A stretch of DNA of 56,336 nucleotides from a virus. Of the stretch, positions 1 through 56,336 are shown piece by piece (position 1 is the stretch's first letter; the number at the start of each line of letters is the position of its first letter). Below the pieces are notes generated by a model that worked only from the letters and a program-made list of their open reading frames with translations, was not told the DNA's origin and made no database searches. The position numbers and the translations under genes were made by a program. The stretch is taken from the IMG/VR virus record IMGVR_UViG_3300030108_002488, positions 18,436 to 74,771 of that record. One strand, 5' to 3'.

Positions 1-41
1 ATATACATTTTAGATGTAACAAGTATTGTAAGTATTAATTA

Positions 42-90
42 AGTTTGTATAATGTATAGTTTTAATTATTTATATTATTATATACAAACT
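42..90. repeat. 10-bp inverted repeat with AT-rich spacer
   Basis: AGTTTGTATA at 42-51 is matched by its exact reverse complement TATACAAACT at 81-90. The spacer is 29 bases of nearly pure A/T. The arrangement could be a protein-binding or DNA-unwinding site; no function is shown. Confidence 0.5.
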
Positions 91-180
91 AAGGGAGTAC
101 ACTACAGAATGTACAACCATAAATATAAACATTGTACAAACTATTATCTTAACACAATTAACAATAGGACGCAGTAACCT

Positions 181-200
181 ATGTAAGTAACATCTTACAT
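181..200. repeat. Short hairpin, 7-bp stem
   Basis: ATGTAAG (181-187) and CTTACAT (194-200) are perfect reverse complements around a 6-base loop. It lies about 20 bases upstream of a TATA-like box (221-226) and could be an operator or a chance palindrome in AT-rich DNA. Confidence 0.4.
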
Positions 201-247
201 TTATAATACATGATAAATACTTATATCACAGCACTCGTTGGGATACT

Positions 248-349
248 TGTTATCTAGCGGGGCCTCTTTAATTCAAACTTTCTTCAACGTATCGGTACAT
301 GCAACTCTCAACCACCCGTTATTGATACGGTCATCCCCGCTGGATAACA
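248..349 (+). ncRNA. Candidate structured RNA, 15-bp closing stem
   Basis: Bases 248-262 pair with 335-349 over 15 positions, with one G-U wobble if read as RNA. Four consecutive G-C pairs sit at the inner end. A second stem, CGTATC (288-293) with GATACG (324-329), nests inside. A TATA-like box (TTATAT, 221-226) is centred about 25 bases upstream of the first paired base, the usual archaeal spacing to a transcription start. A T-rich stretch (381-390) follows. This fits a small RNA gene. It could instead be a DNA-level structure such as an origin or packaging site. The strand is inferred from the TATA box. Confidence 0.45.
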
Positions 350-403
350 CTAACACATTATTATGTATCACAGAAGAACCTTTGATTTTTATTCAAAAAA
401 GGC

Positions 404-428
404 ATTCAGTATTTAAAGAAACACTATT
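404..428 (+). promoter_or_regulatory. Serial promoter, copy 1
   Basis: This is the first of five near-identical copies of ATTCAGTATTTAAAGAAACA followed by STATT. The TATA box is TATTTAAAG (410-418). The next ATG (439) is about 25 bases after the TATA centre, so this transcript is probably leaderless. That differs from copies 2, 3 and 5, where the start codon is exactly 52 bases from the first base of the element. Confidence 0.75.
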
Positions 429-438
429 TACTGAATCA

Positions 439-663
439 ATGAAAACGAAAACCGAATTGATAAATGAACTGAAGACCAACATTATTGGAATGATTCTTAC
501 ACAGAAAGTACAAGAACTTCAAGCAGATTGTGGACCACTATGTGATTGTGTTACTTGCCTAAGAGCAAGAGAGAAACACGTTGCTTGGTGTGCATGCAAC
601 AAGTGTAATGCTGAGAGAAGAGAAAAGGGGATAGCAGAAATAGAAAATACAACGGAGGCATAA
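439..663 (+). CDS. Cysteine-rich small protein, probable zinc binder
   Basis: This is a 74-residue protein of unknown function. The middle carries seven cysteines in the spaced pattern CGPLCDCVTC and CACNKC, which suggests one or two bound zinc ions. The N-terminus is helical and charged. I chose ATG 439 because an upstream TTG extension would place the promoter inside the gene; the TATA spacing then implies a leaderless message. A GGAGG at 654-658, inside the last codons, serves the next gene. It opens the first rightward block. Confidence 0.65.
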   Translation: MKTKTELINELKTNIIGMILTQKVQELQADCGPLCDCVTCLRAREKHVAWCACNKCNAERREKGIAEIENTTEA

Positions 664-665
664 AA

Positions 666-809
666 ATGAAAAGAAGATACAAACGGAAAGATATGAACTA
701 TAGAAGACCATTGAACAAAAAGAATGTACACAGGGGATTAGCAAAGTCATCACCCAAGAAGATGATGGGCTTGAGATTGTCTAGGATGTATGGGAGAGTG
801 AACAAATGA
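666..809 (+). CDS. Very basic 47-residue protein
   Basis: This short protein is dominated by Arg and Lys (it begins MKRRYKRKDMNYRR), with almost no acidic residues. Such composition suggests binding to nucleic acid or a structural role, but no family is recognised. GGAGG lies 7 bases before the ATG. The stop overlaps the next start as ATGA. Confidence 0.6.
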   Translation: MKRRYKRKDMNYRRPLNKKNVHRGLAKSSPKKMMGLRLSRMYGRVNK

Positions 810-1114
810 ATTGTGGATATTGTGGTAAACATAAACCATCGTTCTCACAATGTGATTGCTTGGAGGAGGATGAGTGGGAAAACTTCCATGTAGTAAACAC
901 AAATGATACATCGACTTTTAGATTAGTGAGTTGGGATACTCCCGAACCAACAATAATAAAACTCATGGAAAAATTAAGAGTAGACTTTCCTCATAAAGAA
1001 TTTAGACTTCAACCACATAGTCCATATGGTTCTATAAAATGGATTCAATACAGAACACCTAACTTTTGGGGGATAAAAAGGGAGATGAATTTTTGGGGAG
1101 TGTGTGAAGAATGA
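806..1114 (+). CDS. Small protein with N-terminal zinc-finger-like cysteines
   Basis: This is a 102-residue unknown protein. The N-terminus has CGYC, then a CxC pair at about residues 16-18, consistent with a small zinc site. The rest is mixed alpha/beta with an aromatic-rich C-terminus. It overlaps both neighbours by ATGA, so translation is probably coupled. Confidence 0.65.
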   Translation: MNCGYCGKHKPSFSQCDCLEEDEWENFHVVNTNDTSTFRLVSWDTPEPTIIKLMEKLRVDFPHKEFRLQPHSPYGSIKWIQYRTPNFWGIKREMNFWGVCEE

Positions 1115-1263
1115 TTGAAATGAAGAAGATATGGATATTTACAGACGAACACTATGAGGAACATGAGTTTGACGACCCTTATGAGATGATGGAGTATTTG
1201 TGGCAGTATTACATCTTAGACTACCATGATAATACTACTATTGGATGGAGGAAAGCAAAATGA
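1111..1263 (+). CDS. Acidic, aromatic-rich 50-residue protein
   Basis: This short unknown protein is rich in Glu, Asp, Tyr and Trp. It is defined mainly by its position: it fills the space between two genes exactly, with ATGA overlaps at both ends. No motif is recognised. Confidence 0.6.
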   Translation: MIEMKKIWIFTDEHYEEHEFDDPYEMMEYLWQYYILDYHDNTTIGWRKAK

Positions 1264-1409
1264 TAACACACGAACTAATACTTTCAGCATGTGAAGAAAT
1301 GTTTTACAGAATACCAACAATGTGTGTAGGGATATGTCACCCCGATTCTATAGAATGCTGTGATGAATGCTTACTACTAAATGGATTTGAAGTGGGGGTG
1401 AGTGAATGA
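1260..1409 (+). CDS. Cysteine-rich 49-residue protein
   Basis: This unknown microprotein has a cluster of cysteines (C22, C26, C33, C34, C37) spaced as in a small metal-binding knuckle. It has ATGA overlaps at both ends, within the leading block of small genes. Confidence 0.6.
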   Translation: MITHELILSACEEMFYRIPTMCVGICHPDSIECCDECLLLNGFEVGVSE

Positions 1410-1711
1410 GAGATTCTTTCATACTAGAAAAACAATACACGAGAAATGAAAACAGTTTCGGTCAGGTAGGAGAAGCAAAGGTTGTCACTATGAAATACAA
1501 TATATCGTTTAACGAAGAAAGGCAACGTGGTTCTTTCGAAGTGTATGATTTAGAAAGTGGTGGGAATGAGTTCTATTCTGAAGGCGGGCTGTGGTTTAAA
1601 GAGAATGAACTTGTAGACTACGATGGTATATTCTGTTTACCTACACCTGTGTTAGATAAGTTAGAGGAATGGGGGCTGAATGTTTCAGATATGAGGGAGT
1701 CGTTGAAATGA
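1406..1711 (+). CDS. Hypothetical 101-residue protein
   Basis: This unknown protein is probably beta-rich, with alternating hydrophobic residues and several Gly/Phe/Trp turns, and has a short helical C-terminus. It lies directly before the SNF2 helicase gene and overlaps it by ATGA, so the two are probably co-translated. No family is recognised. Confidence 0.65.
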   Translation: MRDSFILEKQYTRNENSFGQVGEAKVVTMKYNISFNEERQRGSFEVYDLESGGNEFYSEGGLWFKENELVDYDGIFCLPTPVLDKLEEWGLNVSDMRESLK

Positions 1712-4260
1712 TAACACAAGAACAAATGAAACAACTGATTGATATCTTTACGGCACATCATGTGGATGATGTAGAGGATGAGATAGGCCCAAACAAACCT
1801 GATGCACCTTTCTTCAACAGGCTTGCTAAGTTAGATTCTATAGATGAAGTTCACTATCTTGAAGCGGCTGAAAGATTCTACAAGTATAAGAATACACAGA
1901 TGCCTTACATGATGGATGTAATAGGTTTAGGACACATAGACATTGTTACCTTCCTTGATGGTATGAAAGCAATAGGTGAACTTGCTAAACAGAAACAAAC
2001 AGTTAGGAATAAACTTACTTACCTATACTATAATATGTTTGATGGAGATACCTCATCTAGTAACAACGAAAAGATTGCTGAGTTACTTAGGCAAGCAAAA
2101 GAATTAGGTTTCACTGATTACGAATTAGGTGAACTATTACTTGTTAGCAAGAGGGAATATGATGAACGTAAGATTGAATTAGAAAGACGCATGACTATAC
2201 GAGTAGAACAGTTTGAAGAAACATGGTATAGTAAAGATGACATCCATAACCGTTGGCCTAAGAAGTCTAAGAAGTTAGCATTGACTTTCCCTAAGAACAT
2301 GGAATGTGTTACTGCTCTTAAGTCAGCACTTACTTACAAGTCAGGCTACCCTGCTATCAGATGGAATGGTAGTGCTTGGGTTATCCCTAATCAAAGTGAG
2401 TACGTGAGTAAAGCAGTACCTATCTTCAAAGAGTTTGGATTCACTACGACAGAACTTGAGGCTATTACTTTCGATGCTGTAACACAAGTACAAGGAGTAT
2501 CAGCATCTATAGAAGGTGACACTGTAGTCCTACAATGGCCTTGGATTAGAGATGAAGAACTAAGAACTAGAGTCATGAATATAGTAAGAGGAGTTATGGG
2601 AAGGAAGTGGAGTACTAAGCGTAAGGTATGGACTATCCCTGTATCACAAGCGGCTCATCTTCAAACAAGATTAGTTGATGTGTATCCACCACTAGCAAAA
2701 GCAATCAGTGGTTTACCTAACTTAGAGTCTGTGCTTGAGAACACTGCTGAAACAATTGCTATATCATCAGCGGCAGAGTTACATGATGAGAATAAAGTAA
2801 ATGATATGCGTGAGAGATTATCAGAACAGTTTCCTGAGGGTCGTCAGTTATATCCCTTCCAATATGTAGGTGTGAGGTTTGCTGAACTAACAGGTGGTCG
2901 ATGTCTTATAGGTGATGACATGGGTATTGGTAAAACAATTCAAGCCATAGCATACACAGCACTACATCCTGAGAATCATCCTGTTCTAGTAGTGTGCCCA
3001 TCTAATGTGAAGTACAATTGGTTAAAGGAATACAACACATGGCTTCCTGAATTAGATGCCGTTGTTGTTAAGAAAGGTAAGGAAGACATACCTGAGTGTG
3101 ATGTAGTGATTATCAATTATGATTTGATGAATAAACAAAAGGAACAACTCATGAGTATGAACTTTAACATTGTAGTCTTTGATGAATCACATTACTTGAA
3201 GAACGCTAAGGCTCAAAGAACTCAAGCCTCTCTAGCATTAGGTGAGAAAAGTAAAGATGTCTTGTGTCTTAGTGGTACAGCAATTACTAACAGACCTATA
3301 GAATTCTACACCACGCTTAACTTAGTAAGACCTGCTGAGTTTAGTAACTTCTTTGCGTATGCTAAGAGATACTGTGATGCTCAACACAATGGTTGGGGTT
3401 GGGACTTCAATGGTTCATCTAATGAAAAGGAGTTACATGAGAGAACTCGTTCATGTGTAATCAGAAGATTGAAGAAAGAAGTTATGGATGAGTTACCTGA
3501 TAAAGTTAGACAGATAGTTGATGTCTATCCTACATCTCCTGAGCGTAAGGAATACAATGATGTTAAGAGGCAATGGATAAATCAGTATCAGTTTCACAAA
3601 GCAAACGGTACATTACCTAAGGGCTTCGTATTGAATATGCTAACTGAACTTAGACATCATTGTGGTATACTAAAGATAACTGCGGCTAGTGAGTGGGTGA
3701 AAGAATATCACGATGTCACAGGTAAACCATTAGTAGTCTTTGCTCATCATCAAGATGTGATAGAAGCACTATGTGAGGAGTTACTTACTAATGGTAAGGA
3801 TGAGAAGTCATTGAGGATAGCAAGGATTACAGGTAGTGTGTCAGCAGAAAGAAGACAAGAAAGAGTTGAGGCATTCCAAGCAGGTGAGATAGATGTTTTA
3901 GTTTGCTCTACAGTTGCCGCTAAGGAAGGACTGACTTTGACTAGAGCAGACACAGTAGTGTTCATTGAACGTGAATGGACTCCTGCTTGGGAAGAGCAAG
4001 CAGAAGATAGAGTCAATCGTATTGGTCAAGAATCACAATCAGTACATGCTGTATATCTTTCAGTGGCAGGAACTATAGATGAAAGATTCAATGCAGTAGT
4101 AGAGGAAAAACGTAAGGTAGTACAAGCAGTGTTAGATGGTGGTGACATGGATGAGAGGAAAGGAATAGCCAATGCATTACTACAAAGCATGGTTGATGCA
4201 GGTGACTTACCTGCTGACTTATTAAAGAAGGTGAAGAAAAACAAAAAAGGAGATGAATGA
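1708..4260 (+). CDS. SNF2-family helicase, SMARCAL1/HARP-like
   Basis: This is an 850-residue superfamily 2 DNA-dependent ATPase. The P-loop GDDMGIGKT starts at residue 402. The DEAH-box variant DESH is at 492-495, followed by a motif III-like SGTAITNRP. The second RecA lobe holds the TGSVSAERR region and the arginine-finger motif DRVNRIGQ, with Arg771. Ahead of the motor are two repeats ending in W..KR.VW.IP-type or related W/P patterns (about residues 190-240 and 270-330). These resemble the HARP repeats that give SMARCAL1 its strand-annealing activity. A role in remodelling stalled forks or displacing bound proteins is inferred. I chose ATG 1708 because of its ATGA overlap with the gene before. 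Confidence 0.9.
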   Translation: MITQEQMKQLIDIFTAHHVDDVEDEIGPNKPDAPFFNRLAKLDSIDEVHYLEAAERFYKYKNTQMPYMMDVIGLGHIDIVTFLDGMKAIGELAKQKQTVRNKLTYLYYNMFDGDTSSSNNEKIAELLRQAKELGFTDYELGELLLVSKREYDERKIELERRMTIRVEQFEETWYSKDDIHNRWPKKSKKLALTFPKNMECVTALKSALTYKSGYPAIRWNGSAWVIPNQSEYVSKAVPIFKEFGFTTTELEAITFDAVTQVQGVSASIEGDTVVLQWPWIRDEELRTRVMNIVRGVMGRKWSTKRKVWTIPVSQAAHLQTRLVDVYPPLAKAISGLPNLESVLENTAETIAISSAAELHDENKVNDMRERLSEQFPEGRQLYPFQYVGVRFAELTGGRCLIGDDMGIGKTIQAIAYTALHPENHPVLVVCPSNVKYNWLKEYNTWLPELDAVVVKKGKEDIPECDVVIINYDLMNKQKEQLMSMNFNIVVFDESHYLKNAKAQRTQASLALGEKSKDVLCLSGTAITNRPIEFYTTLNLVRPAEFSNFFAYAKRYCDAQHNGWGWDFNGSSNEKELHERTRSCVIRRLKKEVMDELPDKVRQIVDVYPTSPERKEYNDVKRQWINQYQFHKANGTLPKGFVLNMLTELRHHCGILKITAASEWVKEYHDVTGKPLVVFAHHQDVIEALCEELLTNGKDEKSLRIARITGSVSAERRQERVEAFQAGEIDVLVCSTVAAKEGLTLTRADTVVFIEREWTPAWEEQAEDRVNRIGQESQSVHAVYLSVAGTIDERFNAVVEEKRKVVQAVLDGGDMDERKGIANALLQSMVDAGDLPADLLKKVKKNKKGDE

Positions 4261-4496
4261 ATATGGCTGAAGAATATACATACAATAGAACATGGGATGA
4301 GATAGAAGAAATGCTAGACAATGCAGAACGTAAGCAACACTTCCACTCTATCAAGACAGGTGATACCTCTCTTGGTAAGAAGGAAAGAATGTATCACGCA
4401 AGAGCATTCAAAGGATTGGAAGGAGTAATCAATGCATTACGTTGGACACTAGGAGATAGAAAGATGTCAAGAAAGAAAGTACTAGGAGATGAGTAA
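4257..4496 (+). CDS. Hypothetical helical 79-residue protein
   Basis: This unknown protein is highly charged and predicted helical, with a Lys/Arg-rich second half. It starts inside the SNF2 stop codon (ATGA) behind a GGAG four bases upstream. A second ATG at 4263 is an equally plausible start. It could be a helicase accessory protein; only position supports that. Confidence 0.6.
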   Translation: MNMAEEYTYNRTWDEIEEMLDNAERKQHFHSIKTGDTSLGKKERMYHARAFKGLEGVINALRWTLGDRKMSRKKVLGDE

Positions 4497-4497
4497 G

Positions 4498-4605
4498 ATG
4501 ATATGCATAGTAAAAGATTGCATGAACTTTACACATAGAGGTTTTAGGAAATGCTTGGAGTGTTTAAGAGGTAACACTCCTGATAAGAGAGGTGAAGAAG
4601 AATGA
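4498..4605 (+). CDS. 35-residue zinc-ribbon-like microprotein
   Basis: Cysteines at 3, 8, 19 and 22 (a C-x4-C and a C-x2-C pair) form a complete four-ligand set for one zinc. Basic residues follow. It has an ATGA overlap with the next gene. It is one of many such microproteins in the window. Confidence 0.55.
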   Translation: MICIVKDCMNFTHRGFRKCLECLRGNTPDKRGEEE

Positions 4606-4715
4606 AACAATACAAATACGGATATTATAGATTGAAGAAAGAGAATGAAAAACTGAAAGAACAAGTGCAGGAACTACAAACGCAAGTGGATAGTTTCTAT
4701 AGAAAGGAGGACTAA
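4602..4715 (+). CDS. 37-residue coiled-coil microprotein
   Basis: Residues 10-33 form an uninterrupted heptad-like run of Leu, Val, Glu, Lys and Gln, so the protein probably dimerises as a short coiled coil. The N-terminus is Tyr-rich. Its last codons contain the AGGAGG that serves the following gene. Confidence 0.55.
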   Translation: MKQYKYGYYRLKKENEKLKEQVQELQTQVDSFYRKED

Positions 4716-4717
4716 GA

Positions 4718-5122
4718 ATGAATTACGAAGAAGCAAAAAGATTAATGGATACGGCAAGGAATAAAGACAAGGGTAAACCTTTAGATAAAGCGAACACAAG
4801 ATTGTATGAAGTAAATGATTCAACATACATACATCCTGTATATGAAATAAGATTACATGGTAACACTATAATCAGATTGATTAATATTAACTCAGTAACA
4901 CTATACGAGTTATCATCATGTGGTTGGAGAACTGTTACAACTAAAGAAAGATTGAATCAGTACACTCCCTTTCGTGTGTATCAGAAAAATTGGGATTGGT
5001 TTGTAGAAATAGATATGTCAACATATGAGTTCATGGATAATATGATTGTGCATGAAATGACTGACGGCCCTTATCATGTGTTCGTAAATGGTAAACGTAT
5101 AGGTGGTACACGTAATGACTAG
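4718..5122 (+). CDS. Conserved phage-type hypothetical protein
   Basis: This 134-residue protein contains the stretch HGNTIIRLI, then SCGWRTVTTKERLN, followed by a WFVEID segment. From memory, this order (G..I..l, then GW.T.TTk.RiN, then W.V) recurs in small early proteins of many phages with no known function. Beta-rich with one helix at each end. AGGAGG lies before the start. Confidence 0.7.
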   Translation: MNYEEAKRLMDTARNKDKGKPLDKANTRLYEVNDSTYIHPVYEIRLHGNTIIRLININSVTLYELSSCGWRTVTTKERLNQYTPFRVYQKNWDWFVEIDMSTYEFMDNMIVHEMTDGPYHVFVNGKRIGGTRND

Positions 5123-5246
5123 GCATACACGTAACACATTATCACGAGATGATAGTCGCCTAATAATACATGAGATGGTTGAAAATAGATATTCAGTATT
5201 TAAAGAAACAGTATTAACTAAACCAAAAATGGAGGAAATGAAATGA
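5115..5246 (+). CDS. Possible 43-residue overlapping gene spanning promoter copy 2
   Basis: An ATG inside the end of the previous gene opens a 43-codon frame that ends in an ATGA overlap with the next gene. It contains the whole promoter repeat as coding sequence, in the same frame in which copy 1 can be read. The packing argues for a gene; the promoter inside argues for an accidental frame. Confidence 0.3.
   Translation: MTRHTRNTLSRDDSRLIIHEMVENRYSVFKETVLTKPKMEEMK
5191..5215 (+). promoter_or_regulatory. Serial promoter, copy 2
   Basis: ATTCAGTATTTAAAGAAACA plus GTATT. The TATA box is at 5197-5205. The expected start of transcription, about 25 bases beyond the box centre, is near 5227. That gives a leader of roughly 16 bases which still contains GGAGG (5231-5235). 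The start codon is 52 bases from the first base of the element. Confidence 0.8.
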
Positions 5247-7579
5247 TGACAATGGATGAAATAAATAGTTCAGAAAGAATTGATAGAATAAAATCACAGA
5301 AAGCGAAAGCATTGTTCAAGCACATGCGGTTTCACGACTCGTTCTCTATACCTAGAGAGTGGGATGTGCCTAGAATGTTTGTGTTACACACTGATGATTC
5401 AGATGACATCATCACAAGTGTGAGTGAATATATACAATTCCCTGTGTTTCTTAGGTCTTGCCCTGAAACACCTAGACATGGTGTGATAGAGTCAATCAAG
5501 TGTGATGATGAGCAATCTCTGTATGAGAATTTTGAGCAACTTAGTAACAAGATGAAGGAAGTTGACCCTAATGGTTGTATGATTGCTATGCCTTTCATAA
5601 ATGCAACATCTAGTGCGGTGATTGCACCTTCTGCTATTATCAAGAATGGTTATGAAGACGATGTAGGTTTCTATCATCCCGACAAGTGGTTCAATGGGTA
5701 TGCTATCTTTGGTCCTGAACATGATGGTGTTACAGCAGGTCATGGTTTTCAATTAGGTTTTCCTTTAAGGACAAATGTAAATGACAATAAAATACTTACA
5801 GCCCTTTCGTTTGACCCTAAGGTACACGAATTAGAGTTTATATTCAAATCACAAGATAGGACTAAGTATGCTACAGATGGAGTACTAGGTTCATCAACAC
5901 ATTTTGAATGGAATAGAAAGTATCTCACACAGTACAGACATGCACCTGAGCACATAGAAATTACCTCGCCACCTCAAGGAGTTGATACTCAAGGTATGAT
6001 TCCACAAGGTACAGTTGAGGTCAAAGAAGTGTGGGTTGCGGAAGGTTTAGAAGAAGTAGCGTGGTTAGAAGAAAACATCACTAAGGAGAAATGCCCCGAA
6101 GGTTTTGTAGTTCAGGAGACAGGTGGTAGTTTACTGTCACACATTTGTGCTCATTGTAGACAACAAGAGATTCCTTATGTAGTGGGTGAAGTGAGTGTCG
6201 GTGATACATGGAAAGAAGTCGCTATGGGTTGGGTAGTACTCGACCCCGATGGTGATTTTGAAGTACAAGTATACAATCCATTGGCTTACAAAGACTACTT
6301 CTTAGAGGGTGTTAGACTAGGTAACAAGTATTGGACTAAACAACAAGGTTGGTTTGCTACATTCTTTCATCAATGGATGGCTTTACCATATGGTAAACCA
6401 CAAGATGTAGCATTACTAGCAGGTGTGTTTACAGCATGGTTAACCAAAGCAGTATTAGCATTAGGCTTAGGTGAGATGAGGCACGCTCAATCAAGACAAA
6501 AGAATGCAAGTACAGCATTGTTTTCAACCATCACTGCTTGTATAGGTCAAGACCTATGGAGAGAAATACATGGTACGTCACAACTGTCTAGTTCAAGAAG
6601 AGATTACTACGTTGCTATGGGTAAATTAGAGATTGATTGGGATGATGCGGCACTTATGTTTGATTACCTTGCTAAAAATTATGCTACAGGTTGGAGTAAG
6701 TCTTACGGTGGTAAAGCATGGCAAGAGTCAATGTTAAGGGGTGCTAAACTAGCAAGAGCGTTGAGTATATTCGAGGTAGACTCCACTGATGACAACCTCA
6801 AAGTATTAATCGGTGCGGTTAACTCATGTGAAAATGCAGAGCATAACAATGGTTTCTTATTCAACAAGTGGTTAAGTAAAGCGGCATTTGACTCAGCGAC
6901 AAGTGGTTTCAATCCAAGAGATAACTTACAAAATATGTCACATACTTACGATATGGCTAGACAATTCATTGATGACTCCTTTGATATCGGTATTCCTATG
7001 GTGAGTGGTGAACCACCAGTGAATGATTGGAAGCCTTTACTTGACTATGTAATGAAAAAGACTCCTAGTTATTGGAGAAAATCACCATTATCAATCAACA
7101 AGAATGCACCTGAAGTGCTACGTGATGTGGCGAAGAAATTATCACATGGTTGGAGACATCCTGAGAGAGGTTCACATAATGACCCACACAGTGATGACTT
7201 CATTACTTGTGGTGTAGATGGTTGTCCTACTTGTAATACACATCATCAATATCTGTCAGATAAAGAGATTATTGCTGAAGCACCGATTACATCTGAGTAT
7301 GAAGGTTTAGAAAATTTGGTGATTGCCAAGCCTAAATTAGAAGTGTGGTTGGCAGGTACACAGTCACATAATGTAACAGTGAAGGATAAGATTGATGCTA
7401 TGGTGGCAGGTGAATGGGTTCCCGATGTGACGGAGTTCCATGCTCTATTCTCAAAGTTAGAGCAAACAGATATAGAATACAATATGTATATGAGCAAACT
7501 ATCCAAATGGCTCATTAAAAGTAAGGATGTACTTACAGAAGAATTTTGGATTAAATTAAAAGATATGGAGAGTGAATGA
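5243..7579 (+). CDS. Large protein with PEP-utilising-enzyme-like domains
   Basis: This is a 778-residue protein. At residues 294-314 it has TGGSLLSHICAHCRQQEIPY followed by VVG. This matches the phosphohistidine 'mobile' domain of PEP synthase and pyruvate phosphate dikinase (TxGGxxSHxAxxARxxxIPxVVG), with His300 as the expected phosphorylated residue. The N-terminal part contains FPVFLRSCPETPRHG, reminiscent of the ATP-grasp RSS-type motif of those enzymes. The C-terminal 400 residues match nothing I recognise; they contain a Trp-rich helical region and a CGVDGCPTC cysteine pair near residue 660. A PEP-binding barrel is not visible, so it is not a normal PEP synthase. It may transfer phosphate to another substrate. 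The tyrosine-phosphatase-like gene follows immediately. Confidence 0.6.
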   Translation: MMTMDEINSSERIDRIKSQKAKALFKHMRFHDSFSIPREWDVPRMFVLHTDDSDDIITSVSEYIQFPVFLRSCPETPRHGVIESIKCDDEQSLYENFEQLSNKMKEVDPNGCMIAMPFINATSSAVIAPSAIIKNGYEDDVGFYHPDKWFNGYAIFGPEHDGVTAGHGFQLGFPLRTNVNDNKILTALSFDPKVHELEFIFKSQDRTKYATDGVLGSSTHFEWNRKYLTQYRHAPEHIEITSPPQGVDTQGMIPQGTVEVKEVWVAEGLEEVAWLEENITKEKCPEGFVVQETGGSLLSHICAHCRQQEIPYVVGEVSVGDTWKEVAMGWVVLDPDGDFEVQVYNPLAYKDYFLEGVRLGNKYWTKQQGWFATFFHQWMALPYGKPQDVALLAGVFTAWLTKAVLALGLGEMRHAQSRQKNASTALFSTITACIGQDLWREIHGTSQLSSSRRDYYVAMGKLEIDWDDAALMFDYLAKNYATGWSKSYGGKAWQESMLRGAKLARALSIFEVDSTDDNLKVLIGAVNSCENAEHNNGFLFNKWLSKAAFDSATSGFNPRDNLQNMSHTYDMARQFIDDSFDIGIPMVSGEPPVNDWKPLLDYVMKKTPSYWRKSPLSINKNAPEVLRDVAKKLSHGWRHPERGSHNDPHSDDFITCGVDGCPTCNTHHQYLSDKEIIAEAPITSEYEGLENLVIAKPKLEVWLAGTQSHNVTVKDKIDAMVAGEWVPDVTEFHALFSKLEQTDIEYNMYMSKLSKWLIKSKDVLTEEFWIKLKDMESE

Positions 7580-7580
7580 T

Positions 7581-8726
7581 ATGGGTAAGAAGAAAAACAA
7601 GATAATAAACAACAAGTGGTCTAAGGTTGGTTGTCACACAGGCAACATCTTAGTCTTCAAAACAGACGAAGGAATAGAAGTCTACGGCGGTGGTACGTCT
7701 AGGCAAGGTGGTTATGATTTGATGTCACCTCCACCTGAACTAGCGATTGGTCCTAGACAAGTGATAGGTGGTTCATCTAGTACTAGCGTACCTGATGGGT
7801 TTACATGTGGTGATTACATCGCTAGTAGTGTACAGAAAATTGCTATCGACTTCCCTGACTTTGACATACCACAGGATATAGATAGAGAGTTTTGGGTCGC
7901 ATTAGTATATGACATCAAGACCAAAGGTATCAAGAGAATATCCACACAGTGTGTCGGTGGTCATGGTAGGACGGGAGTTCAGTTAGCCATTCTATATCAC
8001 ATGTTAGTCGGTGGTGAGTATGCTGATGCCAATGCTTTGATTAAACATGTTAGAGGTTTGTATTGTCACCATGCAGTTGAGACAAAATCACAGCAACAAT
8101 ACGTAGCAGATGTATGTCAGATACCAATGGGAGAATCATTATTTGAAACAGCATCTAAATCAGTATGGAGTCAACCTAGTAAGTCCTATTGGGAGGATTT
8201 TACTTACGGTAGTCTTGACCTACCAATAGATGATGAGGATGATATAGTAACAGAGGAAATATTTGTTACCGATACGGATATACCCAAAGACTTCGATTTA
8301 TTAGCATGCACTGAATGTGGTCACTTTGAATGGTATGGGCCCGATGATATCTATCCAGCATCATGTCCTAAATGTGGTAGTGATGAATACCTTGATGTGA
8401 CTGATACAATAGAAGACCCTACAGATACATGTGCTGGTAGTGGTATGGACTTCTCTTTCTTCGCTATGAGTGAAGATAAGATAGGGTTGAGTAAGTATGC
8501 ACTTGCTTTGGATGCTGGTAGGAATACGAGAAACTTAAGTGAGATTCAGTGTAATAAATGTAAGAAGTATTACGATGGGGCTTTTATGGATGAGAACATA
8601 TGGACATGCATTGAGTGCATCAAGAACACAAAGAAGAAAAAGAAAGGAAAGAAAAAGAGTAAGAAGCAAATGACTCTAAAACAATTTGCTAAAAACAAAA
8701 ACAAAAAATGGAGTGATAAAAGATGA
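7581..8726 (+). CDS. Tyrosine-phosphatase-like protein with zinc ribbons and PIP-like tail
   Basis: This is a 381-residue protein. Residues 124-131 read CVGGHGRT, the Cys-x5-Arg-Thr signature of protein tyrosine and dual-specificity phosphatases, with Cys124 as nucleophile and Arg130 as phosphate binder. Two zinc-ribbon-like sections follow: CTECG with CPKCG, then CNKCK with CIEC. The tail is strongly lysine-rich and contains QMTLKQFA, which fits a PCNA-interacting (PIP) motif (QxxLxxF). The protein may therefore dephosphorylate a target at DNA. I chose ATG 7581; a GTG at 7572 is too close to the GGAG. Confidence 0.65.
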   Translation: MGKKKNKIINNKWSKVGCHTGNILVFKTDEGIEVYGGGTSRQGGYDLMSPPPELAIGPRQVIGGSSSTSVPDGFTCGDYIASSVQKIAIDFPDFDIPQDIDREFWVALVYDIKTKGIKRISTQCVGGHGRTGVQLAILYHMLVGGEYADANALIKHVRGLYCHHAVETKSQQQYVADVCQIPMGESLFETASKSVWSQPSKSYWEDFTYGSLDLPIDDEDDIVTEEIFVTDTDIPKDFDLLACTECGHFEWYGPDDIYPASCPKCGSDEYLDVTDTIEDPTDTCAGSGMDFSFFAMSEDKIGLSKYALALDAGRNTRNLSEIQCNKCKKYYDGAFMDENIWTCIECIKNTKKKKKGKKKSKKQMTLKQFAKNKNKKWSDKR

Positions 8727-9172
8727 ATAAAAAATATGGAGAAAGAAGATTACAAGTAAGATGTGATTATGACAAAAACAAAATACACATACAGGGCGTG
8801 GGTACGCCTACATTGACTGGTGACAACCCAATGTATCGTGAGTATGGCATGGCATTAGAATTACGTGCCCCACCTGAATTGACAGATTGGTTGCGTGAGC
8901 AGGAACCTACGAATCGTAGCCCTGCTAGCGGTTCTATATATTATGTACAAATGGCACTACACCATTATGCTGTGAAAGACACTTATCAATTTATGATATT
9001 TGGTAGTAACTTGAATCACCCTGAGGGTGCGGTAATGGACATGGAGTTTGAGTCTCCCAATGTCCAAGCATTGATTAAGTTTGTAGAGTCACAAGAACCC
9101 TCAAAAAATATGCTTGTTGTGTTTAAGTCTGACATTGAACCTTATTCAAATCCTTGGGAGAGTGATGAATAA
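8723..9172 (+). CDS. Hypothetical 149-residue protein
   Basis: This unknown protein is mixed alpha/beta with a basic N-terminus and an acidic C-terminus. It contains the segment LELRAPPELTDWL and a run of alternating beta residues around 70-95. It is joined to its neighbours by ATGA and TAATG overlaps. Confidence 0.65.
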   Translation: MNKKYGERRLQVRCDYDKNKIHIQGVGTPTLTGDNPMYREYGMALELRAPPELTDWLREQEPTNRSPASGSIYYVQMALHHYAVKDTYQFMIFGSNLNHPEGAVMDMEFESPNVQALIKFVESQEPSKNMLVVFKSDIEPYSNPWESDE

Positions 9173-9330
9173 TGGGTGAACACAAACATATGCTATGTCT
9201 TCCTAAAACACATATAGAATCATTAAGACAACAAGTGGAATTTATTATGTGGGTTAGGAAAACACACCCAAGCACTTACAACAAACTAAAGAAAGCACAC
9301 GAAGGGGCGATGAAGAATGACGAACACTGA
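9172..9330 (+). CDS. Basic 52-residue helical protein
   Basis: This unknown protein is His/Lys-rich and largely helical after residue 12. It starts by TAATG overlap and overlaps the next gene by 14 bases. No family is recognised. Confidence 0.55.
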   Translation: MGEHKHMLCLPKTHIESLRQQVEFIMWVRKTHPSTYNKLKKAHEGAMKNDEH

Positions 9331-9466
9331 TTTACCCCCATGGGTACGAACCGTTAGTATGAAACGAAGCCAATTACTTAAGTATATTAGTAGTCAACTA
9401 AATGATTTAAGTTTTAATGAATTGAGATTTGTGGCTAAATTTATAGAAAGGAGGGAAGAAGAATGA
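9317..9466 (+). CDS. 49-residue hypothetical protein
   Basis: This short unknown protein has a Pro/Trp N-terminus followed by a helix and an Arg/Glu tail (ERREEE). The AGGAGG within its last codons is the binding site for the next gene, with which it shares an ATGA overlap. Confidence 0.55.
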   Translation: MTNTDLPPWVRTVSMKRSQLLKYISSQLNDLSFNELRFVAKFIERREEE

Positions 9467-10047
9467 TTGATGATGCACCACAAATATACAAAGACATGTG
9501 TGATTACCTCGTGCCTTATGTGAATAAGTTAGACGGAGTGCCTATTCCATTTAAGACACTGGAATATCTAAACACTAGGAGAGATGCTTTATCAAATGCT
9601 TTTTGTCGTGCAGAAGATACAGCGGGTCAACACCTCACATGGTTACAATATCATTACTTGATGTCAAGAGAATCATCATTAGTTGATATGGTTGCTTGGG
9701 AAACATTGTACAAAGAACTTGGCGATGACTTAGACATCCCCATAGAAGTTTTTGAATGCCTAGAAATATCATTGAGTGCCGACCCTATGAAGCCTATAAT
9801 CAAACCATTGGGTCTAAAAGCACCACTACATGATAACAAAACTACACCCACGTATGTAGCGTTAGCACTTAAATTTGCAGAGGAAAAGGATTGGGATATT
9901 ACGGAGTTGTATCCACCTGTATTAGGTTTAGAGATGGAGGATGTTAACATAATCAACGATTACTTGTACAACATGACGGGTATGGAAATGAATGTATTGA
10001 ATGAACTAATGGGTAGCACTAAGGGATTAGAGGTGTGGTTAGCGTGA
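9463..10047 (+). CDS. Hypothetical 194-residue helical protein
   Basis: This unknown acidic protein is mostly helical with no membrane segment. It has no recognisable motif. It follows AGGAGG and overlaps the GTG-started gene after it (GTGA). Confidence 0.65.
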   Translation: MIDDAPQIYKDMCDYLVPYVNKLDGVPIPFKTLEYLNTRRDALSNAFCRAEDTAGQHLTWLQYHYLMSRESSLVDMVAWETLYKELGDDLDIPIEVFECLEISLSADPMKPIIKPLGLKAPLHDNKTTPTYVALALKFAEEKDWDITELYPPVLGLEMEDVNIINDYLYNMTGMEMNVLNELMGSTKGLEVWLA

Positions 10048-10184
10048 TACAAGATGATAGTCCCCTGTTGGAGTGTGTAAAGATAATAGATGAAGGTGTG
10101 GGCGAGCCCATGCTTGAATCACCTGAGTTTGGTATACACATGGTTACGAAAGAATATGAGTGGATACGAGATGATGATATTTGA
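10044..10184 (+). CDS. Acidic 46-residue protein, GTG start
   Basis: This short unknown acidic protein starts with GTG inside the previous stop codon and ends two bases before promoter copy 3. It closes the second block. Confidence 0.5.
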   Translation: MIQDDSPLLECVKIIDEGVGEPMLESPEFGIHMVTKEYEWIRDDDI

Positions 10185-10186
10185 TT

Positions 10187-10211
10187 ATTCAGTATTTAAA
10201 GAAACAGTATT
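10187..10211 (+). promoter_or_regulatory. Serial promoter, copy 3
   Basis: ATTCAGTATTTAAAGAAACA plus GTATT, starting two bases after the stop of the preceding gene. The TATA box is at 10193-10201. GGAGG lies at 10226-10230 and the start codon is at 10239, again exactly 52 bases from the first base. Confidence 0.8.
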
Positions 10212-10238
10212 AATTAGAATAAAAAGGAGGAATAAAAA

Positions 10239-10784
10239 ATGAAGAAGATGAAAAATAAAATAGATTGGACAAAAGAAGAAGAAACATGGTATGATGAAAC
10301 AGATAATTATCTATATGATTATGATAAGTTGAGTCAGTATACACTTTCATTTGACTGGCGTGATAAACACACAATTGGTTATAGGAACAAAGATGGTGAT
10401 ATATACATATATAATACAAATAGTAATATTAATGCAGGTAAATGTGAAGAAACACTACGTATTGATGGTACTAAGGACTTTTATTATATACAAACAGATG
10501 GTGGTAAGTACGATAAAACCTATCCACAGTTTAGAAAACATATAGGGGAAGACATAGACATTGTGATTGTTAAGTATAGAACGGATAAAATTCGTCCTTC
10601 GGAATATAAACTTGCTAATTGCAATGGTCGTGCTAGAAGAGTTCCACACAATGAATTACTAGAAGTTGTTGTGGAATTAGGTGATATATCTCAATGCGAA
10701 GAGAATGGTGTGGTGACAGTTGACCATAAAATAAAGAATGAAAAAATAACAAAAGTGAATAGAATAGAGGAGATGATAATATGA
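10239..10784 (+). CDS. Hypothetical 181-residue protein, first gene of block 3
   Basis: This unknown protein is rich in Asp, Lys, Tyr and Asn. The N-terminus is highly charged and the middle looks beta-rich (around GDIYIYNTNSN). It starts behind AAGGAGG and overlaps the next gene by ATGA. As the promoter-proximal gene it is likely made in high amounts. Confidence 0.65.
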   Translation: MKKMKNKIDWTKEEETWYDETDNYLYDYDKLSQYTLSFDWRDKHTIGYRNKDGDIYIYNTNSNINAGKCEETLRIDGTKDFYYIQTDGGKYDKTYPQFRKHIGEDIDIVIVKYRTDKIRPSEYKLANCNGRARRVPHNELLEVVVELGDISQCEENGVVTVDHKIKNEKITKVNRIEEMII

Positions 10785-12319
10785 GCGGAGAATGGAAAGG
10801 TTGGAATGATTGGAATGGATATGAAGAAGCGGGTATAGTTGAACATGATGTTGACTTCAGCGATGAAGATATAATCATAGACCATGCTATAGGAAGAACA
10901 AAAAAAGCGATTGGTAAATGTTGGCCTATGGATGCGGCACTAGCATACACGTTAGTGAAAGCAGGGCCTCATGCAGAACTTACATGGGATGACATGGTAA
11001 ATGATTACACTAAGTCGGCCACCATCATGATGACTGGTAAAGTGGCTAGAGATTGGTTACCCAAACTGGATGTGGAATCATGTGGACATGATGAAATCAA
11101 TGGTTACATACACAAACTTGCGGCCCCAAGAGTGATAACAGATACTCATGGTAATAAAAAATTAGCACCTCAATACGGATGGAGTTCTAAAACAATGAGA
11201 CAATGGTTAGATGAAGTAGAGGCATCTGATGAATTAAAGGATAAATACTCTGAGATTAGACTATCAGATAAAGTTTCAATCAATGGTAGAAATTTACTAG
11301 AGGATGATTACTTCGCTGAATTACTTGACCTCATTAAAAATAACTTTGAATCATTCGACTATGTAAGTGTTGATAATTGGGTGAAAAATACACATGCAAC
11401 TAAAGGTGTATGTAAATGGGCAGACGATGATGATAAACAATGTGCCCACCACGATGCACCCAAAGAAAGATATTGGGCTTTATACAAGAATGACGATGGT
11501 GATTTTGAAACCATTTGGGATAAAGATAGATGTGTGGTTGGATGGAATAACAATCAATGGTTTGACTTTGTAGACACTGACAAAGTAAATCGTGATAACA
11601 TAGTGAGTTGGGATGAAGTCAGAAGAAGTATGTCACATAAAGTACCAAGAGATGAAGTGCTTAAGTTTGTGAGAGCAAGTCTTTCTCGTATGATGAAACG
11701 TAAAGATAACATTGTTCTCAAAGAGGGTATTGGTAAATCAGCCGTTCATAAATGGAATGATTGGGCATGGGTAACAGAAATGACAGCCTATGTAAAACTG
11801 ACCAACAGTAAGAATCGTAAAGAAGGTGACACAGAAAATGGTTGGACATACACTAAAGTGCGTAGCAGAACAAGTCATGGACATGAGATTGCAGACTTTG
11901 TATGGAAGCCCACTGAGGATATTCATGATTACTATGTGAAGTTTAAAGTCACAGATGCGTACTACTATAACTATGACAAAACCGATTTACAATTGTTTTG
12001 CTTTTCATCTAAAACAGATGCAGAAAACTTCGCATCAACTATAGGGAAAGCACACTTAGATAACAACGGACATTACAGTAAAAGAATCCACAAGGGTCAT
12101 GAGAAAATACCTAAAGGTAGATTCTTAATAAAAACTGTACTTCGTGATATGACTATGAAAGGAGAAGTAGACCCCGATGAATACATGTCTCCACAAGAAG
12201 TTATTCAGATGTTTAGAAATGCATCACCTAGTGTGTTAGAGGAACATTACGATAAGTTCGAAGACCTTCCTAATTATGGGTATGAATCTGTAGAGGTTGA
12301 AGAAGAGGTGGTAGCATGA
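10781..12319 (+). CDS. Hypothetical 512-residue protein
   Basis: This large unknown protein is rich in Trp and Asp. The N-terminus holds the tandem WKGWNDWNGY. A middle section has CKWADDDDKQCAHHD, a possible Cys/His metal site (about residues 212-225). The rest is mixed alpha/beta. No P-loop, nuclease or methylase motif is visible. Its last codons (EEEVVA) form the GAGGTGG binding site for the next gene. Confidence 0.7.
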   Translation: MSGEWKGWNDWNGYEEAGIVEHDVDFSDEDIIIDHAIGRTKKAIGKCWPMDAALAYTLVKAGPHAELTWDDMVNDYTKSATIMMTGKVARDWLPKLDVESCGHDEINGYIHKLAAPRVITDTHGNKKLAPQYGWSSKTMRQWLDEVEASDELKDKYSEIRLSDKVSINGRNLLEDDYFAELLDLIKNNFESFDYVSVDNWVKNTHATKGVCKWADDDDKQCAHHDAPKERYWALYKNDDGDFETIWDKDRCVVGWNNNQWFDFVDTDKVNRDNIVSWDEVRRSMSHKVPRDEVLKFVRASLSRMMKRKDNIVLKEGIGKSAVHKWNDWAWVTEMTAYVKLTNSKNRKEGDTENGWTYTKVRSRTSHGHEIADFVWKPTEDIHDYYVKFKVTDAYYYNYDKTDLQLFCFSSKTDAENFASTIGKAHLDNNGHYSKRIHKGHEKIPKGRFLIKTVLRDMTMKGEVDPDEYMSPQEVIQMFRNASPSVLEEHYDKFEDLPNYGYESVEVEEEVVA

Positions 12320-12504
12320 GTTGGTGTTGTGAAGGACAAGTAGGGAATCAACCATGTGAACTTGATGTCGAAGATGTAGGTCATTGTGATTTAGACCAAG
12401 CAGTATTACATGTTTATTGTTATCACTGTGAGCGCACAGGGACTTGGACTTTGTATGCTAATAAAGATGAAGCAACTCTTGAAATGGGTGAGGTGAGAAC
12501 ATGA
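12316..12504 (+). CDS. 62-residue Cys/His-rich protein
   Basis: The protein contains CC at 4-5, Cys14, HC at 23-24 and CYHC at 35-38. These are enough ligands for one or two zinc ions. The fold is unknown. It has an ATGA overlap on the left and a 4-base overlap with the next gene. Confidence 0.6.
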   Translation: MSWCCEGQVGNQPCELDVEDVGHCDLDQAVLHVYCYHCERTGTWTLYANKDEATLEMGEVRT

Positions 12505-12824
12505 TTGACACAGACAAATACGAAGGACATACACCTGCACCGTGGACTATTGATGTTCACTGGGCAGGTAAGGATATGGAAACCACCGCAATAGTGATTG
12601 AGTCAAACATGACTACACATTCCAACTGTGTATTAGCAGAAGTCGAAGTTGAAAATAAATACGCTGAGGTCGATGCACAACTCATCGCAGACGCACCACT
12701 TCTATTAGCAGAAGTCAAGCGGTTGCGTGAAGGTATTGAAAAGGCATTGGTGCGGCAGAATAACCCCACCCATTGGTCAAACTACAGTGATATGATGGAT
12801 GGACTAAGGGAGTTGATTGAATGA
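12501..12824 (+). CDS. HTPxPW / LIAxAPxLL phage-family protein, paralogue 1
   Basis: This 107-residue protein has the order known from many phage accessory proteins: HTPAPW near the N-terminus (residues 10-15), an I/V-rich middle, then QLIADAPLLLAEVKRLR. The function of that family is not known. The first ten codons (MIDTDKYEGH) are repeated almost exactly in the next two genes. This copy is the complete one. Confidence 0.7.
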   Translation: MIDTDKYEGHTPAPWTIDVHWAGKDMETTAIVIESNMTTHSNCVLAEVEVENKYAEVDAQLIADAPLLLAEVKRLREGIEKALVRQNNPTHWSNYSDMMDGLRELIE

Positions 12825-13060
12825 TTGACACAGACAAATACGAAGGACATACAGAAGGGCTCCTATGGCCACCTAGTGGTGAATTGGTTGAATGGGCTAG
12901 GGCTGATAGACAACTAATAGCAGATGCACCACTTCTCTTAGCAGAAGTCAAGCGGTTGCGTAAAGAGAACGATGAACTCCACGCTCAAAGGGTTCAGTTT
13001 TCTTGGATTCAAGAATCACGAACAGGGCGCTCAAGTAGATATGTAGGTGAAGAAGAATGA
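12821..13060 (+). CDS. HTPxPW-family protein, paralogue 2 (internally shortened)
   Basis: This 79-residue paralogue starts with the same codons as the gene before (MIDTDKYEGHT) and keeps the RQLIADAPLLLAEVKRLR segment. It lacks the beta-rich middle and has a new C-terminal tail. It looks like a tandem duplicate that has lost its centre. Confidence 0.65.
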   Translation: MIDTDKYEGHTEGLLWPPSGELVEWARADRQLIADAPLLLAEVKRLRKENDELHAQRVQFSWIQESRTGRSSRYVGEEE

Positions 13061-13329
13061 TTGACACAGACAAATACGAAGATTATACGATGTGGATTAA
13101 AACTGAACATGCAGGTTGGTTTTTCAACGGTGAATGGGAGGATGGGGAATCTGAAGAACAGGTAATCAAAGAGTGGAACGAGAGGCTTGAAGAAGCCCGA
13201 GCAGATGATGTGGTCAAGTGTTTGTCCGCTGAACTACGCAAGCACACTGATTACTATGAGGATGAAGATGGTATCACATCAATGCAAACTGATGTCATCT
13301 TTAGTTGGAAGGCAGGTGAAGAAGAATGA
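13057..13329 (+). CDS. MIDTDKYE-family protein, paralogue 3 (N-terminus only)
   Basis: This 90-residue protein keeps only the first eight residues (MIDTDKYE) of the two preceding genes. After that it diverges completely into an acidic, Trp-containing sequence. It may have been made by joining a duplicated ribosome-binding site and start region to another reading frame. Confidence 0.65.
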   Translation: MIDTDKYEDYTMWIKTEHAGWFFNGEWEDGESEEQVIKEWNERLEEARADDVVKCLSAELRKHTDYYEDEDGITSMQTDVIFSWKAGEEE

Positions 13330-13355
13330 TACCTAGATATTGGTGGAATGAATGA
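13326..13355 (+). CDS. Nine-codon coupling ORF
   Basis: A nine-residue frame (MIPRYWWNE) begins in the stop of the previous gene and ends in the start of the next, with ATGA overlaps at both ends. It may pass ribosomes across a 22-base gap. It may not make a functional peptide. Confidence 0.35.
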   Translation: MIPRYWWNE

Positions 13356-13663
13356 TTGATATAGAAGAGTACATAGATGTTGATGATGTCACCCCTGATG
13401 GGATATGGATTTTAGATAGTGGTCAAACCATTGACCTCCGACATGTTCAATTAGAACTTCCCGATGGGATAGGTAAGGAGTGGGTACAAGCCATCATGAC
13501 AAACGCTGAAAGTGTTTATGATACTTGTCCTTCATGTGGTAAAACGGTAGGTGAAGAATCAACAATAGTTAACTTAGAAACACATCACTACTTGATAGCA
13601 AGATGTTGTAAAGAATGGATACTAATTAAAAACGAGGAAATAAAACAAGAGGAATGGATATGA
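13352..13663 (+). CDS. 103-residue protein with CPSCG motif
   Basis: The start (MIDIEEY) weakly echoes the MIDTDKY of the three genes before. The middle has CPSCG and, about 30 residues later, CC, consistent with a zinc ribbon. The function is unknown. Confidence 0.65.
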   Translation: MIDIEEYIDVDDVTPDGIWILDSGQTIDLRHVQLELPDGIGKEWVQAIMTNAESVYDTCPSCGKTVGEESTIVNLETHHYLIARCCKEWILIKNEEIKQEEWI

Positions 13664-14373
13664 ATGAAGATGAAATAAAAACAGCAGGACTGAAAGTGTG
13701 GGCGATTGAGCATTTTAACCAAATGGCTATGCATGCCATATGGAGACCCGATGGAACTGGGTTACGTTATCGTAAGACAGCGGACAATGCACTAACACTA
13801 GAACATAGAGTCGACCACCCTGATTCATTAATACATCACGAAAAGATTGTGAAGTTATATGAATCAGTGAACATAGAAATAGAGGACGATAACCCCATGG
13901 TTACACCTGCGGCACTCTCAGCAGAAGAAGCATACCGCATGGAGATACAAGAAAGACAAGCGATTGCATCAGCATGGAGTTGTCAGTGTGGGGTTAAGTT
14001 ATCTGATTTAGAACTAGATGAAGCAGTCCCTACATACTTGGGTAATAGAGAGATTCTATTGGATGATGGAAACACACAAGAGATAGAAGACTGGGCATTC
14101 AGATTAGCATGTCATAGTTGTGATGAAATCATTAACATGAATCCCGATGATTATAATTTATTAGCGGGTGATGAATTGTTTATGAGATATAAAACATCAG
14201 ACAACCAATGGGTGTATGCTATGACAAGACAAGAGATGCTTAAGTATGCAGACAGTGGACGGAAAGGGATACTGGTTGGAAGTAAGTGTCCACTAACACA
14301 GGGTAAAGTACCACCTTGGGTATGGGGAACTTATTGTAAAGTGGATATGATATCTGAAGGAGAGGAAGAGTAA
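13660..14373 (+). CDS. Hypothetical 237-residue protein with two cysteine pairs
   Basis: This unknown protein has CQCG and CHSC in the middle third, separated by about 45 residues, as in a split zinc site. The N-terminal third has short helices and the C-terminal third is Trp/Tyr-rich. I chose ATG 13660 over 13654 because it makes the usual ATGA overlap with a GAGG seven bases upstream. Confidence 0.65.
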   Translation: MNEDEIKTAGLKVWAIEHFNQMAMHAIWRPDGTGLRYRKTADNALTLEHRVDHPDSLIHHEKIVKLYESVNIEIEDDNPMVTPAALSAEEAYRMEIQERQAIASAWSCQCGVKLSDLELDEAVPTYLGNREILLDDGNTQEIEDWAFRLACHSCDEIINMNPDDYNLLAGDELFMRYKTSDNQWVYAMTRQEMLKYADSGRKGILVGSKCPLTQGKVPPWVWGTYCKVDMISEGEEE

Positions 14374-14636
14374 TGGGCGAAACAGGAGTATGGCGTACAT
14401 CCAGTATGGAAGGTAAATGGAAAGATGGAAAAGGTGATGTGGCATTACGCATTGTTGAGTTCGCAAATAACATATGGTTAGACCTACGTATAATGAATGT
14501 CACAGATGGTAAAAACCAACACACAAGACATGGTGTGCGTCTCACTATAGAACAAGCGAGAGAGATGCTACCTAGATTACAGGAAGGTATAGTCAAGGCC
14601 GAAGATATGCGTGAACGTGAGGAACGGTCAAACTGA
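14373..14636 (+). CDS. PC4-like small ssDNA-binding/coactivator protein
   Basis: This is an 87-residue protein. Residues 22-72 run as beta strands then a helix: VALRIVEF, NNIWLDLRIMNV, TRHGVRLTIEQAREMLPRLQ. This follows the PC4/Sub1 coactivator pattern (strand, 'lDIR' strand, 't+kGisLt.eq...L' helix), a fold that binds single-stranded or melted DNA and occurs in archaea and phages. The match is by eye. It could act in transcription of the serial promoters or in replication. It is the last gene before promoter copy 4. Confidence 0.5.
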   Translation: MGETGVWRTSSMEGKWKDGKGDVALRIVEFANNIWLDLRIMNVTDGKNQHTRHGVRLTIEQAREMLPRLQEGIVKAEDMREREERSN

Positions 14637-14637
14637 C

Positions 14638-14662
14638 TTTCAGTATTTAAAGAAACAGTATT
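14638..14662 (+). promoter_or_regulatory. Serial promoter, copy 4
   Basis: TTTCAGTATTTAAAGAAACA plus GTATT, one base after the stop of the PC4-like gene. The downstream flank makes CAGTA-TT-TACTG, a short inverted repeat. The next clear gene is 116 bases away (14754), with a second TATA box between them, so this is the most complex of the five. Confidence 0.75.
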
Positions 14663-14717
14663 TACTGATTTTGATGAACAGAAGATTAAGATTGGATACT
14701 GCCACGCAAAAATACAT

Positions 14718-14731
14718 AGTATATAAAGCAG
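14718..14731 (+). promoter_or_regulatory. Second-class TATA promoter AGTATATAAAGCAG
   Basis: This perfect TATA box is shared base for base with 31393-31406. It lies 36 bases before ATG 14754, so initiation about 25 bases beyond the box centre would be close to the start codon. It lacks the GAAACAGTATT tail of the five-copy family. Confidence 0.6.
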
Positions 14732-14753
14732 AATTAAAATGGAGGAATATAAG

Positions 14754-14990
14754 ATGATGAAGAAAATAATGATAGGAATAGATAGATGGATGATAATAGA
14801 ACACATAGGCGCTGATACATGGCAGATTGTAGAATCACATAGATGTCGTATACAGGGTGAACAAGGAGACATGGTAAAAGATACTAAAGTCGGTTGGGTT
14901 GTATTTAGAGATGCTACTTGTAGTATACCTAAGTATAGAGTACCGTCACATGTATTAGTAGAAGACTATGACTTAGGAGAGGAAGAATAA
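14754..14990 (+). CDS. GIDRW-family small protein, paralogue 1
   Basis: This 78-residue protein is clearly related to the next gene: GIDRWMIIEHIGADTWQIVE against GIDRWVIIEQINDDAWQIVE, and both end in VEDYDLGEEE. It is probably beta-rich. The function is unknown. I chose ATG 14754 for alignment with the paralogue and a GGAGG eight bases upstream. Confidence 0.65.
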   Translation: MMKKIMIGIDRWMIIEHIGADTWQIVESHRCRIQGEQGDMVKDTKVGWVVFRDATCSIPKYRVPSHVLVEDYDLGEEE

Positions 14991-15298
14991 TGAAGAAGAA
15001 AATAACATTAGGAATAGATAGATGGGTAATAATAGAACAGATAAACGATGATGCATGGCAGATTGTAGAATCACATGGAAATCTTATACTACGGGATATT
15101 GATATATTGCGTCAAGAAAATTATAAATCCTGTGCATATTGTGATGGCACAAGTTTAGACAAAGGAGATATTGTAAAAGATTACCCACATGGTTTGGTTG
15201 TATATGCAGATGCTATTTGTGGAATACCTAAATATGTAATACCATCAACTTATCTTTTAAATTTAGTAGAAGACTATGACTTAGGAGAGGAAGAATAA
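14990..15298 (+). CDS. GIDRW-family small protein, paralogue 2
   Basis: This 102-residue tandem duplicate of the previous gene carries an insert in the middle with CAYC. The shared ends and divergent centre suggest duplication followed by insertion or loss. It starts by TAATG overlap. Confidence 0.65.
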   Translation: MKKKITLGIDRWVIIEQINDDAWQIVESHGNLILRDIDILRQENYKSCAYCDGTSLDKGDIVKDYPHGLVVYADAICGIPKYVIPSTYLLNLVEDYDLGEEE

Positions 15299-15543
15299 TG
15301 CCTAGAATGAATAAACATGCTAGATTAAAAAAATGGGTAACGGAAGTTTTGTGTGATAAAGTAATGACTACTATACAAATTAGAGATGCTATATCGAATA
15401 AGAGTTACAAGAGTAGTTACACTAACTCGAAGATAAAACAGATACCTACTACACAAAGACTGACACAAGTATTGAGAGTGAACGATGAGTTTGTTAGAGT
15501 GAATAAATATGATTACCCTGCTGAATGGAGATTGAGAGAATGA
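15298..15543 (+). CDS. Small winged-helix-like protein
   Basis: This is an 81-residue basic protein. The order of a helix with RLKKWVTEVL, a second with TIQIRDAISN, a recognition-like helix with TTQRLTQVLR, and a beta wing ending in WRLRE fits a winged helix. It resembles the 91-residue protein at 30421 in the same features (TREIRDKLIE, ITQLSNVLR, WKL). A DNA-binding regulatory role is inferred. Confidence 0.55.
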   Translation: MPRMNKHARLKKWVTEVLCDKVMTTIQIRDAISNKSYKSSYTNSKIKQIPTTQRLTQVLRVNDEFVRVNKYDYPAEWRLRE

Positions 15544-16124
15544 AACAAGTAAGTGAAATGGAATGGACAGACGGCACAGCCAAGGCATTGAAGAAGTTGG
15601 CTAGTGCTATAGAGAGACAAGAGAAAAGTAGACACACACCTGATGAAGATTACTACAGTAATCCTGAACTAATGGTGATGGACATGCTCACTGGTAGTAC
15701 TGTTATGTTACAGACTGAGCCACACACAGGAGGTAAGACTCATGGTAATGGTTACAGAAGATGTGCTTCAGTGACACAAAGAATACCTGCTAAGATGCAG
15801 ACCAAGAAGATGATAGGTAGATTACTTAGAATGAGTATACGTAACTTCGTATCATTAGATGCATCAGATGATGAGTACAGTGTTGTTGTTGCTAAAGCAA
15901 TCAAAGACATAGCCGCTATGTTAGTAGATGAGAGTGAGTGGAGTGTTGAGGAAGATAAGTATGCTAGTGCATTACAATCAGCGATATCTGATTTGATGGA
16001 ACTAACTACATCAGTAAGAGCAGGTGACTCATTACTAAAAGTTGAGGCTATACCTATGAGTACAGCACACATGGATGTGAGTAAGATAGTGAACAAAATA
16101 AAATTAGAGGAGGAAATAAAATGA
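15540..16124 (+). CDS. Hypothetical 194-residue helical protein
   Basis: This unknown protein is mostly helical, with a Gly-rich basic segment in the middle (HTGGKTHGNGYRR) and regularly spaced hydrophobics in the C-terminal half. I chose ATG 15540 for its ATGA overlap. Confidence 0.65.
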   Translation: MKQVSEMEWTDGTAKALKKLASAIERQEKSRHTPDEDYYSNPELMVMDMLTGSTVMLQTEPHTGGKTHGNGYRRCASVTQRIPAKMQTKKMIGRLLRMSIRNFVSLDASDDEYSVVVAKAIKDIAAMLVDESEWSVEEDKYASALQSAISDLMELTTSVRAGDSLLKVEAIPMSTAHMDVSKIVNKIKLEEEIK

Positions 16125-16321
16125 AAAGAGTAACGATAGAAGAAGCAGATATAGATGAAGAAGGAAATGAAATAGTAATAGACAGTAGAGAATTAAATGT
16201 TTGTGATAAATGTGCTAATAATTATGTCATGGATGTTGATATAGTTTTCATAGAAAATACATCTTATGATGGTGACTGTGATGACTGTGGAGAATTTGAG
16301 CAAGGGGTGTGGGAAGAATGA
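16121..16321 (+). CDS. 66-residue zinc-ribbon protein
   Basis: CDKC (residues 28-31) and CDDC (residues 53-56) supply four zinc ligands in an otherwise very acidic protein. The function is unknown. It has ATGA overlaps at both ends. Confidence 0.65.
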   Translation: MKRVTIEEADIDEEGNEIVIDSRELNVCDKCANNYVMDVDIVFIENTSYDGDCDDCGEFEQGVWEE

Positions 16322-16521
16322 AGAAATATAAATATGAATATACGAAAGAAGAAACAGAAGACCCTGATTGGGAAAAGAATCTAGGTAAACTATTCAGATA
16401 CCAATACGGATGTAATGGATGTGGAGGTAGTTTCGACCCTAACTATGGTGGGGAGATAGAAGAAGAAACAGGTAGACTAAACATGTGTGGTAGTTGTTTA
16501 GACAAAGGGGTGACAGTGTGA
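16318..16521 (+). CDS. 67-residue zinc-ribbon protein
   Basis: CNGCGG and CGSC, about 25 residues apart, form a zinc ribbon after a Lys/Tyr/Glu-rich N-terminus. The gene ends in KGVTV, encoded by the GGGGTGAC ribosome-binding site of the next gene. Confidence 0.65.
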   Translation: MKKYKYEYTKEETEDPDWEKNLGKLFRYQYGCNGCGGSFDPNYGGEIEEETGRLNMCGSCLDKGVTV

Positions 16522-16590
16522 GTAAGTTAGAAGCATTTACTGACTCAACTTATCATAAAAGGGGTGACACTGTGAGTAAGTTAGAAGCAT
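16504..16590 (+). repeat. 54-nt tandem duplication carrying an RBS and GTG start
   Basis: The 33 bases at 16504-16536 recur at 16558-16590 with one mismatch (G16516 against C16570), giving a period of 54 bases. Each copy holds GGGGTGAC, the GTG start and the codons for SKLEA. The duplication is in frame. Confidence 0.85.
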
Positions 16591-16733
16591 TAAAGGGAAT
16601 GAAAAGTGGCTATGAACTTTCATTGAAGGAAATGAAGAAAGCACTTGACGAATTACAACTTAGATACGATGTAATTCAAGAGCATTTAGAAAATGTTGAA
16701 GAAGCGATAGCACATGAAGAGGTGACAGCATGA
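16518..16733 (+). CDS. Coiled-coil protein with duplicated start site
   Basis: This is 71 residues from GTG 16518, or 53 from the duplicated GTG 16572. From about residue 25 on it is one long charged helix with leucine heptads, probably a coiled coil. Both GTG codons follow an identical GGGGTGAC, so two N-terminal forms may be made. The end (EEVTA) encodes the binding site for the next gene. Confidence 0.65.
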   Translation: MSKLEAFTDSTYHKRGDTVSKLEALKGMKSGYELSLKEMKKALDELQLRYDVIQEHLENVEEAIAHEEVTA

Positions 16734-17272
16734 ACATATTCGTATTAGATGAAAACCCAATAACAGCGGCGAGAATGTACTGTGATAAACATTCACCTAA
16801 AATGGTTGTAGAACTTTTACAACAACTTGGTAGTGCAGTCATCCGTCATGGTGCTACACCTGAACAAATGCCTCTTACGAGCAAAGGCACACCTTTGAAG
16901 GGTGGCTATCATAATCACCCATGTACAATTTGGTGTGGTGAATCACAGGCTAATTTTATATGGGCATCAATACATGCCATTGAGTTATGTCTTGAATTTA
17001 CTCGCCGCTTTGGTAAGACTCATTTTTGTGAGAAAGGTATTCGCCATCTCGCTAACATGTACACACTTATCCCTAGTGGTGGTTTAACAGATTTTGCTAG
17101 AGCGTTTGACTTACAAAACCCTGACCTTGCTCACCTTTATGATGAAGATAAGTATACAGCAGTTGAAGCATACAGAGAATTCTATCACACCAAACGATTC
17201 TCTAACGGTTTACCTAAATGGGAACACTCTGTTACTCCTAGTTGGTGGCAAGGCGTGGAGGTGACGGCGTGA
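16730..17272 (+). CDS. Pyrimidine-dimer-glycosylase-like phage protein
   Basis: This 180-residue protein follows a pattern common in phage proteins and related to the T4 endonuclease V-like family (Pyr_excise). The features are MNIFVLDENPITAARMYCDKH at the N-terminus, KMVVELLQQL, then YHNHPCTIWCGES with FIWASIHAIELCLEFTRRFGK, and AYREFY..K near the end with WW before the tail. A role in repair of UV damage is plausible. It could instead be an uncharacterised relative with other activity. The final codons (GVEVTA) overlap the next gene's binding site. Confidence 0.6.
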   Translation: MNIFVLDENPITAARMYCDKHSPKMVVELLQQLGSAVIRHGATPEQMPLTSKGTPLKGGYHNHPCTIWCGESQANFIWASIHAIELCLEFTRRFGKTHFCEKGIRHLANMYTLIPSGGLTDFARAFDLQNPDLAHLYDEDKYTAVEAYREFYHTKRFSNGLPKWEHSVTPSWWQGVEVTA

Positions 17273-17424
17273 GTTGTGATTGTGATTGGGAAAGACTCAA
17301 CATAAATCCCGTAGGCTACACCCCTACGGGTAGAGAGCAACACGAATGGTATTGTTCATTCTGTAAGAGTAGAAGAGTATCTTCTAAATATCCTTACAAG
17401 CGAAGCGTGGAGGTGACAGCATGA
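17269..17424 (+). CDS. 51-residue zinc-knuckle protein
   Basis: This protein starts at GTG inside the previous stop (GTGA). Residues CDC at 3-5 and CSFC later supply four cysteines. A Gly/Pro/Arg segment lies between and a basic stretch follows. It ends with SVEVTA, encoded by the standard binding-site cassette. Confidence 0.6.
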   Translation: MSCDCDWERLNINPVGYTPTGREQHEWYCSFCKSRRVSSKYPYKRSVEVTA

Positions 17425-17618
17425 GAGGTATTGAAGGATGGAGAACTATGTGTAAAGAAGAAGTAGAGGCTTTTCAAAAAGAACATGAGATACCCGTATT
17501 AAGAAAGAGTCGTGAAATGTATATCTGTGATGAAGAAGAAATGGTAGCATTTCCTTGTTGGACTATTAATGGTATAAGATACCGAGTCTTTCACAAAGGC
17601 GTGGAGGTGACAGCATGA
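17421..17618 (+). CDS. Hypothetical 65-residue protein
   Basis: This unknown protein has a helical first half and a short beta second half (FPCWTINGIRYRVF), with three scattered cysteines. It ends in GVEVTA. Confidence 0.6.
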   Translation: MRGIEGWRTMCKEEVEAFQKEHEIPVLRKSREMYICDEEEMVAFPCWTINGIRYRVFHKGVEVTA

Positions 17619-17800
17619 TACCTTCCAAAGAACAAATAGATATCTTGAAATTAATACATGAATTACCAAATAAAGAATTATGTCAAATGATAGGTTATCT
17701 TGGAAATATGATATCAGAGCGTATGAGAGTAGAAACTCATCTTAAAGAAAAGTATTTTGAAGAACAAACCACTTATGAGAAAGATGAGGAGATACCATGA
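17615..17800 (+). CDS. Helical 61-residue protein
   Basis: This unknown protein is almost entirely helical with a charged C-terminus. It starts behind GTGGAGGTGACAGC and has ATGA overlaps at both ends. Confidence 0.55.
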   Translation: MIPSKEQIDILKLIHELPNKELCQMIGYLGNMISERMRVETHLKEKYFEEQTTYEKDEEIP

Positions 17801-17907
17801 GTAATCCATGTTCAGATTGTGGAGAACATATGTTATACCTATGGACTATGATGCCTGTATGTGTCAATAAAGATTGTAAAAGGTATAAGGTTGAGGTGAC
17901 AGCGTAA
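17797..17907 (+). CDS. 36-residue zinc-ribbon microprotein
   Basis: CSDC at 5-8 and C-x4-C at 22-27 make a minimal zinc ribbon. It ends in VEVTA and joins the next gene by TAATG. Confidence 0.55.
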   Translation: MSNPCSDCGEHMLYLWTMMPVCVNKDCKRYKVEVTA

Positions 17908-18101
17908 TGTCATACCACCATACAGAAGATGGTGAGATTAACCATTGTACCTTGTGTGATGAGTTGATTCCTGAAAGAGTGAAGATATGGGGGAGTGGAA
18001 CGCACCAATGTATGAGTGGAATACCTGTTTGTTACTGGTGCGCTTCTAAGATTACAGATTACATGATAGAGTTAAGGGAGGACACACAGCGTGAAAATTA
18101 G
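17907..18101 (+). CDS. 64-residue zinc-finger-like protein
   Basis: CTLC (14-17) and CYWC (42-45) with an extra Cys at 35 and several His residues suggest a zinc-binding domain. A helical tail follows. The function is unknown. Confidence 0.6.
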   Translation: MSYHHTEDGEINHCTLCDELIPERVKIWGSGTHQCMSGIPVCYWCASKITDYMIELREDTQREN

Positions 18102-18444
18102 ATACAATTGCTACGATTGCGGAGAACTATTCTTTACCTACTCATCTAATAAGGTGTTGGATAAACCTATCTGTCCTAAATGTAGAAGCGTTAAACTACG
18201 CTCTACTAATTCTGAAACTAAGTTAGAGAGTTTAGAAGATAGAGTTCACTCGCTTGAAAAACTATCGACTATAAATTACGAGGCCGTAATGTATGAATTT
18301 AAAGATAAAATACAAGAGATATGTAAAGATGTGATAAATGAATACACGAAAGCATTCGATGAAAAGTTAATGAAAATACATGGGAGTGTGGCTACACTTA
18401 ACACTAGGATTTTAAAATTACAAGAGGAGAATGACCATGAGTGA
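18091..18444 (+). CDS. Zinc-ribbon plus coiled-coil protein
   Basis: This 117-residue protein starts at GTG behind GGGAGG. CYDC (7-10) and CPKC (28-31) form an N-terminal zinc ribbon. A long charged helical segment (about 50-115) is probably a coiled coil. It lies directly before, and overlaps, the TFB-like cyclin-box gene. The pair is therefore reminiscent of a split TFB (zinc ribbon and cyclin fold on separate chains), but that relation is speculative. Confidence 0.6.
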   Translation: MKIRYNCYDCGELFFTYSSNKVLDKPICPKCRSVKLRSTNSETKLESLEDRVHSLEKLSTINYEAVMYEFKDKIQEICKDVINEYTKAFDEKLMKIHGSVATLNTRILKLQEENDHE

Positions 18445-18775
18445 TAAAGCAGACGCATTAGCACGTTCAGTATACGCACACAAAAACAATGATAGAAGTA
18501 TGGAGTTAGCGAAAGCGCTAGGTTTGAATGTATCAGACTATGCCTCCATTAGGATATTACATGAAAGAGTATCATCTAACCCCTCATGGGAGAATCAAAG
18601 AAGTCCACATGGATTGATGGTAGACTGTACATATCTAGTGGCTAAGAAGAAAGGTATGAAAGTAAGCGCACAAAAGATTCGTAAACTCACTATGGAATTA
18701 TTCAATGTTAGCACACAACCTAGACCTAGTGTGTGGCAGAGATATTTCAAGAAAGAGATAGAGGAATGTCTATGA
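18431..18775 (+). CDS. TFB-like protein with a single cyclin-box repeat
   Basis: This is a 114-residue protein. It lines up by eye with the second cyclin repeat of archaeal TFB/TFIIB: LAKALGL, then a helix with SIRILHERV, then RSPHGLMVDCTYLVAKKKGM (TFB: KSPAGL.AAALYIA...G), an Ile-containing helix, and WQRYFKKEIEE at the end (TFB: RYKELVE). The zinc ribbon and first repeat are missing. It might recruit or redirect RNA polymerase to viral promoters, or block host TFB. ATG 18437 is an alternative start. The match needs a profile search. Confidence 0.5.
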   Translation: MTMSDKADALARSVYAHKNNDRSMELAKALGLNVSDYASIRILHERVSSNPSWENQRSPHGLMVDCTYLVAKKKGMKVSAQKIRKLTMELFNVSTQPRPSVWQRYFKKEIEECL

Positions 18776-20028
18776 TGTTCAGTAAGATTGCAGATATACA
18801 TGAGCGTTTGAGATTAGGTGCAGACAGAACAGAACAACTCTCACGTCTAAAGAATAAAGATGATGCGTTGTTATGCTATGAGTTGTTCTATCCAAGTGAA
18901 GCACAGATTACACACAGTTCAGTTATATCAAGACTGGCAGAACAATCAGGAATTTATTATGATGTAGTAAAAGATTTACTTCCTGAATCAGTTCCACTAT
19001 GGATGACACTTGCGTCTGAGAGTAGCGCATCAGGTTCAAGAGGTTACAGTGCAAAAGACGTTTTGGACTTTCCTTATAAAGCAGCATCATTATTAGAAAC
19101 AGCGCATCGTTTCAATGAGATTGAGGCTAGATTGGTTTGGAGATTTGTTACTAAATCTAAACCTGTCATTAGTAAGAGAACGTTCTTTGGAACTATAGCA
19201 CGACTCAAGAAGTTACCACCATATGTAGTAAAGAGTAACATGACTAGAGATACTCTAATCAAAATGTATGATGACCCCGAGGGAGTCAAAGCATTAGAGC
19301 ACTGGTATCAATTCCCTAATATGTTTCCAGCCCCTATGAGATGGAAGCCTTGGAACAAATTACATCCACCTGAAGAGCACACAGTTGCTATACCGATACC
19401 ATCTAATGCATTGGTTTACTCCTGTCAAGGTAGTTTAAGGAATCGTAATGGAGATAGAATCAAGAGAGTGACTAATGATAATGCTTACATAGAAATGGCA
19501 GGTGACGTAGTGGTGGACTACGTGAACTATGATAGTCCCCATTTATCGTTTATAGAGAGGACTAAAGAGCAGAATATAATCAAGTTTGATTTGACACAAC
19601 ATGGGGCATGGGATGGTACTCTAAAGTGTCTAAAAGAAGACGATGTAGAATGTATAAGATTTGTTAATCCTAATCAAACATTCAAGCCTGATGGGATAGG
19701 AGGTTACGTTATGTATCCACACCGTAATCGAATATTCCTACGTCTAAATAATAAACTGAAAGATAACGGGTGGGAACTTGCCGCACTAGATGGTGTAGAT
19801 GATTTCTTACCTGTGTGTACTATAATTAAAGAGGATTTGAATATGGAGATAGATGATGAGTCTTGTATTGTAGTAGAGGTAATCGCTATCAGAGTTAACA
19901 GTGATGGCGAAATAATAGAGAAAGAATTTGTGGATATAAGAAACGATTTGGGTATCAGTGATGTTATCCAAATCACAGAATTAATAGAAAGAGGAATGGA
20001 AAATGACGAGAATAATAAGACAGAGTGA
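18772..20028 (+). CDS. Hypothetical 418-residue protein, possibly a degenerate DNA ligase
   Basis: The N-terminal 150 residues are helical and loosely resemble the DNA-binding domain of archaeal ATP-dependent ligases. A segment FPAPMRWKPW and a later NRNGDRIKR fall where the ligase core would begin, but no K-x-D-G nucleotidylation motif is visible. The C-terminal half is beta-rich. If it is ligase-like it is probably inactive or very divergent; an unrelated protein is equally possible. I chose ATG 18772 for its ATGA overlap and a GAGG eight bases upstream. Confidence 0.4.
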   Translation: MMFSKIADIHERLRLGADRTEQLSRLKNKDDALLCYELFYPSEAQITHSSVISRLAEQSGIYYDVVKDLLPESVPLWMTLASESSASGSRGYSAKDVLDFPYKAASLLETAHRFNEIEARLVWRFVTKSKPVISKRTFFGTIARLKKLPPYVVKSNMTRDTLIKMYDDPEGVKALEHWYQFPNMFPAPMRWKPWNKLHPPEEHTVAIPIPSNALVYSCQGSLRNRNGDRIKRVTNDNAYIEMAGDVVVDYVNYDSPHLSFIERTKEQNIIKFDLTQHGAWDGTLKCLKEDDVECIRFVNPNQTFKPDGIGGYVMYPHRNRIFLRLNNKLKDNGWELAALDGVDDFLPVCTIIKEDLNMEIDDESCIVVEVIAIRVNSDGEIIEKEFVDIRNDLGISDVIQITELIERGMENDENNKTE

Positions 20029-20446
20029 AGACGACAATGGATTCTTTATCGGATTGGGCTACATTTTAGCATCAATGCGATTCAAAGTTTACATAGTGAA
20101 GAAAGCAGACAACACAGCAGGGTTTCAAGTAAGACGGAAAATCTACTGGTCACAGAAGAAACCAAGGTTACCTATGGTCCCGAAGATAGACTATGTACTA
20201 TCTATTGCGGCTATGGGGTATCAAGATGAATATACCACTGGTGACCATTTGAATAGAATAGTACAGTTAGTAAAGAAACTGGATAATGAATATAACATAA
20301 GAGATTCATTTGTTGACCAAATAGGATTTCATATGCTTTGCTGGACAATTGATAATCCCCATCCACAAAACTATGAAGAGTTTGTAGAGTGGGCTTTAGC
20401 ATTTGATGATGAAGAAAAAATGATGGTGGAATTCGATGAAAACTGA
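20003..20446 (+). CDS. Hypothetical 147-residue protein
   Basis: This unknown protein has a basic, Trp/Lys-rich segment (about 45-60) and an acidic C-terminus. It overlaps the preceding gene by 26 bases, more than usual here. Its stop shares one base with promoter copy 5. Confidence 0.6.
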   Translation: MTRIIRQSEDDNGFFIGLGYILASMRFKVYIVKKADNTAGFQVRRKIYWSQKKPRLPMVPKIDYVLSIAAMGYQDEYTTGDHLNRIVQLVKKLDNEYNIRDSFVDQIGFHMLCWTIDNPHPQNYEEFVEWALAFDDEEKMMVEFDEN

Positions 20447-20470
20447 TTCAGTATATAAAGAAACAGTATT
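20446..20470 (+). promoter_or_regulatory. Serial promoter, copy 5
   Basis: ATTCAGTATATAAAGAAACA plus GTATT. The only core difference from the others is T to A in the TATA box. It begins on the last base of the previous stop. Start codon 20498 is exactly 52 bases downstream, with AGGGAG in between. It drives the replication block. Confidence 0.8.
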
Positions 20471-20497
20471 ACAGATTTTAGAAAAGAGGGAGATAAA

Positions 20498-21013
20498 ATG
20501 AAAGTTAGATTTGGTAAAAGACAATTAAAAACTATAAGGGCTGGTATTAAGCATCTAAATAATCATGCACTTGACATCTTTGAGGCTCAATTTAATGAGA
20601 ACGAAGATGAAAGTGGTGAATGGTTACCGATTGAAGGATGGCCCGCTTCCCTTACACCTAAAGTTCATGAAAATCTTCATGAAGCACTTGGTTTACTTCA
20701 AGGTGCATTTGCTGTGCAAAGTGAGGAAGACGATTATTTAAAGAAACAGAATGGTAAACCGAATGTTACTCTTGATACTTCAATTTTCAAAACAGATGTT
20801 ATGCGTTGTGCTGCTCGTTGGCTCTTAGTTGATAGTGTTGATTTAAATTTAGGAGAGCATAATGAAGTGGGTTACGATATAGAATATAGAGACCATATGA
20901 GATTCAGAGAAAAACTTGAAAATAAAGTTGATGATATTGATTGGGGATTTGACGTAGACTACAGATGTGGCTTTTTCTGCTGCTCAGAGGAGAGTGATGT
21001 TATTTGCTACTAA
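20498..21013 (+). CDS. Hypothetical 171-residue protein, first gene of the replication block
   Basis: This unknown protein has a basic N-terminus and a long acidic remainder, with a cysteine-rich end (CGFFCC). It is promoter-proximal and overlaps the clamp-loader frame. No motif links it to replication. Confidence 0.6.
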   Translation: MKVRFGKRQLKTIRAGIKHLNNHALDIFEAQFNENEDESGEWLPIEGWPASLTPKVHENLHEALGLLQGAFAVQSEEDDYLKKQNGKPNVTLDTSIFKTDVMRCAARWLLVDSVDLNLGEHNEVGYDIEYRDHMRFREKLENKVDDIDWGFDVDYRCGFFCCSEESDVICY

Positions 21014-21948
21014 ATGCAGAAGTACATTGTATAGAGGATATTGCTGGACAATCAGCATTTAAGAAAGATGCTATTGGTTGGAGAGAAGATGGTAAATATC
21101 CCGATGCTATTTTATTATATGGCCCCCCGGGAACTGGTAAGACTACAAGTGCTCATGTGATAGCAAGAGAACTACTTGGTGAATTTTACGACCCTATCAA
21201 TTACATAGTCACGAATGCTAGTGACGATAGAGGTATTGATTTCATACGTAAAGACTTGAAACAGTGGAGTAAAGTTAGAGCCATTGGTGCTGACCGTAGA
21301 GTAATCATAATGGATGAGGCCGATGGTCTTACTCCTGCGGCTCAAGATGCGGCTAGACAAATTATAGAAACTAATGCTGACACTACATTGTTTATCCTCA
21401 CTGCTAATGATGTGAGTAAGATACGCCCTGCTATCAAGAGTAGGTGTGTATGTTATGAGTTCACTAAGATTTCAAATGAAGATGGTGCTAATCGACTCAT
21501 GGATATTTTCCATCCACTATATGAATCTCGTGGACATAACACCGCTCGGAGAGATTCTTACATGAAACTAATGCAACATGTAGGTGGAGACCTACGTAGT
21601 GCAATAGCCATCGCTGAATTACATGATGAACCCGAAGAATTACTTTCTAAACTAAGTGACGAAGGTAATGGTAGTAAGACCGCTCTTGCGGCCATCAGTG
21701 GTGAGTATGGAGACATGCGTAAACAATTTTATTCGATGCTTGATAGAGGTATGAGTCTTACCTTTGTCATGAAAACATTTCACGAGAACCTAACCGAGTT
21801 CTTTGAGATGGATACAGATACAACATGGACAATCATGAGTGTACTAGGTGAAATGATACCTAACATGTATGAATGGCCTATCGGTTCATATTCCTTTATA
21901 GATTGCTTTGTAGCGAGACTAAAAAAGGAGGTAGAAAAAAATGATTGA
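21004..21948 (+). CDS. rfcS: RFC small-subunit-like clamp loader ATPase
   Basis: This is a 314-residue AAA+ ATPase of the archaeal replication factor C small-subunit type, which opens the PCNA ring and loads it at primer ends. It shows GPPGTGKT at 40-47 (Walker A), NASDDRGID, MDEAD at 103-107 (Walker B) and SRC at 146-148 with the arginine finger. The start is unclear. The TTG at 21004 gives a short N-terminus lacking the usual KYRP motif. A better-placed ATG at 20997 lies in another frame and encodes a KCRSTL segment there. A frameshift or sequence error is possible. No large subunit is seen. Confidence 0.9.
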   Translation: MLLNAEVHCIEDIAGQSAFKKDAIGWREDGKYPDAILLYGPPGTGKTTSAHVIARELLGEFYDPINYIVTNASDDRGIDFIRKDLKQWSKVRAIGADRRVIIMDEADGLTPAAQDAARQIIETNADTTLFILTANDVSKIRPAIKSRCVCYEFTKISNEDGANRLMDIFHPLYESRGHNTARRDSYMKLMQHVGGDLRSAIAIAELHDEPEELLSKLSDEGNGSKTALAAISGEYGDMRKQFYSMLDRGMSLTFVMKTFHENLTEFFEMDTDTTWTIMSVLGEMIPNMYEWPIGSYSFIDCFVARLKKEVEKND

Positions 21949-23248
21949 AGAAAAAGATAATGATAAAGAAGAATGGAAAGAACTACCAAGCGGTGTTCTT
22001 GAACGACTAGAAAAGTATGCTGAACGTATGAAAAGAGATATGAATACTGTTTACGCAGAGTTTCTAAAGTACATAGAACATCATGGTTGTTATAATTGGA
22101 AAGATGAAGAAGAAGACCTACTAGAGGATTGGACAGAACAAATGGTTGTTGAGTTTAGAACATCCAGTGGTTCAAGTATGTCAGGTATGATACCTTATGT
22201 TGGATGTTTTGTAGGAGTCGCTGAAAGAACCCAAGATAGACGTGTAAACTTAGTGAGAAGAGCGAAAAGAGATTTTACTCTTGATGCTAGTAATGCAGTA
22301 GATAGTGGGTTTGTAGGACACTATGAAAAATCAGGAGGAAAATGGATTCTTGTCACTAAAAACGGAAAAGAAGATGTGGGCTTGTCTACAGATGAAGTAC
22401 CTGAACACACATTCATAGCAGATGGTGAAAGAATATGTTTACTAGCACAAAATGGTAAACCTAAAGCCATGTCTATGTTGGGTCGTTACTACTATTTCTT
22501 GGGTGCTCCTGAAGAACAATTTACTAATGACAACGCTATTCAAATGTGGAGATTAGACATGCAAGGTGAAGACAGAGATGCAGAAGTGATTATTGGTGAA
22601 CCATGTACAATCATGGCTAGACCACCTAATGAAAATGCAGCAGAAGGTTGGAAAGATGTTCTAAATGTATCTATGGGAACTCGTGATAACATAGTCTACA
22701 ATGATGGATTTGTAAAAGCAGAAATGACTCATTTATTAAATCCATACAAACTATGGTTAGATAAAGAACTACATGGTATATACACACCATTGGAAGATTT
22801 AGTAGAGGCTTACGAAACAGGTAGTAGAAGTTTCACTATCAACGGTGAACAAGGTAAATCAGGACCAATAGTATTCACTAAAGGTACAGTAAACCGTATG
22901 AGCACAGAAGGTAGAGATAGTGAATATGATGAAAGAGGTAAAAGTTACTCTTTGAGTTTGACATCCACAGGACTACACAGTTCTTACGGTCAAGGAAATA
23001 GTAGTGAAGTTATGTGTTGGATTAGCGGTGCTTGTAATGATTTAACAAGTCCTTTTGTTGCTAGACAGGGCGAAGAAATCATACCTTATGCAGAACGCTC
23101 CACTGTTTTAGTTTGTGGACGTGTGGCTGTTAAGAGACAAGATGGTAGAGATATTCCTAGTTTGAAAGTGTTAGGTGTTTATGCTCACCCAAGAAGAATC
23201 AGGAAAAGAGAAGATGGTGGAGACACAAGTAAGTCTCAATTTGAATAA
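21941..23248 (+). CDS. Possible RPA-like single-strand DNA-binding protein
   Basis: This 435-residue protein sits between the clamp loader and a RecA-like ATPase. A short acidic helical N-terminus is followed by beta-rich sections typical in rhythm of OB folds (for example SRSFTINGEQGKSGPIVFTKG and STVLVCGRVAVKRQDG), and the end is basic then acidic. Position and beta content suggest an RPA-type ssDNA binder. No zinc finger is visible and the match is not specific. It follows GGAGGT. Confidence 0.45.
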   Translation: MIEEKDNDKEEWKELPSGVLERLEKYAERMKRDMNTVYAEFLKYIEHHGCYNWKDEEEDLLEDWTEQMVVEFRTSSGSSMSGMIPYVGCFVGVAERTQDRRVNLVRRAKRDFTLDASNAVDSGFVGHYEKSGGKWILVTKNGKEDVGLSTDEVPEHTFIADGERICLLAQNGKPKAMSMLGRYYYFLGAPEEQFTNDNAIQMWRLDMQGEDRDAEVIIGEPCTIMARPPNENAAEGWKDVLNVSMGTRDNIVYNDGFVKAEMTHLLNPYKLWLDKELHGIYTPLEDLVEAYETGSRSFTINGEQGKSGPIVFTKGTVNRMSTEGRDSEYDERGKSYSLSLTSTGLHSSYGQGNSSEVMCWISGACNDLTSPFVARQGEEIIPYAERSTVLVCGRVAVKRQDGRDIPSLKVLGVYAHPRRIRKREDGGDTSKSQFE

Positions 23249-23258
23249 GGTGATATAA

Positions 23259-24245
23259 ATGGCTGGATTTGGTAAGACAAAACAAATCATTGATGATTTA
23301 GAAAAAGATGATGGTATACCTATAGAGGTAGGTACTGTTGAAAAATCAGGAGACCCTTTCTCTGACTTAAGAAATGAATATCATGTACTCGATAACACAC
23401 CATTAACACACTTGTTCGTGGGTATAGCGGGACATGAAAACACAGGTAAAACCGCCATTGTTACGGACGCTTTTGTGAATGATAAGAAAGCGGAAGAACT
23501 TAATGAAGAACTTTGGATTATAGATTTTGAAGGTGGCGGTGCGGCTAATAAGTCCGCATTCCATAAAAACAATCCAAGAATCAAAATTTGGGAACCATCA
23601 GTGACATTGAAAGGTGAACCGTCAGCGATTGATTATCCCGCTACACATAAGCGTGTAATGAGGTTATTACAATTTGCAGTTGATGTGGCACAAAAACAAC
23701 GTACACCCGGCTATGAAGGCCCTAGATTATGGGGTTTACATGTAACAGGTGTTGATTTATGGGATAATGTATGTGTTAATTGTATGCGCATAGTAGACCT
23801 CAATATTGCTAAGGATGGTATTGAAGCGGCTGATTGGAATAAAAAAGTAGGTCATCAATGGGATTGGGCTATTAGAAAAACTAGGTTCCATAATCTTACA
23901 GGATTGTGTAGGGCACTTATCAAAGCAGGTGTTAGAGTATTTTGGGAAACCCACTTAAGACTCACGAACTATTCGTGGGGTAGTAGTGAGGAAGCAAATG
24001 CTAAATGGAGACCTGATTGGGAAAAAGCCTCTAACAATTTTATGTATCAAATATTGATGTGTAATCGTAAAGATATATATGATGATGAAACAGGAGATGT
24101 GATACGTTCAGAGTACAACGTGACGTTTGAGAAAAGTAAAACTAATGCTAAATTACAAGGGCAGAAGAGAACAATTCTCGTAACTGAAACAGGTAAAGAC
24201 CCTCAGTGGTTTGGATTACCTGAGTTGTATGATGGGACATTGTAA
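23259..24245 (+). CDS. RecA/RadA-like ATPase
   Basis: This 328-residue P-loop ATPase has GHENTGKT at residues 58-65, WIIDFEGGGAANKS after the first core strand, and a hydrophobic strand ending in GVDLWD as Walker B. The size and pattern resemble the single-domain RecA-fold recombinases of viruses (Sak4/AAA_24 type), which anneal or exchange strands with a partner SSB. The RPA-like gene directly before it would be that partner. A packaging or regulatory ATPase cannot be excluded. It is preceded by AGGTGAT. Confidence 0.65.
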   Translation: MAGFGKTKQIIDDLEKDDGIPIEVGTVEKSGDPFSDLRNEYHVLDNTPLTHLFVGIAGHENTGKTAIVTDAFVNDKKAEELNEELWIIDFEGGGAANKSAFHKNNPRIKIWEPSVTLKGEPSAIDYPATHKRVMRLLQFAVDVAQKQRTPGYEGPRLWGLHVTGVDLWDNVCVNCMRIVDLNIAKDGIEAADWNKKVGHQWDWAIRKTRFHNLTGLCRALIKAGVRVFWETHLRLTNYSWGSSEEANAKWRPDWEKASNNFMYQILMCNRKDIYDDETGDVIRSEYNVTFEKSKTNAKLQGQKRTILVTETGKDPQWFGLPELYDGTL

Positions 24246-24260
24246 TACTCCACCCCTCAC

Positions 24261-24362
24261 GGAGAAAAGGTTGACCAAGTAATAGCGGGAAAATGTTTTG
24301 GTTTAACTCTACAGAGTATAGGTATAGTGGTTTTTTTTACACGAACCCGCTTCCTTTTCTCT
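24261..24362 (+). promoter_or_regulatory. Structured leader/terminator element before PCNA
   Basis: In the 133-base gap before PCNA, GAGAAAAGG (24262-24270) pairs exactly with CCTTTTCTC (24353-24361). Nested inside, AGCGGG (24284-24289) pairs with CCCGCT (24346-24351). The loop holds a T8 run (24331-24338), an archaeal-type terminator signal, and TATAGGTATAG (24318-24328). It may be a terminator with an internal promoter, a regulatory leader for the clamp gene, or a small RNA. Its size and AGCGGG/CCCGCT core echo the element at 248-349. Confidence 0.5.
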
Positions 24363-24378
24363 CAGGATAGGTGATAAC

Positions 24379-25134
24379 ATGGCTGAAATTAATATAAATA
24401 AAATACAATTAGTTGATTTCCTTACATCTTTTGGTAAGGATATAGAGGATGTGAAACTAGAAGCAAATTTAAACAACACTATTACAGTTGAGATTGCATT
24501 CATATCACATTATGTACGTAAGGTATTGTCTATCAACGGTAAAGTGACTAAAGCGGGTGTCATAGAAATAAGTGACTTACCCAAAGTCATACGATTTATT
24601 AAGGCAACTAATAGTGATACTATTAAATTAAAACAAACAGCATCAGGTAAAACACTCTACGTGAGCGCTGATGCATCAAAGTTGCAGATACCTTCTAGTA
24701 ATACGATAGTGAGTTACTCCAAAGTGCCTATGATATCTAGGTTGATAGAAAAAGCAGAAGAGTCTAAGTGGACTATGTTTCACAAATCTGAACTATCTGT
24801 AACAGGCACTATTAATCTCACAGATTTAGATATAGTGAGTAAAATGCGTACAGTATTAGATTCAAACCCTGTGTTTAAAATTGTAGCACATGCGGGTGAG
24901 AATGAGTTTAGCATCACGACTGGTAAGAAACATGGAGTGAAGTTATTCACTAGCACAGAATTGAAAGATGCAGATGGGCCTAATGTTTTGATAGAATCCA
25001 CATTCGGACCTTGGTTGATGGAAACTATGGGTATACTGGATGATGGAGATGCAACAATACATTTCGGGGATTCTACAGTACTGGTTATAAAGCAACATCA
25101 AAATATGTTAATCGTTATAGACCAAAGAGCGTGA
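24379..25134 (+). CDS. pcn: PCNA sliding clamp
   Basis: This 251-residue protein has the length and two-domain rhythm of archaeal PCNA. Its opening helix is followed by a strand with FISHYVRKVLSING, it has a central connector, and it ends with the typical MLIVIDQRA strand. As a ring it would tether polymerase and nucleases to DNA. It starts behind AGGTGAT and lies between the RecA-like and polymerase genes. The short peptide encoded at 27526 carries two motifs of the kind that bind this clamp. Confidence 0.85.
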   Translation: MAEININKIQLVDFLTSFGKDIEDVKLEANLNNTITVEIAFISHYVRKVLSINGKVTKAGVIEISDLPKVIRFIKATNSDTIKLKQTASGKTLYVSADASKLQIPSSNTIVSYSKVPMISRLIEKAEESKWTMFHKSELSVTGTINLTDLDIVSKMRTVLDSNPVFKIVAHAGENEFSITTGKKHGVKLFTSTELKDADGPNVLIESTFGPWLMETMGILDDGDATIHFGDSTVLVIKQHQNMLIVIDQRA

Positions 25135-25138
25135 TTGA

Positions 25139-27529
25139 ATGATTATAGATTGGTTTTATGATGATGATGATTTTACCATTCCTAAGTTGTACGAGAGAAC
25201 TCGTGACAAAGATGGAGTATTACATGAGCGTATCATATCAGAATCTGACGATGGGTACATGAGACCTTTCTGTTGGATTCCTGAAAACACATCATCATGG
25301 AAAATACAAAGACTAAGTAATCGTTTTCCTAGTGCTAAAATACGTTGGGACGAGACATCTATAGGATTGGATAAAGAGAAGTTAGTAAAACTAGAAGTTA
25401 GTAATCCTACAGACTTATGGGATATCAAAGACGAAATAAAAACTTATGAGGCAGATTTAGTTTATGTAGACCAATATTTACTTTCTCAATATCCTGACAA
25501 AGTTCCTGACTTCCATCCTCGTATATGGTATTTCGATTTAGAATGGGATGTAGAAGATGGTTTTACTACTGTGATGGCTGTCTCTGATACACATAACGAG
25601 CACAACGTGGTATTTGCTTGGAAAGAGGGTAAAGACCTAATGAGTTCAAAATGGGTGGACAGAGAGGGTGGTTATATGCTACATGAATTTTGTAGTGAGG
25701 AGGCTATGCACGAGGCTTTTATTCAACACTTGGATGTGTGTAATCCTGACATATTGGTGGCTCATGCTATCATGTGGGCTGATTTACCACATCTCATAGA
25801 GCGTTTATCCGACCCTAATAGGTTGTCACCCATTAATCAAGTTACTAAACCGTTCAAAAATAAAAGAGGCTACAAAGACACTGCTCAACCGATTAAAGGT
25901 AGGTTGTGTTGGGATTCATCAGCACAACATAAACATGGTAGTGGTTTCGAAACTATTTGGCAGATGTCAGGACGTGGTCAACTACCTAATCGTAAACTAA
26001 ACACTATTGCTGAACAATTAGGACTAGGTAGTAAATTAACAGAGGAGATAGAGGGAATGACTGTATACAATGGTTGGAGAGATTATTATGATTCATTCGT
26101 AGATTATTGTTTACGTGACACTACTCTGTTAAGAGATATAGATGAGAAATTAAATGCAACATCTTTCTTCATTGCTATGCAGCAACTCTGTGGTGTATCG
26201 TTTGGTAGCACACATAAGGTTACTAGATACTTTCGTGGACTGGTAGGTAGAAGAACAGAGATGAAAGCATTGAGCGCTAAGAACGTAAAAAGAGAAGCGC
26301 TTACTGCCGCTCATATCCCCGACCCCATTGGTGGTAGACACGAGGGTGTAGCGGTAGTGGATTATGCATCTCTATATCCCAACATCATACTCAGTGATAA
26401 TCTATGTCATACCACTAAAAGAGATAGTGGAGGAGAAGGGATTAAAACACTCGGTAATGGCACACATTGGTGTCAAAAAGAAAAAGGACTTCTACCTAAA
26501 ATTGTAGAAGAAATGCTATCATTACGTAAAGAGTATAAACTAAAAATGAAAGAGGCCAAGAGTGCAGATGAAAAACTAAGTTATGATATGTTACAATCAG
26601 CAACTAAAGTGGCTGTAAACGCAATTTATGGTATGACGGGAATGAAATCTTTAGTGGGAATGTGGATAGATTTAGACATAGCATCCGCTATCACTTATCG
26701 TGGTAGAGAGGCGATTAGACATTTACTGACTGAGAGTGAATTGCAAGGATATCAGTCACTCTACGGTCACACAGATTCAGCGTTCATTAAAGTGCCATTT
26801 GATGAGGCCCATGCATTAGCAGAGCATCTTACTAAGACTGCTCGTGATAAACTAAAATTATCGGCTATGGACGTAGAACTAGAGGCTTACTTTGATTATT
26901 GGACTACTGCTCCTATTAAGAATAGATACTTCGGGATTAAGGTGTGGCCTGAATCAGATGCTGGTACTTTGAAAGTAGCGGGGTACGAAATGAAAGCATC
27001 CACCTCTGCTAAAATCACTAAAAGATTACAGAGTACCGCTATGCAGTTAGTGGGCACTGGTAAAAATGAAGAAGAAGTCACCACTGAGTTACGTAAAATG
27101 TCTACTCCTGTTAGAGATGGATTGGCAGACATTAACGATGTAGTATGCTCTACACGCATATCCATGCCTTTCAAGGATTACACATCACCTACCGCAGGTG
27201 TAAAAGCGGCTTTATATTATAATCAACAAATTGCTAAACATGAGAGTGATATGTGGAAGCAAGGAGATAGTGTCTCTTGGGTCTATGTGAAAGGAGTTAA
27301 GACGGACAAAGTAGACTATGTGAAGATAGGAGATAAACAAGAGAAAATTAGATTCGTGGCGTTTAGAGAAAAGGAAGAACTAGACGACTTCGTTATAGAC
27401 TGGGGTAAGATAACAGACACCTTAGTCAAGAAAAAATTAATGCGTATTTATGAGAGCGTAGGTTGGGACGTGAATCCTGCCGCAGGTGCAATAGTACCTA
27501 AATCATATTTCGAGGAGGAAATAAAATGA
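25139..27529 (+). CDS. polB: Family B DNA polymerase
   Basis: This is a 796-residue replicative polymerase with a proofreading domain. Exo I is YFDLEWD, Exo III is YCLRDTTLL, motif A is DYASLYPN (Asp408), motif B is KVAVNAIYG, and motif C is YGHTDS (His544, Asp546). Two oddities stand out. The usual first Asp of YGDTDS is His, while the metal-binding second Asp is kept. Exo II reads AHAIMWADLP, with Ala where Asn is normal, although its Asp remains. The C-terminus (YFEEEIK) has no PCNA-binding motif. It may be supplied by the next gene, which overlaps by ATGA. Confidence 0.93.
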   Translation: MIIDWFYDDDDFTIPKLYERTRDKDGVLHERIISESDDGYMRPFCWIPENTSSWKIQRLSNRFPSAKIRWDETSIGLDKEKLVKLEVSNPTDLWDIKDEIKTYEADLVYVDQYLLSQYPDKVPDFHPRIWYFDLEWDVEDGFTTVMAVSDTHNEHNVVFAWKEGKDLMSSKWVDREGGYMLHEFCSEEAMHEAFIQHLDVCNPDILVAHAIMWADLPHLIERLSDPNRLSPINQVTKPFKNKRGYKDTAQPIKGRLCWDSSAQHKHGSGFETIWQMSGRGQLPNRKLNTIAEQLGLGSKLTEEIEGMTVYNGWRDYYDSFVDYCLRDTTLLRDIDEKLNATSFFIAMQQLCGVSFGSTHKVTRYFRGLVGRRTEMKALSAKNVKREALTAAHIPDPIGGRHEGVAVVDYASLYPNIILSDNLCHTTKRDSGGEGIKTLGNGTHWCQKEKGLLPKIVEEMLSLRKEYKLKMKEAKSADEKLSYDMLQSATKVAVNAIYGMTGMKSLVGMWIDLDIASAITYRGREAIRHLLTESELQGYQSLYGHTDSAFIKVPFDEAHALAEHLTKTARDKLKLSAMDVELEAYFDYWTTAPIKNRYFGIKVWPESDAGTLKVAGYEMKASTSAKITKRLQSTAMQLVGTGKNEEEVTTELRKMSTPVRDGLADINDVVCSTRISMPFKDYTSPTAGVKAALYYNQQIAKHESDMWKQGDSVSWVYVKGVKTDKVDYVKIGDKQEKIRFVAFREKEELDDFVIDWGKITDTLVKKKLMRIYESVGWDVNPAAGAIVPKSYFEEEIK

Positions 27530-27660
27530 CAAAGAAAAAGAAGAAAACAAGACAAACAACATTAGACGAATTTGGTTTTGAATTTACAGAACCAAAGGGG
27601 AAGAGCAAACAAAAAACATTGAAAGACTACGGGTTAGTTATAGAAGGAGAGGAAGAGTAA
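27526..27660 (+). CDS. 44-residue protein with two PCNA-binding (PIP) motifs
   Basis: This tiny protein is almost only two PIP boxes: QTTLDEFG at residues 10-17 and QKTLKDYG at 29-36, matching QxxLxx(F/Y). A lysine run precedes the first and an acidic tail ends the chain. It shares an ATGA overlap with the polymerase, which itself lacks a PIP box. It may link polymerase or other factors to the clamp, or compete for clamp sites as the Thermococcales PCNA inhibitor TIP does. The gene call is firm by packing and motif pair; the role is inferred. Confidence 0.75.
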   Translation: MTKKKKKTRQTTLDEFGFEFTEPKGKSKQKTLKDYGLVIEGEEE

Positions 27661-27791
27661 TGGGTAAAAATTTAAACACCGTTATCTGTAAAGAGTGTGA
27701 AGAAAACTTATGCTACTATGGTGCTGAGATTTGTACACCCTGTTTAGACGAATTACTTTTCATGTACACAGGGATTAAGGTGAAACCATGA
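27660..27791 (+). CDS. 43-residue zinc-ribbon microprotein
   Basis: CKEC (10-13), Cys18 and CTPC (25-28) make a compact zinc ribbon, followed by a short hydrophobic helix. It starts by TAATG overlap with the PIP peptide gene and ends by ATGA overlap. Confidence 0.6.
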   Translation: MGKNLNTVICKECEENLCYYGAEICTPCLDELLFMYTGIKVKP

Positions 27792-27976
27792 GTAGAATAG
27801 AAGATGAAGTATGTAAAAAGATTAAAGCACGCTCTGACGTAGGTAAACAGAAGTATGGAGTTACTATGGAAGAAGAAGAACTTTCACGTCTAGCGTGGCT
27901 CATACATGCACAAGAAGAGGCGATGGACTTAGCAGTGTACCTACAGAAGTTGATTGAGATGGAGGGAGGAAAGTGA
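27788..27976 (+). CDS. MazG-like/all-alpha NTP-pyrophosphatase-type small protein
   Basis: This 62-residue protein has KARSDVGKQKYG then LSRLAWLIHAQEEAMDLAVYLQKLIEMEG. The pattern (RS..G..KYG, then W..HA.EEAMDLA.YL.K) is widespread in phage proteins usually linked to the MazG/dUTPase-like all-alpha fold, with EExxD as metal ligands. If active it would hydrolyse nucleotides. It is short for a full enzyme. Confidence 0.55.
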   Translation: MSRIEDEVCKKIKARSDVGKQKYGVTMEEEELSRLAWLIHAQEEAMDLAVYLQKLIEMEGGK

Positions 27977-28020
27977 TTATCCGACTCATCATTGATTTGA
28001 TTAGGGGGTATCTTGAGTGA
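27973..28020 (+). CDS. 15-codon coupling ORF
   Basis: A GTG-started frame of 15 codons with GTGA overlaps at both ends bridges the gap between two genes. A strong GGAGGGAGG precedes it. The peptide (IIRLIIDLIRGYLE after the start) is an amphipathic helix. It may serve only to deliver ribosomes to the nuclease gene. Confidence 0.4.
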   Translation: MIIRLIIDLIRGYLE

Positions 28021-29033
28021 GATTCAATCCTAACGATGAGAGAGAAAGCGTATATCCAAACGAAGAAATGAAGGAGTCTTACGAGAAGAGTTGTTACAAT
28101 TGGCAGCCCACTATGGAAGATAAAATATTACGTGTAACTAAATCATCTTTAGGTACTTTTGAATTCTGCCCATTACAATATTATTATCAAAACGTTTTAG
28201 GTATACGTGGTGAACAAAAGGACTATCATATACGGGGTAGTAATATCCATGATGCTATAGAATGGTACTGGAAGGAAAGTAGAGATTATATGGATGGTGC
28301 TTTAAAATTATTAGAAAAAGGTGACAAAGAGTCTGCTAGAATGCAGTTGAGAAAAGCCATACCTGAACCACCCGAACCTTATGTTTACGGGGAGAAAGCA
28401 CAGATATTGAAGTATACAGACTGGATGTTTGAAAGATTATTAAACATAGATGAGAGTGTTATAGAAGATTGGTATCCGATTGGTAATGAAGCAGAAATTC
28501 ATGCCACTAGAACTGTCACAGCAAGCGATGGCACAGTTGTTCCAATACACATGAAAGGTTTCATAGATAGAATGTTTAGAGATGACGATGGTAAAGGAGT
28601 TGTACTAATGGAATTAAAGTCGGGTAAGTATACTAAATATAAACCAAAAGCCATGAGAGATGAAATGCAATTCTATAGAATGATGTTAGAACATAGTTCG
28701 TACTTAGAATACACACCTGTTGTGGCTTGGGGATGGGCTTACCCCGGAGGAGGTATTAACGGTGGAGACGGGCCTAAATTTTTCTACGAAAGCGTTCATG
28801 GTAGAGGACCAACACTAGCGCCCAAAAGAGTTGAAAAGAACTTAGTCAAATTAGTAGACGCTCATTTAAAAAATGAGTGGGATACCAAACACAATAAATC
28901 TTGTAGTGATTTTTGTAATCATGAAAAAATTTGTTTACCTTATTGTGACTTTGTAGATATGTGTCCCGCTTGGACAGGAGAGTGTTACGCTCCTGATTAC
29001 ACAATTTTTAAGGGGGGAGAAAATGACACCTAG
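28017..29033 (+). CDS. Cas4/RecB-like PD-(D/E)XK nuclease, probable Fe-S protein
   Basis: This is a 338-residue protein with a GTG start. SSLGTFEFCPLQYYY carries the first cysteine. HDAIE, GFIDRM (Asp184), MELKSGKY (Glu199, Lys201) and QFYRMML (QxxxY) complete the RecB-type nuclease core. The C-terminal cluster CSDFCNHEKICLPYC plus CP supplies cysteines for a 4Fe-4S cluster, as in Cas4 and AddB. No cas genes are nearby. A role in end processing for replication or recombination is inferred. It could help counter host defence, but nothing here shows that. Confidence 0.8.
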   Translation: MRFNPNDERESVYPNEEMKESYEKSCYNWQPTMEDKILRVTKSSLGTFEFCPLQYYYQNVLGIRGEQKDYHIRGSNIHDAIEWYWKESRDYMDGALKLLEKGDKESARMQLRKAIPEPPEPYVYGEKAQILKYTDWMFERLLNIDESVIEDWYPIGNEAEIHATRTVTASDGTVVPIHMKGFIDRMFRDDDGKGVVLMELKSGKYTKYKPKAMRDEMQFYRMMLEHSSYLEYTPVVAWGWAYPGGGINGGDGPKFFYESVHGRGPTLAPKRVEKNLVKLVDAHLKNEWDTKHNKSCSDFCNHEKICLPYCDFVDMCPAWTGECYAPDYTIFKGGENDT

Positions 29034-29313
29034 TGGTTTACACACAGTTAGAGTGTTATTCAACGCTGCTATTAAATTAATCCACCCTGATTTAAGAGTG
29101 GAGATAGACACAGCATTAATTGAAAAAGACATAATGTATACTCCTTTTAGAGAGAGAACACATGGTGAATTTGATAATCTAGTGGGGGAGCGTTCTTCGG
29201 GATTACCGTTTGTACAAATTGTAATGCACCCTAGAATGTTAAAACTACAAAGGGTAGAGCAGACTCTTAAAGAAGTAGTTAAAAAATTAAATGACTATGT
29301 GGAGTGGAAATAA
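29023..29313 (+). CDS. Hypothetical 96-residue protein
   Basis: This unknown protein overlaps the nuclease gene by 11 bases and the primase by TAATG. It is mixed alpha/beta, with a C-terminal helix of hydrophobic heptads. It may be a small partner of one of its neighbours. Confidence 0.6.
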   Translation: MTPSGLHTVRVLFNAAIKLIHPDLRVEIDTALIEKDIMYTPFRERTHGEFDNLVGERSSGLPFVQIVMHPRMLKLQRVEQTLKEVVKKLNDYVEWK

Positions 29314-30419
29314 TGGGGTTTATACAATTAGATTTTCCTAGAGAGGTTTTAGAAATAGGCTCCAATGGTCAACAAGGTGGGAGGTATTGTGTTAAAAATT
29401 GGGGTGAACTAGAAAGATATTGGAAAGGTAAAAATGGTTGTGGTAATGTATACTTTACAGCATATGGATATCGTGCCACAAAACCACCAAGAAATCATAG
29501 AGTAGACTATGATACACCTATCATTCGTCATTTTGTCATGGATTTTGATTGTAAAGATTTTAAAAGAAAGGGTATTGATGTTGATTTTGATTTTATGCAC
29601 GAACAAGTTAAAAGATTACATAAGTATTTTTTAGACAAAGAAGTGAGACACTTCATATGGTTTAGTGGTGGAGGTTTTCATTTTTGGATGCCACTGAGTA
29701 AAACACATACTCCTAGTGATGGTTTTAGCATAGCACGTATTAAAGAGGGTGGGAGAAAATTATTATCTAAATTACATAAAGAATTAGATTTATCATGTAA
29801 CGACCCGACTGTTGCTTTCGATACATCAGGTATGATACGTATACCCAACTCATACAATAGTAAACGTGGTTGTTGGAGTATACCCTTAACATCAAATGAA
29901 ATATTAAATTTAACACACGATGGTTTTATGGAATTAGCACAAAAACCGAGGACAGGATATATTGAACACAAAGGTAAAGATATTAAAATCACAGTCCCCG
30001 ATAGAAAAAATCCATTTGACCGCAAGATAGCGAAAGTAGAATCTTTACCCGACATAACATTAGACGACATCATCGTTTTACCATGTTTAGCACAAGCGGC
30101 TCTAGGTGAAGGTAACCCAACTCATAAAGCAAGATTTCATCTAGCATCTTACTTAGCGGCTAGATTTAGATGGTTCTTCCCTCCTGAAGCGGTGTCTAAT
30201 GAAGATAAAGAAAAACATGTAGAACGTATAATAGATATTATTGAACAACAAGGTTGGGTAGATTACAAAGAACATGTCACTAGAACACAAGTAGAGAACA
30301 TAGTCTTCGGTGGTTCTAAAAATAATGGATACACAGCGGCTACCTGCGCCACGTTAGAATACGATGGTCTTTGTATAGGAAGATGTCAGTATTTCGATAA
30401 TAGTATAAAGGTTGATTAA
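29313..30419 (+). CDS. Primase: PriS-type catalytic domain fused to PriL-like Fe-S domain
   Basis: This is a 368-residue archaeo-eukaryotic primase. The catalytic DxD is D77-F-D79, followed by SGGGFHFW with His123, and by MIRIPNSYNSKRG. The C-terminal part resembles the PriL iron-sulfur domain: Cys258 in LPCL, then Cys345, Cys354 and Cys358 in CATLEYDGLCIGRC. One chain thus combines what cellular archaea split between two subunits. It would lay primers for the polymerase encoded upstream. I chose ATG 29313 over the earlier GTG for its TAATG junction. Confidence 0.85.
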   Translation: MGFIQLDFPREVLEIGSNGQQGGRYCVKNWGELERYWKGKNGCGNVYFTAYGYRATKPPRNHRVDYDTPIIRHFVMDFDCKDFKRKGIDVDFDFMHEQVKRLHKYFLDKEVRHFIWFSGGGFHFWMPLSKTHTPSDGFSIARIKEGGRKLLSKLHKELDLSCNDPTVAFDTSGMIRIPNSYNSKRGCWSIPLTSNEILNLTHDGFMELAQKPRTGYIEHKGKDIKITVPDRKNPFDRKIAKVESLPDITLDDIIVLPCLAQAALGEGNPTHKARFHLASYLAARFRWFFPPEAVSNEDKEKHVERIIDIIEQQGWVDYKEHVTRTQVENIVFGGSKNNGYTAATCATLEYDGLCIGRCQYFDNSIKVD

Positions 30420-30420
30420 A

Positions 30421-30696
30421 ATGAACATAAAAAAGAATTTAACATTAAGAAAAAGGATAGCAAGAGTTTTCATTGAAAATAATTTAGAAATATTATCAAC
30501 TAGAGAAATTAGAGATAAACTTATTGAACAACTCACAGTGACAGGTAAGAGATATTCATTACAACCACCTATCACACAACTTAGTAATGTTTTGAGATTT
30601 TATAATGAATTCGAAATGTTAACTGGGGGTAGAGATGGTAATAGACACGAAATTGCTACATGGAAATTAACAGATGAAGGTAGGAGTTTAGTATGA
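30421..30696 (+). CDS. Small winged-helix-like protein
   Basis: This 91-residue basic protein has a helix with RKRIARVFIENN, then STREIRDKLIEQL, a third helix with ITQLSNVLRFYNEF, and a wing ending in ATWKLTDEG. It resembles the protein at 15298. It probably binds DNA. It sits between primase and XPF-type nuclease and overlaps the latter by ATGA. Confidence 0.55.
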   Translation: MNIKKNLTLRKRIARVFIENNLEILSTREIRDKLIEQLTVTGKRYSLQPPITQLSNVLRFYNEFEMLTGGRDGNRHEIATWKLTDEGRSLV

Positions 30697-31394
30697 GAAA
30701 ACCCGACCTTATCATAGATAGCAACGAAAGAGGCTCTTTGTATGAATCTGTAAAAAAGAAAGCATCTAAAGTGGGGTTGAACGTTAATCATCAACCTTTA
30801 GTTGTTGGTGATTATCTACTAGGTGCTGCTTGTGTCGAAGCGAAATCAGTAACAGACCTCATACAATCAGCGTACAGTGGACATCTATGGAGACAACTAG
30901 AAAACTTAGATGCGAACTATCAAAGATTTTTTGTTGTTGTGCATGGTTCAGTAGCACAACATATTAAATTAATAAAACAAAGAACAGGTAAGACATTACC
31001 TGTATCTAAAATACATAGTAACTTCTTAGGTATATTAGCAAGAATCATGTCCGACTTTGAATGTCAAGTGTTCTATACCTCACAACTTAGCGAGGCGGCA
31101 ACATTCATAGTCAAACTACATGATAAATTACACAAACCAGCGTCAAGACATGGCGCTTTGGCTATTAGAAGAGTATCCACCAACGATGTAAGATTAGATG
31201 TATTATTATCAATACCGGGGATAGGGCGTGAATTAGCAGAGAGATTATTAGAAACATGTGGTAGTTTAGAAGAGATGATGTATCCTGAGTCATTAAAGAA
31301 AGTCAAAGGGTTGGGAGACAAAAGAAGACAATTAATCATAGAGGTTCTAACTAAAGAGGAATCAGTTCATATTCAAAGACAAGTAAAAAGGTAG
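30693..31394 (+). CDS. XPF/ERCC4-type structure-specific nuclease
   Basis: This 233-residue protein combines an ERCC4 nuclease domain and a C-terminal helix-hairpin-helix pair. GDY is at 39-41. The catalytic ERKxxxD reads EAKSVTD (Glu49, Lys51, Asp55), with the Arg replaced by Ala. The HhH motifs are LLSIPGIGRELAERLL and KVKGLGDKRRQLI. Archaeal XPF/Hef proteins of this type cut branched forks and flaps, usually with PCNA; no PIP box is seen here. It is the last gene of block 5. Confidence 0.85.
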   Translation: MRKPDLIIDSNERGSLYESVKKKASKVGLNVNHQPLVVGDYLLGAACVEAKSVTDLIQSAYSGHLWRQLENLDANYQRFFVVVHGSVAQHIKLIKQRTGKTLPVSKIHSNFLGILARIMSDFECQVFYTSQLSEAATFIVKLHDKLHKPASRHGALAIRRVSTNDVRLDVLLSIPGIGRELAERLLETCGSLEEMMYPESLKKVKGLGDKRRQLIIEVLTKEESVHIQRQVKR

Positions 31395-31406
31395 TATATA
31401 AAGCAG
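31393..31406 (+). promoter_or_regulatory. TATA promoter AGTATATAAAGCAG, upstream element
   Basis: Identical over 14 bases to 14718-14731. It begins on the last bases of the nuclease stop codon, 101 bases before the next gene, so a transcript from here would have a leader of roughly 70 bases. Confidence 0.6.
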
Positions 31407-31423
31407 CATCAATTCATATAATG

Positions 31424-31441
31424 GTTTGTTAAGTTTGTTAA
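31424..31441 (+). repeat. Two tandem 9-mers GTTTGTTAA
   Basis: GTTTGTTAA occurs at 31424-31432 and again directly at 31433-31441, between the two TATA boxes. Nearly one helical turn apart, they could be binding sites for a regulator. Confidence 0.55.
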
Positions 31442-31462
31442 TTGTAGTGTTTTAACTATATG

Positions 31463-31490
31463 TTTATATATTGACCACTACTGGGGTCAA
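31463..31490 (+). promoter_or_regulatory. Proximal TATA box with operator-like palindrome
   Basis: TTTATATA (31463-31470) is centred about 27 bases before ATG 31494, so the transcript is probably leaderless. Immediately after it, TTGACC (31471-31476) and GGTCAA (31485-31490) form an inverted repeat filling the space between TATA box and start codon. A protein bound there would block initiation. Confidence 0.6.
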
Positions 31491-31493
31491 ATT

Positions 31494-32897
31494 ATGAGAG
31501 TAGCAGAAGATTATTCAGCGGTAATGAAGTATCCTTTTCTGAAAGGATATGTAGAGAGATTTGGGAAAGTGAGCATAGATAATGATATACCAGCGTTGTT
31601 ATCTTTCTTTTTCATACAAGGACAAATAGCGGCACCTTATGTTAGGATACCTTGGGATGCAAGTCATCTTGACCCTAGAGTACATGTGTTTTGGATTCAA
31701 CCATCTAGGACAGGTAAGTCGATAGCATGGGAATTTGTTGGAGATGTATTGAAAGATTGTGGTATGAAGTATGATATGTATACTACAGGTTCTGATGCAG
31801 GACTTGTAGGTGGTGTCACTACTGAAGTACAAGTTAATGACCAAGGAAAGAAAGAGCAGGTATCTGTTGAAACAAAAGGTATGTTGGGTGGGCATAAAGC
31901 ATTGAACTTTGATGAAGGCTCAATTATTCTAAACCCCGGTAAACACAGTCAAGAAACTGTATTGTATTTACAATCAGCGTGTAACCCCATTGGTAGTAAC
32001 AGTAACATCTTAGTAAAGCATCTAAGTGGTAGAAGGATAGAAACCGAGTCACTTGTGTCTTTGTGGATTACAACATATCCACCAGCAGGTGTTAAAGAAT
32101 ACGTATTAACAAAGGGTATTTTCCAACGTGTTTTACTATATTGGTCTGATTGGGATATGGATAGACGTATGAACGTGAGTATGAGACGTATGGAAAAAGC
32201 ATTTACTAAAGATGATGGTAACAAAATTTCATACGAACAAATCACAGGATATTTCATAGATTTAGAAAAGCGTTTACGCAATCGTATTCTTGATTTAAGT
32301 GAGACATCATTTATTGAATGGGACCAAATGCCTCGTGAAAAGCAGGAAGATGTTGTTCAATCTGTCATGCATGAAATGTTCACAGTAGATGATTCATTTA
32401 GGGCAGCAGTGTATGATGTGGTAGAGGATTTCTATTCATTACTAGATGAATTAAACTTCGCTATCGCTAATGTCGTATCATCATTCTTACCAGCCATGGA
32501 GAATTATTCAGTTATATTAGCAACACACTTGGCTATGATGGATGAGACTTGGACTGTAACAGGTGAACACTTAGATATGGCTAAAGATATAATATACGAT
32601 TTATTTAAGAATCTAATTTTATGGTTAGAAGGAGAAGTAGAAGTTGGTGCTAAAACTGCTGAAAAAGCAAATAACAAGAAGTTATGGATGGAATCATATA
32701 ACTCAGTATCACCAGTTGAACTTGATAAAAGAGGAGAAGGTTGGTGTAAAAAATCATCTATGATTAAACATTATATGAAGGTCCAACATGTAACTCGTCC
32801 TACTGCCTTCAACAGATTTAATAAATGGGCCGCTCACCTATTTGATACAGCGAAAGATGGAACAGTAGTTTATCTGAGATTAAAGGAGGACGTATAA
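31494..32897 (+). CDS. AAA+ replicative-helicase-like ATPase
   Basis: This is a 467-residue protein. PSRTGKS at 70-76 is Walker A, NFDEGS with Asp140-Glu141 is Walker B, SLWITTYPPAG fits sensor 1, and KGIFQRVLLYWSD fits an arginine-finger region. This order resembles the DUF3987 and MCM-like helicases of viruses and plasmids. The C-terminal 80 residues look like a winged helix. It is probably the replicative helicase, because no other candidate with this architecture is present (the SNF2 protein is a translocase). It has its own promoter region and may be regulated apart from the polymerase block. Confidence 0.65.
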   Translation: MRVAEDYSAVMKYPFLKGYVERFGKVSIDNDIPALLSFFFIQGQIAAPYVRIPWDASHLDPRVHVFWIQPSRTGKSIAWEFVGDVLKDCGMKYDMYTTGSDAGLVGGVTTEVQVNDQGKKEQVSVETKGMLGGHKALNFDEGSIILNPGKHSQETVLYLQSACNPIGSNSNILVKHLSGRRIETESLVSLWITTYPPAGVKEYVLTKGIFQRVLLYWSDWDMDRRMNVSMRRMEKAFTKDDGNKISYEQITGYFIDLEKRLRNRILDLSETSFIEWDQMPREKQEDVVQSVMHEMFTVDDSFRAAVYDVVEDFYSLLDELNFAIANVVSSFLPAMENYSVILATHLAMMDETWTVTGEHLDMAKDIIYDLFKNLILWLEGEVEVGAKTAEKANNKKLWMESYNSVSPVELDKRGEGWCKKSSMIKHYMKVQHVTRPTAFNRFNKWAAHLFDTAKDGTVVYLRLKEDV

Positions 32898-33037
32898 TGA
32901 GTGATGTAACGATTTTAGACAACAATAAAATATGGACGGATACATACCCACCTCAAAGTATCAAAGAGCATATAACACAAAAGGGATTTTTTTGTAAGTT
33001 TATACCTTACATATGGAATATAACGGAGGAAGAATAA
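32897..33037 (+). CDS. 46-residue hypothetical protein
   Basis: This short unknown protein has a Trp- and Pro-containing middle and an aromatic C-terminus (FFCKFIPYIW). It starts by TAATG overlap, and its end encodes the GGAGG of the exonuclease gene. Confidence 0.55.
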   Translation: MSDVTILDNNKIWTDTYPPQSIKEHITQKGFFCKFIPYIWNITEEE

Positions 33038-33646
33038 ATGACAGATATAATGGCATTAGATATAGAAACAGGTAACTACTCTTGGGAGATAGGAGGTTGG
33101 GATAAACACAGCCTCTTTGAACCCACAGTAGTTGCTACATGGGATGGTACAGATGCACATGTGTTCTCTAAGGAAGACATAGATATGGATGGCGCAACAG
33201 TCCATCCTTTACATCCAAGAGATTTAGGTGAACACTTAGAGAAACACTTAGAGTCAGGTGGTGTCATACTAGGGCATAACATTCGTAGTTTTGATTTACC
33301 CGTCTTAAACGCAGCATTAGATTGTAAAGCGGCAGGAGACCTGATGAGTAAGTCTGAAAATATAATCGATACTAAGTTGCTAGTTAATAAAGCAGCATTA
33401 TCTTTTGGAGACGTGGCGACAAGTTTAGAGTATTTATGTCGTACAACTTTAGATGTAGGTAAGTCGATGACTAGTAGTGATGCACCTAAAGCGTGGAGAG
33501 AAGGTAGATATAATGAAGTAGCAGATTACTGCTTGAAAGATTCAAAATTAACATATGATTTGTATATGTATGGAAAAGAAAATGGGATAGTTAAATCACG
33601 TAAAATGGATACGGGAGAAATAATAGAAATAACGGTGGAATGGTAA
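33038..33646 (+). CDS. DEDDy-type 3'-5' exonuclease
   Basis: This 202-residue protein has the DnaQ/RNase T fold. Motif I is ALDIETG (Asp8, Glu10), motif II is [13 protein letters not shown], and motif III is [13 protein letters not shown] (Y-x3-D). All catalytic acids are present. It could supply proofreading in trans, which is notable because Exo II of the polymerase has lost its Asn. It could also trim RNA or DNA ends. Confidence 0.8.
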
Positions 33647-33647
33647 A

Positions 33648-35132
33648 ATGGAAGAAAAGATACACAACGCACAAAGAATGAATATAGAAGCGATTAGGCG
33701 CATAGTCGATACTGTAAAGACAACACTAGGGCCTATGGGAATGGACAAAATGATGGTAGACGGTGGTGGTAATGTAATAGTTACCAACGATGGTGCTACT
33801 ATTCTTAGAGAACTAGATAGCGCACATCCTGCGGCTAAAATGATAGTAGAAGTTTCTAAGATGCAAGAGATGAATTGTCACGATGGTACTACTAGCACAG
33901 TAGTATTAGCGGGTCAATTACTATCTAATGCTGAGAATCTATTCAGTAAAGGGTTACATCCTAATGTAATAAACAAGGGTTACACTCACGCTGCTGAATT
34001 GGCTGTTAAAATTTTAGAAGAAAAGTATGGTATAAAATGTGATGAAGAAAAGTTATCAGCAATAGCAAGAACCGCTATTACAGGTAAAACACTAGAAAGT
34101 TCAGAAGAACAAGTAGCACAACTATGTGTAGATACTATACAACAGGTGGGTAACGTAAGAGATGTTAGAGTCATAGCGGCACCCGGAGGCGCACTAAGCG
34201 ACTCTTATCTGTTCAACGGTGTAGTAGTCAACAGAGATTTTGTAGAAGCAGATGATATAGAATCACTAGGTGGTAGCACTATATTGTTACTTAATGGTGG
34301 TTTAGAAGAGCAAAAAGAAAACACCAACATGCAAGTGCAAGTTGATGCTGCTTCATATAAAACTCTTAAAAATGCAGATAGAGAACATCTGTTAGACAGA
34401 GCAAAAATGATTGTAAAATCAGGTGCTAACTTGGTTATTGTGCGTGATGGAGCACACGATACCGTAGTTTCTTATTTACGTAAGAATGGTATATTGGTAA
34501 TTCGTAGAGTTCAAGAGAGTATTATGAGGGCTTTGAGTAAAGAGTTGTCATCAGAAATCTATAGTGTACCCGAAGATAATATGGACTGTGTGTCCGCTTT
34601 TGTACAAAGAAAAAGATTCAACGATGTTCCTTACATATTTGTAACTTGTACTAAAGAAGAAGCAACACTAATTTTATTCGGTGCTACACAATCAACACTC
34701 GATGAAGTACAACGTGGATTTGATGACGCATTAGGTGTGGTTTCTCTTGTTCAAAATGGAGATAATATATGCTATGGAGGTGGAGTTACATATCTACTAT
34801 TAGCAGGTGAGTTGAGAAATCAAGCATCATCTATAGGTGGTAGAGCACAAATGGCTATAGAAGCATTCGCTGAATCACTAGAGGCTATACCCGCCACTAT
34901 AGCAGAAAACGCAGGGCATGATGCTTTGGATACAGTATTGGCTATGAGACATGCGAACAAAGAAGATAATTGTTATGGACCAAATGTCAGCGCAGGTGGT
35001 ATTGTATCAATGGAAGAGTTGAATGTCTATGAACCTATGAGTTTAATCAAACATGCCATTCAAGGCGCAACAGAAGTCACATCTGCTATCCTACGTATTG
35101 ATGATGTCATTGGTCGTAGGCCGGTGGAGTAA
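33648..35132 (+). CDS. Group II chaperonin (thermosome subunit)
   Basis: This is a 494-residue subunit of the archaeal thermosome/CCT family, a double-ring ATP-driven protein-folding machine with a built-in lid. It has [34 protein letters not shown] (the catalytic Asp is kept; the usual preceding Gly is His), [14 protein letters not shown] and a C-terminal DDVIGRRP. It is about 50 residues shorter than cellular subunits, with short ends. It might fold the large tail proteins encoded opposite, or join host subunits in mixed rings. A single viral subunit could form a homo-oligomer. Confidence 0.92.
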
Positions 35133-35317
35133 TGGGTAGATTACTAGATAGATTGAAAGTAACTTGTAGACAGTGTTTACATGAACACATACCTAGAAGA
35201 ATACGTGGTAGGTTTTTGGACGGTAAAAAAGAAAGAGTAAATCTATGGGTTTGTAAAGAATGTGGATATATTTGGATTGACTCTGCTTTTAAGAAAAAAC
35301 CGCCAACGCAAAGGTAG
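35132..35317 (+). CDS. 61-residue zinc-ribbon protein
   Basis: CRQC (12-15) and CKEC (40-43) enclose a basic segment, giving a classic zinc ribbon. It is the last gene of the rightward arm and starts inside the thermosome stop (TAATG). The function is unknown. Confidence 0.65.
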   Translation: MGRLLDRLKVTCRQCLHEHIPRRIRGRFLDGKKERVNLWVCKECGYIWIDSAFKKKPPTQR

Positions 35318-35377
35318 GGGTAGAAGGGGTATGTTTGGGTAAAATTGCACTTTTACTTTTTCAGTTTTTCAATTACA
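35318..35377. terminator. Convergent terminator region
   Basis: The rightward and leftward arms meet here. For the rightward strand there are successive T runs (35351-35354, 35357-35361, 35366-35370), the usual archaeal termination signal. They overlap the end of the leftward gene. No strong hairpin is seen. Confidence 0.5.
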
Positions 35378-35472
35378 ACATACATGAATAGAAAAAAACT
35401 AGAAATCATAGATATTCCTATCAAAAATAAACCACATGTTTCTAAAACGGTAAGAGATAATCTTTCTGACAT
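35353..35472 (-). CDS. 39-residue single-pass membrane protein
   Basis: One hydrophobic helix spans about residues 9-34 (from LETCGLFLIGISMISSFFLF onward), with a short polar N-terminus and a positively charged end (EKLKK). The start at 35472 follows GAGGT, seven bases beyond the stop of the gene before. Its place at the end of a tail gene cluster would suit a holin-like or lysis protein, but the sequence shows only a membrane helix. Confidence 0.55.
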   Translation of the reverse strand: MSERLSLTVLETCGLFLIGISMISSFFLFMYVVIEKLKK

Positions 35473-35479
35473 GTTTACC

Positions 35480-35962
35480 TCATGTACCTTTAACGATAAT
35501 AGTAAAATTAGCCGTGTCTGAACCACCGCTATTAGAACCCTCATATGCTAAATTTGCACGATATAAATTTCTATTCATACTAGATGATATTGTTATAGTC
35601 CCATTAGTATAATTTTGAGAACTAGATGTTGTATTACCTACAGCACCAATGCCCGCACTATCTGAATCTTCAGATAAAGTCCAACTATGTGTAGTAATTG
35701 CACCACCACCACTTTGAGTTCCACCATACGCTTTTAGTGTAAGCACCGTTGCAGAACCACTTGATACAAATAAATCAGTATTATGTTGATAATCAAAATC
35801 AGTTCCCGAACTAATAAATCCACCACCATATCCAACAGTCGCATCTGCACTTATAGTTATAAAATTTTCAGTCCCATCATCATCAGCAACCCTAACATTT
35901 TGTGGTGCGGCTACAGAAGCAACAGCGTTTTGCACAACTCCAAACTGCCAGTGTAAACCCAA
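35480..35962 (-). CDS. Beta-rich 160-residue structural protein, TTG start
   Basis: The protein is rich in Ser, Thr, Gly and Asn and reads as alternating beta strands, like an Ig-like or fibre-tip domain. TTG at 35962 follows GGTGA closely and lies just after the fibre stop. It may be a tip, adhesin or cement protein of the tail. No specific family is recognised. Confidence 0.55.
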   Translation of the reverse strand: MGLHWQFGVVQNAVASVAAPQNVRVADDDGTENFITISADATVGYGGGFISSGTDFDYQHNTDLFVSSGSATVLTLKAYGGTQSGGGAITTHSWTLSEDSDSAGIGAVGNTTSSSQNYTNGTITISSSMNRNLYRANLAYEGSNSGGSDTANFTIIVKGT

Positions 35963-35966
35963 GTAA

Positions 35967-38900
35967 TCACCCTATTCTTATCCAAGTATTATTACCACTA
36001 CAAACAAATGTGGCCGCCTTAAAGGATTCTATATCATCAGCATCCGTAGCCGCCGCACCATTAATTGTAGCAGAATTAGAAACTGCTATTTGTGCGCTAA
36101 TTGTTGAACCTGTTTGATTAAACACTGTGAATTGAACACCCACACTAGTAGTGTTATTTATAGAAGGTAAAGTTAAATTAGAAGCAGAATTATTAAAAAT
36201 TACTAAAGTTCCTGAGTCCTCTACAGTTGGGGCATAAGTAGCCGCACCAATAACGGCAGTTGTTGCTCTTGAATTTAATCCACTTCCTGTAGAAGTAGTA
36301 TTAGCGGTGGTAATTGGTGGGCCTATATTAGCCATAACTGTCGAAGTTTGGTCATCAGCAGTTCCCGCTTCCGTTATCCCTAACTTTAATCTTCCACCTT
36401 TAGCGGCTGCTGAATGATTCTCTGTAGCATAACTAGCGATAAAAGCGGAAGCCTCTGTAATTGAACTAGGAACATTACCGTCATTAGAATCAAATCCTAT
36501 CCCTCCTAATATTTCATCAGTCTCAGTATCAGAAGAATCATCTCTAACAATTTGAATGCCATCAAAACCATCAGCACCAGTAACATTAACTTGTAACATA
36601 TTTTTTGGCCCACTTGTGCTTATTCCTACTTTATCAGCAGAAGCATCACAAAAGAAAAGATTAGCATCAGTATCTCCTTCTACTCTAAAATCTATATCGT
36701 CATGTTGGTCATTAATTACTACATCTCTTGTAGCGGCTCTTAATCTCATAAACTCAGTAAGAGTTCCAGCCTCCATTAAATTAAAAGTCATATTACCGTC
36801 TTCTGAACCATCCGCAACATCATCCATCCCAACTTGTATTGTTCCGTATTCAACATCCTGATTGTTATCGTTTTCTCCTCTAAATTTAATCTCACCTACT
36901 AACTCATTAGTTAGTGGGGTATCGCTACCATTTCTGTATAAAACTAAATTAGGAGCATGAGTAGCCGCATTAGCCGCAGTTGATTCTAAAATTAAAGTAT
37001 CACCAGTTCCACTGTCAAGAACATGTAATGGTGCAGAAGGAGTTGTAATTCCAATACCAACGCTACCTTCATCAGTAATTCTCATTCTTTCTGTTATTCC
37101 CGCATTTGCGTTGTTAGTTGAAAAGGTTAGAGTACCATCATCAACTCCTGTTGCTTCATTTAAAGCAGAAATTCTCGCACCAACATAAGAAGTCGGTCCA
37201 TGGGAATCATAATTTTTTAAATCTATTCTTGCATAGTCTGTGCCTGTGGCGTTTCTTGCACCTTCAATTATAACCGTTCTTGTTTCACCACTATTAGAAG
37301 TTCTTGAAATTGTAGTATCTCCGCTTACTTCTAATTTAGCCGAAGGAGCAGTTGCGCCAATACCAACTCTCGATTCTGAACCATCAATCCTCATTACTTC
37401 TGTTCCCGAAGAACCACCATCATTTACTTGTAAAATAATATCTTTATCTGAAGTTACATTTTGAATTATAACATCATCAGAAGATGTTGAAAGTTGTAAG
37501 TCTGTTCCTATTACTACTTCTCCTGAATCTTTTATTCTCATTCTTTCTGCTAAACTTCCAGCGTTAGAAGTTGAGATTACTAGGTTCCCATCATCAACTC
37601 CTGTTGCTTCATTAAATGAGGCAATCCTAGCGCCAACATAAGAAGTTGGCCCATTAGAGTCATAATTCTTTAAATCTATTTGTGCGAAAGCGGACCCTGT
37701 TGCGAATCTCGCACCCTCCAAAACTAATGTTCTAGTTTCACTATTATCAGCACTTCTCGCTAAGGTTGTATCTCCCTTAACCTCTAACAATGTAGTTGGG
37801 GCATTAGTCCCAATACCAACATTACCATCTGTGTGAATCCTCATTCTTTCTGCGGCTGTATCTGTCCCGCTTACTTTAGTATGGAATGTCATTGCAGATG
37901 TTCCAGTGCCATCTCCACCACCTGATTTTAAAACTAAATCTCCACCATTTATGTTATTACCGTTAGTGGATGTAGAACCCGCAGAAATAGTCAAATCTCT
38001 ACCCGCTGTAGTAGAAGTTGTAGCCGCTACACTTACTGTAGCATCTTGTCCATTCCCAAAACCTATATCTCCACCGGTGACTGTTAAATCAGTTCCAACA
38101 GTCGCAGTAGTTGTAGTTGTTAATGCACCTGTGACTGCTAATGTGCTTCCATTGAAATTTAAATTACTATCACCTGTAAATCCACCGCTACCATCAGAAC
38201 GCTGAACATCACCACTAGCACCCGATGATACAGGTGTAGGTGTGGAACTACTAACCATTACTCTCTGCCAACCTGAGCCAGTGAAATCTGTTTTAGTAAT
38301 ATCATCTATGGTTTCTGTTATTGTTCTATTACCAGCAGTACCACCTGTTGCCTGTGTTAGCGTAATAGATTGATTTCCATTCGCCTCTGTAGGCACGGCG
38401 CTAACAGTAATTTTACCATTATGACCATTAGCATGTTCAATCGCTGCTTTTAATTGCACCAATAAAGCGTTTTGAGTAGATTTACTACCACCAGTGGTAG
38501 CAATACCTACCGCTATTTTACCTGCGTTACCACCAGCGGTAGTAGAACCTATGTCTGAACCCGAAACCAACACAGTGCCTGTTGCTACACCACCCGCATT
38601 AGTATCTGTAATGAAGTAAGTTTTACTAGTTCCGTCCGTAGATATGAGAGTAATTTCATCCGCTTCATCGGTTGTAACATCTGCGTCACCATCTGTAACA
38701 GTTAGAACTGCTTGTGCGCCTGACTCTCCGTAAACAAACATACAAGATTCTAGTGGGGAAACAGTATCTTTTACACCAGCCCCTGTAAAGTTAGTCACAG
38801 TAACATTAGTCAAACCTGACGTTATTATTGTATTACCAGCAGTGCCACCAGTGGCTTGTGTCAAAGTGAGAGTACCTGAACCATTGTCGGTGACAGTAAT

Positions 38901-40142
38901 TGTACCATTGTGACCATTAGCGTGCTCTATACAAGTTTTTAGAGCAGTAGCAGCAGCGGCAGCGTCTGTATTGATAAATTGAAGACTTGCTGCTGTTGTA
39001 CTACTTTTAGCAGTATATGTTCGAGAAGTTCCAGCGGTGTCAATTATAACAATAGTTTCGTCTACCGTACATGCGCCTGTAAAAGATATAGTAGCGGTTG
39101 CTCCTACATCATCGAATTCTATACTGTTACTAGCACTCACGTTGCTTACAAATACAGAATGACCGGGTGGGAAATTACCACTAGGGTCTAAGTCTATGGT
39201 TGTAGATGGAGTAAGCACAAACACCTGTGCCTCATCAAAAGTAAATGTCATATCAGCATCTGCTGTAGTTGTTTTAATACCCGTGGGTCCGATTAAATGT
39301 GTGTGTCTAGTTGATTGACTATCTTTAGCACTAAAGTACAAATGTGCGTCTCCATCAGCGTTGTAAGATTGCCAAAGAACACCACTTTCAGTAGTAGTCG
39401 AGCCGTGTTCACCTGAGCCATGTATTTGTAATAAAGTCGTGTGGTCTGTTATACCGACTTCTGAGCCAGCGCCACCGCTTTGCACAGGTGTAAAATAAAC
39501 AGGAGATGGTCTGACAAATACACGTTTATCATTTACTTCAGTTATGGACGAGATGTTCAAAGTACCAGTGGTGCTTGCATCTGTCCTAACTGCTCTTACT
39601 GTTGCTAAAACCAATGTTTGTTTATTAGAAGCGCTAGACACTGTGTCCATTTTTAAATATTCAGCACTGTCCCCTGTAACAGATGGGTAAGCACCAGTAG
39701 CGGTGTCTATGACAGCAGTTTGTGTATATTTTAGCCCTTCGGAGGTCGCTAATATAATAAAAAGAGTTTCCTTACCACTAGCGGATAAAGCGGTAACATT
39801 AGTATTATCTAATATGTTACTATCACCTGTGGCAAATGTGAGTGTTGTTTCACTACCGCCACCAAAATCGTATAACACACCATCCAATATGGCTTCAAAA
39901 GGTTTCACAATAACTTGATTATCAACGCTTGATGATTTCCTCACAGCCCCTCCTAGATTATTAGGATTATTTCTATCAGCGTTACCATAAGATGTATCAT
40001 TAGATAATAAAATACCGTTACCATGAACACCCTCATAGAGATTAGTTAATGATGGAGACAATATGTGGTCTCCGTCTCTTAGTCCGTCTTGTGCATCTGT
40101 TATACCAGCAGATGTATGTCCCGATAGTGGATTTTGTGCCAT
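35967..40142 (-). CDS. Tail fibre protein, 1391 residues, with internal repeats
   Basis: The N-terminal 250 residues are mixed and resemble a fibre attachment domain. Two copies of an AIEHANGHNG module lie at about 340-460 and 480-625. From about 770 come repeats of the fibre motif VGI(G/S)T..P...L.V (near 774, 927, 1032 and 1180). Two of these begin a roughly 93-residue duplication sharing DLKNYDS.GPTSYVGARI and NEATGVDDG. Such motifs are common in trimeric phage fibres. The usual C-terminal S74 self-cleaving chaperone domain is not visible. Probably the host-binding fibre. ATG 40142 follows AAGGTGA. Confidence 0.75.
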   Translation of the reverse strand: MAQNPLSGHTSAGITDAQDGLRDGDHILSPSLTNLYEGVHGNGILLSNDTSYGNADRNNPNNLGGAVRKSSSVDNQVIVKPFEAILDGVLYDFGGGSETTLTFATGDSNILDNTNVTALSASGKETLFIILATSEGLKYTQTAVIDTATGAYPSVTGDSAEYLKMDTVSSASNKQTLVLATVRAVRTDASTTGTLNISSITEVNDKRVFVRPSPVYFTPVQSGGAGSEVGITDHTTLLQIHGSGEHGSTTTESGVLWQSYNADGDAHLYFSAKDSQSTRHTHLIGPTGIKTTTADADMTFTFDEAQVFVLTPSTTIDLDPSGNFPPGHSVFVSNVSASNSIEFDDVGATATISFTGACTVDETIVIIDTAGTSRTYTAKSSTTAASLQFINTDAAAAATALKTCIEHANGHNGTITVTDNGSGTLTLTQATGGTAGNTIITSGLTNVTVTNFTGAGVKDTVSPLESCMFVYGESGAQAVLTVTDGDADVTTDEADEITLISTDGTSKTYFITDTNAGGVATGTVLVSGSDIGSTTAGGNAGKIAVGIATTGGSKSTQNALLVQLKAAIEHANGHNGKITVSAVPTEANGNQSITLTQATGGTAGNRTITETIDDITKTDFTGSGWQRVMVSSSTPTPVSSGASGDVQRSDGSGGFTGDSNLNFNGSTLAVTGALTTTTTATVGTDLTVTGGDIGFGNGQDATVSVAATTSTTAGRDLTISAGSTSTNGNNINGGDLVLKSGGGDGTGTSAMTFHTKVSGTDTAAERMRIHTDGNVGIGTNAPTTLLEVKGDTTLARSADNSETRTLVLEGARFATGSAFAQIDLKNYDSNGPTSYVGARIASFNEATGVDDGNLVISTSNAGSLAERMRIKDSGEVVIGTDLQLSTSSDDVIIQNVTSDKDIILQVNDGGSSGTEVMRIDGSESRVGIGATAPSAKLEVSGDTTISRTSNSGETRTVIIEGARNATGTDYARIDLKNYDSHGPTSYVGARISALNEATGVDDGTLTFSTNNANAGITERMRITDEGSVGIGITTPSAPLHVLDSGTGDTLILESTAANAATHAPNLVLYRNGSDTPLTNELVGEIKFRGENDNNQDVEYGTIQVGMDDVADGSEDGNMTFNLMEAGTLTEFMRLRAATRDVVINDQHDDIDFRVEGDTDANLFFCDASADKVGISTSGPKNMLQVNVTGADGFDGIQIVRDDSSDTETDEILGGIGFDSNDGNVPSSITEASAFIASYATENHSAAAKGGRLKLGITEAGTADDQTSTVMANIGPPITTANTTSTGSGLNSRATTAVIGAATYAPTVEDSGTLVIFNNSASNLTLPSINNTTSVGVQFTVFNQTGSTISAQIAVSNSATINGAAATDADDIESFKAATFVCSGNNTWIRIG
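37085..37825 (-). repeat. Duplicated fibre segment (two copies)
   Basis: The fibre gene holds two related segments, at about 37545-37825 and 37085-37365. Both run from VGIG..AP...LEV through ETRT...EGAR.ATG to ERMRI. Protein identity is high over some 93 residues. The second has diverged at many third positions, so the duplication is not recent. Confidence 0.75.
38260..39115 (-). repeat. Two copies of the HANGHNG module in the fibre gene
   Basis: Copy 1 (about 38770-39115) and copy 2 (about 38260-38720) both read: a TS(R/K)TY strand, an (A/C)IEHANGHNG(K/T)ITV centre, LTQATGGTAGN, then a V/I-rich strand ending in FTG(A/S)G. A third copy lies in the giant gene at about 43545-44010. Confidence 0.75.
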
Positions 40143-40146
40143 TCTT

Positions 40147-40491
40147 TCACCTTACCTCAATTAATACCTGTATTCTCAATTCGTTTCTTGATGTTTTTAT
40201 TATAGGCTTCACTGTGTGCCTTGCGACTGGGGTGAACGAAGAAGTACCCCTATATTGAATAAACACTTCTTTTATACTTTCAGTAAATTCAAAATCTTTT
40301 GGAATAAACGCTTCCACTAGTAAAGTGGTGTCATCTATCACCTTTACGGTGGGAGCCACTGTCAAAGCGGGTTTACCAGCAGCCCCATCTGAATTAGTAG
40401 AAGGTGTGCCATCAAAACCTATAGTAAGTTCGTTAATATTAGACGCTATAGTATCTAGTAGTAATCTTCTCATTCTGTCTGCTACAGGCAT
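40147..40491 (-). CDS. 114-residue probable tail/baseplate protein
   Basis: An N-terminal helix with RMRRLLLDTIASNINELTIG is followed by beta strands (VKVIDDTTLLVEAFI, IKEVFIQYRG) and a strand-rich end. It lies between the hub-like protein and the fibre, joined by a TAATG overlap. It may connect fibre to baseplate. No family is recognised with confidence. Confidence 0.55.
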   Translation of the reverse strand: MPVADRMRRLLLDTIASNINELTIGFDGTPSTNSDGAAGKPALTVAPTVKVIDDTTLLVEAFIPKDFEFTESIKEVFIQYRGTSSFTPVARHTVKPIIKTSRNELRIQVLIEVR

Positions 40492-41927
40492 TATTCGTCA
40501 CCTCCGTATATGGCGGCTAGTGATTTACTACCCTTGATGGTTTCGGACGATGATGAGCCACCAATTAATCCTCTACCACCTGATTTACCAATAATAAACC
40601 CATCACCAGCCACACCATGATTATATTTAATTACGAACAATTTACTTACTAATTTAATATCACCGAATAAAGATGTGCTGTCTTCTACCACTTGTTGTAT
40701 TACATCAGGCTTACCTTCTGTAACCGATATGCCTTGTACTAATCCTTGTAGTATACCCTCCACACCTGTGTCTACTTGTAAGAATACTAAATTTGTAGAA
40801 TTATTAGATAGATTATGTGATACTTCTGTTAGTATTCTAGGTAAACCTTCGTAAGTAATAATTTGACCGGGTCTTAAATCCCAAGCATTAGGATGACCAT
40901 CGCTATACATACTACCCTCTAATATATTATTAGCCTTTAATATAGTTCTAGCAATTCTTCTAGCGGCATCGTTAGATTTAACACTCGCATCAGTGATAAC
41001 AGATGGTTCTTCTTGTATGTCACCACCCCTACCGCTTTGTCTTTCACCATCACTCATTATAACATAAGATACATTGTTCAAAGCAATTGGTACACCTTGA
41101 ACTGCGATTTTATTAGGGGTGTTAGCGATAGGATTTATACCCTTACCACCAGTTCTGACAGCGGAATCTATCATTCTACCCGCCTCTGTGAAATTAAAAG
41201 GAACATAAAGTAAATTACCAAATCTATCGAAGTAAGCAATACAATTATCATACCTACCTAAGAATTTAAAAGCAGTTAAAAGATTGATATCGTGGAAATC
41301 ATGTGATACAAATTTTGTAGAAAACTTTCTTCTTTCAGTATTTGCGTTTGTAGGATTACGAGATAAACCTAAGTTAACAGAAGTAAACTCATCGGCAACA
41401 TCTTTTGCTAATCTCATAGCCAAATCAGATGTTCTAAGGCCGACATTAACAGGTTGTGCAAAATGACCACTAGTACCGATAAAACCAATCTCTTCTATGG
41501 TTTTACCTTTTAAATTTTTAAGAGTCATGATTGTACCATCCGTAGATGTTTGTATATCACTTAAAAATAATCTTTGTGAAGGCGCTACACTATTGTAAAT
41601 TAAAGGTGGTTTATCTTTTGCGCTACTACTAGACAATTGTGAACTCATATAGAACACGGGGCTAGTAGAATCATGACCATCAACATCGGGCTCTAATATT
41701 TTAACACTATCTTGTCTACCTTGTATTTGATATGCTTTTCCTGTCGCTATTGCGTATGTAGATGTTTTTCTTTGTCGTATGGTCAATTTATGTTTGTCAC
41801 TATTTTGTGGATTTATTTCTGCTAAATGAACAGCGTTATCAACAAACTTAGGTTTTCTCACATGTGTCATAATTTGTGCATCTCTACTAGTGTTACCTAG
41901 TATGTATGAAGTGCTTATCAATGGCAT
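40491..41927 (-). CDS. Possible tail-hub/baseplate protein, 478 residues
   Basis: The stretch from about 310 to 400 contains ARRIARTILKANNILEGSMY, then AWDLRPGQIITYEGLPRILTEVSHNLSNNSTNLVF. This resembles the final domain of tail-hub proteins (gpD/gp44 type: ...L.PG..v...G....v..V.H......T.l). The Gly/Ser-rich C-terminus is flexible. It starts and ends by TAATG overlaps with the giant gene and the 114-residue protein. The hub identity is by pattern only. Confidence 0.45.
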   Translation of the reverse strand: MPLISTSYILGNTSRDAQIMTHVRKPKFVDNAVHLAEINPQNSDKHKLTIRQRKTSTYAIATGKAYQIQGRQDSVKILEPDVDGHDSTSPVFYMSSQLSSSSAKDKPPLIYNSVAPSQRLFLSDIQTSTDGTIMTLKNLKGKTIEEIGFIGTSGHFAQPVNVGLRTSDLAMRLAKDVADEFTSVNLGLSRNPTNANTERRKFSTKFVSHDFHDINLLTAFKFLGRYDNCIAYFDRFGNLLYVPFNFTEAGRMIDSAVRTGGKGINPIANTPNKIAVQGVPIALNNVSYVIMSDGERQSGRGGDIQEEPSVITDASVKSNDAARRIARTILKANNILEGSMYSDGHPNAWDLRPGQIITYEGLPRILTEVSHNLSNNSTNLVFLQVDTGVEGILQGLVQGISVTEGKPDVIQQVVEDSTSLFGDIKLVSKLFVIKYNHGVAGDGFIIGKSGGRGLIGGSSSSETIKGSKSLAAIYGGDE

Positions 41928-44900
41928 TATGCATCACCCGAGTGGTCTGAAGTATTGAAAGTTACATCTTCTTTATGTCCTTTAGAATGTAATGATTGTG
42001 TAAAGCGTGCTTTGACATTATAATCCTTCTCACTACCATCGCTTCTTGACGAGTCTCCTCTGAATTTTTGTAGTGTATTTTCACTAATTACTAATCTAGT
42101 CACTGTACCTTTAAGACTTGTTTTATCAAAACCAGTAGCCTCTGTACCCGGTAGTTTTGGTCCCTTAGAAGCGGGAGATTGTACACTAGATGATGTTTTA
42201 ACATAGTACACTGGTTGATAAGGAGCATTTGATGCAGGTAAATCACTTCCCGAAAAATTAGTAGAAGTAGCACTAGGTGTTGAATAATTAAACAATCCGT
42301 ATTTACCACCTGATGTCGCTGAAAAATAATTACTATCGGATTGAGGACTGCTTGAATGTAACGCTAAATTAGACCTAAAGACTTCAACGTGTTTATTATC
42401 TAACAATCTAGTTGGTCTTAGTAAAAATTGTATACTTTTATCTGTGTAATTATATCTACTAATAACAGTTCCTGAATTATATACCTGATATGGATTACTA
42501 GTCTTTTCACTAGCAGATGCCCAACTTGAAAGACCCCACCCTGTATCGTCAAATGGGTTAGCAAAACTGCTCGATTCTAATATGTAATTACCACCTAAAG
42601 CGTGTATATTACTTGTATGGCTAAATCTCATCACACCACCTTGAGGTTGACCTGCGAATGTCAACGCTGTTAAATCGTAGTCACCCAGTGTTTGTGAGGC
42701 TGCTTGCATACCACCGTGTAATATTACTCTCTGTCCTATGTTACGGTCTGTGTGTAAACTATGCGCCTCTGTATTTACTACAATCATATCAGAGGAACTA
42801 CCTCCGCTAAAAGATTCTAAGTTTTCAGCATCAATACCTATACGTGGGCTGCTTCTTGATATTGCTTCTTTATGTACAGATGTACCAGTGAAAGACTCTA
42901 CCTTCTCACTAGCAACAGCATCAGGTTTTAGTAAACCATCTTCTTCTATATCTAATCTAGCACTTATACCTCTTTTAATTTCATCACTTGCTAAAACATC
43001 ATTACGTGGTCTGATGTAACCTGTACCGAATGTTGGCTCTGAAGTATGATGAGATAACACTATTCCCGAACCTTGATACACGGTGCTAATATCCGCTAAG
43101 ACATCTTCGTTAAATTCTGTTGGATATCTAACACCACGGCCCCCACCCATATCTCCAACACGTAGAGCATTAGTAGGGGCAAAAACATCTACAAGTTCGT
43201 TAGAATTATTAGAATTAATATCATTTAATCTACCACCGAATCTAGGAATAGTGTTAGTTCTTGAACTCAGGATATTACCACTAGTATCTGCTATACCTTT
43301 TAGATTAAAGATAGGTTTACCATTATTCCAAATTCTAGCATGCGGCGTTCTATTGTTAGTCCTGTCATACTCGTAAGCATCACCAGCATCCCAAGCAGGT
43401 CTAATTCCAAATCCACGTACAGGCATTCTTCTTACATCCTCGCCACGAGTATTACCCCACCAATCGATTAGATAGTAACCTAGTGCGTTTTCAAATGATG
43501 ATATACCAAGCGCCTCGCCATCTCCCCACCAATCACGAGGTACACCTATACCACCTGTGAAATTGGCTTCTGATACAGTCGCCAAGTTTTCTGTTATATC
43601 GGTGTTACCAGCAGGTCCTGCTACTGCTTGAGTCAAAGTGACTACTCCGTTTGTTACTGTACCGACTGTGATTTTACCGTTATGACCATTAGCGTGTTCT
43701 ATCGCTGCTTTGAGTAACACAACGAATTGATGTTGTGTAGTTCCACCACTTAAGTCAAACCCAACTGCTATTCCTGTAGCGTTAGTACTTAGAGTTGCTG
43801 TAATTGAACCTGTAGATTTCAATGTGGCACCCGCCGCTACAGCACCTAAATGGGCCACACCTCCGTCATTAGTATCTGATACGAAATAATCTACTACTGT
43901 TCCGTCCGTACTTGTAAGAGTAATTTTCTGACCAGCGGTCAAACCATGTGCAGAACCATGAGCAGCAGCAGTGAGTGTAGCAGTAGCCTGTGTAGAATTA
44001 GCATTTCTGATAGTTCTAACTGGGCAACCATATGAACGAGTCATTCTTCTACCATCACTGTATCTTGTTTGGAATTCAGGTTTATCCATGCCTAACATAC
44101 CAGTAAAGTTAGTTTGTCTTTCCATAACTCCAACATAAGTAACAGGTAATGTAGCAGACCCTATAGATGAGTCATTTCCAACATAAGTTAAACCGCCAAA
44201 TGGATACTCCACTAACGGACCTTGTCTATTTTCAACTGTAAGAGGAACTGCGCTTCCTGATGCCAATGTATCTTCCATCCACGCTCTTAATCCATAGAAT
44301 CCCCATTGTGGTCTATTCCATGGTTGTCTTAAACCGAATCTATAACCGAAAGTTTGTGGTCTATATCCACCGACAGTTTCACCTGATGCTGCGGGAGGAC
44401 TTGCGTTTGGATTGAATGTAGATGCTAATCCCAAACTTACACTATAACTACCATCATCATCCTTATCTAACCAATAAACAGATGTTCCTGCTGGATAATA
44501 ACCAGCCATATTCCAACCTGCGGCAGCCATAGCATATCCGTCTAGGTTACTATTTAGCGGCCCACCTCTACTACCACAAGGCCAATAATTAGATAGCATT
44601 ATAGTTGTGCTTCCTTGAGATTGAATACCATTTAGGGCATGGATTTCTGCTCCTGTACCTACACTACCATCTGCTCCAACATATATTGTACTACCAGTAG
44701 CGGGTTCGAATCCTTTACCCGTGTCTGCTATTGTTACATTTGCTGTAGCGACAGCCAAAACTTTACCTATTATTTTACCATCTGCGAATAAGAAATCATT
44801 AACGCTTACTTCGCTACTTACATCACCAGCAAAAGTAAAAATTCTTTTTAATCCGTTAACTTTGACTGTACCACTTGAACCACCTGCTATGGTTAATGTA

Positions 44901-47900
44901 TCTCCGTAAGAATAGTTTTGTCCTGCGTTATTAATCGCAACAGCGGTAATAACATTAGAACCACTTACTGTCAAATCAAAAGTAGCACTAGAACCTGTGC
45001 CACCAGCACCAGCCTGTGTGGTAGCACTATATCCACTTCCACCTGCGGTGAGAATTACATTATTTATTGTCCCACTAGTTCCGTAACTTGACAATGTTTC
45101 AGAAATGGGCACAGGTGGTTTTGGTGTCTTGATATCCATGTTGAAAGGACCGTGACTGATAGAAGAATTAACACCGTGATAATGTATTGTTTCAAAATGC
45201 TCAGGAATAGAATTGTACGCTGCTTCATCAACCGCTCTATCTGCATGTAAGTTACTACCGTTGATAGGGAATGTTCTACTTGAGTCTGAATAGAAAGTGT
45301 AAGGTCTTCCTAAGTTAGGACTCCAAGCGCAGATAAAAGCATCAGGTGTATGCAAACTGTTTGTGTCACGAGTACCAGCCAATAATTGAGGTAGATTTCT
45401 TGTCAAAACACTTCGCTTAGGTTCTGTAAATAACTCTGTGGTACTAGCATTACTATACGGTCTAGTTAGTCTAACAACTGTACCAGCCTCAGGTAATGAG
45501 CCCGATGCAGCACTAACTATGAATTTATGACTTGTTGTTGAATTAGCATTAGTAACCGCTCCTCTCGATGAATACGCTAATGTTGCAGTAGTACCATCTG
45601 AGTTTACCCAAGTTAATTTTTCTCCAAATAAAGGTATGAATGGGAAATAAGAGGCATCGTCAACGGTCAACAAATTAGTAGCCTTAGTTACTACAACTGC
45701 TGTCGGACATAAACTACGATTCTCAAGTCTGTAAGAATATATATCAGGGTATATACTTGGATATCCAGCCAACGTTAATTGACAACCTATACCACCAGTA
45801 CTACCTCTACAGAATTCATAATAATTATCTATTCTGAATAATGCTAGATGTTTGAACCCAGTCATAGATGTGACTCTACTATGGAATATACTCCACCATG
45901 GTATGTTTAGTGTATAACCCGGTGTGGCATCATCAAACATACCAACATGATAAGAGTGAGTTCTACGTGTAAAAGATGGTGATTCACTACCCTGTACACC
46001 CAATGAGTTGTACAATAACAAAGGAGGTATGTTAGTAAATTGACTTCCTTGGTCAGGGTCATGGTCTAACATTACCTCGTTAATAAATATCTCACAACCT
46101 CTCACATCTACTACTGTGGCTTGTGCTAATATCAGTGTTAAACCGCCCACATAATCCGCTTCTAGTCTTTCATCGTCTTGTTTTACACCAACCACAAGAT
46201 GCACTTGTTGTGTTGTTAAAGCCTCACCTGAGCCATCAGGTAAAGCCGATGAACTGCTATTATTGAAGTGATGACCACCAAGATGTGTGCTACGTAAATT
46301 AGGCTGTATGACTATTTGATAAGCACCTACTTCAGCAGGGTCAGGGAAATGATGTTGTAAAGTGTAATGATTAGCAGCCTCTAACACAATAGAATGACCA
46401 CCTGCTTTGTTTATATCTCCACCCTCACCACTAGACGCTAATACACCGTAACCATCATACTTGATTTTAGACTCAAACATCAAAGTAAAAGCCCCACCGT
46501 GTATATCACTTGGTCCCGAAGGTGTAGCGGTTAAACTACCTGATTTTAGTGTAGCAGAAAGAGGATGAATGTAATCAGTGATGGATGTACCTACTGTGCT
46601 AGTTACGTCTGCTGCCCCCTCAGTGAAACCTTCTTTAAAAGTTATTATATCCTCATCTTGCCTCATAGTAAGGTTCTCACTTCTATGTTTATTGTATATA
46701 CCTTGGTAAGCAGGATGCGCCCAATGACCGGGTAACATGGGCATTGTAGCATTAACAAAATGATGACCCATACGAGGCACAGGCATCGGCGTCAATACTT
46801 TGTCACTATATCTAGCGTAGGCCAGTGTGTCGTTGGAAGATGGTTCGAAGTATTCTGTGTGTGCCATGTCGGGACTGTTACCACTCACTTCAGCATGGTC
46901 ACGAAGTCTTCTTGCTGCGAAGAATCTTGTGCTACCAGCAGGAACATAATATGACGGGGATATATTCAAAGTCGTTGTAGCAGGAGGATTGTCCGCTATA
47001 AATTGTGTAAAGTCTATATCCCCTACTACTCCTGTAAATGTGGTGCCACTAATTCCTGTGTAGGAGACAACTACACTATCACCTGTTGTGTTAGATATAC
47101 GTAAAAATCTACGTGAGCCCTTTACTTCTTTAGATGCAAAACCTGCATCGTATATACTAGATGTAATTGTAGCAGATGCTGTTAATGTACCACTAGCATA
47201 AGAAGATACTGTCAACGCCTGATTTACTATCCCACTAGAATGTGTGTATACAGTTGGGTATCTTTCTGTGTGGCTATGACCCATTTTAGTAATATGGAAG
47301 TATAGAGTTTTATCTTGTAATTCATAAGATGAACGCAAAGGAGCGTTATTAGTACTAGCAACCCATCCATCTCTTGTGGAATCAGGGAAGTTCTCATCTT
47401 GACTAATATGTTCCCAACCAAGTTCATCCATTGTTTTATTACTTCTAGGCCCCTTGATGGAATTATCAAATAAACTACCAAGGTGAGTTTCGCTTAAATC
47501 AGGATGTAACATACCACCATCTCCGATTGTTTCTGTTTGATATGCTTGTAATCTATCAAAACCTGAACGAACTAGTATATTACCGGGTATAGCGTTAGGG
47601 TCGGGTAATTGTATTTCGAAGTTAGGAGATAGACCGCTATTTGCTAAAGATGGTTGTAAACCACTAGCAGACCTTTCTCCTGCTGCTTTATAAGCACGTA
47701 TTATGACACCTAGAGGAGACCCTCCTTCTAATTCATGAGTTTGACCAGTATCATCTATGACAGATATCGCTTGGAATTGTATTTCTTCGTTTGGTATTTC
47801 TAAAATATTCCTCATTTCTTTAGGATTTTTAGATGCGTATTGAGGGTGAGATAACTCTTGTGCTTGTAAAACTGGCATCATCGCAGAGTTAGTCGTCTCA

Positions 47901-50900
47901 AAAGAAAATCTAACGTTACCATATAATTTCTCACCCATAACGTGTGCTGTGCCAGTTGCCCCGCCTACCGCTGCTCCTGAAACACGGGTAACCCAAGGAA
48001 TAGCACCTAGACCACGGGCGTTTACAGATGGTAGTGTTAGGTTACCCCCATCCATTCTTTTCCACACCGCATGTTCCACATTGAAATTTTTAAATGGTGC
48101 ATTTTTATATAAATCGTAACCATTAACATCCCCTAACCAAAATGAGTTTCTTTGTAATTGAGAACTTCCGCCTGAGAATATAGTACTTGGTGAAACATTA
48201 GTTTGACTGTAAAAGTAATCAGCAATATTTCTTTGTGGTGTTAAGCCTGTGACACCTGCTGTGTTTACAGAACCCACGCTTTCATCTAAATCAAAGAATA
48301 AATCACCCGTGTAGGCCCTACAAGGTTCTGCGTTTTCTAAATCTGTGTCGGTAGTAATTGTGTTATGTAAAAAGAAAGTAGATGCGAAACCATTATCTAA
48401 AGCATTGGCAGCGGTATAATCTGAAATTGTAGGTAAAGATGTGGATTTGGCAATTAAAGCCTCTACATTAGGACCAGCATTAGCAGGTGCTGTAAATCTA
48501 TCTTGACCGTGTATTCTTTCATCCCACTGTGTAGTACCAGCATGTGTGTCTGTGCCTGTTTGTCCGACTTTGATATAATCTCCAACACAAGTAATACCGT
48601 TTCTATCTTTCTTAGCAACTAATGCTAACTCAGATTCATATGATATTACTAATAAAGCACGGGCGTAAGTACCCTGTGGGTGAACAAGTTCGGGATGTTG
48701 AGCACTTAAATCACGAGCGTTTCCAAATCTATCTTTGTAACTATAATTAACAGGTTGATTATGAAAACCAGTGTTATCAGAGAAAGTTGGTACATGAGTA
48801 TCTGTATCGAAATCAGGACTTGCACTCCAACTACTATCTCCACCAGTAGGGTCTGTTAAACTCGGTAAACCTGCTAAAGTGCTTGTTCTATCGGGTGCTG
48901 AACTTTCAGGACTATTTGGCATAGGAGCAACGTTGGGTATATGACCAAGAGTGGTAGCACATGTCATACTACCCCCATACGGGCTAAAGCCCAGTAGAGG
49001 ATGCCATGCTCCTAATCCAGCACCATATCTATTACTACCTGTATCTAATGAGTTTAAGTAAGAATAACGTTCACCAGCCCAACCCACTGCTCCTATTGGT
49101 TTTGTTCTATCAACAGCATCAACTAATCCACTAAAGTGTACTTGCGTCATGTGGTTTCTAGCGGTATTGTCATCGTTGTTGAATTGTATAACACCTGCTT
49201 TTGTCCAAATATATAGAGCATCACCTTCTTCTATATCAGGTATTTGGACATCTGCTGCGTGAGATGCACCCATATTAAGAGGACTTTGGGCTATGTAATC
49301 ATCCCAAGTCGCTACACTTTCAAACACTTTAGTGCCTGTTATTTTATTATTTGCTAAATAAAATCTGATTCTATATTTACTAGAGCCGCTGTCATAGTAT
49401 ACTATTCTTGAATGATAACAAGCGAAGGCTGGTGCTAACTCTCCTGAACCCGTTAGTTGAGGATGTATGTTTGCTGTACGTAACCAACCTGATGCAGGTA
49501 CTTGTTCCGCTGCCGTTCTACTAGTACCATGTTCTATTGTAACATAGGCATTTTCTATTTTACATGCAGTTCCATCAACATCTTCCATATCTGCTCCTGT
49601 AAATGTTAATGTTTGACTACTTTTACTCCCACCTGTAGTAGAGACACTTAATTCGAATTCACTTACATTGGTTAAGGCACTACCTGTAGTGATTGATGCC
49701 ACTGTAGCGCCCGCTGGAATACCATCTCCTGATACATACATACCAACTTGAATAGCATTCGAGGCTGTACAAGTTATAGTGGGGTCATTATTGTAAGCAG
49801 CACCAGTAGCAGTGTTATTATTCAGATTATTATATTCTTTTACAGTATATCCAGTAGTCCAACCATACTTATCTTGTCTCATGGCATTACCCATGGAGGG
49901 CATGAAAGTACCACCTATTGCCTTTAAAGCACCTTTACCGGGGAACGTATTAATTGCTGCCCCTAACACAGTTGCTAACTCTTCACCGTTTTGACATCTT
50001 GTCCCATCCACAACTATGTATTCCATGTCTACATCACTGGCTGTTAAAGCAGTTGAGTCAAAAGAACTTCCATCAGCGGCACCGCTGTAAAGTAATTTAG
50101 TAGCCAAAGGTGCTGCTACTCTGAATGCACTCGGGTTTAATTCTATACCAGTAATACCCGCTTTAGCAACACGACTATTATCCGTAGGATGTGGAGGGTT
50201 TGCTGTTATCTGATTATCTAACCAAGAACCACCGGGGTGATATCCACCGTCCATATGGAAACATAAATCTGCATTAGTCCTCATACCACTTGGTCCCATA
50301 AATATAGCATGTCTGTTTGGTTGCGCTGTACGAAAATCCTCAAAAACATCATCACCTGATATACCACTCTTGGATGCTTTGAACGCTAATGTAAACACAT
50401 CCCCATACATATTACCCGATTCAGGTCTTTGTAGTAGAGTCTGAGACAATGGTTTACCAACAGGCGGCTCCCAATTGATAGTTTGTCTATAGTGGAAAGC
50501 ATGCCTTGTTGTTTGATAATCAGATGTTTTAGGCATGAAATGCCCTTTTTCATTGTCAATATGATTAGGGAATATAGGAGTACCACTATTGGCTGGTACA
50601 CTAGACCAAGTATTACCAGTGGTAATTGCTTTACCGGGATGAGGCTCTAGTGTGTTATCAGGAGTAGCGTCTTCTTGTGAAAACGGGAACGCTTGCCCCG
50701 GTCCGAATATAATGTATGTTGTTTTATTATCAGTTCCGTCTCTATGGTCTTGATATCTAGCAGTAGGGTGAGCGAATCTCAATAAGAAAGGCATTGGTTT
50801 TTGAACATGAACACCACTACTGTATGGTGTTTTATTAGGATGGGCGTTGTTAATAGTACCCACTCCTCTATCTAAATCAGACGTTAGTACATTATCACGA

Positions 50901-53900
50901 TTAAAAGTAGGTGACATTAAACTACCACGATGCTGATTTAAAAGAGCAGTACCGGGGAAGAAAGCCATAATAGCATTACAATCTACCATACCGAATGCTG
51001 TAGAGATTTCATTAGCATGTTGTATACCACTACAACCCGTAGGACCAGCGGCATAATGATGAGTATATGTTGATGAATAATCGTTATTAGTTCCGTCATT
51101 AATATCTATAGTGACACCACTAAAACCACCACCGAAGAATAAAGGAACCCAGTGGTCTGTACTATCTCTACCACCATTGAAGTATATTACTGGCTCAGAA
51201 TGAACACTACCTATAGACCTAAACCCTGCGAACAATTTACTTCGTTTTAAATCTCCATATTTTTGTACAACAGCATCTTTGTTACTATCAGCGCTAGGCC
51301 AATCATCACTAACAGTGTCTGCTATAGTATCTAATTCTGTTGTAGAAGATGCACCTTGTGAACTAGTCACTGATTTAGATTCTTCTTGGTAGTACATTGT
51401 TTCTATAGTACCAAAAGAAAGCACTCTTGCTTTGTTACTCGCTCCGTTAGAATTATGAGCATTAATATCAGCGGGTGAAGATTCTTGACCAGCAGGTTTA
51501 GCGAATAGATATATGTTACCAGTTTTTAAATCTATATCATTCAGTTCATGTATATCTTCTTTCTCAATTATCATTGTGGGGTTATTGATACAAGGTAAGA
51601 TATGGTCTCCACTATATGATAAAAATCTTGAACCCACCAAGTTACTTCTCCATGTTTCTGTATCTATGGGTATATTTTTTGAGTCTACAATCACAGGAGT
51701 GGCCGTATTAGTGTTAGAACCTTTACCCTTGGTTTGAATTTGCATCATAGTGTATGGTATATACCCACATGCTACGTTAGCACCAGCATCTATGAAACTA
51801 TCATGTGTTGCTTTGTCCTGACCTAAACCGTTACCACCAACTAAAATTTCTCCATTTTGTATTTTTAAAACATCTAATTCACCATATTCAATGTGTGCTG
51901 ATTGTATAGCCATATCTCTGTGTATACTCGCACTAAAATATTTAGAAATAGGTTCTATTTTTTTAGTTATATCATAAGCACGTATCCGAATAGAATCGGG
52001 CTTAACACCCCATTCTGCAAAAGTTCTTCCATCAGCAGCGTACATTTGTGTACAATCGAATGGAACACCATCCTCTATGTTCGGGTTGACTAAATTAATA
52101 GCAGCGGTGGTCACAGAGGCTATCAACTCATCTGTAACTAAAGTTGTCCAGTTAGCGGTTGGTGTAATCAACGCTGTAATTGTAACACTAGCACTACCAA
52201 AATCAGTGCTGTTTTGACAGGTATCAAATTCCGCACCCTCTACCCCATATAATTCAAAAGCACCATCACTTACGCTTCTTGAAGTATAAGAATACATGTT
52301 ACCATAATTACCTAACGCACCTGTATCATTGAATGGGTCACTAATCTGTATAACACCATCTGTTAAAGGAAAACCCATGTAACCAGCGATATCGAAATGA
52401 CCTAATGCTGAAGTATAAGGAGCAGTGGGTGTGATAGTTATTTTTTTATTTGTTTTATCGTAAACCGCTGTACAATTATATGCAGCATTCGGAGTAGGCA
52501 CACCTCTCCATTTATTACCTCTCCATCCCGCTAACGTAACTCCACTAGTAGGGTCTGCTGGAAAACCTCTACCTGTGGCATCACCCACACCATGCATGTG
52601 AGCACCAATTGTAAATCCACCTTCACTTACATCTCTATCATCAAAGAATATTGCTATTTCTTGATTTATAGTATCAGGTAATTCAGTATTATCTAAAGCA
52701 AAAGAGTCGTTTATCTTTTTGTAAATATATCTAATTCCATATCCCTCGCCTCTATGATTTGTTAATCTTAAACCATATATCGGAGTGTTACCTACTTCAG
52801 CCCTAGCAGTTTGTGTAAAAGGGACATGTTGAGTATATTGAGTTTGTAAAGCACCATTACCAGCCACTATTTGTGCATTAGTCAAGGTTTGAGAGTTGAA
52901 AGCCTGTCCATATCTATATTCAAATCTACCATCCCCGTTTCTACCGAAACCCCATTTACCAGCATCAGGAGCAAAACCGGGTACACCAGCGGCAACTAAT
53001 CCACCGAAGTTTACTCTACCTAGAGCATTTGTACCTGTTCTCAATCCTTTAACTAAAGATGTAACAAAACCCTCTGCTTCTAATGATTCTGTGTTCACTG
53101 TATTATGTGACATTCCTGAACCACTTGTCATAGAAACTGCTCTTAAAACAGGATTAGTAAACGTACCATCTCTAGCACGGGCTGGTGGTGAAAACTCACC
53201 AGTGGATTTTATTTCTTGAATTGATTCATCAGGTAATGTATACTGTTGTAAAGATGTTATAGGCGCAAAGGGTCTTCCGTGTTTATTAAGCGGCATCGGT
53301 GCAGGGTGCATATTCTCACCGCTCATCTCATCAGGTTGACACCAAAATGTTCTGAATCTACCACCATGTCCTATTAAGAACTCAGGTTCATAGGGGGCTT
53401 GTCCTGTGCTGTTATCCAACCAAACACAGAAATTACGACCAGTTGCACCGGGCACTGTACTATGTATAATTATAGAGTGCCCTGTATTACCATTAGCGTC
53501 TTGTACAACTCTACCTAAATGTGCTCTTAGATACCCCATATGAGTCCCTTTGTCATGACTATCAAATGCCTTATCTGTATCCCACCATACAGCGGGGTCA
53601 AAAGTAGAACCTGTAGCAGCGAAGTCAGCACTAGTATGAATATTAGCGGCATCCTCTCGGGTGCTACCGGGATATTGAGTGTTAGGTCTTCTGATATGAG
53701 TTCTACCATTGGGTGCGGCTGCTTGGTTAATTAGCCTAACAGTTTCTCTTGCCGCCGCTTCAACGTCTGTAACACCGTCTCTTAAAGCAACTTCACCAAG
53801 GTCTATTGTTAGTCTACGAGTGAAATCCATATCCGTCCAGTGTTTTAGATGTCTCAACCTTGTTTCTGTGGAGTTTGTTAAATCTAAAGATGAAGACCTT

Positions 53901-56336
53901 ATTCCCTTTAAAGATAAGAAAGCAGGTATAACTCTTGTTCCATCAGGTGTATCGAATAAAGTAGAGGGGTCTCTAATATTACACCCTATTTGACTTTCTC
54001 TTGCTCTCATTAAAGCGTATGTAAAATAATCACTAGTAGAGCGGAATTTTCTTGAGTAAAAGTGTTTTTCATTAGCCCAATATGGAATACACGTTGCCTC
54101 TTCTGTTCTAGGTAAAACGCTATCTCCTAATGCTCTACCTGCAAAAGGCCCACCTGTGTATAATCCTGTATGTACGATATGACCGTGTGCTTTTCCGTAT
54201 AAAACCGCTTGACTAGTTTCTGCTAAAGATGTAGATGTTAGTGTGGCGGGCAAACTACCTGTAACTGGTGATAATAAATCATCTGTCATGTGATTTGCTA
54301 TATCGTGAGAATAAGCACTTTCAATAAAATAAGATTGCTGAGTTGGCCTCATGTATTTATTTTGTGTAGGGAATCCATTAGCAACATCTATTTGTGTAAT
54401 AAAAGGATGTGCGCTACCACCATTATAAGTCAAACTATATTTACCTAAATCTATTTTATTAGCGATAAGTCCTGTCTGTCCAGCACCCAATGAAACAGTG
54501 GATGAACCAAATTCTCCAACTATCGTAAAGCCGATATCATCAAAAATTGTTTTAATTCTTCTAATATCAGTGCCTATTTTTATCGCTTGACCAACAGATA
54601 ACTGTTGTTTGAAAACAGTGCCTGTTCCTATGACTAAACCTTGGCTACCCTGATTAATTGCTCGCACAGTTCCAGTAATAGGAACATCAAATTGAGTTGA
54701 GTTCGCAGCACCGATATGTCTTTGCCATCCTATTTCTGTGACTTTAGCGCTAGTTTGTACTTGCATATGTAAATCTTGGAATGCAATAAATTCACGGTCA
54801 TGCGCCACATCATAAAGTAAAACACGAGCATGCCCCTCTGTTGCTAAATATGGGTCAACGAATGCAACTACTGGTGGATTATCTAATCCTAAACTAGCGT
54901 AATTTAATTCTATTGTTTTATTGACATGTTGTGCATAATTTTCTGCTGTTTCTAAACAAGTATTACCGATTAAGAAATTTTCTAGTGGTATACTATTTCT
55001 AGGCTCATCGGATAAAGCACCCTCACCACCATTGAAGGCATTATATACTAAGCCTTCATTTAACACACCTCTACTTTTAGCAAACATTCCCTCTGTCGCA
55101 TGAGGATTGTTGTAAACCATATTAGCCCATATTGTGTCTCCATGTCTCAAACCACCAGCGGCGTAAGGATATAACCAAGTTCTATTGAGTATGGCTTCGT
55201 CATCATTTGGAATTAAATCATGACACCCTACTCTTAAGTAATATTCAGTATTTGTACTAGAGACGTTATTAGTTAATGTTGCTATGTAAGTGTCGAGAAT
55301 ACTCCTAGTAGCAGAAGGAATGTCTGCTGCAAAATTAATAGTAGTATAGGCTTGACCATCAACAAAACCTTCACTAATACCACCAGCATCGGTAGTAGAA
55401 ACCTGACCTAGGTAATACACTTTGGTAGCAACACTTGATGGACTAGCAGAGGCATTGTTAAAATCTTCAATGTATACATGGTCTCCCGTTCTTACAGATA
55501 AACCAATATTATTTGCTTGTAAAGAATAATTAGTATCGGTATCAGGTACACCACTAGAATCGCTACTTACCACCCTTATAGATGTAGTAGAGGGTCTAGC
55601 GGCTAAAGCCCATGGTGACCTATCAAACGCTGGTCTAAATGTGTGAGATAAATTTGTTGTATCTTCTAAAGCAGTGTCTGTTTTATCTGTAAACGGATTA
55701 AAACCACGTTGTTTTAATGTTACAGTTTCACCTACAATATAATCAGCATGAGTTGGATTAAGGAAATTAGGTAGTGTAGTTTCGTTTAAGCCTTGTACTA
55801 AGATTTGATTTTTATTAGTTTGAGGTGCCTCAACGCTAGTAGTGTAATGATTGAATATACCATGTGAACCCCAGTAAATAAACTCTGTTTCAGTACCAGC
55901 ATCAGGTAAAGTCACGGTCGCTTGATAGTGATAGTCGCCCATTTCATAAGTTACATCGTTAGTATCTCCATCTGCTAAATTAGTCACATTAGGAAATAAA
56001 TCTACATCTTCTTCACTCAATGTAATCATAAATAAACCAGTATATGTATTGGGAGCAGTTGTGCTAGTAGTGGGTGTCATGATAGGAGTGACATCTAAAA
56101 TAGTACCCTGTGCCCTTTTATTTCTTACTCTAGGTGCATGAGGGTTAGTCGAAGGTCCCGCTTTAAATTCAACAGCGCTCACATATTGCCTTAGTCCATA
56201 ATCTACATTACCACCTTGAGTTTTTACACTAGACTGGTCAAAATAATATTCACTTCTTCTTTCGAAATCTGATGACGGTGTCATTCTATCTGAAGATATT
56301 GGTTTCAAACCTTCAGATGTATAACCGTCTCCTATC
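41927..56336 (-). CDS. Giant tail-associated protein, more than 4,800 residues, partial at the right edge
   Basis: The frame is open to the window edge. The first start-like codon is TTG at 56308, but the frame continues upstream in phase, so the true start lies outside. It is probably extracellular and beta-rich: very high in Gly, Ser, Thr, Asn, Asp and Tyr, low in Lys and Cys, with no long helix or membrane segment. Counting from 56308, recognisable pieces include GMYVSGDGIPAGATVASI near 2200, a LamG-like stretch with GGAFTLMFESK near 3270, a glycine-rich repeat with AGGSGYS near 3760, and one AIEHANGHNG module near 4200. It overlaps the hub-like gene by TAATG. It may be a tail spike, a multi-domain adhesin or a coat around the tail. 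It occupies a quarter of the window. Confidence 0.8.
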   Translation of the reverse strand, partial: IGDGYTSEGLKPISSDRMTPSSDFERRSEYYFDQSSVKTQGGNVDYGLRQYVSAVEFKAGPSTNPHAPRVRNKRAQGTILDVTPIMTPTTSTTAPNTYTGLFMITLSEEDVDLFPNVTNLADGDTNDVTYEMGDYHYQATVTLPDAGTETEFIYWGSHGIFNHYTTSVEAPQTNKNQILVQGLNETTLPNFLNPTHADYIVGETVTLKQRGFNPFTDKTDTALEDTTNLSHTFRPAFDRSPWALAARPSTTSIRVVSSDSSGVPDTDTNYSLQANNIGLSVRTGDHVYIEDFNNASASPSSVATKVYYLGQVSTTDAGGISEGFVDGQAYTTINFAADIPSATRSILDTYIATLTNNVSSTNTEYYLRVGCHDLIPNDDEAILNRTWLYPYAAGGLRHGDTIWANMVYNNPHATEGMFAKSRGVLNEGLVYNAFNGGEGALSDEPRNSIPLENFLIGNTCLETAENYAQHVNKTIELNYASLGLDNPPVVAFVDPYLATEGHARVLLYDVAHDREFIAFQDLHMQVQTSAKVTEIGWQRHIGAANSTQFDVPITGTVRAINQGSQGLVIGTGTVFKQQLSVGQAIKIGTDIRRIKTIFDDIGFTIVGEFGSSTVSLGAGQTGLIANKIDLGKYSLTYNGGSAHPFITQIDVANGFPTQNKYMRPTQQSYFIESAYSHDIANHMTDDLLSPVTGSLPATLTSTSLAETSQAVLYGKAHGHIVHTGLYTGGPFAGRALGDSVLPRTEEATCIPYWANEKHFYSRKFRSTSDYFTYALMRARESQIGCNIRDPSTLFDTPDGTRVIPAFLSLKGIRSSSLDLTNSTETRLRHLKHWTDMDFTRRLTIDLGEVALRDGVTDVEAAARETVRLINQAAAPNGRTHIRRPNTQYPGSTREDAANIHTSADFAATGSTFDPAVWWDTDKAFDSHDKGTHMGYLRAHLGRVVQDANGNTGHSIIIHSTVPGATGRNFCVWLDNSTGQAPYEPEFLIGHGGRFRTFWCQPDEMSGENMHPAPMPLNKHGRPFAPITSLQQYTLPDESIQEIKSTGEFSPPARARDGTFTNPVLRAVSMTSGSGMSHNTVNTESLEAEGFVTSLVKGLRTGTNALGRVNFGGLVAAGVPGFAPDAGKWGFGRNGDGRFEYRYGQAFNSQTLTNAQIVAGNGALQTQYTQHVPFTQTARAEVGNTPIYGLRLTNHRGEGYGIRYIYKKINDSFALDNTELPDTINQEIAIFFDDRDVSEGGFTIGAHMHGVGDATGRGFPADPTSGVTLAGWRGNKWRGVPTPNAAYNCTAVYDKTNKKITITPTAPYTSALGHFDIAGYMGFPLTDGVIQISDPFNDTGALGNYGNMYSYTSRSVSDGAFELYGVEGAEFDTCQNSTDFGSASVTITALITPTANWTTLVTDELIASVTTAAINLVNPNIEDGVPFDCTQMYAADGRTFAEWGVKPDSIRIRAYDITKKIEPISKYFSASIHRDMAIQSAHIEYGELDVLKIQNGEILVGGNGLGQDKATHDSFIDAGANVACGYIPYTMMQIQTKGKGSNTNTATPVIVDSKNIPIDTETWRSNLVGSRFLSYSGDHILPCINNPTMIIEKEDIHELNDIDLKTGNIYLFAKPAGQESSPADINAHNSNGASNKARVLSFGTIETMYYQEESKSVTSSQGASSTTELDTIADTVSDDWPSADSNKDAVVQKYGDLKRSKLFAGFRSIGSVHSEPVIYFNGGRDSTDHWVPLFFGGGFSGVTIDINDGTNNDYSSTYTHHYAAGPTGCSGIQHANEISTAFGMVDCNAIMAFFPGTALLNQHRGSLMSPTFNRDNVLTSDLDRGVGTINNAHPNKTPYSSGVHVQKPMPFLLRFAHPTARYQDHRDGTDNKTTYIIFGPGQAFPFSQEDATPDNTLEPHPGKAITTGNTWSSVPANSGTPIFPNHIDNEKGHFMPKTSDYQTTRHAFHYRQTINWEPPVGKPLSQTLLQRPESGNMYGDVFTLAFKASKSGISGDDVFEDFRTAQPNRHAIFMGPSGMRTNADLCFHMDGGYHPGGSWLDNQITANPPHPTDNSRVAKAGITGIELNPSAFRVAAPLATKLLYSGAADGSSFDSTALTASDVDMEYIVVDGTRCQNGEELATVLGAAINTFPGKGALKAIGGTFMPSMGNAMRQDKYGWTTGYTVKEYNNLNNNTATGAAYNNDPTITCTASNAIQVGMYVSGDGIPAGATVASITTGSALTNVSEFELSVSTTGGSKSSQTLTFTGADMEDVDGTACKIENAYVTIEHGTSRTAAEQVPASGWLRTANIHPQLTGSGELAPAFACYHSRIVYYDSGSSKYRIRFYLANNKITGTKVFESVATWDDYIAQSPLNMGASHAADVQIPDIEEGDALYIWTKAGVIQFNNDDNTARNHMTQVHFSGLVDAVDRTKPIGAVGWAGERYSYLNSLDTGSNRYGAGLGAWHPLLGFSPYGGSMTCATTLGHIPNVAPMPNSPESSAPDRTSTLAGLPSLTDPTGGDSSWSASPDFDTDTHVPTFSDNTGFHNQPVNYSYKDRFGNARDLSAQHPELVHPQGTYARALLVISYESELALVAKKDRNGITCVGDYIKVGQTGTDTHAGTTQWDERIHGQDRFTAPANAGPNVEALIAKSTSLPTISDYTAANALDNGFASTFFLHNTITTDTDLENAEPCRAYTGDLFFDLDESVGSVNTAGVTGLTPQRNIADYFYSQTNVSPSTIFSGGSSQLQRNSFWLGDVNGYDLYKNAPFKNFNVEHAVWKRMDGGNLTLPSVNARGLGAIPWVTRVSGAAVGGATGTAHVMGEKLYGNVRFSFETTNSAMMPVLQAQELSHPQYASKNPKEMRNILEIPNEEIQFQAISVIDDTGQTHELEGGSPLGVIIRAYKAAGERSASGLQPSLANSGLSPNFEIQLPDPNAIPGNILVRSGFDRLQAYQTETIGDGGMLHPDLSETHLGSLFDNSIKGPRSNKTMDELGWEHISQDENFPDSTRDGWVASTNNAPLRSSYELQDKTLYFHITKMGHSHTERYPTVYTHSSGIVNQALTVSSYASGTLTASATITSSIYDAGFASKEVKGSRRFLRISNTTGDSVVVSYTGISGTTFTGVVGDIDFTQFIADNPPATTTLNISPSYYVPAGSTRFFAARRLRDHAEVSGNSPDMAHTEYFEPSSNDTLAYARYSDKVLTPMPVPRMGHHFVNATMPMLPGHWAHPAYQGIYNKHRSENLTMRQDEDIITFKEGFTEGAADVTSTVGTSITDYIHPLSATLKSGSLTATPSGPSDIHGGAFTLMFESKIKYDGYGVLASSGEGGDINKAGGHSIVLEAANHYTLQHHFPDPAEVGAYQIVIQPNLRSTHLGGHHFNNSSSSALPDGSGEALTTQQVHLVVGVKQDDERLEADYVGGLTLILAQATVVDVRGCEIFINEVMLDHDPDQGSQFTNIPPLLLYNSLGVQGSESPSFTRRTHSYHVGMFDDATPGYTLNIPWWSIFHSRVTSMTGFKHLALFRIDNYYEFCRGSTGGIGCQLTLAGYPSIYPDIYSYRLENRSLCPTAVVVTKATNLLTVDDASYFPFIPLFGEKLTWVNSDGTTATLAYSSRGAVTNANSTTSHKFIVSAASGSLPEAGTVVRLTRPYSNASTTELFTEPKRSVLTRNLPQLLAGTRDTNSLHTPDAFICAWSPNLGRPYTFYSDSSRTFPINGSNLHADRAVDEAAYNSIPEHFETIHYHGVNSSISHGPFNMDIKTPKPPVPISETLSSYGTSGTINNVILTAGGSGYSATTQAGAGGTGSSATFDLTVSGSNVITAVAINNAGQNYSYGDTLTIAGGSSGTVKVNGLKRIFTFAGDVSSEVSVNDFLFADGKIIGKVLAVATANVTIADTGKGFEPATGSTIYVGADGSVGTGAEIHALNGIQSQGSTTIMLSNYWPCGSRGGPLNSNLDGYAMAAAGWNMAGYYPAGTSVYWLDKDDDGSYSVSLGLASTFNPNASPPAASGETVGGYRPQTFGYRFGLRQPWNRPQWGFYGLRAWMEDTLASGSAVPLTVENRQGPLVEYPFGGLTYVGNDSSIGSATLPVTYVGVMERQTNFTGMLGMDKPEFQTRYSDGRRMTRSYGCPVRTIRNANSTQATATLTAAAHGSAHGLTAGQKITLTSTDGTVVDYFVSDTNDGGVAHLGAVAAGATLKSTGSITATLSTNATGIAVGFDLSGGTTQHQFVVLLKAAIEHANGHNGKITVGTVTNGVVTLTQAVAGPAGNTDITENLATVSEANFTGGIGVPRDWWGDGEALGISSFENALGYYLIDWWGNTRGEDVRRMPVRGFGIRPAWDAGDAYEYDRTNNRTPHARIWNNGKPIFNLKGIADTSGNILSSRTNTIPRFGGRLNDINSNNSNELVDVFAPTNALRVGDMGGGRGVRYPTEFNEDVLADISTVYQGSGIVLSHHTSEPTFGTGYIRPRNDVLASDEIKRGISARLDIEEDGLLKPDAVASEKVESFTGTSVHKEAISRSSPRIGIDAENLESFSGGSSSDMIVVNTEAHSLHTDRNIGQRVILHGGMQAASQTLGDYDLTALTFAGQPQGGVMRFSHTSNIHALGGNYILESSSFANPFDDTGWGLSSWASASEKTSNPYQVYNSGTVISRYNYTDKSIQFLLRPTRLLDNKHVEVFRSNLALHSSSPQSDSNYFSATSGGKYGLFNYSTPSATSTNFSGSDLPASNAPYQPVYYVKTSSSVQSPASKGPKLPGTEATGFDKTSLKGTVTRLVISENTLQKFRGDSSRSDGSEKDYNVKARFTQSLHSKGHKEDVTFNTSDHSGDA
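43545..44010 (-). repeat. HANGHNG module, copy in the giant gene
   Basis: The segment from LTAGQKITLTSTDG through AIEHANGHNGKITV and VTLTQAVAGPAGN to FTGGIG matches the two fibre copies. At DNA level the stretch around 43685 (ATGACCATTAGCGTGTTC on the plus strand) is nearly the same as at 38420 and 38910. Confidence 0.75.

Follow-up and report, generated by a model that had tools for sequence, protein, structure and literature searches.

Clamp binding is normally provided by a tail on an enzyme. In the virus studied here, the family B DNA polymerase (PolB) has no such tail, and the gene directly downstream encodes a microprotein of 44 residues that holds two PIP boxes (PCNA-binding motifs) and little else. 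This raises the question of whether clamp docking can be supplied by a separate peptide, and to which clamp such a peptide would bind. The stretch of DNA analyzed (the window; 56,336 nucleotides) comes from a virus record of 74,771 bases (IMGVR_UViG_3300030108_002488), and the features that bear on this question are listed in Table 1.

Table 1. Positions of replication genes, motifs and ribosome-binding signals in the window.
Feature	Position	Strand	Remarks
Clamp loader (RFC-type AAA+)	21004..21948	+	
Viral sliding clamp, predicted two-domain PCNA-like fold	24379..25134	+	AF2, Foldseek, relatives aligned
Family B DNA polymerase, no PIP box at the C-terminus	25139..27529	+	Pfam DNA_pol_B, 4.8e-41
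Shine-Dalgarno GAGGAGG of the microprotein gene	27512..27518	+	Inside the 3' end of polB
Double-PIP microprotein gene	27526..27660	+	44 aa; ORF with orthologues in relatives
PIP box 1, QTTLDEFG	27553..27576	+	Residues 10-17 of the microprotein
PIP box 2, QKTLKDYG	27610..27633	+	Residues 29-36 of the microprotein
Shine-Dalgarno GGAGAGG of the next gene	27646..27652	+	Within the last codons of the microprotein gene
Cas4-like PD-(D/E)XK nuclease	28017..29033	+	Operon context
C4N, alpha/beta protein of about 100 aa after Cas4	29023..29313	+	PIP box in a loop of the orthologues; lost in the window

The gene content indicates that the virus is magrovirus-like, since PolB, a PCNA-like clamp, a clamp loader, an ERCC4 nuclease and a thermosome are present in one virus and match the gene set published for the Magrovirales (ICTV profile). 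The host is presumably a member of the Poseidoniales; a search of genome contigs via PolB and the thermosome returned no usable match to a Poseidoniales host genome. The replication operon comprises the genes for the RFC-type clamp loader, a RadA-like protein (assigned by position and a Walker motif), the clamp, PolB, the Cas4-like nuclease and an ERCC4 nuclease, with the thermosome gene further on. The genes at 29304 and 31494 are putative primase and MCM genes by position and synteny only, with no firm Pfam match.

That the virus encodes its own clamp, as proposed in the initial annotation, is supported by structure prediction only. The product of the gene at 24379 had no match by sequence in Pfam, PHROGs, PDB sequences or PF00705. 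Its AF2 model (pLDDT 90.8, 17 sequences) matched archaeal PCNA and the bacterial beta clamp in Foldseek with a probability of 1.00 and TM scores of 0.6 to 0.7, indicating a predicted PCNA-like fold. The connector region of the model contains a helix, and the clamp is very divergent.

The microprotein ORF was found with the coordinates, length and motifs described in the initial annotation, and its reported overlap with the polymerase gene was also recovered. The microprotein gene has a strong Shine-Dalgarno site of its own. The polB stop codon and the microprotein ATG overlap by 4 nt (ATGA, 27526-27529), and the next gene begins at the last base of the microprotein stop codon (TAATG). The protein, MTKKKKKTRQTTLDEFGFEFTEPKGKSKQKTLKDYGLVIEGEEE, contains no cysteine. 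Its acidic GEEE end results from in-frame reading of the next gene's Shine-Dalgarno site (GGAGAGG), and conservation of this end therefore need not reflect protein function; GEEE-type ends were also seen in neighboring genes, where the cause is probably the same. Both motifs fit the pattern Qxx[IML]xx[FY], and two such loose motifs arose in 3.5e-5 of shuffles of the 44 residues. The strict pattern Q[TSKA][TSK]L..[FYW] had no match in the long ORFs of the window, which total 15,830 aa. Neither Pfam nor PHROGs has a family for the microprotein, for C4N or for the long form of about 75 aa described below, and the RNA structure at the polB/microprotein junction was unremarkable (z, -1.43). The gene directly 3' of the microprotein gene (27660-27791, +) encodes a 43-aa protein with two CxxC pairs.

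To follow the gene in relatives, PolB scans were made of metagenomic IMG/VR contigs, which are partly redundant. They gave 110 loci (labeled with L-numbers) with 75 distinct PolBs, and the counts given here are of distinct PolBs. The 14 distinct viruses in which the short gene directly follows polB, the window among them, form a monophyletic clade (SH-aLRT, 85). Its product has two motifs in the window, L051, L032, L034-L037 and L039-L043 and one motif in L017 and L054. All 26 motif copies in these 14 relatives keep Q-x-x-L-x-x-F/Y/W, and the linkers and tails vary. Between the window and L051, the microprotein gene shows two silent changes and no replacements. Silent changes also outnumbered replacements in most other pairs, with L039/L040 as an exception. 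In L032, the residues QTTLDEWGMT occur twice, encoded by different codons. The excess of silent changes in most pairs, together with the invariant motif residues, indicates by comparison of sequences that the motif is under selection, and the reading of both motifs as PIP boxes gains support from this conservation, the lack of which in related viruses the initial annotation had named as a refutation. Among the 75 distinct relatives, ORFs of 14 to 60 aa with the strict motif were the orthologues at the polB-downstream position and two isolated ORFs unrelated in position. A different gene of 37 to 39 aa, MGFWDRLFRRLR...YYxRAKRxYGVEEE, occupies the place of the microprotein gene in L002, L005, L027, L045 and L048; it begins much like the long form.

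The lack of a PIP box at the C-terminus of the polymerase, pointed out in the initial annotation for the window, extends to all 75 distinct PolBs of its family, most of which end in PKxYW or PKxHW. In contrast, a C-terminal PIP box (QKTLDEWW, QTSLDEWW, QTSFDDWW, etc.) was present in 31 of 31 distinct PolB C-terminal halves from split-polB viruses. These viruses are related to the Aoguangviridae, whose PolB has been described as NTD/CTD. Halovirus PolBs end in QSQTGLAAFC (4 of 4). The simplest history consistent with these sequences is that the cis PIP box is ancestral and was lost in the PolB family of the window. As some relatives (L092-L105, see below) have no PIP box nearby, the PKxYW end could in some viruses be a clamp contact of its own. 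A replacement link between loss of the PolB terminal tryptophan and a PIP gene directly downstream (16 of 17 versus 6 of 58) was rejected, as only four independent pairs were available and the association was not significant.

A second candidate carrier of a PIP box is C4N, which was found in 61 of the 75 relatives. Its model (pLDDT 81.6) has the order alpha-beta-beta-loop-beta-alpha, with the PIP box in a flexible loop of low confidence. The box, Q-x-x-L-x-x-F/Y/W, was present in 48 of 48 viruses without the microprotein. In the microprotein clade, it was gone from the window, L051, L035-L037, L039 and L040, broken in L032 (QRTLLEH) and degraded, though formally matching, in L041-L043; it was intact in L054, with its single-motif microprotein, and in L034. 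These states correspond to about four irreversible losses, all within a clade that makes up 10.7% of the tree length. Such clustering has a probability of about 1.3e-4 for four events at equal rates, a branch-length argument that is weaker than a formal test, and a tree-paired test had only two independent pairs. The PIP-bearing C4N is confined to the family with PIP-less PolB. The gene at the same place in the split-polB viruses was rejected as a homolog (hhalign probability, 0.3%) and encodes an unrelated protein. C4N is a family of small magrovirus proteins with a PIP box in a loop, and no significant match to its fold was found in PDB or BFVD.

Further PIP proteins were found in the related operons. 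The long form of about 75 aa (M-K-W-x-F/W-x-K..CxxCG..RQTTLxEF..QxxLP..ERVGMxxxxRKYRG) has one or two PIP boxes and belongs to sister lineages. Its gene lies 5' of the clamp gene in L044, L046, L049, L052, L053 and L055-L058, and it follows polB in L070 and L099. The long form may be homologous to the microprotein, but the profile matches between them (E values, 6.6e-5 to 0.01 for the double-motif forms) are driven by the motif. In L106, a PIP box is fused to the C-terminus of the neighboring MSRIEDEVC protein. The split-polB viruses L121, L133, L135, L144 and L150 have PIP microproteins of 19 to 23 aa after RFC. Two-motif microproteins of 33 to 37 aa occur in L120 and in L152, there near a DNA ligase gene, and L148 encodes a 40-aa microprotein with a PIP box and a possible helix. 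In L190, L191, L192 and L196, a two-motif gene of 27 to 28 aa directly precedes the ERCC4 nuclease gene; it lies 2.5 to 2.8 kb after the polB-CTD gene and overlaps the start of the nuclease gene. An IMG/VR scan for DNA coding QTTLDE[FYW]G gave 40 stretches, about 25 of them from this virus group and most in tiny ORFs. The positions of the PIP microproteins vary, yet they were always among replication genes where the context was readable. In L092-L105, a PIP box was absent from PolB, from C4N and from the small genes up to 10 kb away, indicating that a PIP box in trans is not universal. As a separate observation, L082, L084 and L091 encode N-terminal fragments of a RadA-like protein with a PIP box at their end (QTTLLEFT, QTKLTDFT and QTTLDEFE), about 4.6 to 5.2 kb before the polB end, as if a RadA-like gene had been split and its first part given a clamp tail. 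The L148 operon, which also has a DNA ligase gene besides that of the PIP microprotein, contains an archaeal histone-like gene (L148:2435-2683; PF00808, E value, 8e-4).

Taken together, the distribution of motifs suggests that PIP docking is supplied by separate tiny proteins in relatives with PIP-less polymerases. Motif and selection make it very likely that the microprotein binds some clamp of the PCNA fold. The viral clamp is its rather probable target, and the clamp, RFC, polB and nuclease genes in the same operon are consistent with docking. Whether the peptide acts as a positive docking factor or as an inhibitor is evenly balanced, and a role in the viral replisome as a clamp-docking peptide that acts in trans has about an even chance of being correct. 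In this model, the microprotein would be translated with polB and become part of the replisome. Being small and probably unstructured, it would fill the PIP pocket of the virus's PCNA-like clamp with either motif, the two weak sites would add avidity, and the peptide would help to hold or hand over replication proteins. PolB would have lost its own PIP box, and the family would supply PIP boxes in trans, on the C4N loop, the CxxC-containing long form or the microprotein, carriers that could replace one another.

The absence of a cis PIP box, the restriction of the C4N box to the PIP-less family and its loss beside the double-PIP gene all argue for an exchangeable docking function. L034, which keeps both the C4N box and a double-PIP microprotein, is the one clear exception to this exchange. 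Also against docking are the divergence and the connector helix of the viral clamp, and the 44 residues offer no obvious second binding surface for PolB. The split-polB viruses have PIP microproteins in addition to a cis PIP box, indicating that the microproteins do more than replace a PolB tail. The general proposal that magroviruses took polymerase-clamp docking apart, with the PolB PIP box lost and clamp access governed not by enzyme tails but by small separate genes for exchangeable peptides (the C4N loop, the long form and double-PIP microproteins of down to 19 to 28 residues), is tentative and somewhat more likely to be wrong than right. The initial annotation had suggested that two sites could bridge two subunits of one ring. 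Neighboring PIP sites of PCNA-type rings are about 60 A apart. The linker between the motifs is 12 residues in the window protein and only 6 to 8 in orthologues, which makes bridging within one ring unlikely for the shortest of them. Avidity or rebinding at one site, or the joining of two clamps, is possible.

The motifs resemble archaeal PIP boxes that have a single aromatic residue, and their surroundings are short and probably unstructured. However, known PIP boxes are tails or loops of larger enzymes, and the microprotein is nearly all PIP box, twice. The split-PolB magroviruses (Aoguangviridae-like) and the haloviruses share the operon logic, the viral clamp and PolB, but their PolB carries the box in cis. 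PBP1 and PBP2 of Sulfolobus are likewise tiny, long-overlooked accessory proteins of a family B polymerase. They bind PolB (PolB1-binding); PBP1 combines a Cys domain with a Glu-rich tail, and no PIP box is mentioned in the paper on these proteins. The microprotein has neither such a domain nor such a tail, only the Shine-Dalgarno-derived GEEE. A literature search that covered few subscription papers returned nothing on PIP boxes in magroviruses.

The main alternative, possible but less likely than docking, is a decoy directed against the host. The microprotein would fill the PIP sites of Poseidoniales PCNA and block polymerases, FEN1 and RFC, so that host replication and repair would stop as they do with p21, agnoprotein or TIP, and viral PolB could lose its PIP box because its own clamp uses another contact. 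The 19- to 37-residue microproteins of relatives, which are almost only PIP box (MSLENSRQTTLDEFGFVFE; MNKENSRQTTLDEFGFVLETRQTTLEEFGFEFD; MKQLTLDNFGLIIEGQTKLSDFYVSDRQ) and too short for an adaptor, fit this idea, as do the coexistence of some very short ones with a cis PIP box on PolB, a viral clamp not recognizable by sequence and a conserved PKxYW end that could be a different clamp contact. There is also a precedent in the polyomavirus agnoprotein, a small viral protein with a PIP-like motif that acts on PCNA (PMC5217368), although it is unrelated in sequence, its motif is imperfect and the animal virus has no clamp of its own. On the other hand, the microprotein gene is always in the replisome operon, its PIP box is exchanged with that of C4N, a conserved protein of this operon, and related PolBs clearly use PIP boxes, most simply on the co-encoded clamp.

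It is considerably less probable that the microprotein regulates the viral clamp as TIP (Thermococcales inhibitor of PCNA) might, by opening or unloading the ring or by switching the polymerase off for hand-over. TIP is also a very small archaeal-type protein with a PIP box, and a PIP box followed by a possible amphipathic helix, the arrangement of TIP itself, was seen in the orthologues of L032, L034 and L054 and in L148. However, the helix signal was not significant against shuffles in any of these four, and the L035-L043 orthologues and the window protein have no helix; the best moment in the latter, 0.43, was reached by 69% of shuffles. TIP is a cellular protein of 64 aa with one non-canonical PIP box, a 17-residue amphipathic helix and a partial PH-like domain, unlike the helix-free viral protein with two PIP boxes encoded beside polB. 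A non-functional by-product of translational coupling with chance motifs would account for the very short gene and for an acidic end explained by the next Shine-Dalgarno site. This is highly improbable given the motif conservation, the mostly silent changes, the recurrence at one position, the gene's own Shine-Dalgarno site and the shuffle frequency.

If docking in trans is correct, these viruses would provide a natural experiment on PIP evolution, in which a clamp tail has turned into a separate gene, occurs once or twice and is exchanged among accessory proteins. They would further provide examples of very short protein genes under selection, and purified parts would allow a direct test of how PIP-less polymerases reach the clamp. 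If host PCNA is the target instead, the microproteins would be replication poisons of a new class, encoded by abundant viruses of marine archaea.

PIP-like motifs were also seen elsewhere in this genome, the first 18.5 kb of which were read as one stretch for ligase and further motifs. To the left of the window, a 192-aa protein (L155:12956-13534, -) has an N-terminal PIP-like QQSLTEW. Within the window, a 384-aa phosphatase-like protein (7572-8726, +; GGHGRTGVQ) with a zinc ribbon has a lysine-rich C-terminal tail that holds the PIP-like QMTLKQFA. The region at 41927-56308 (-) is a single ORF of 4793 codons.
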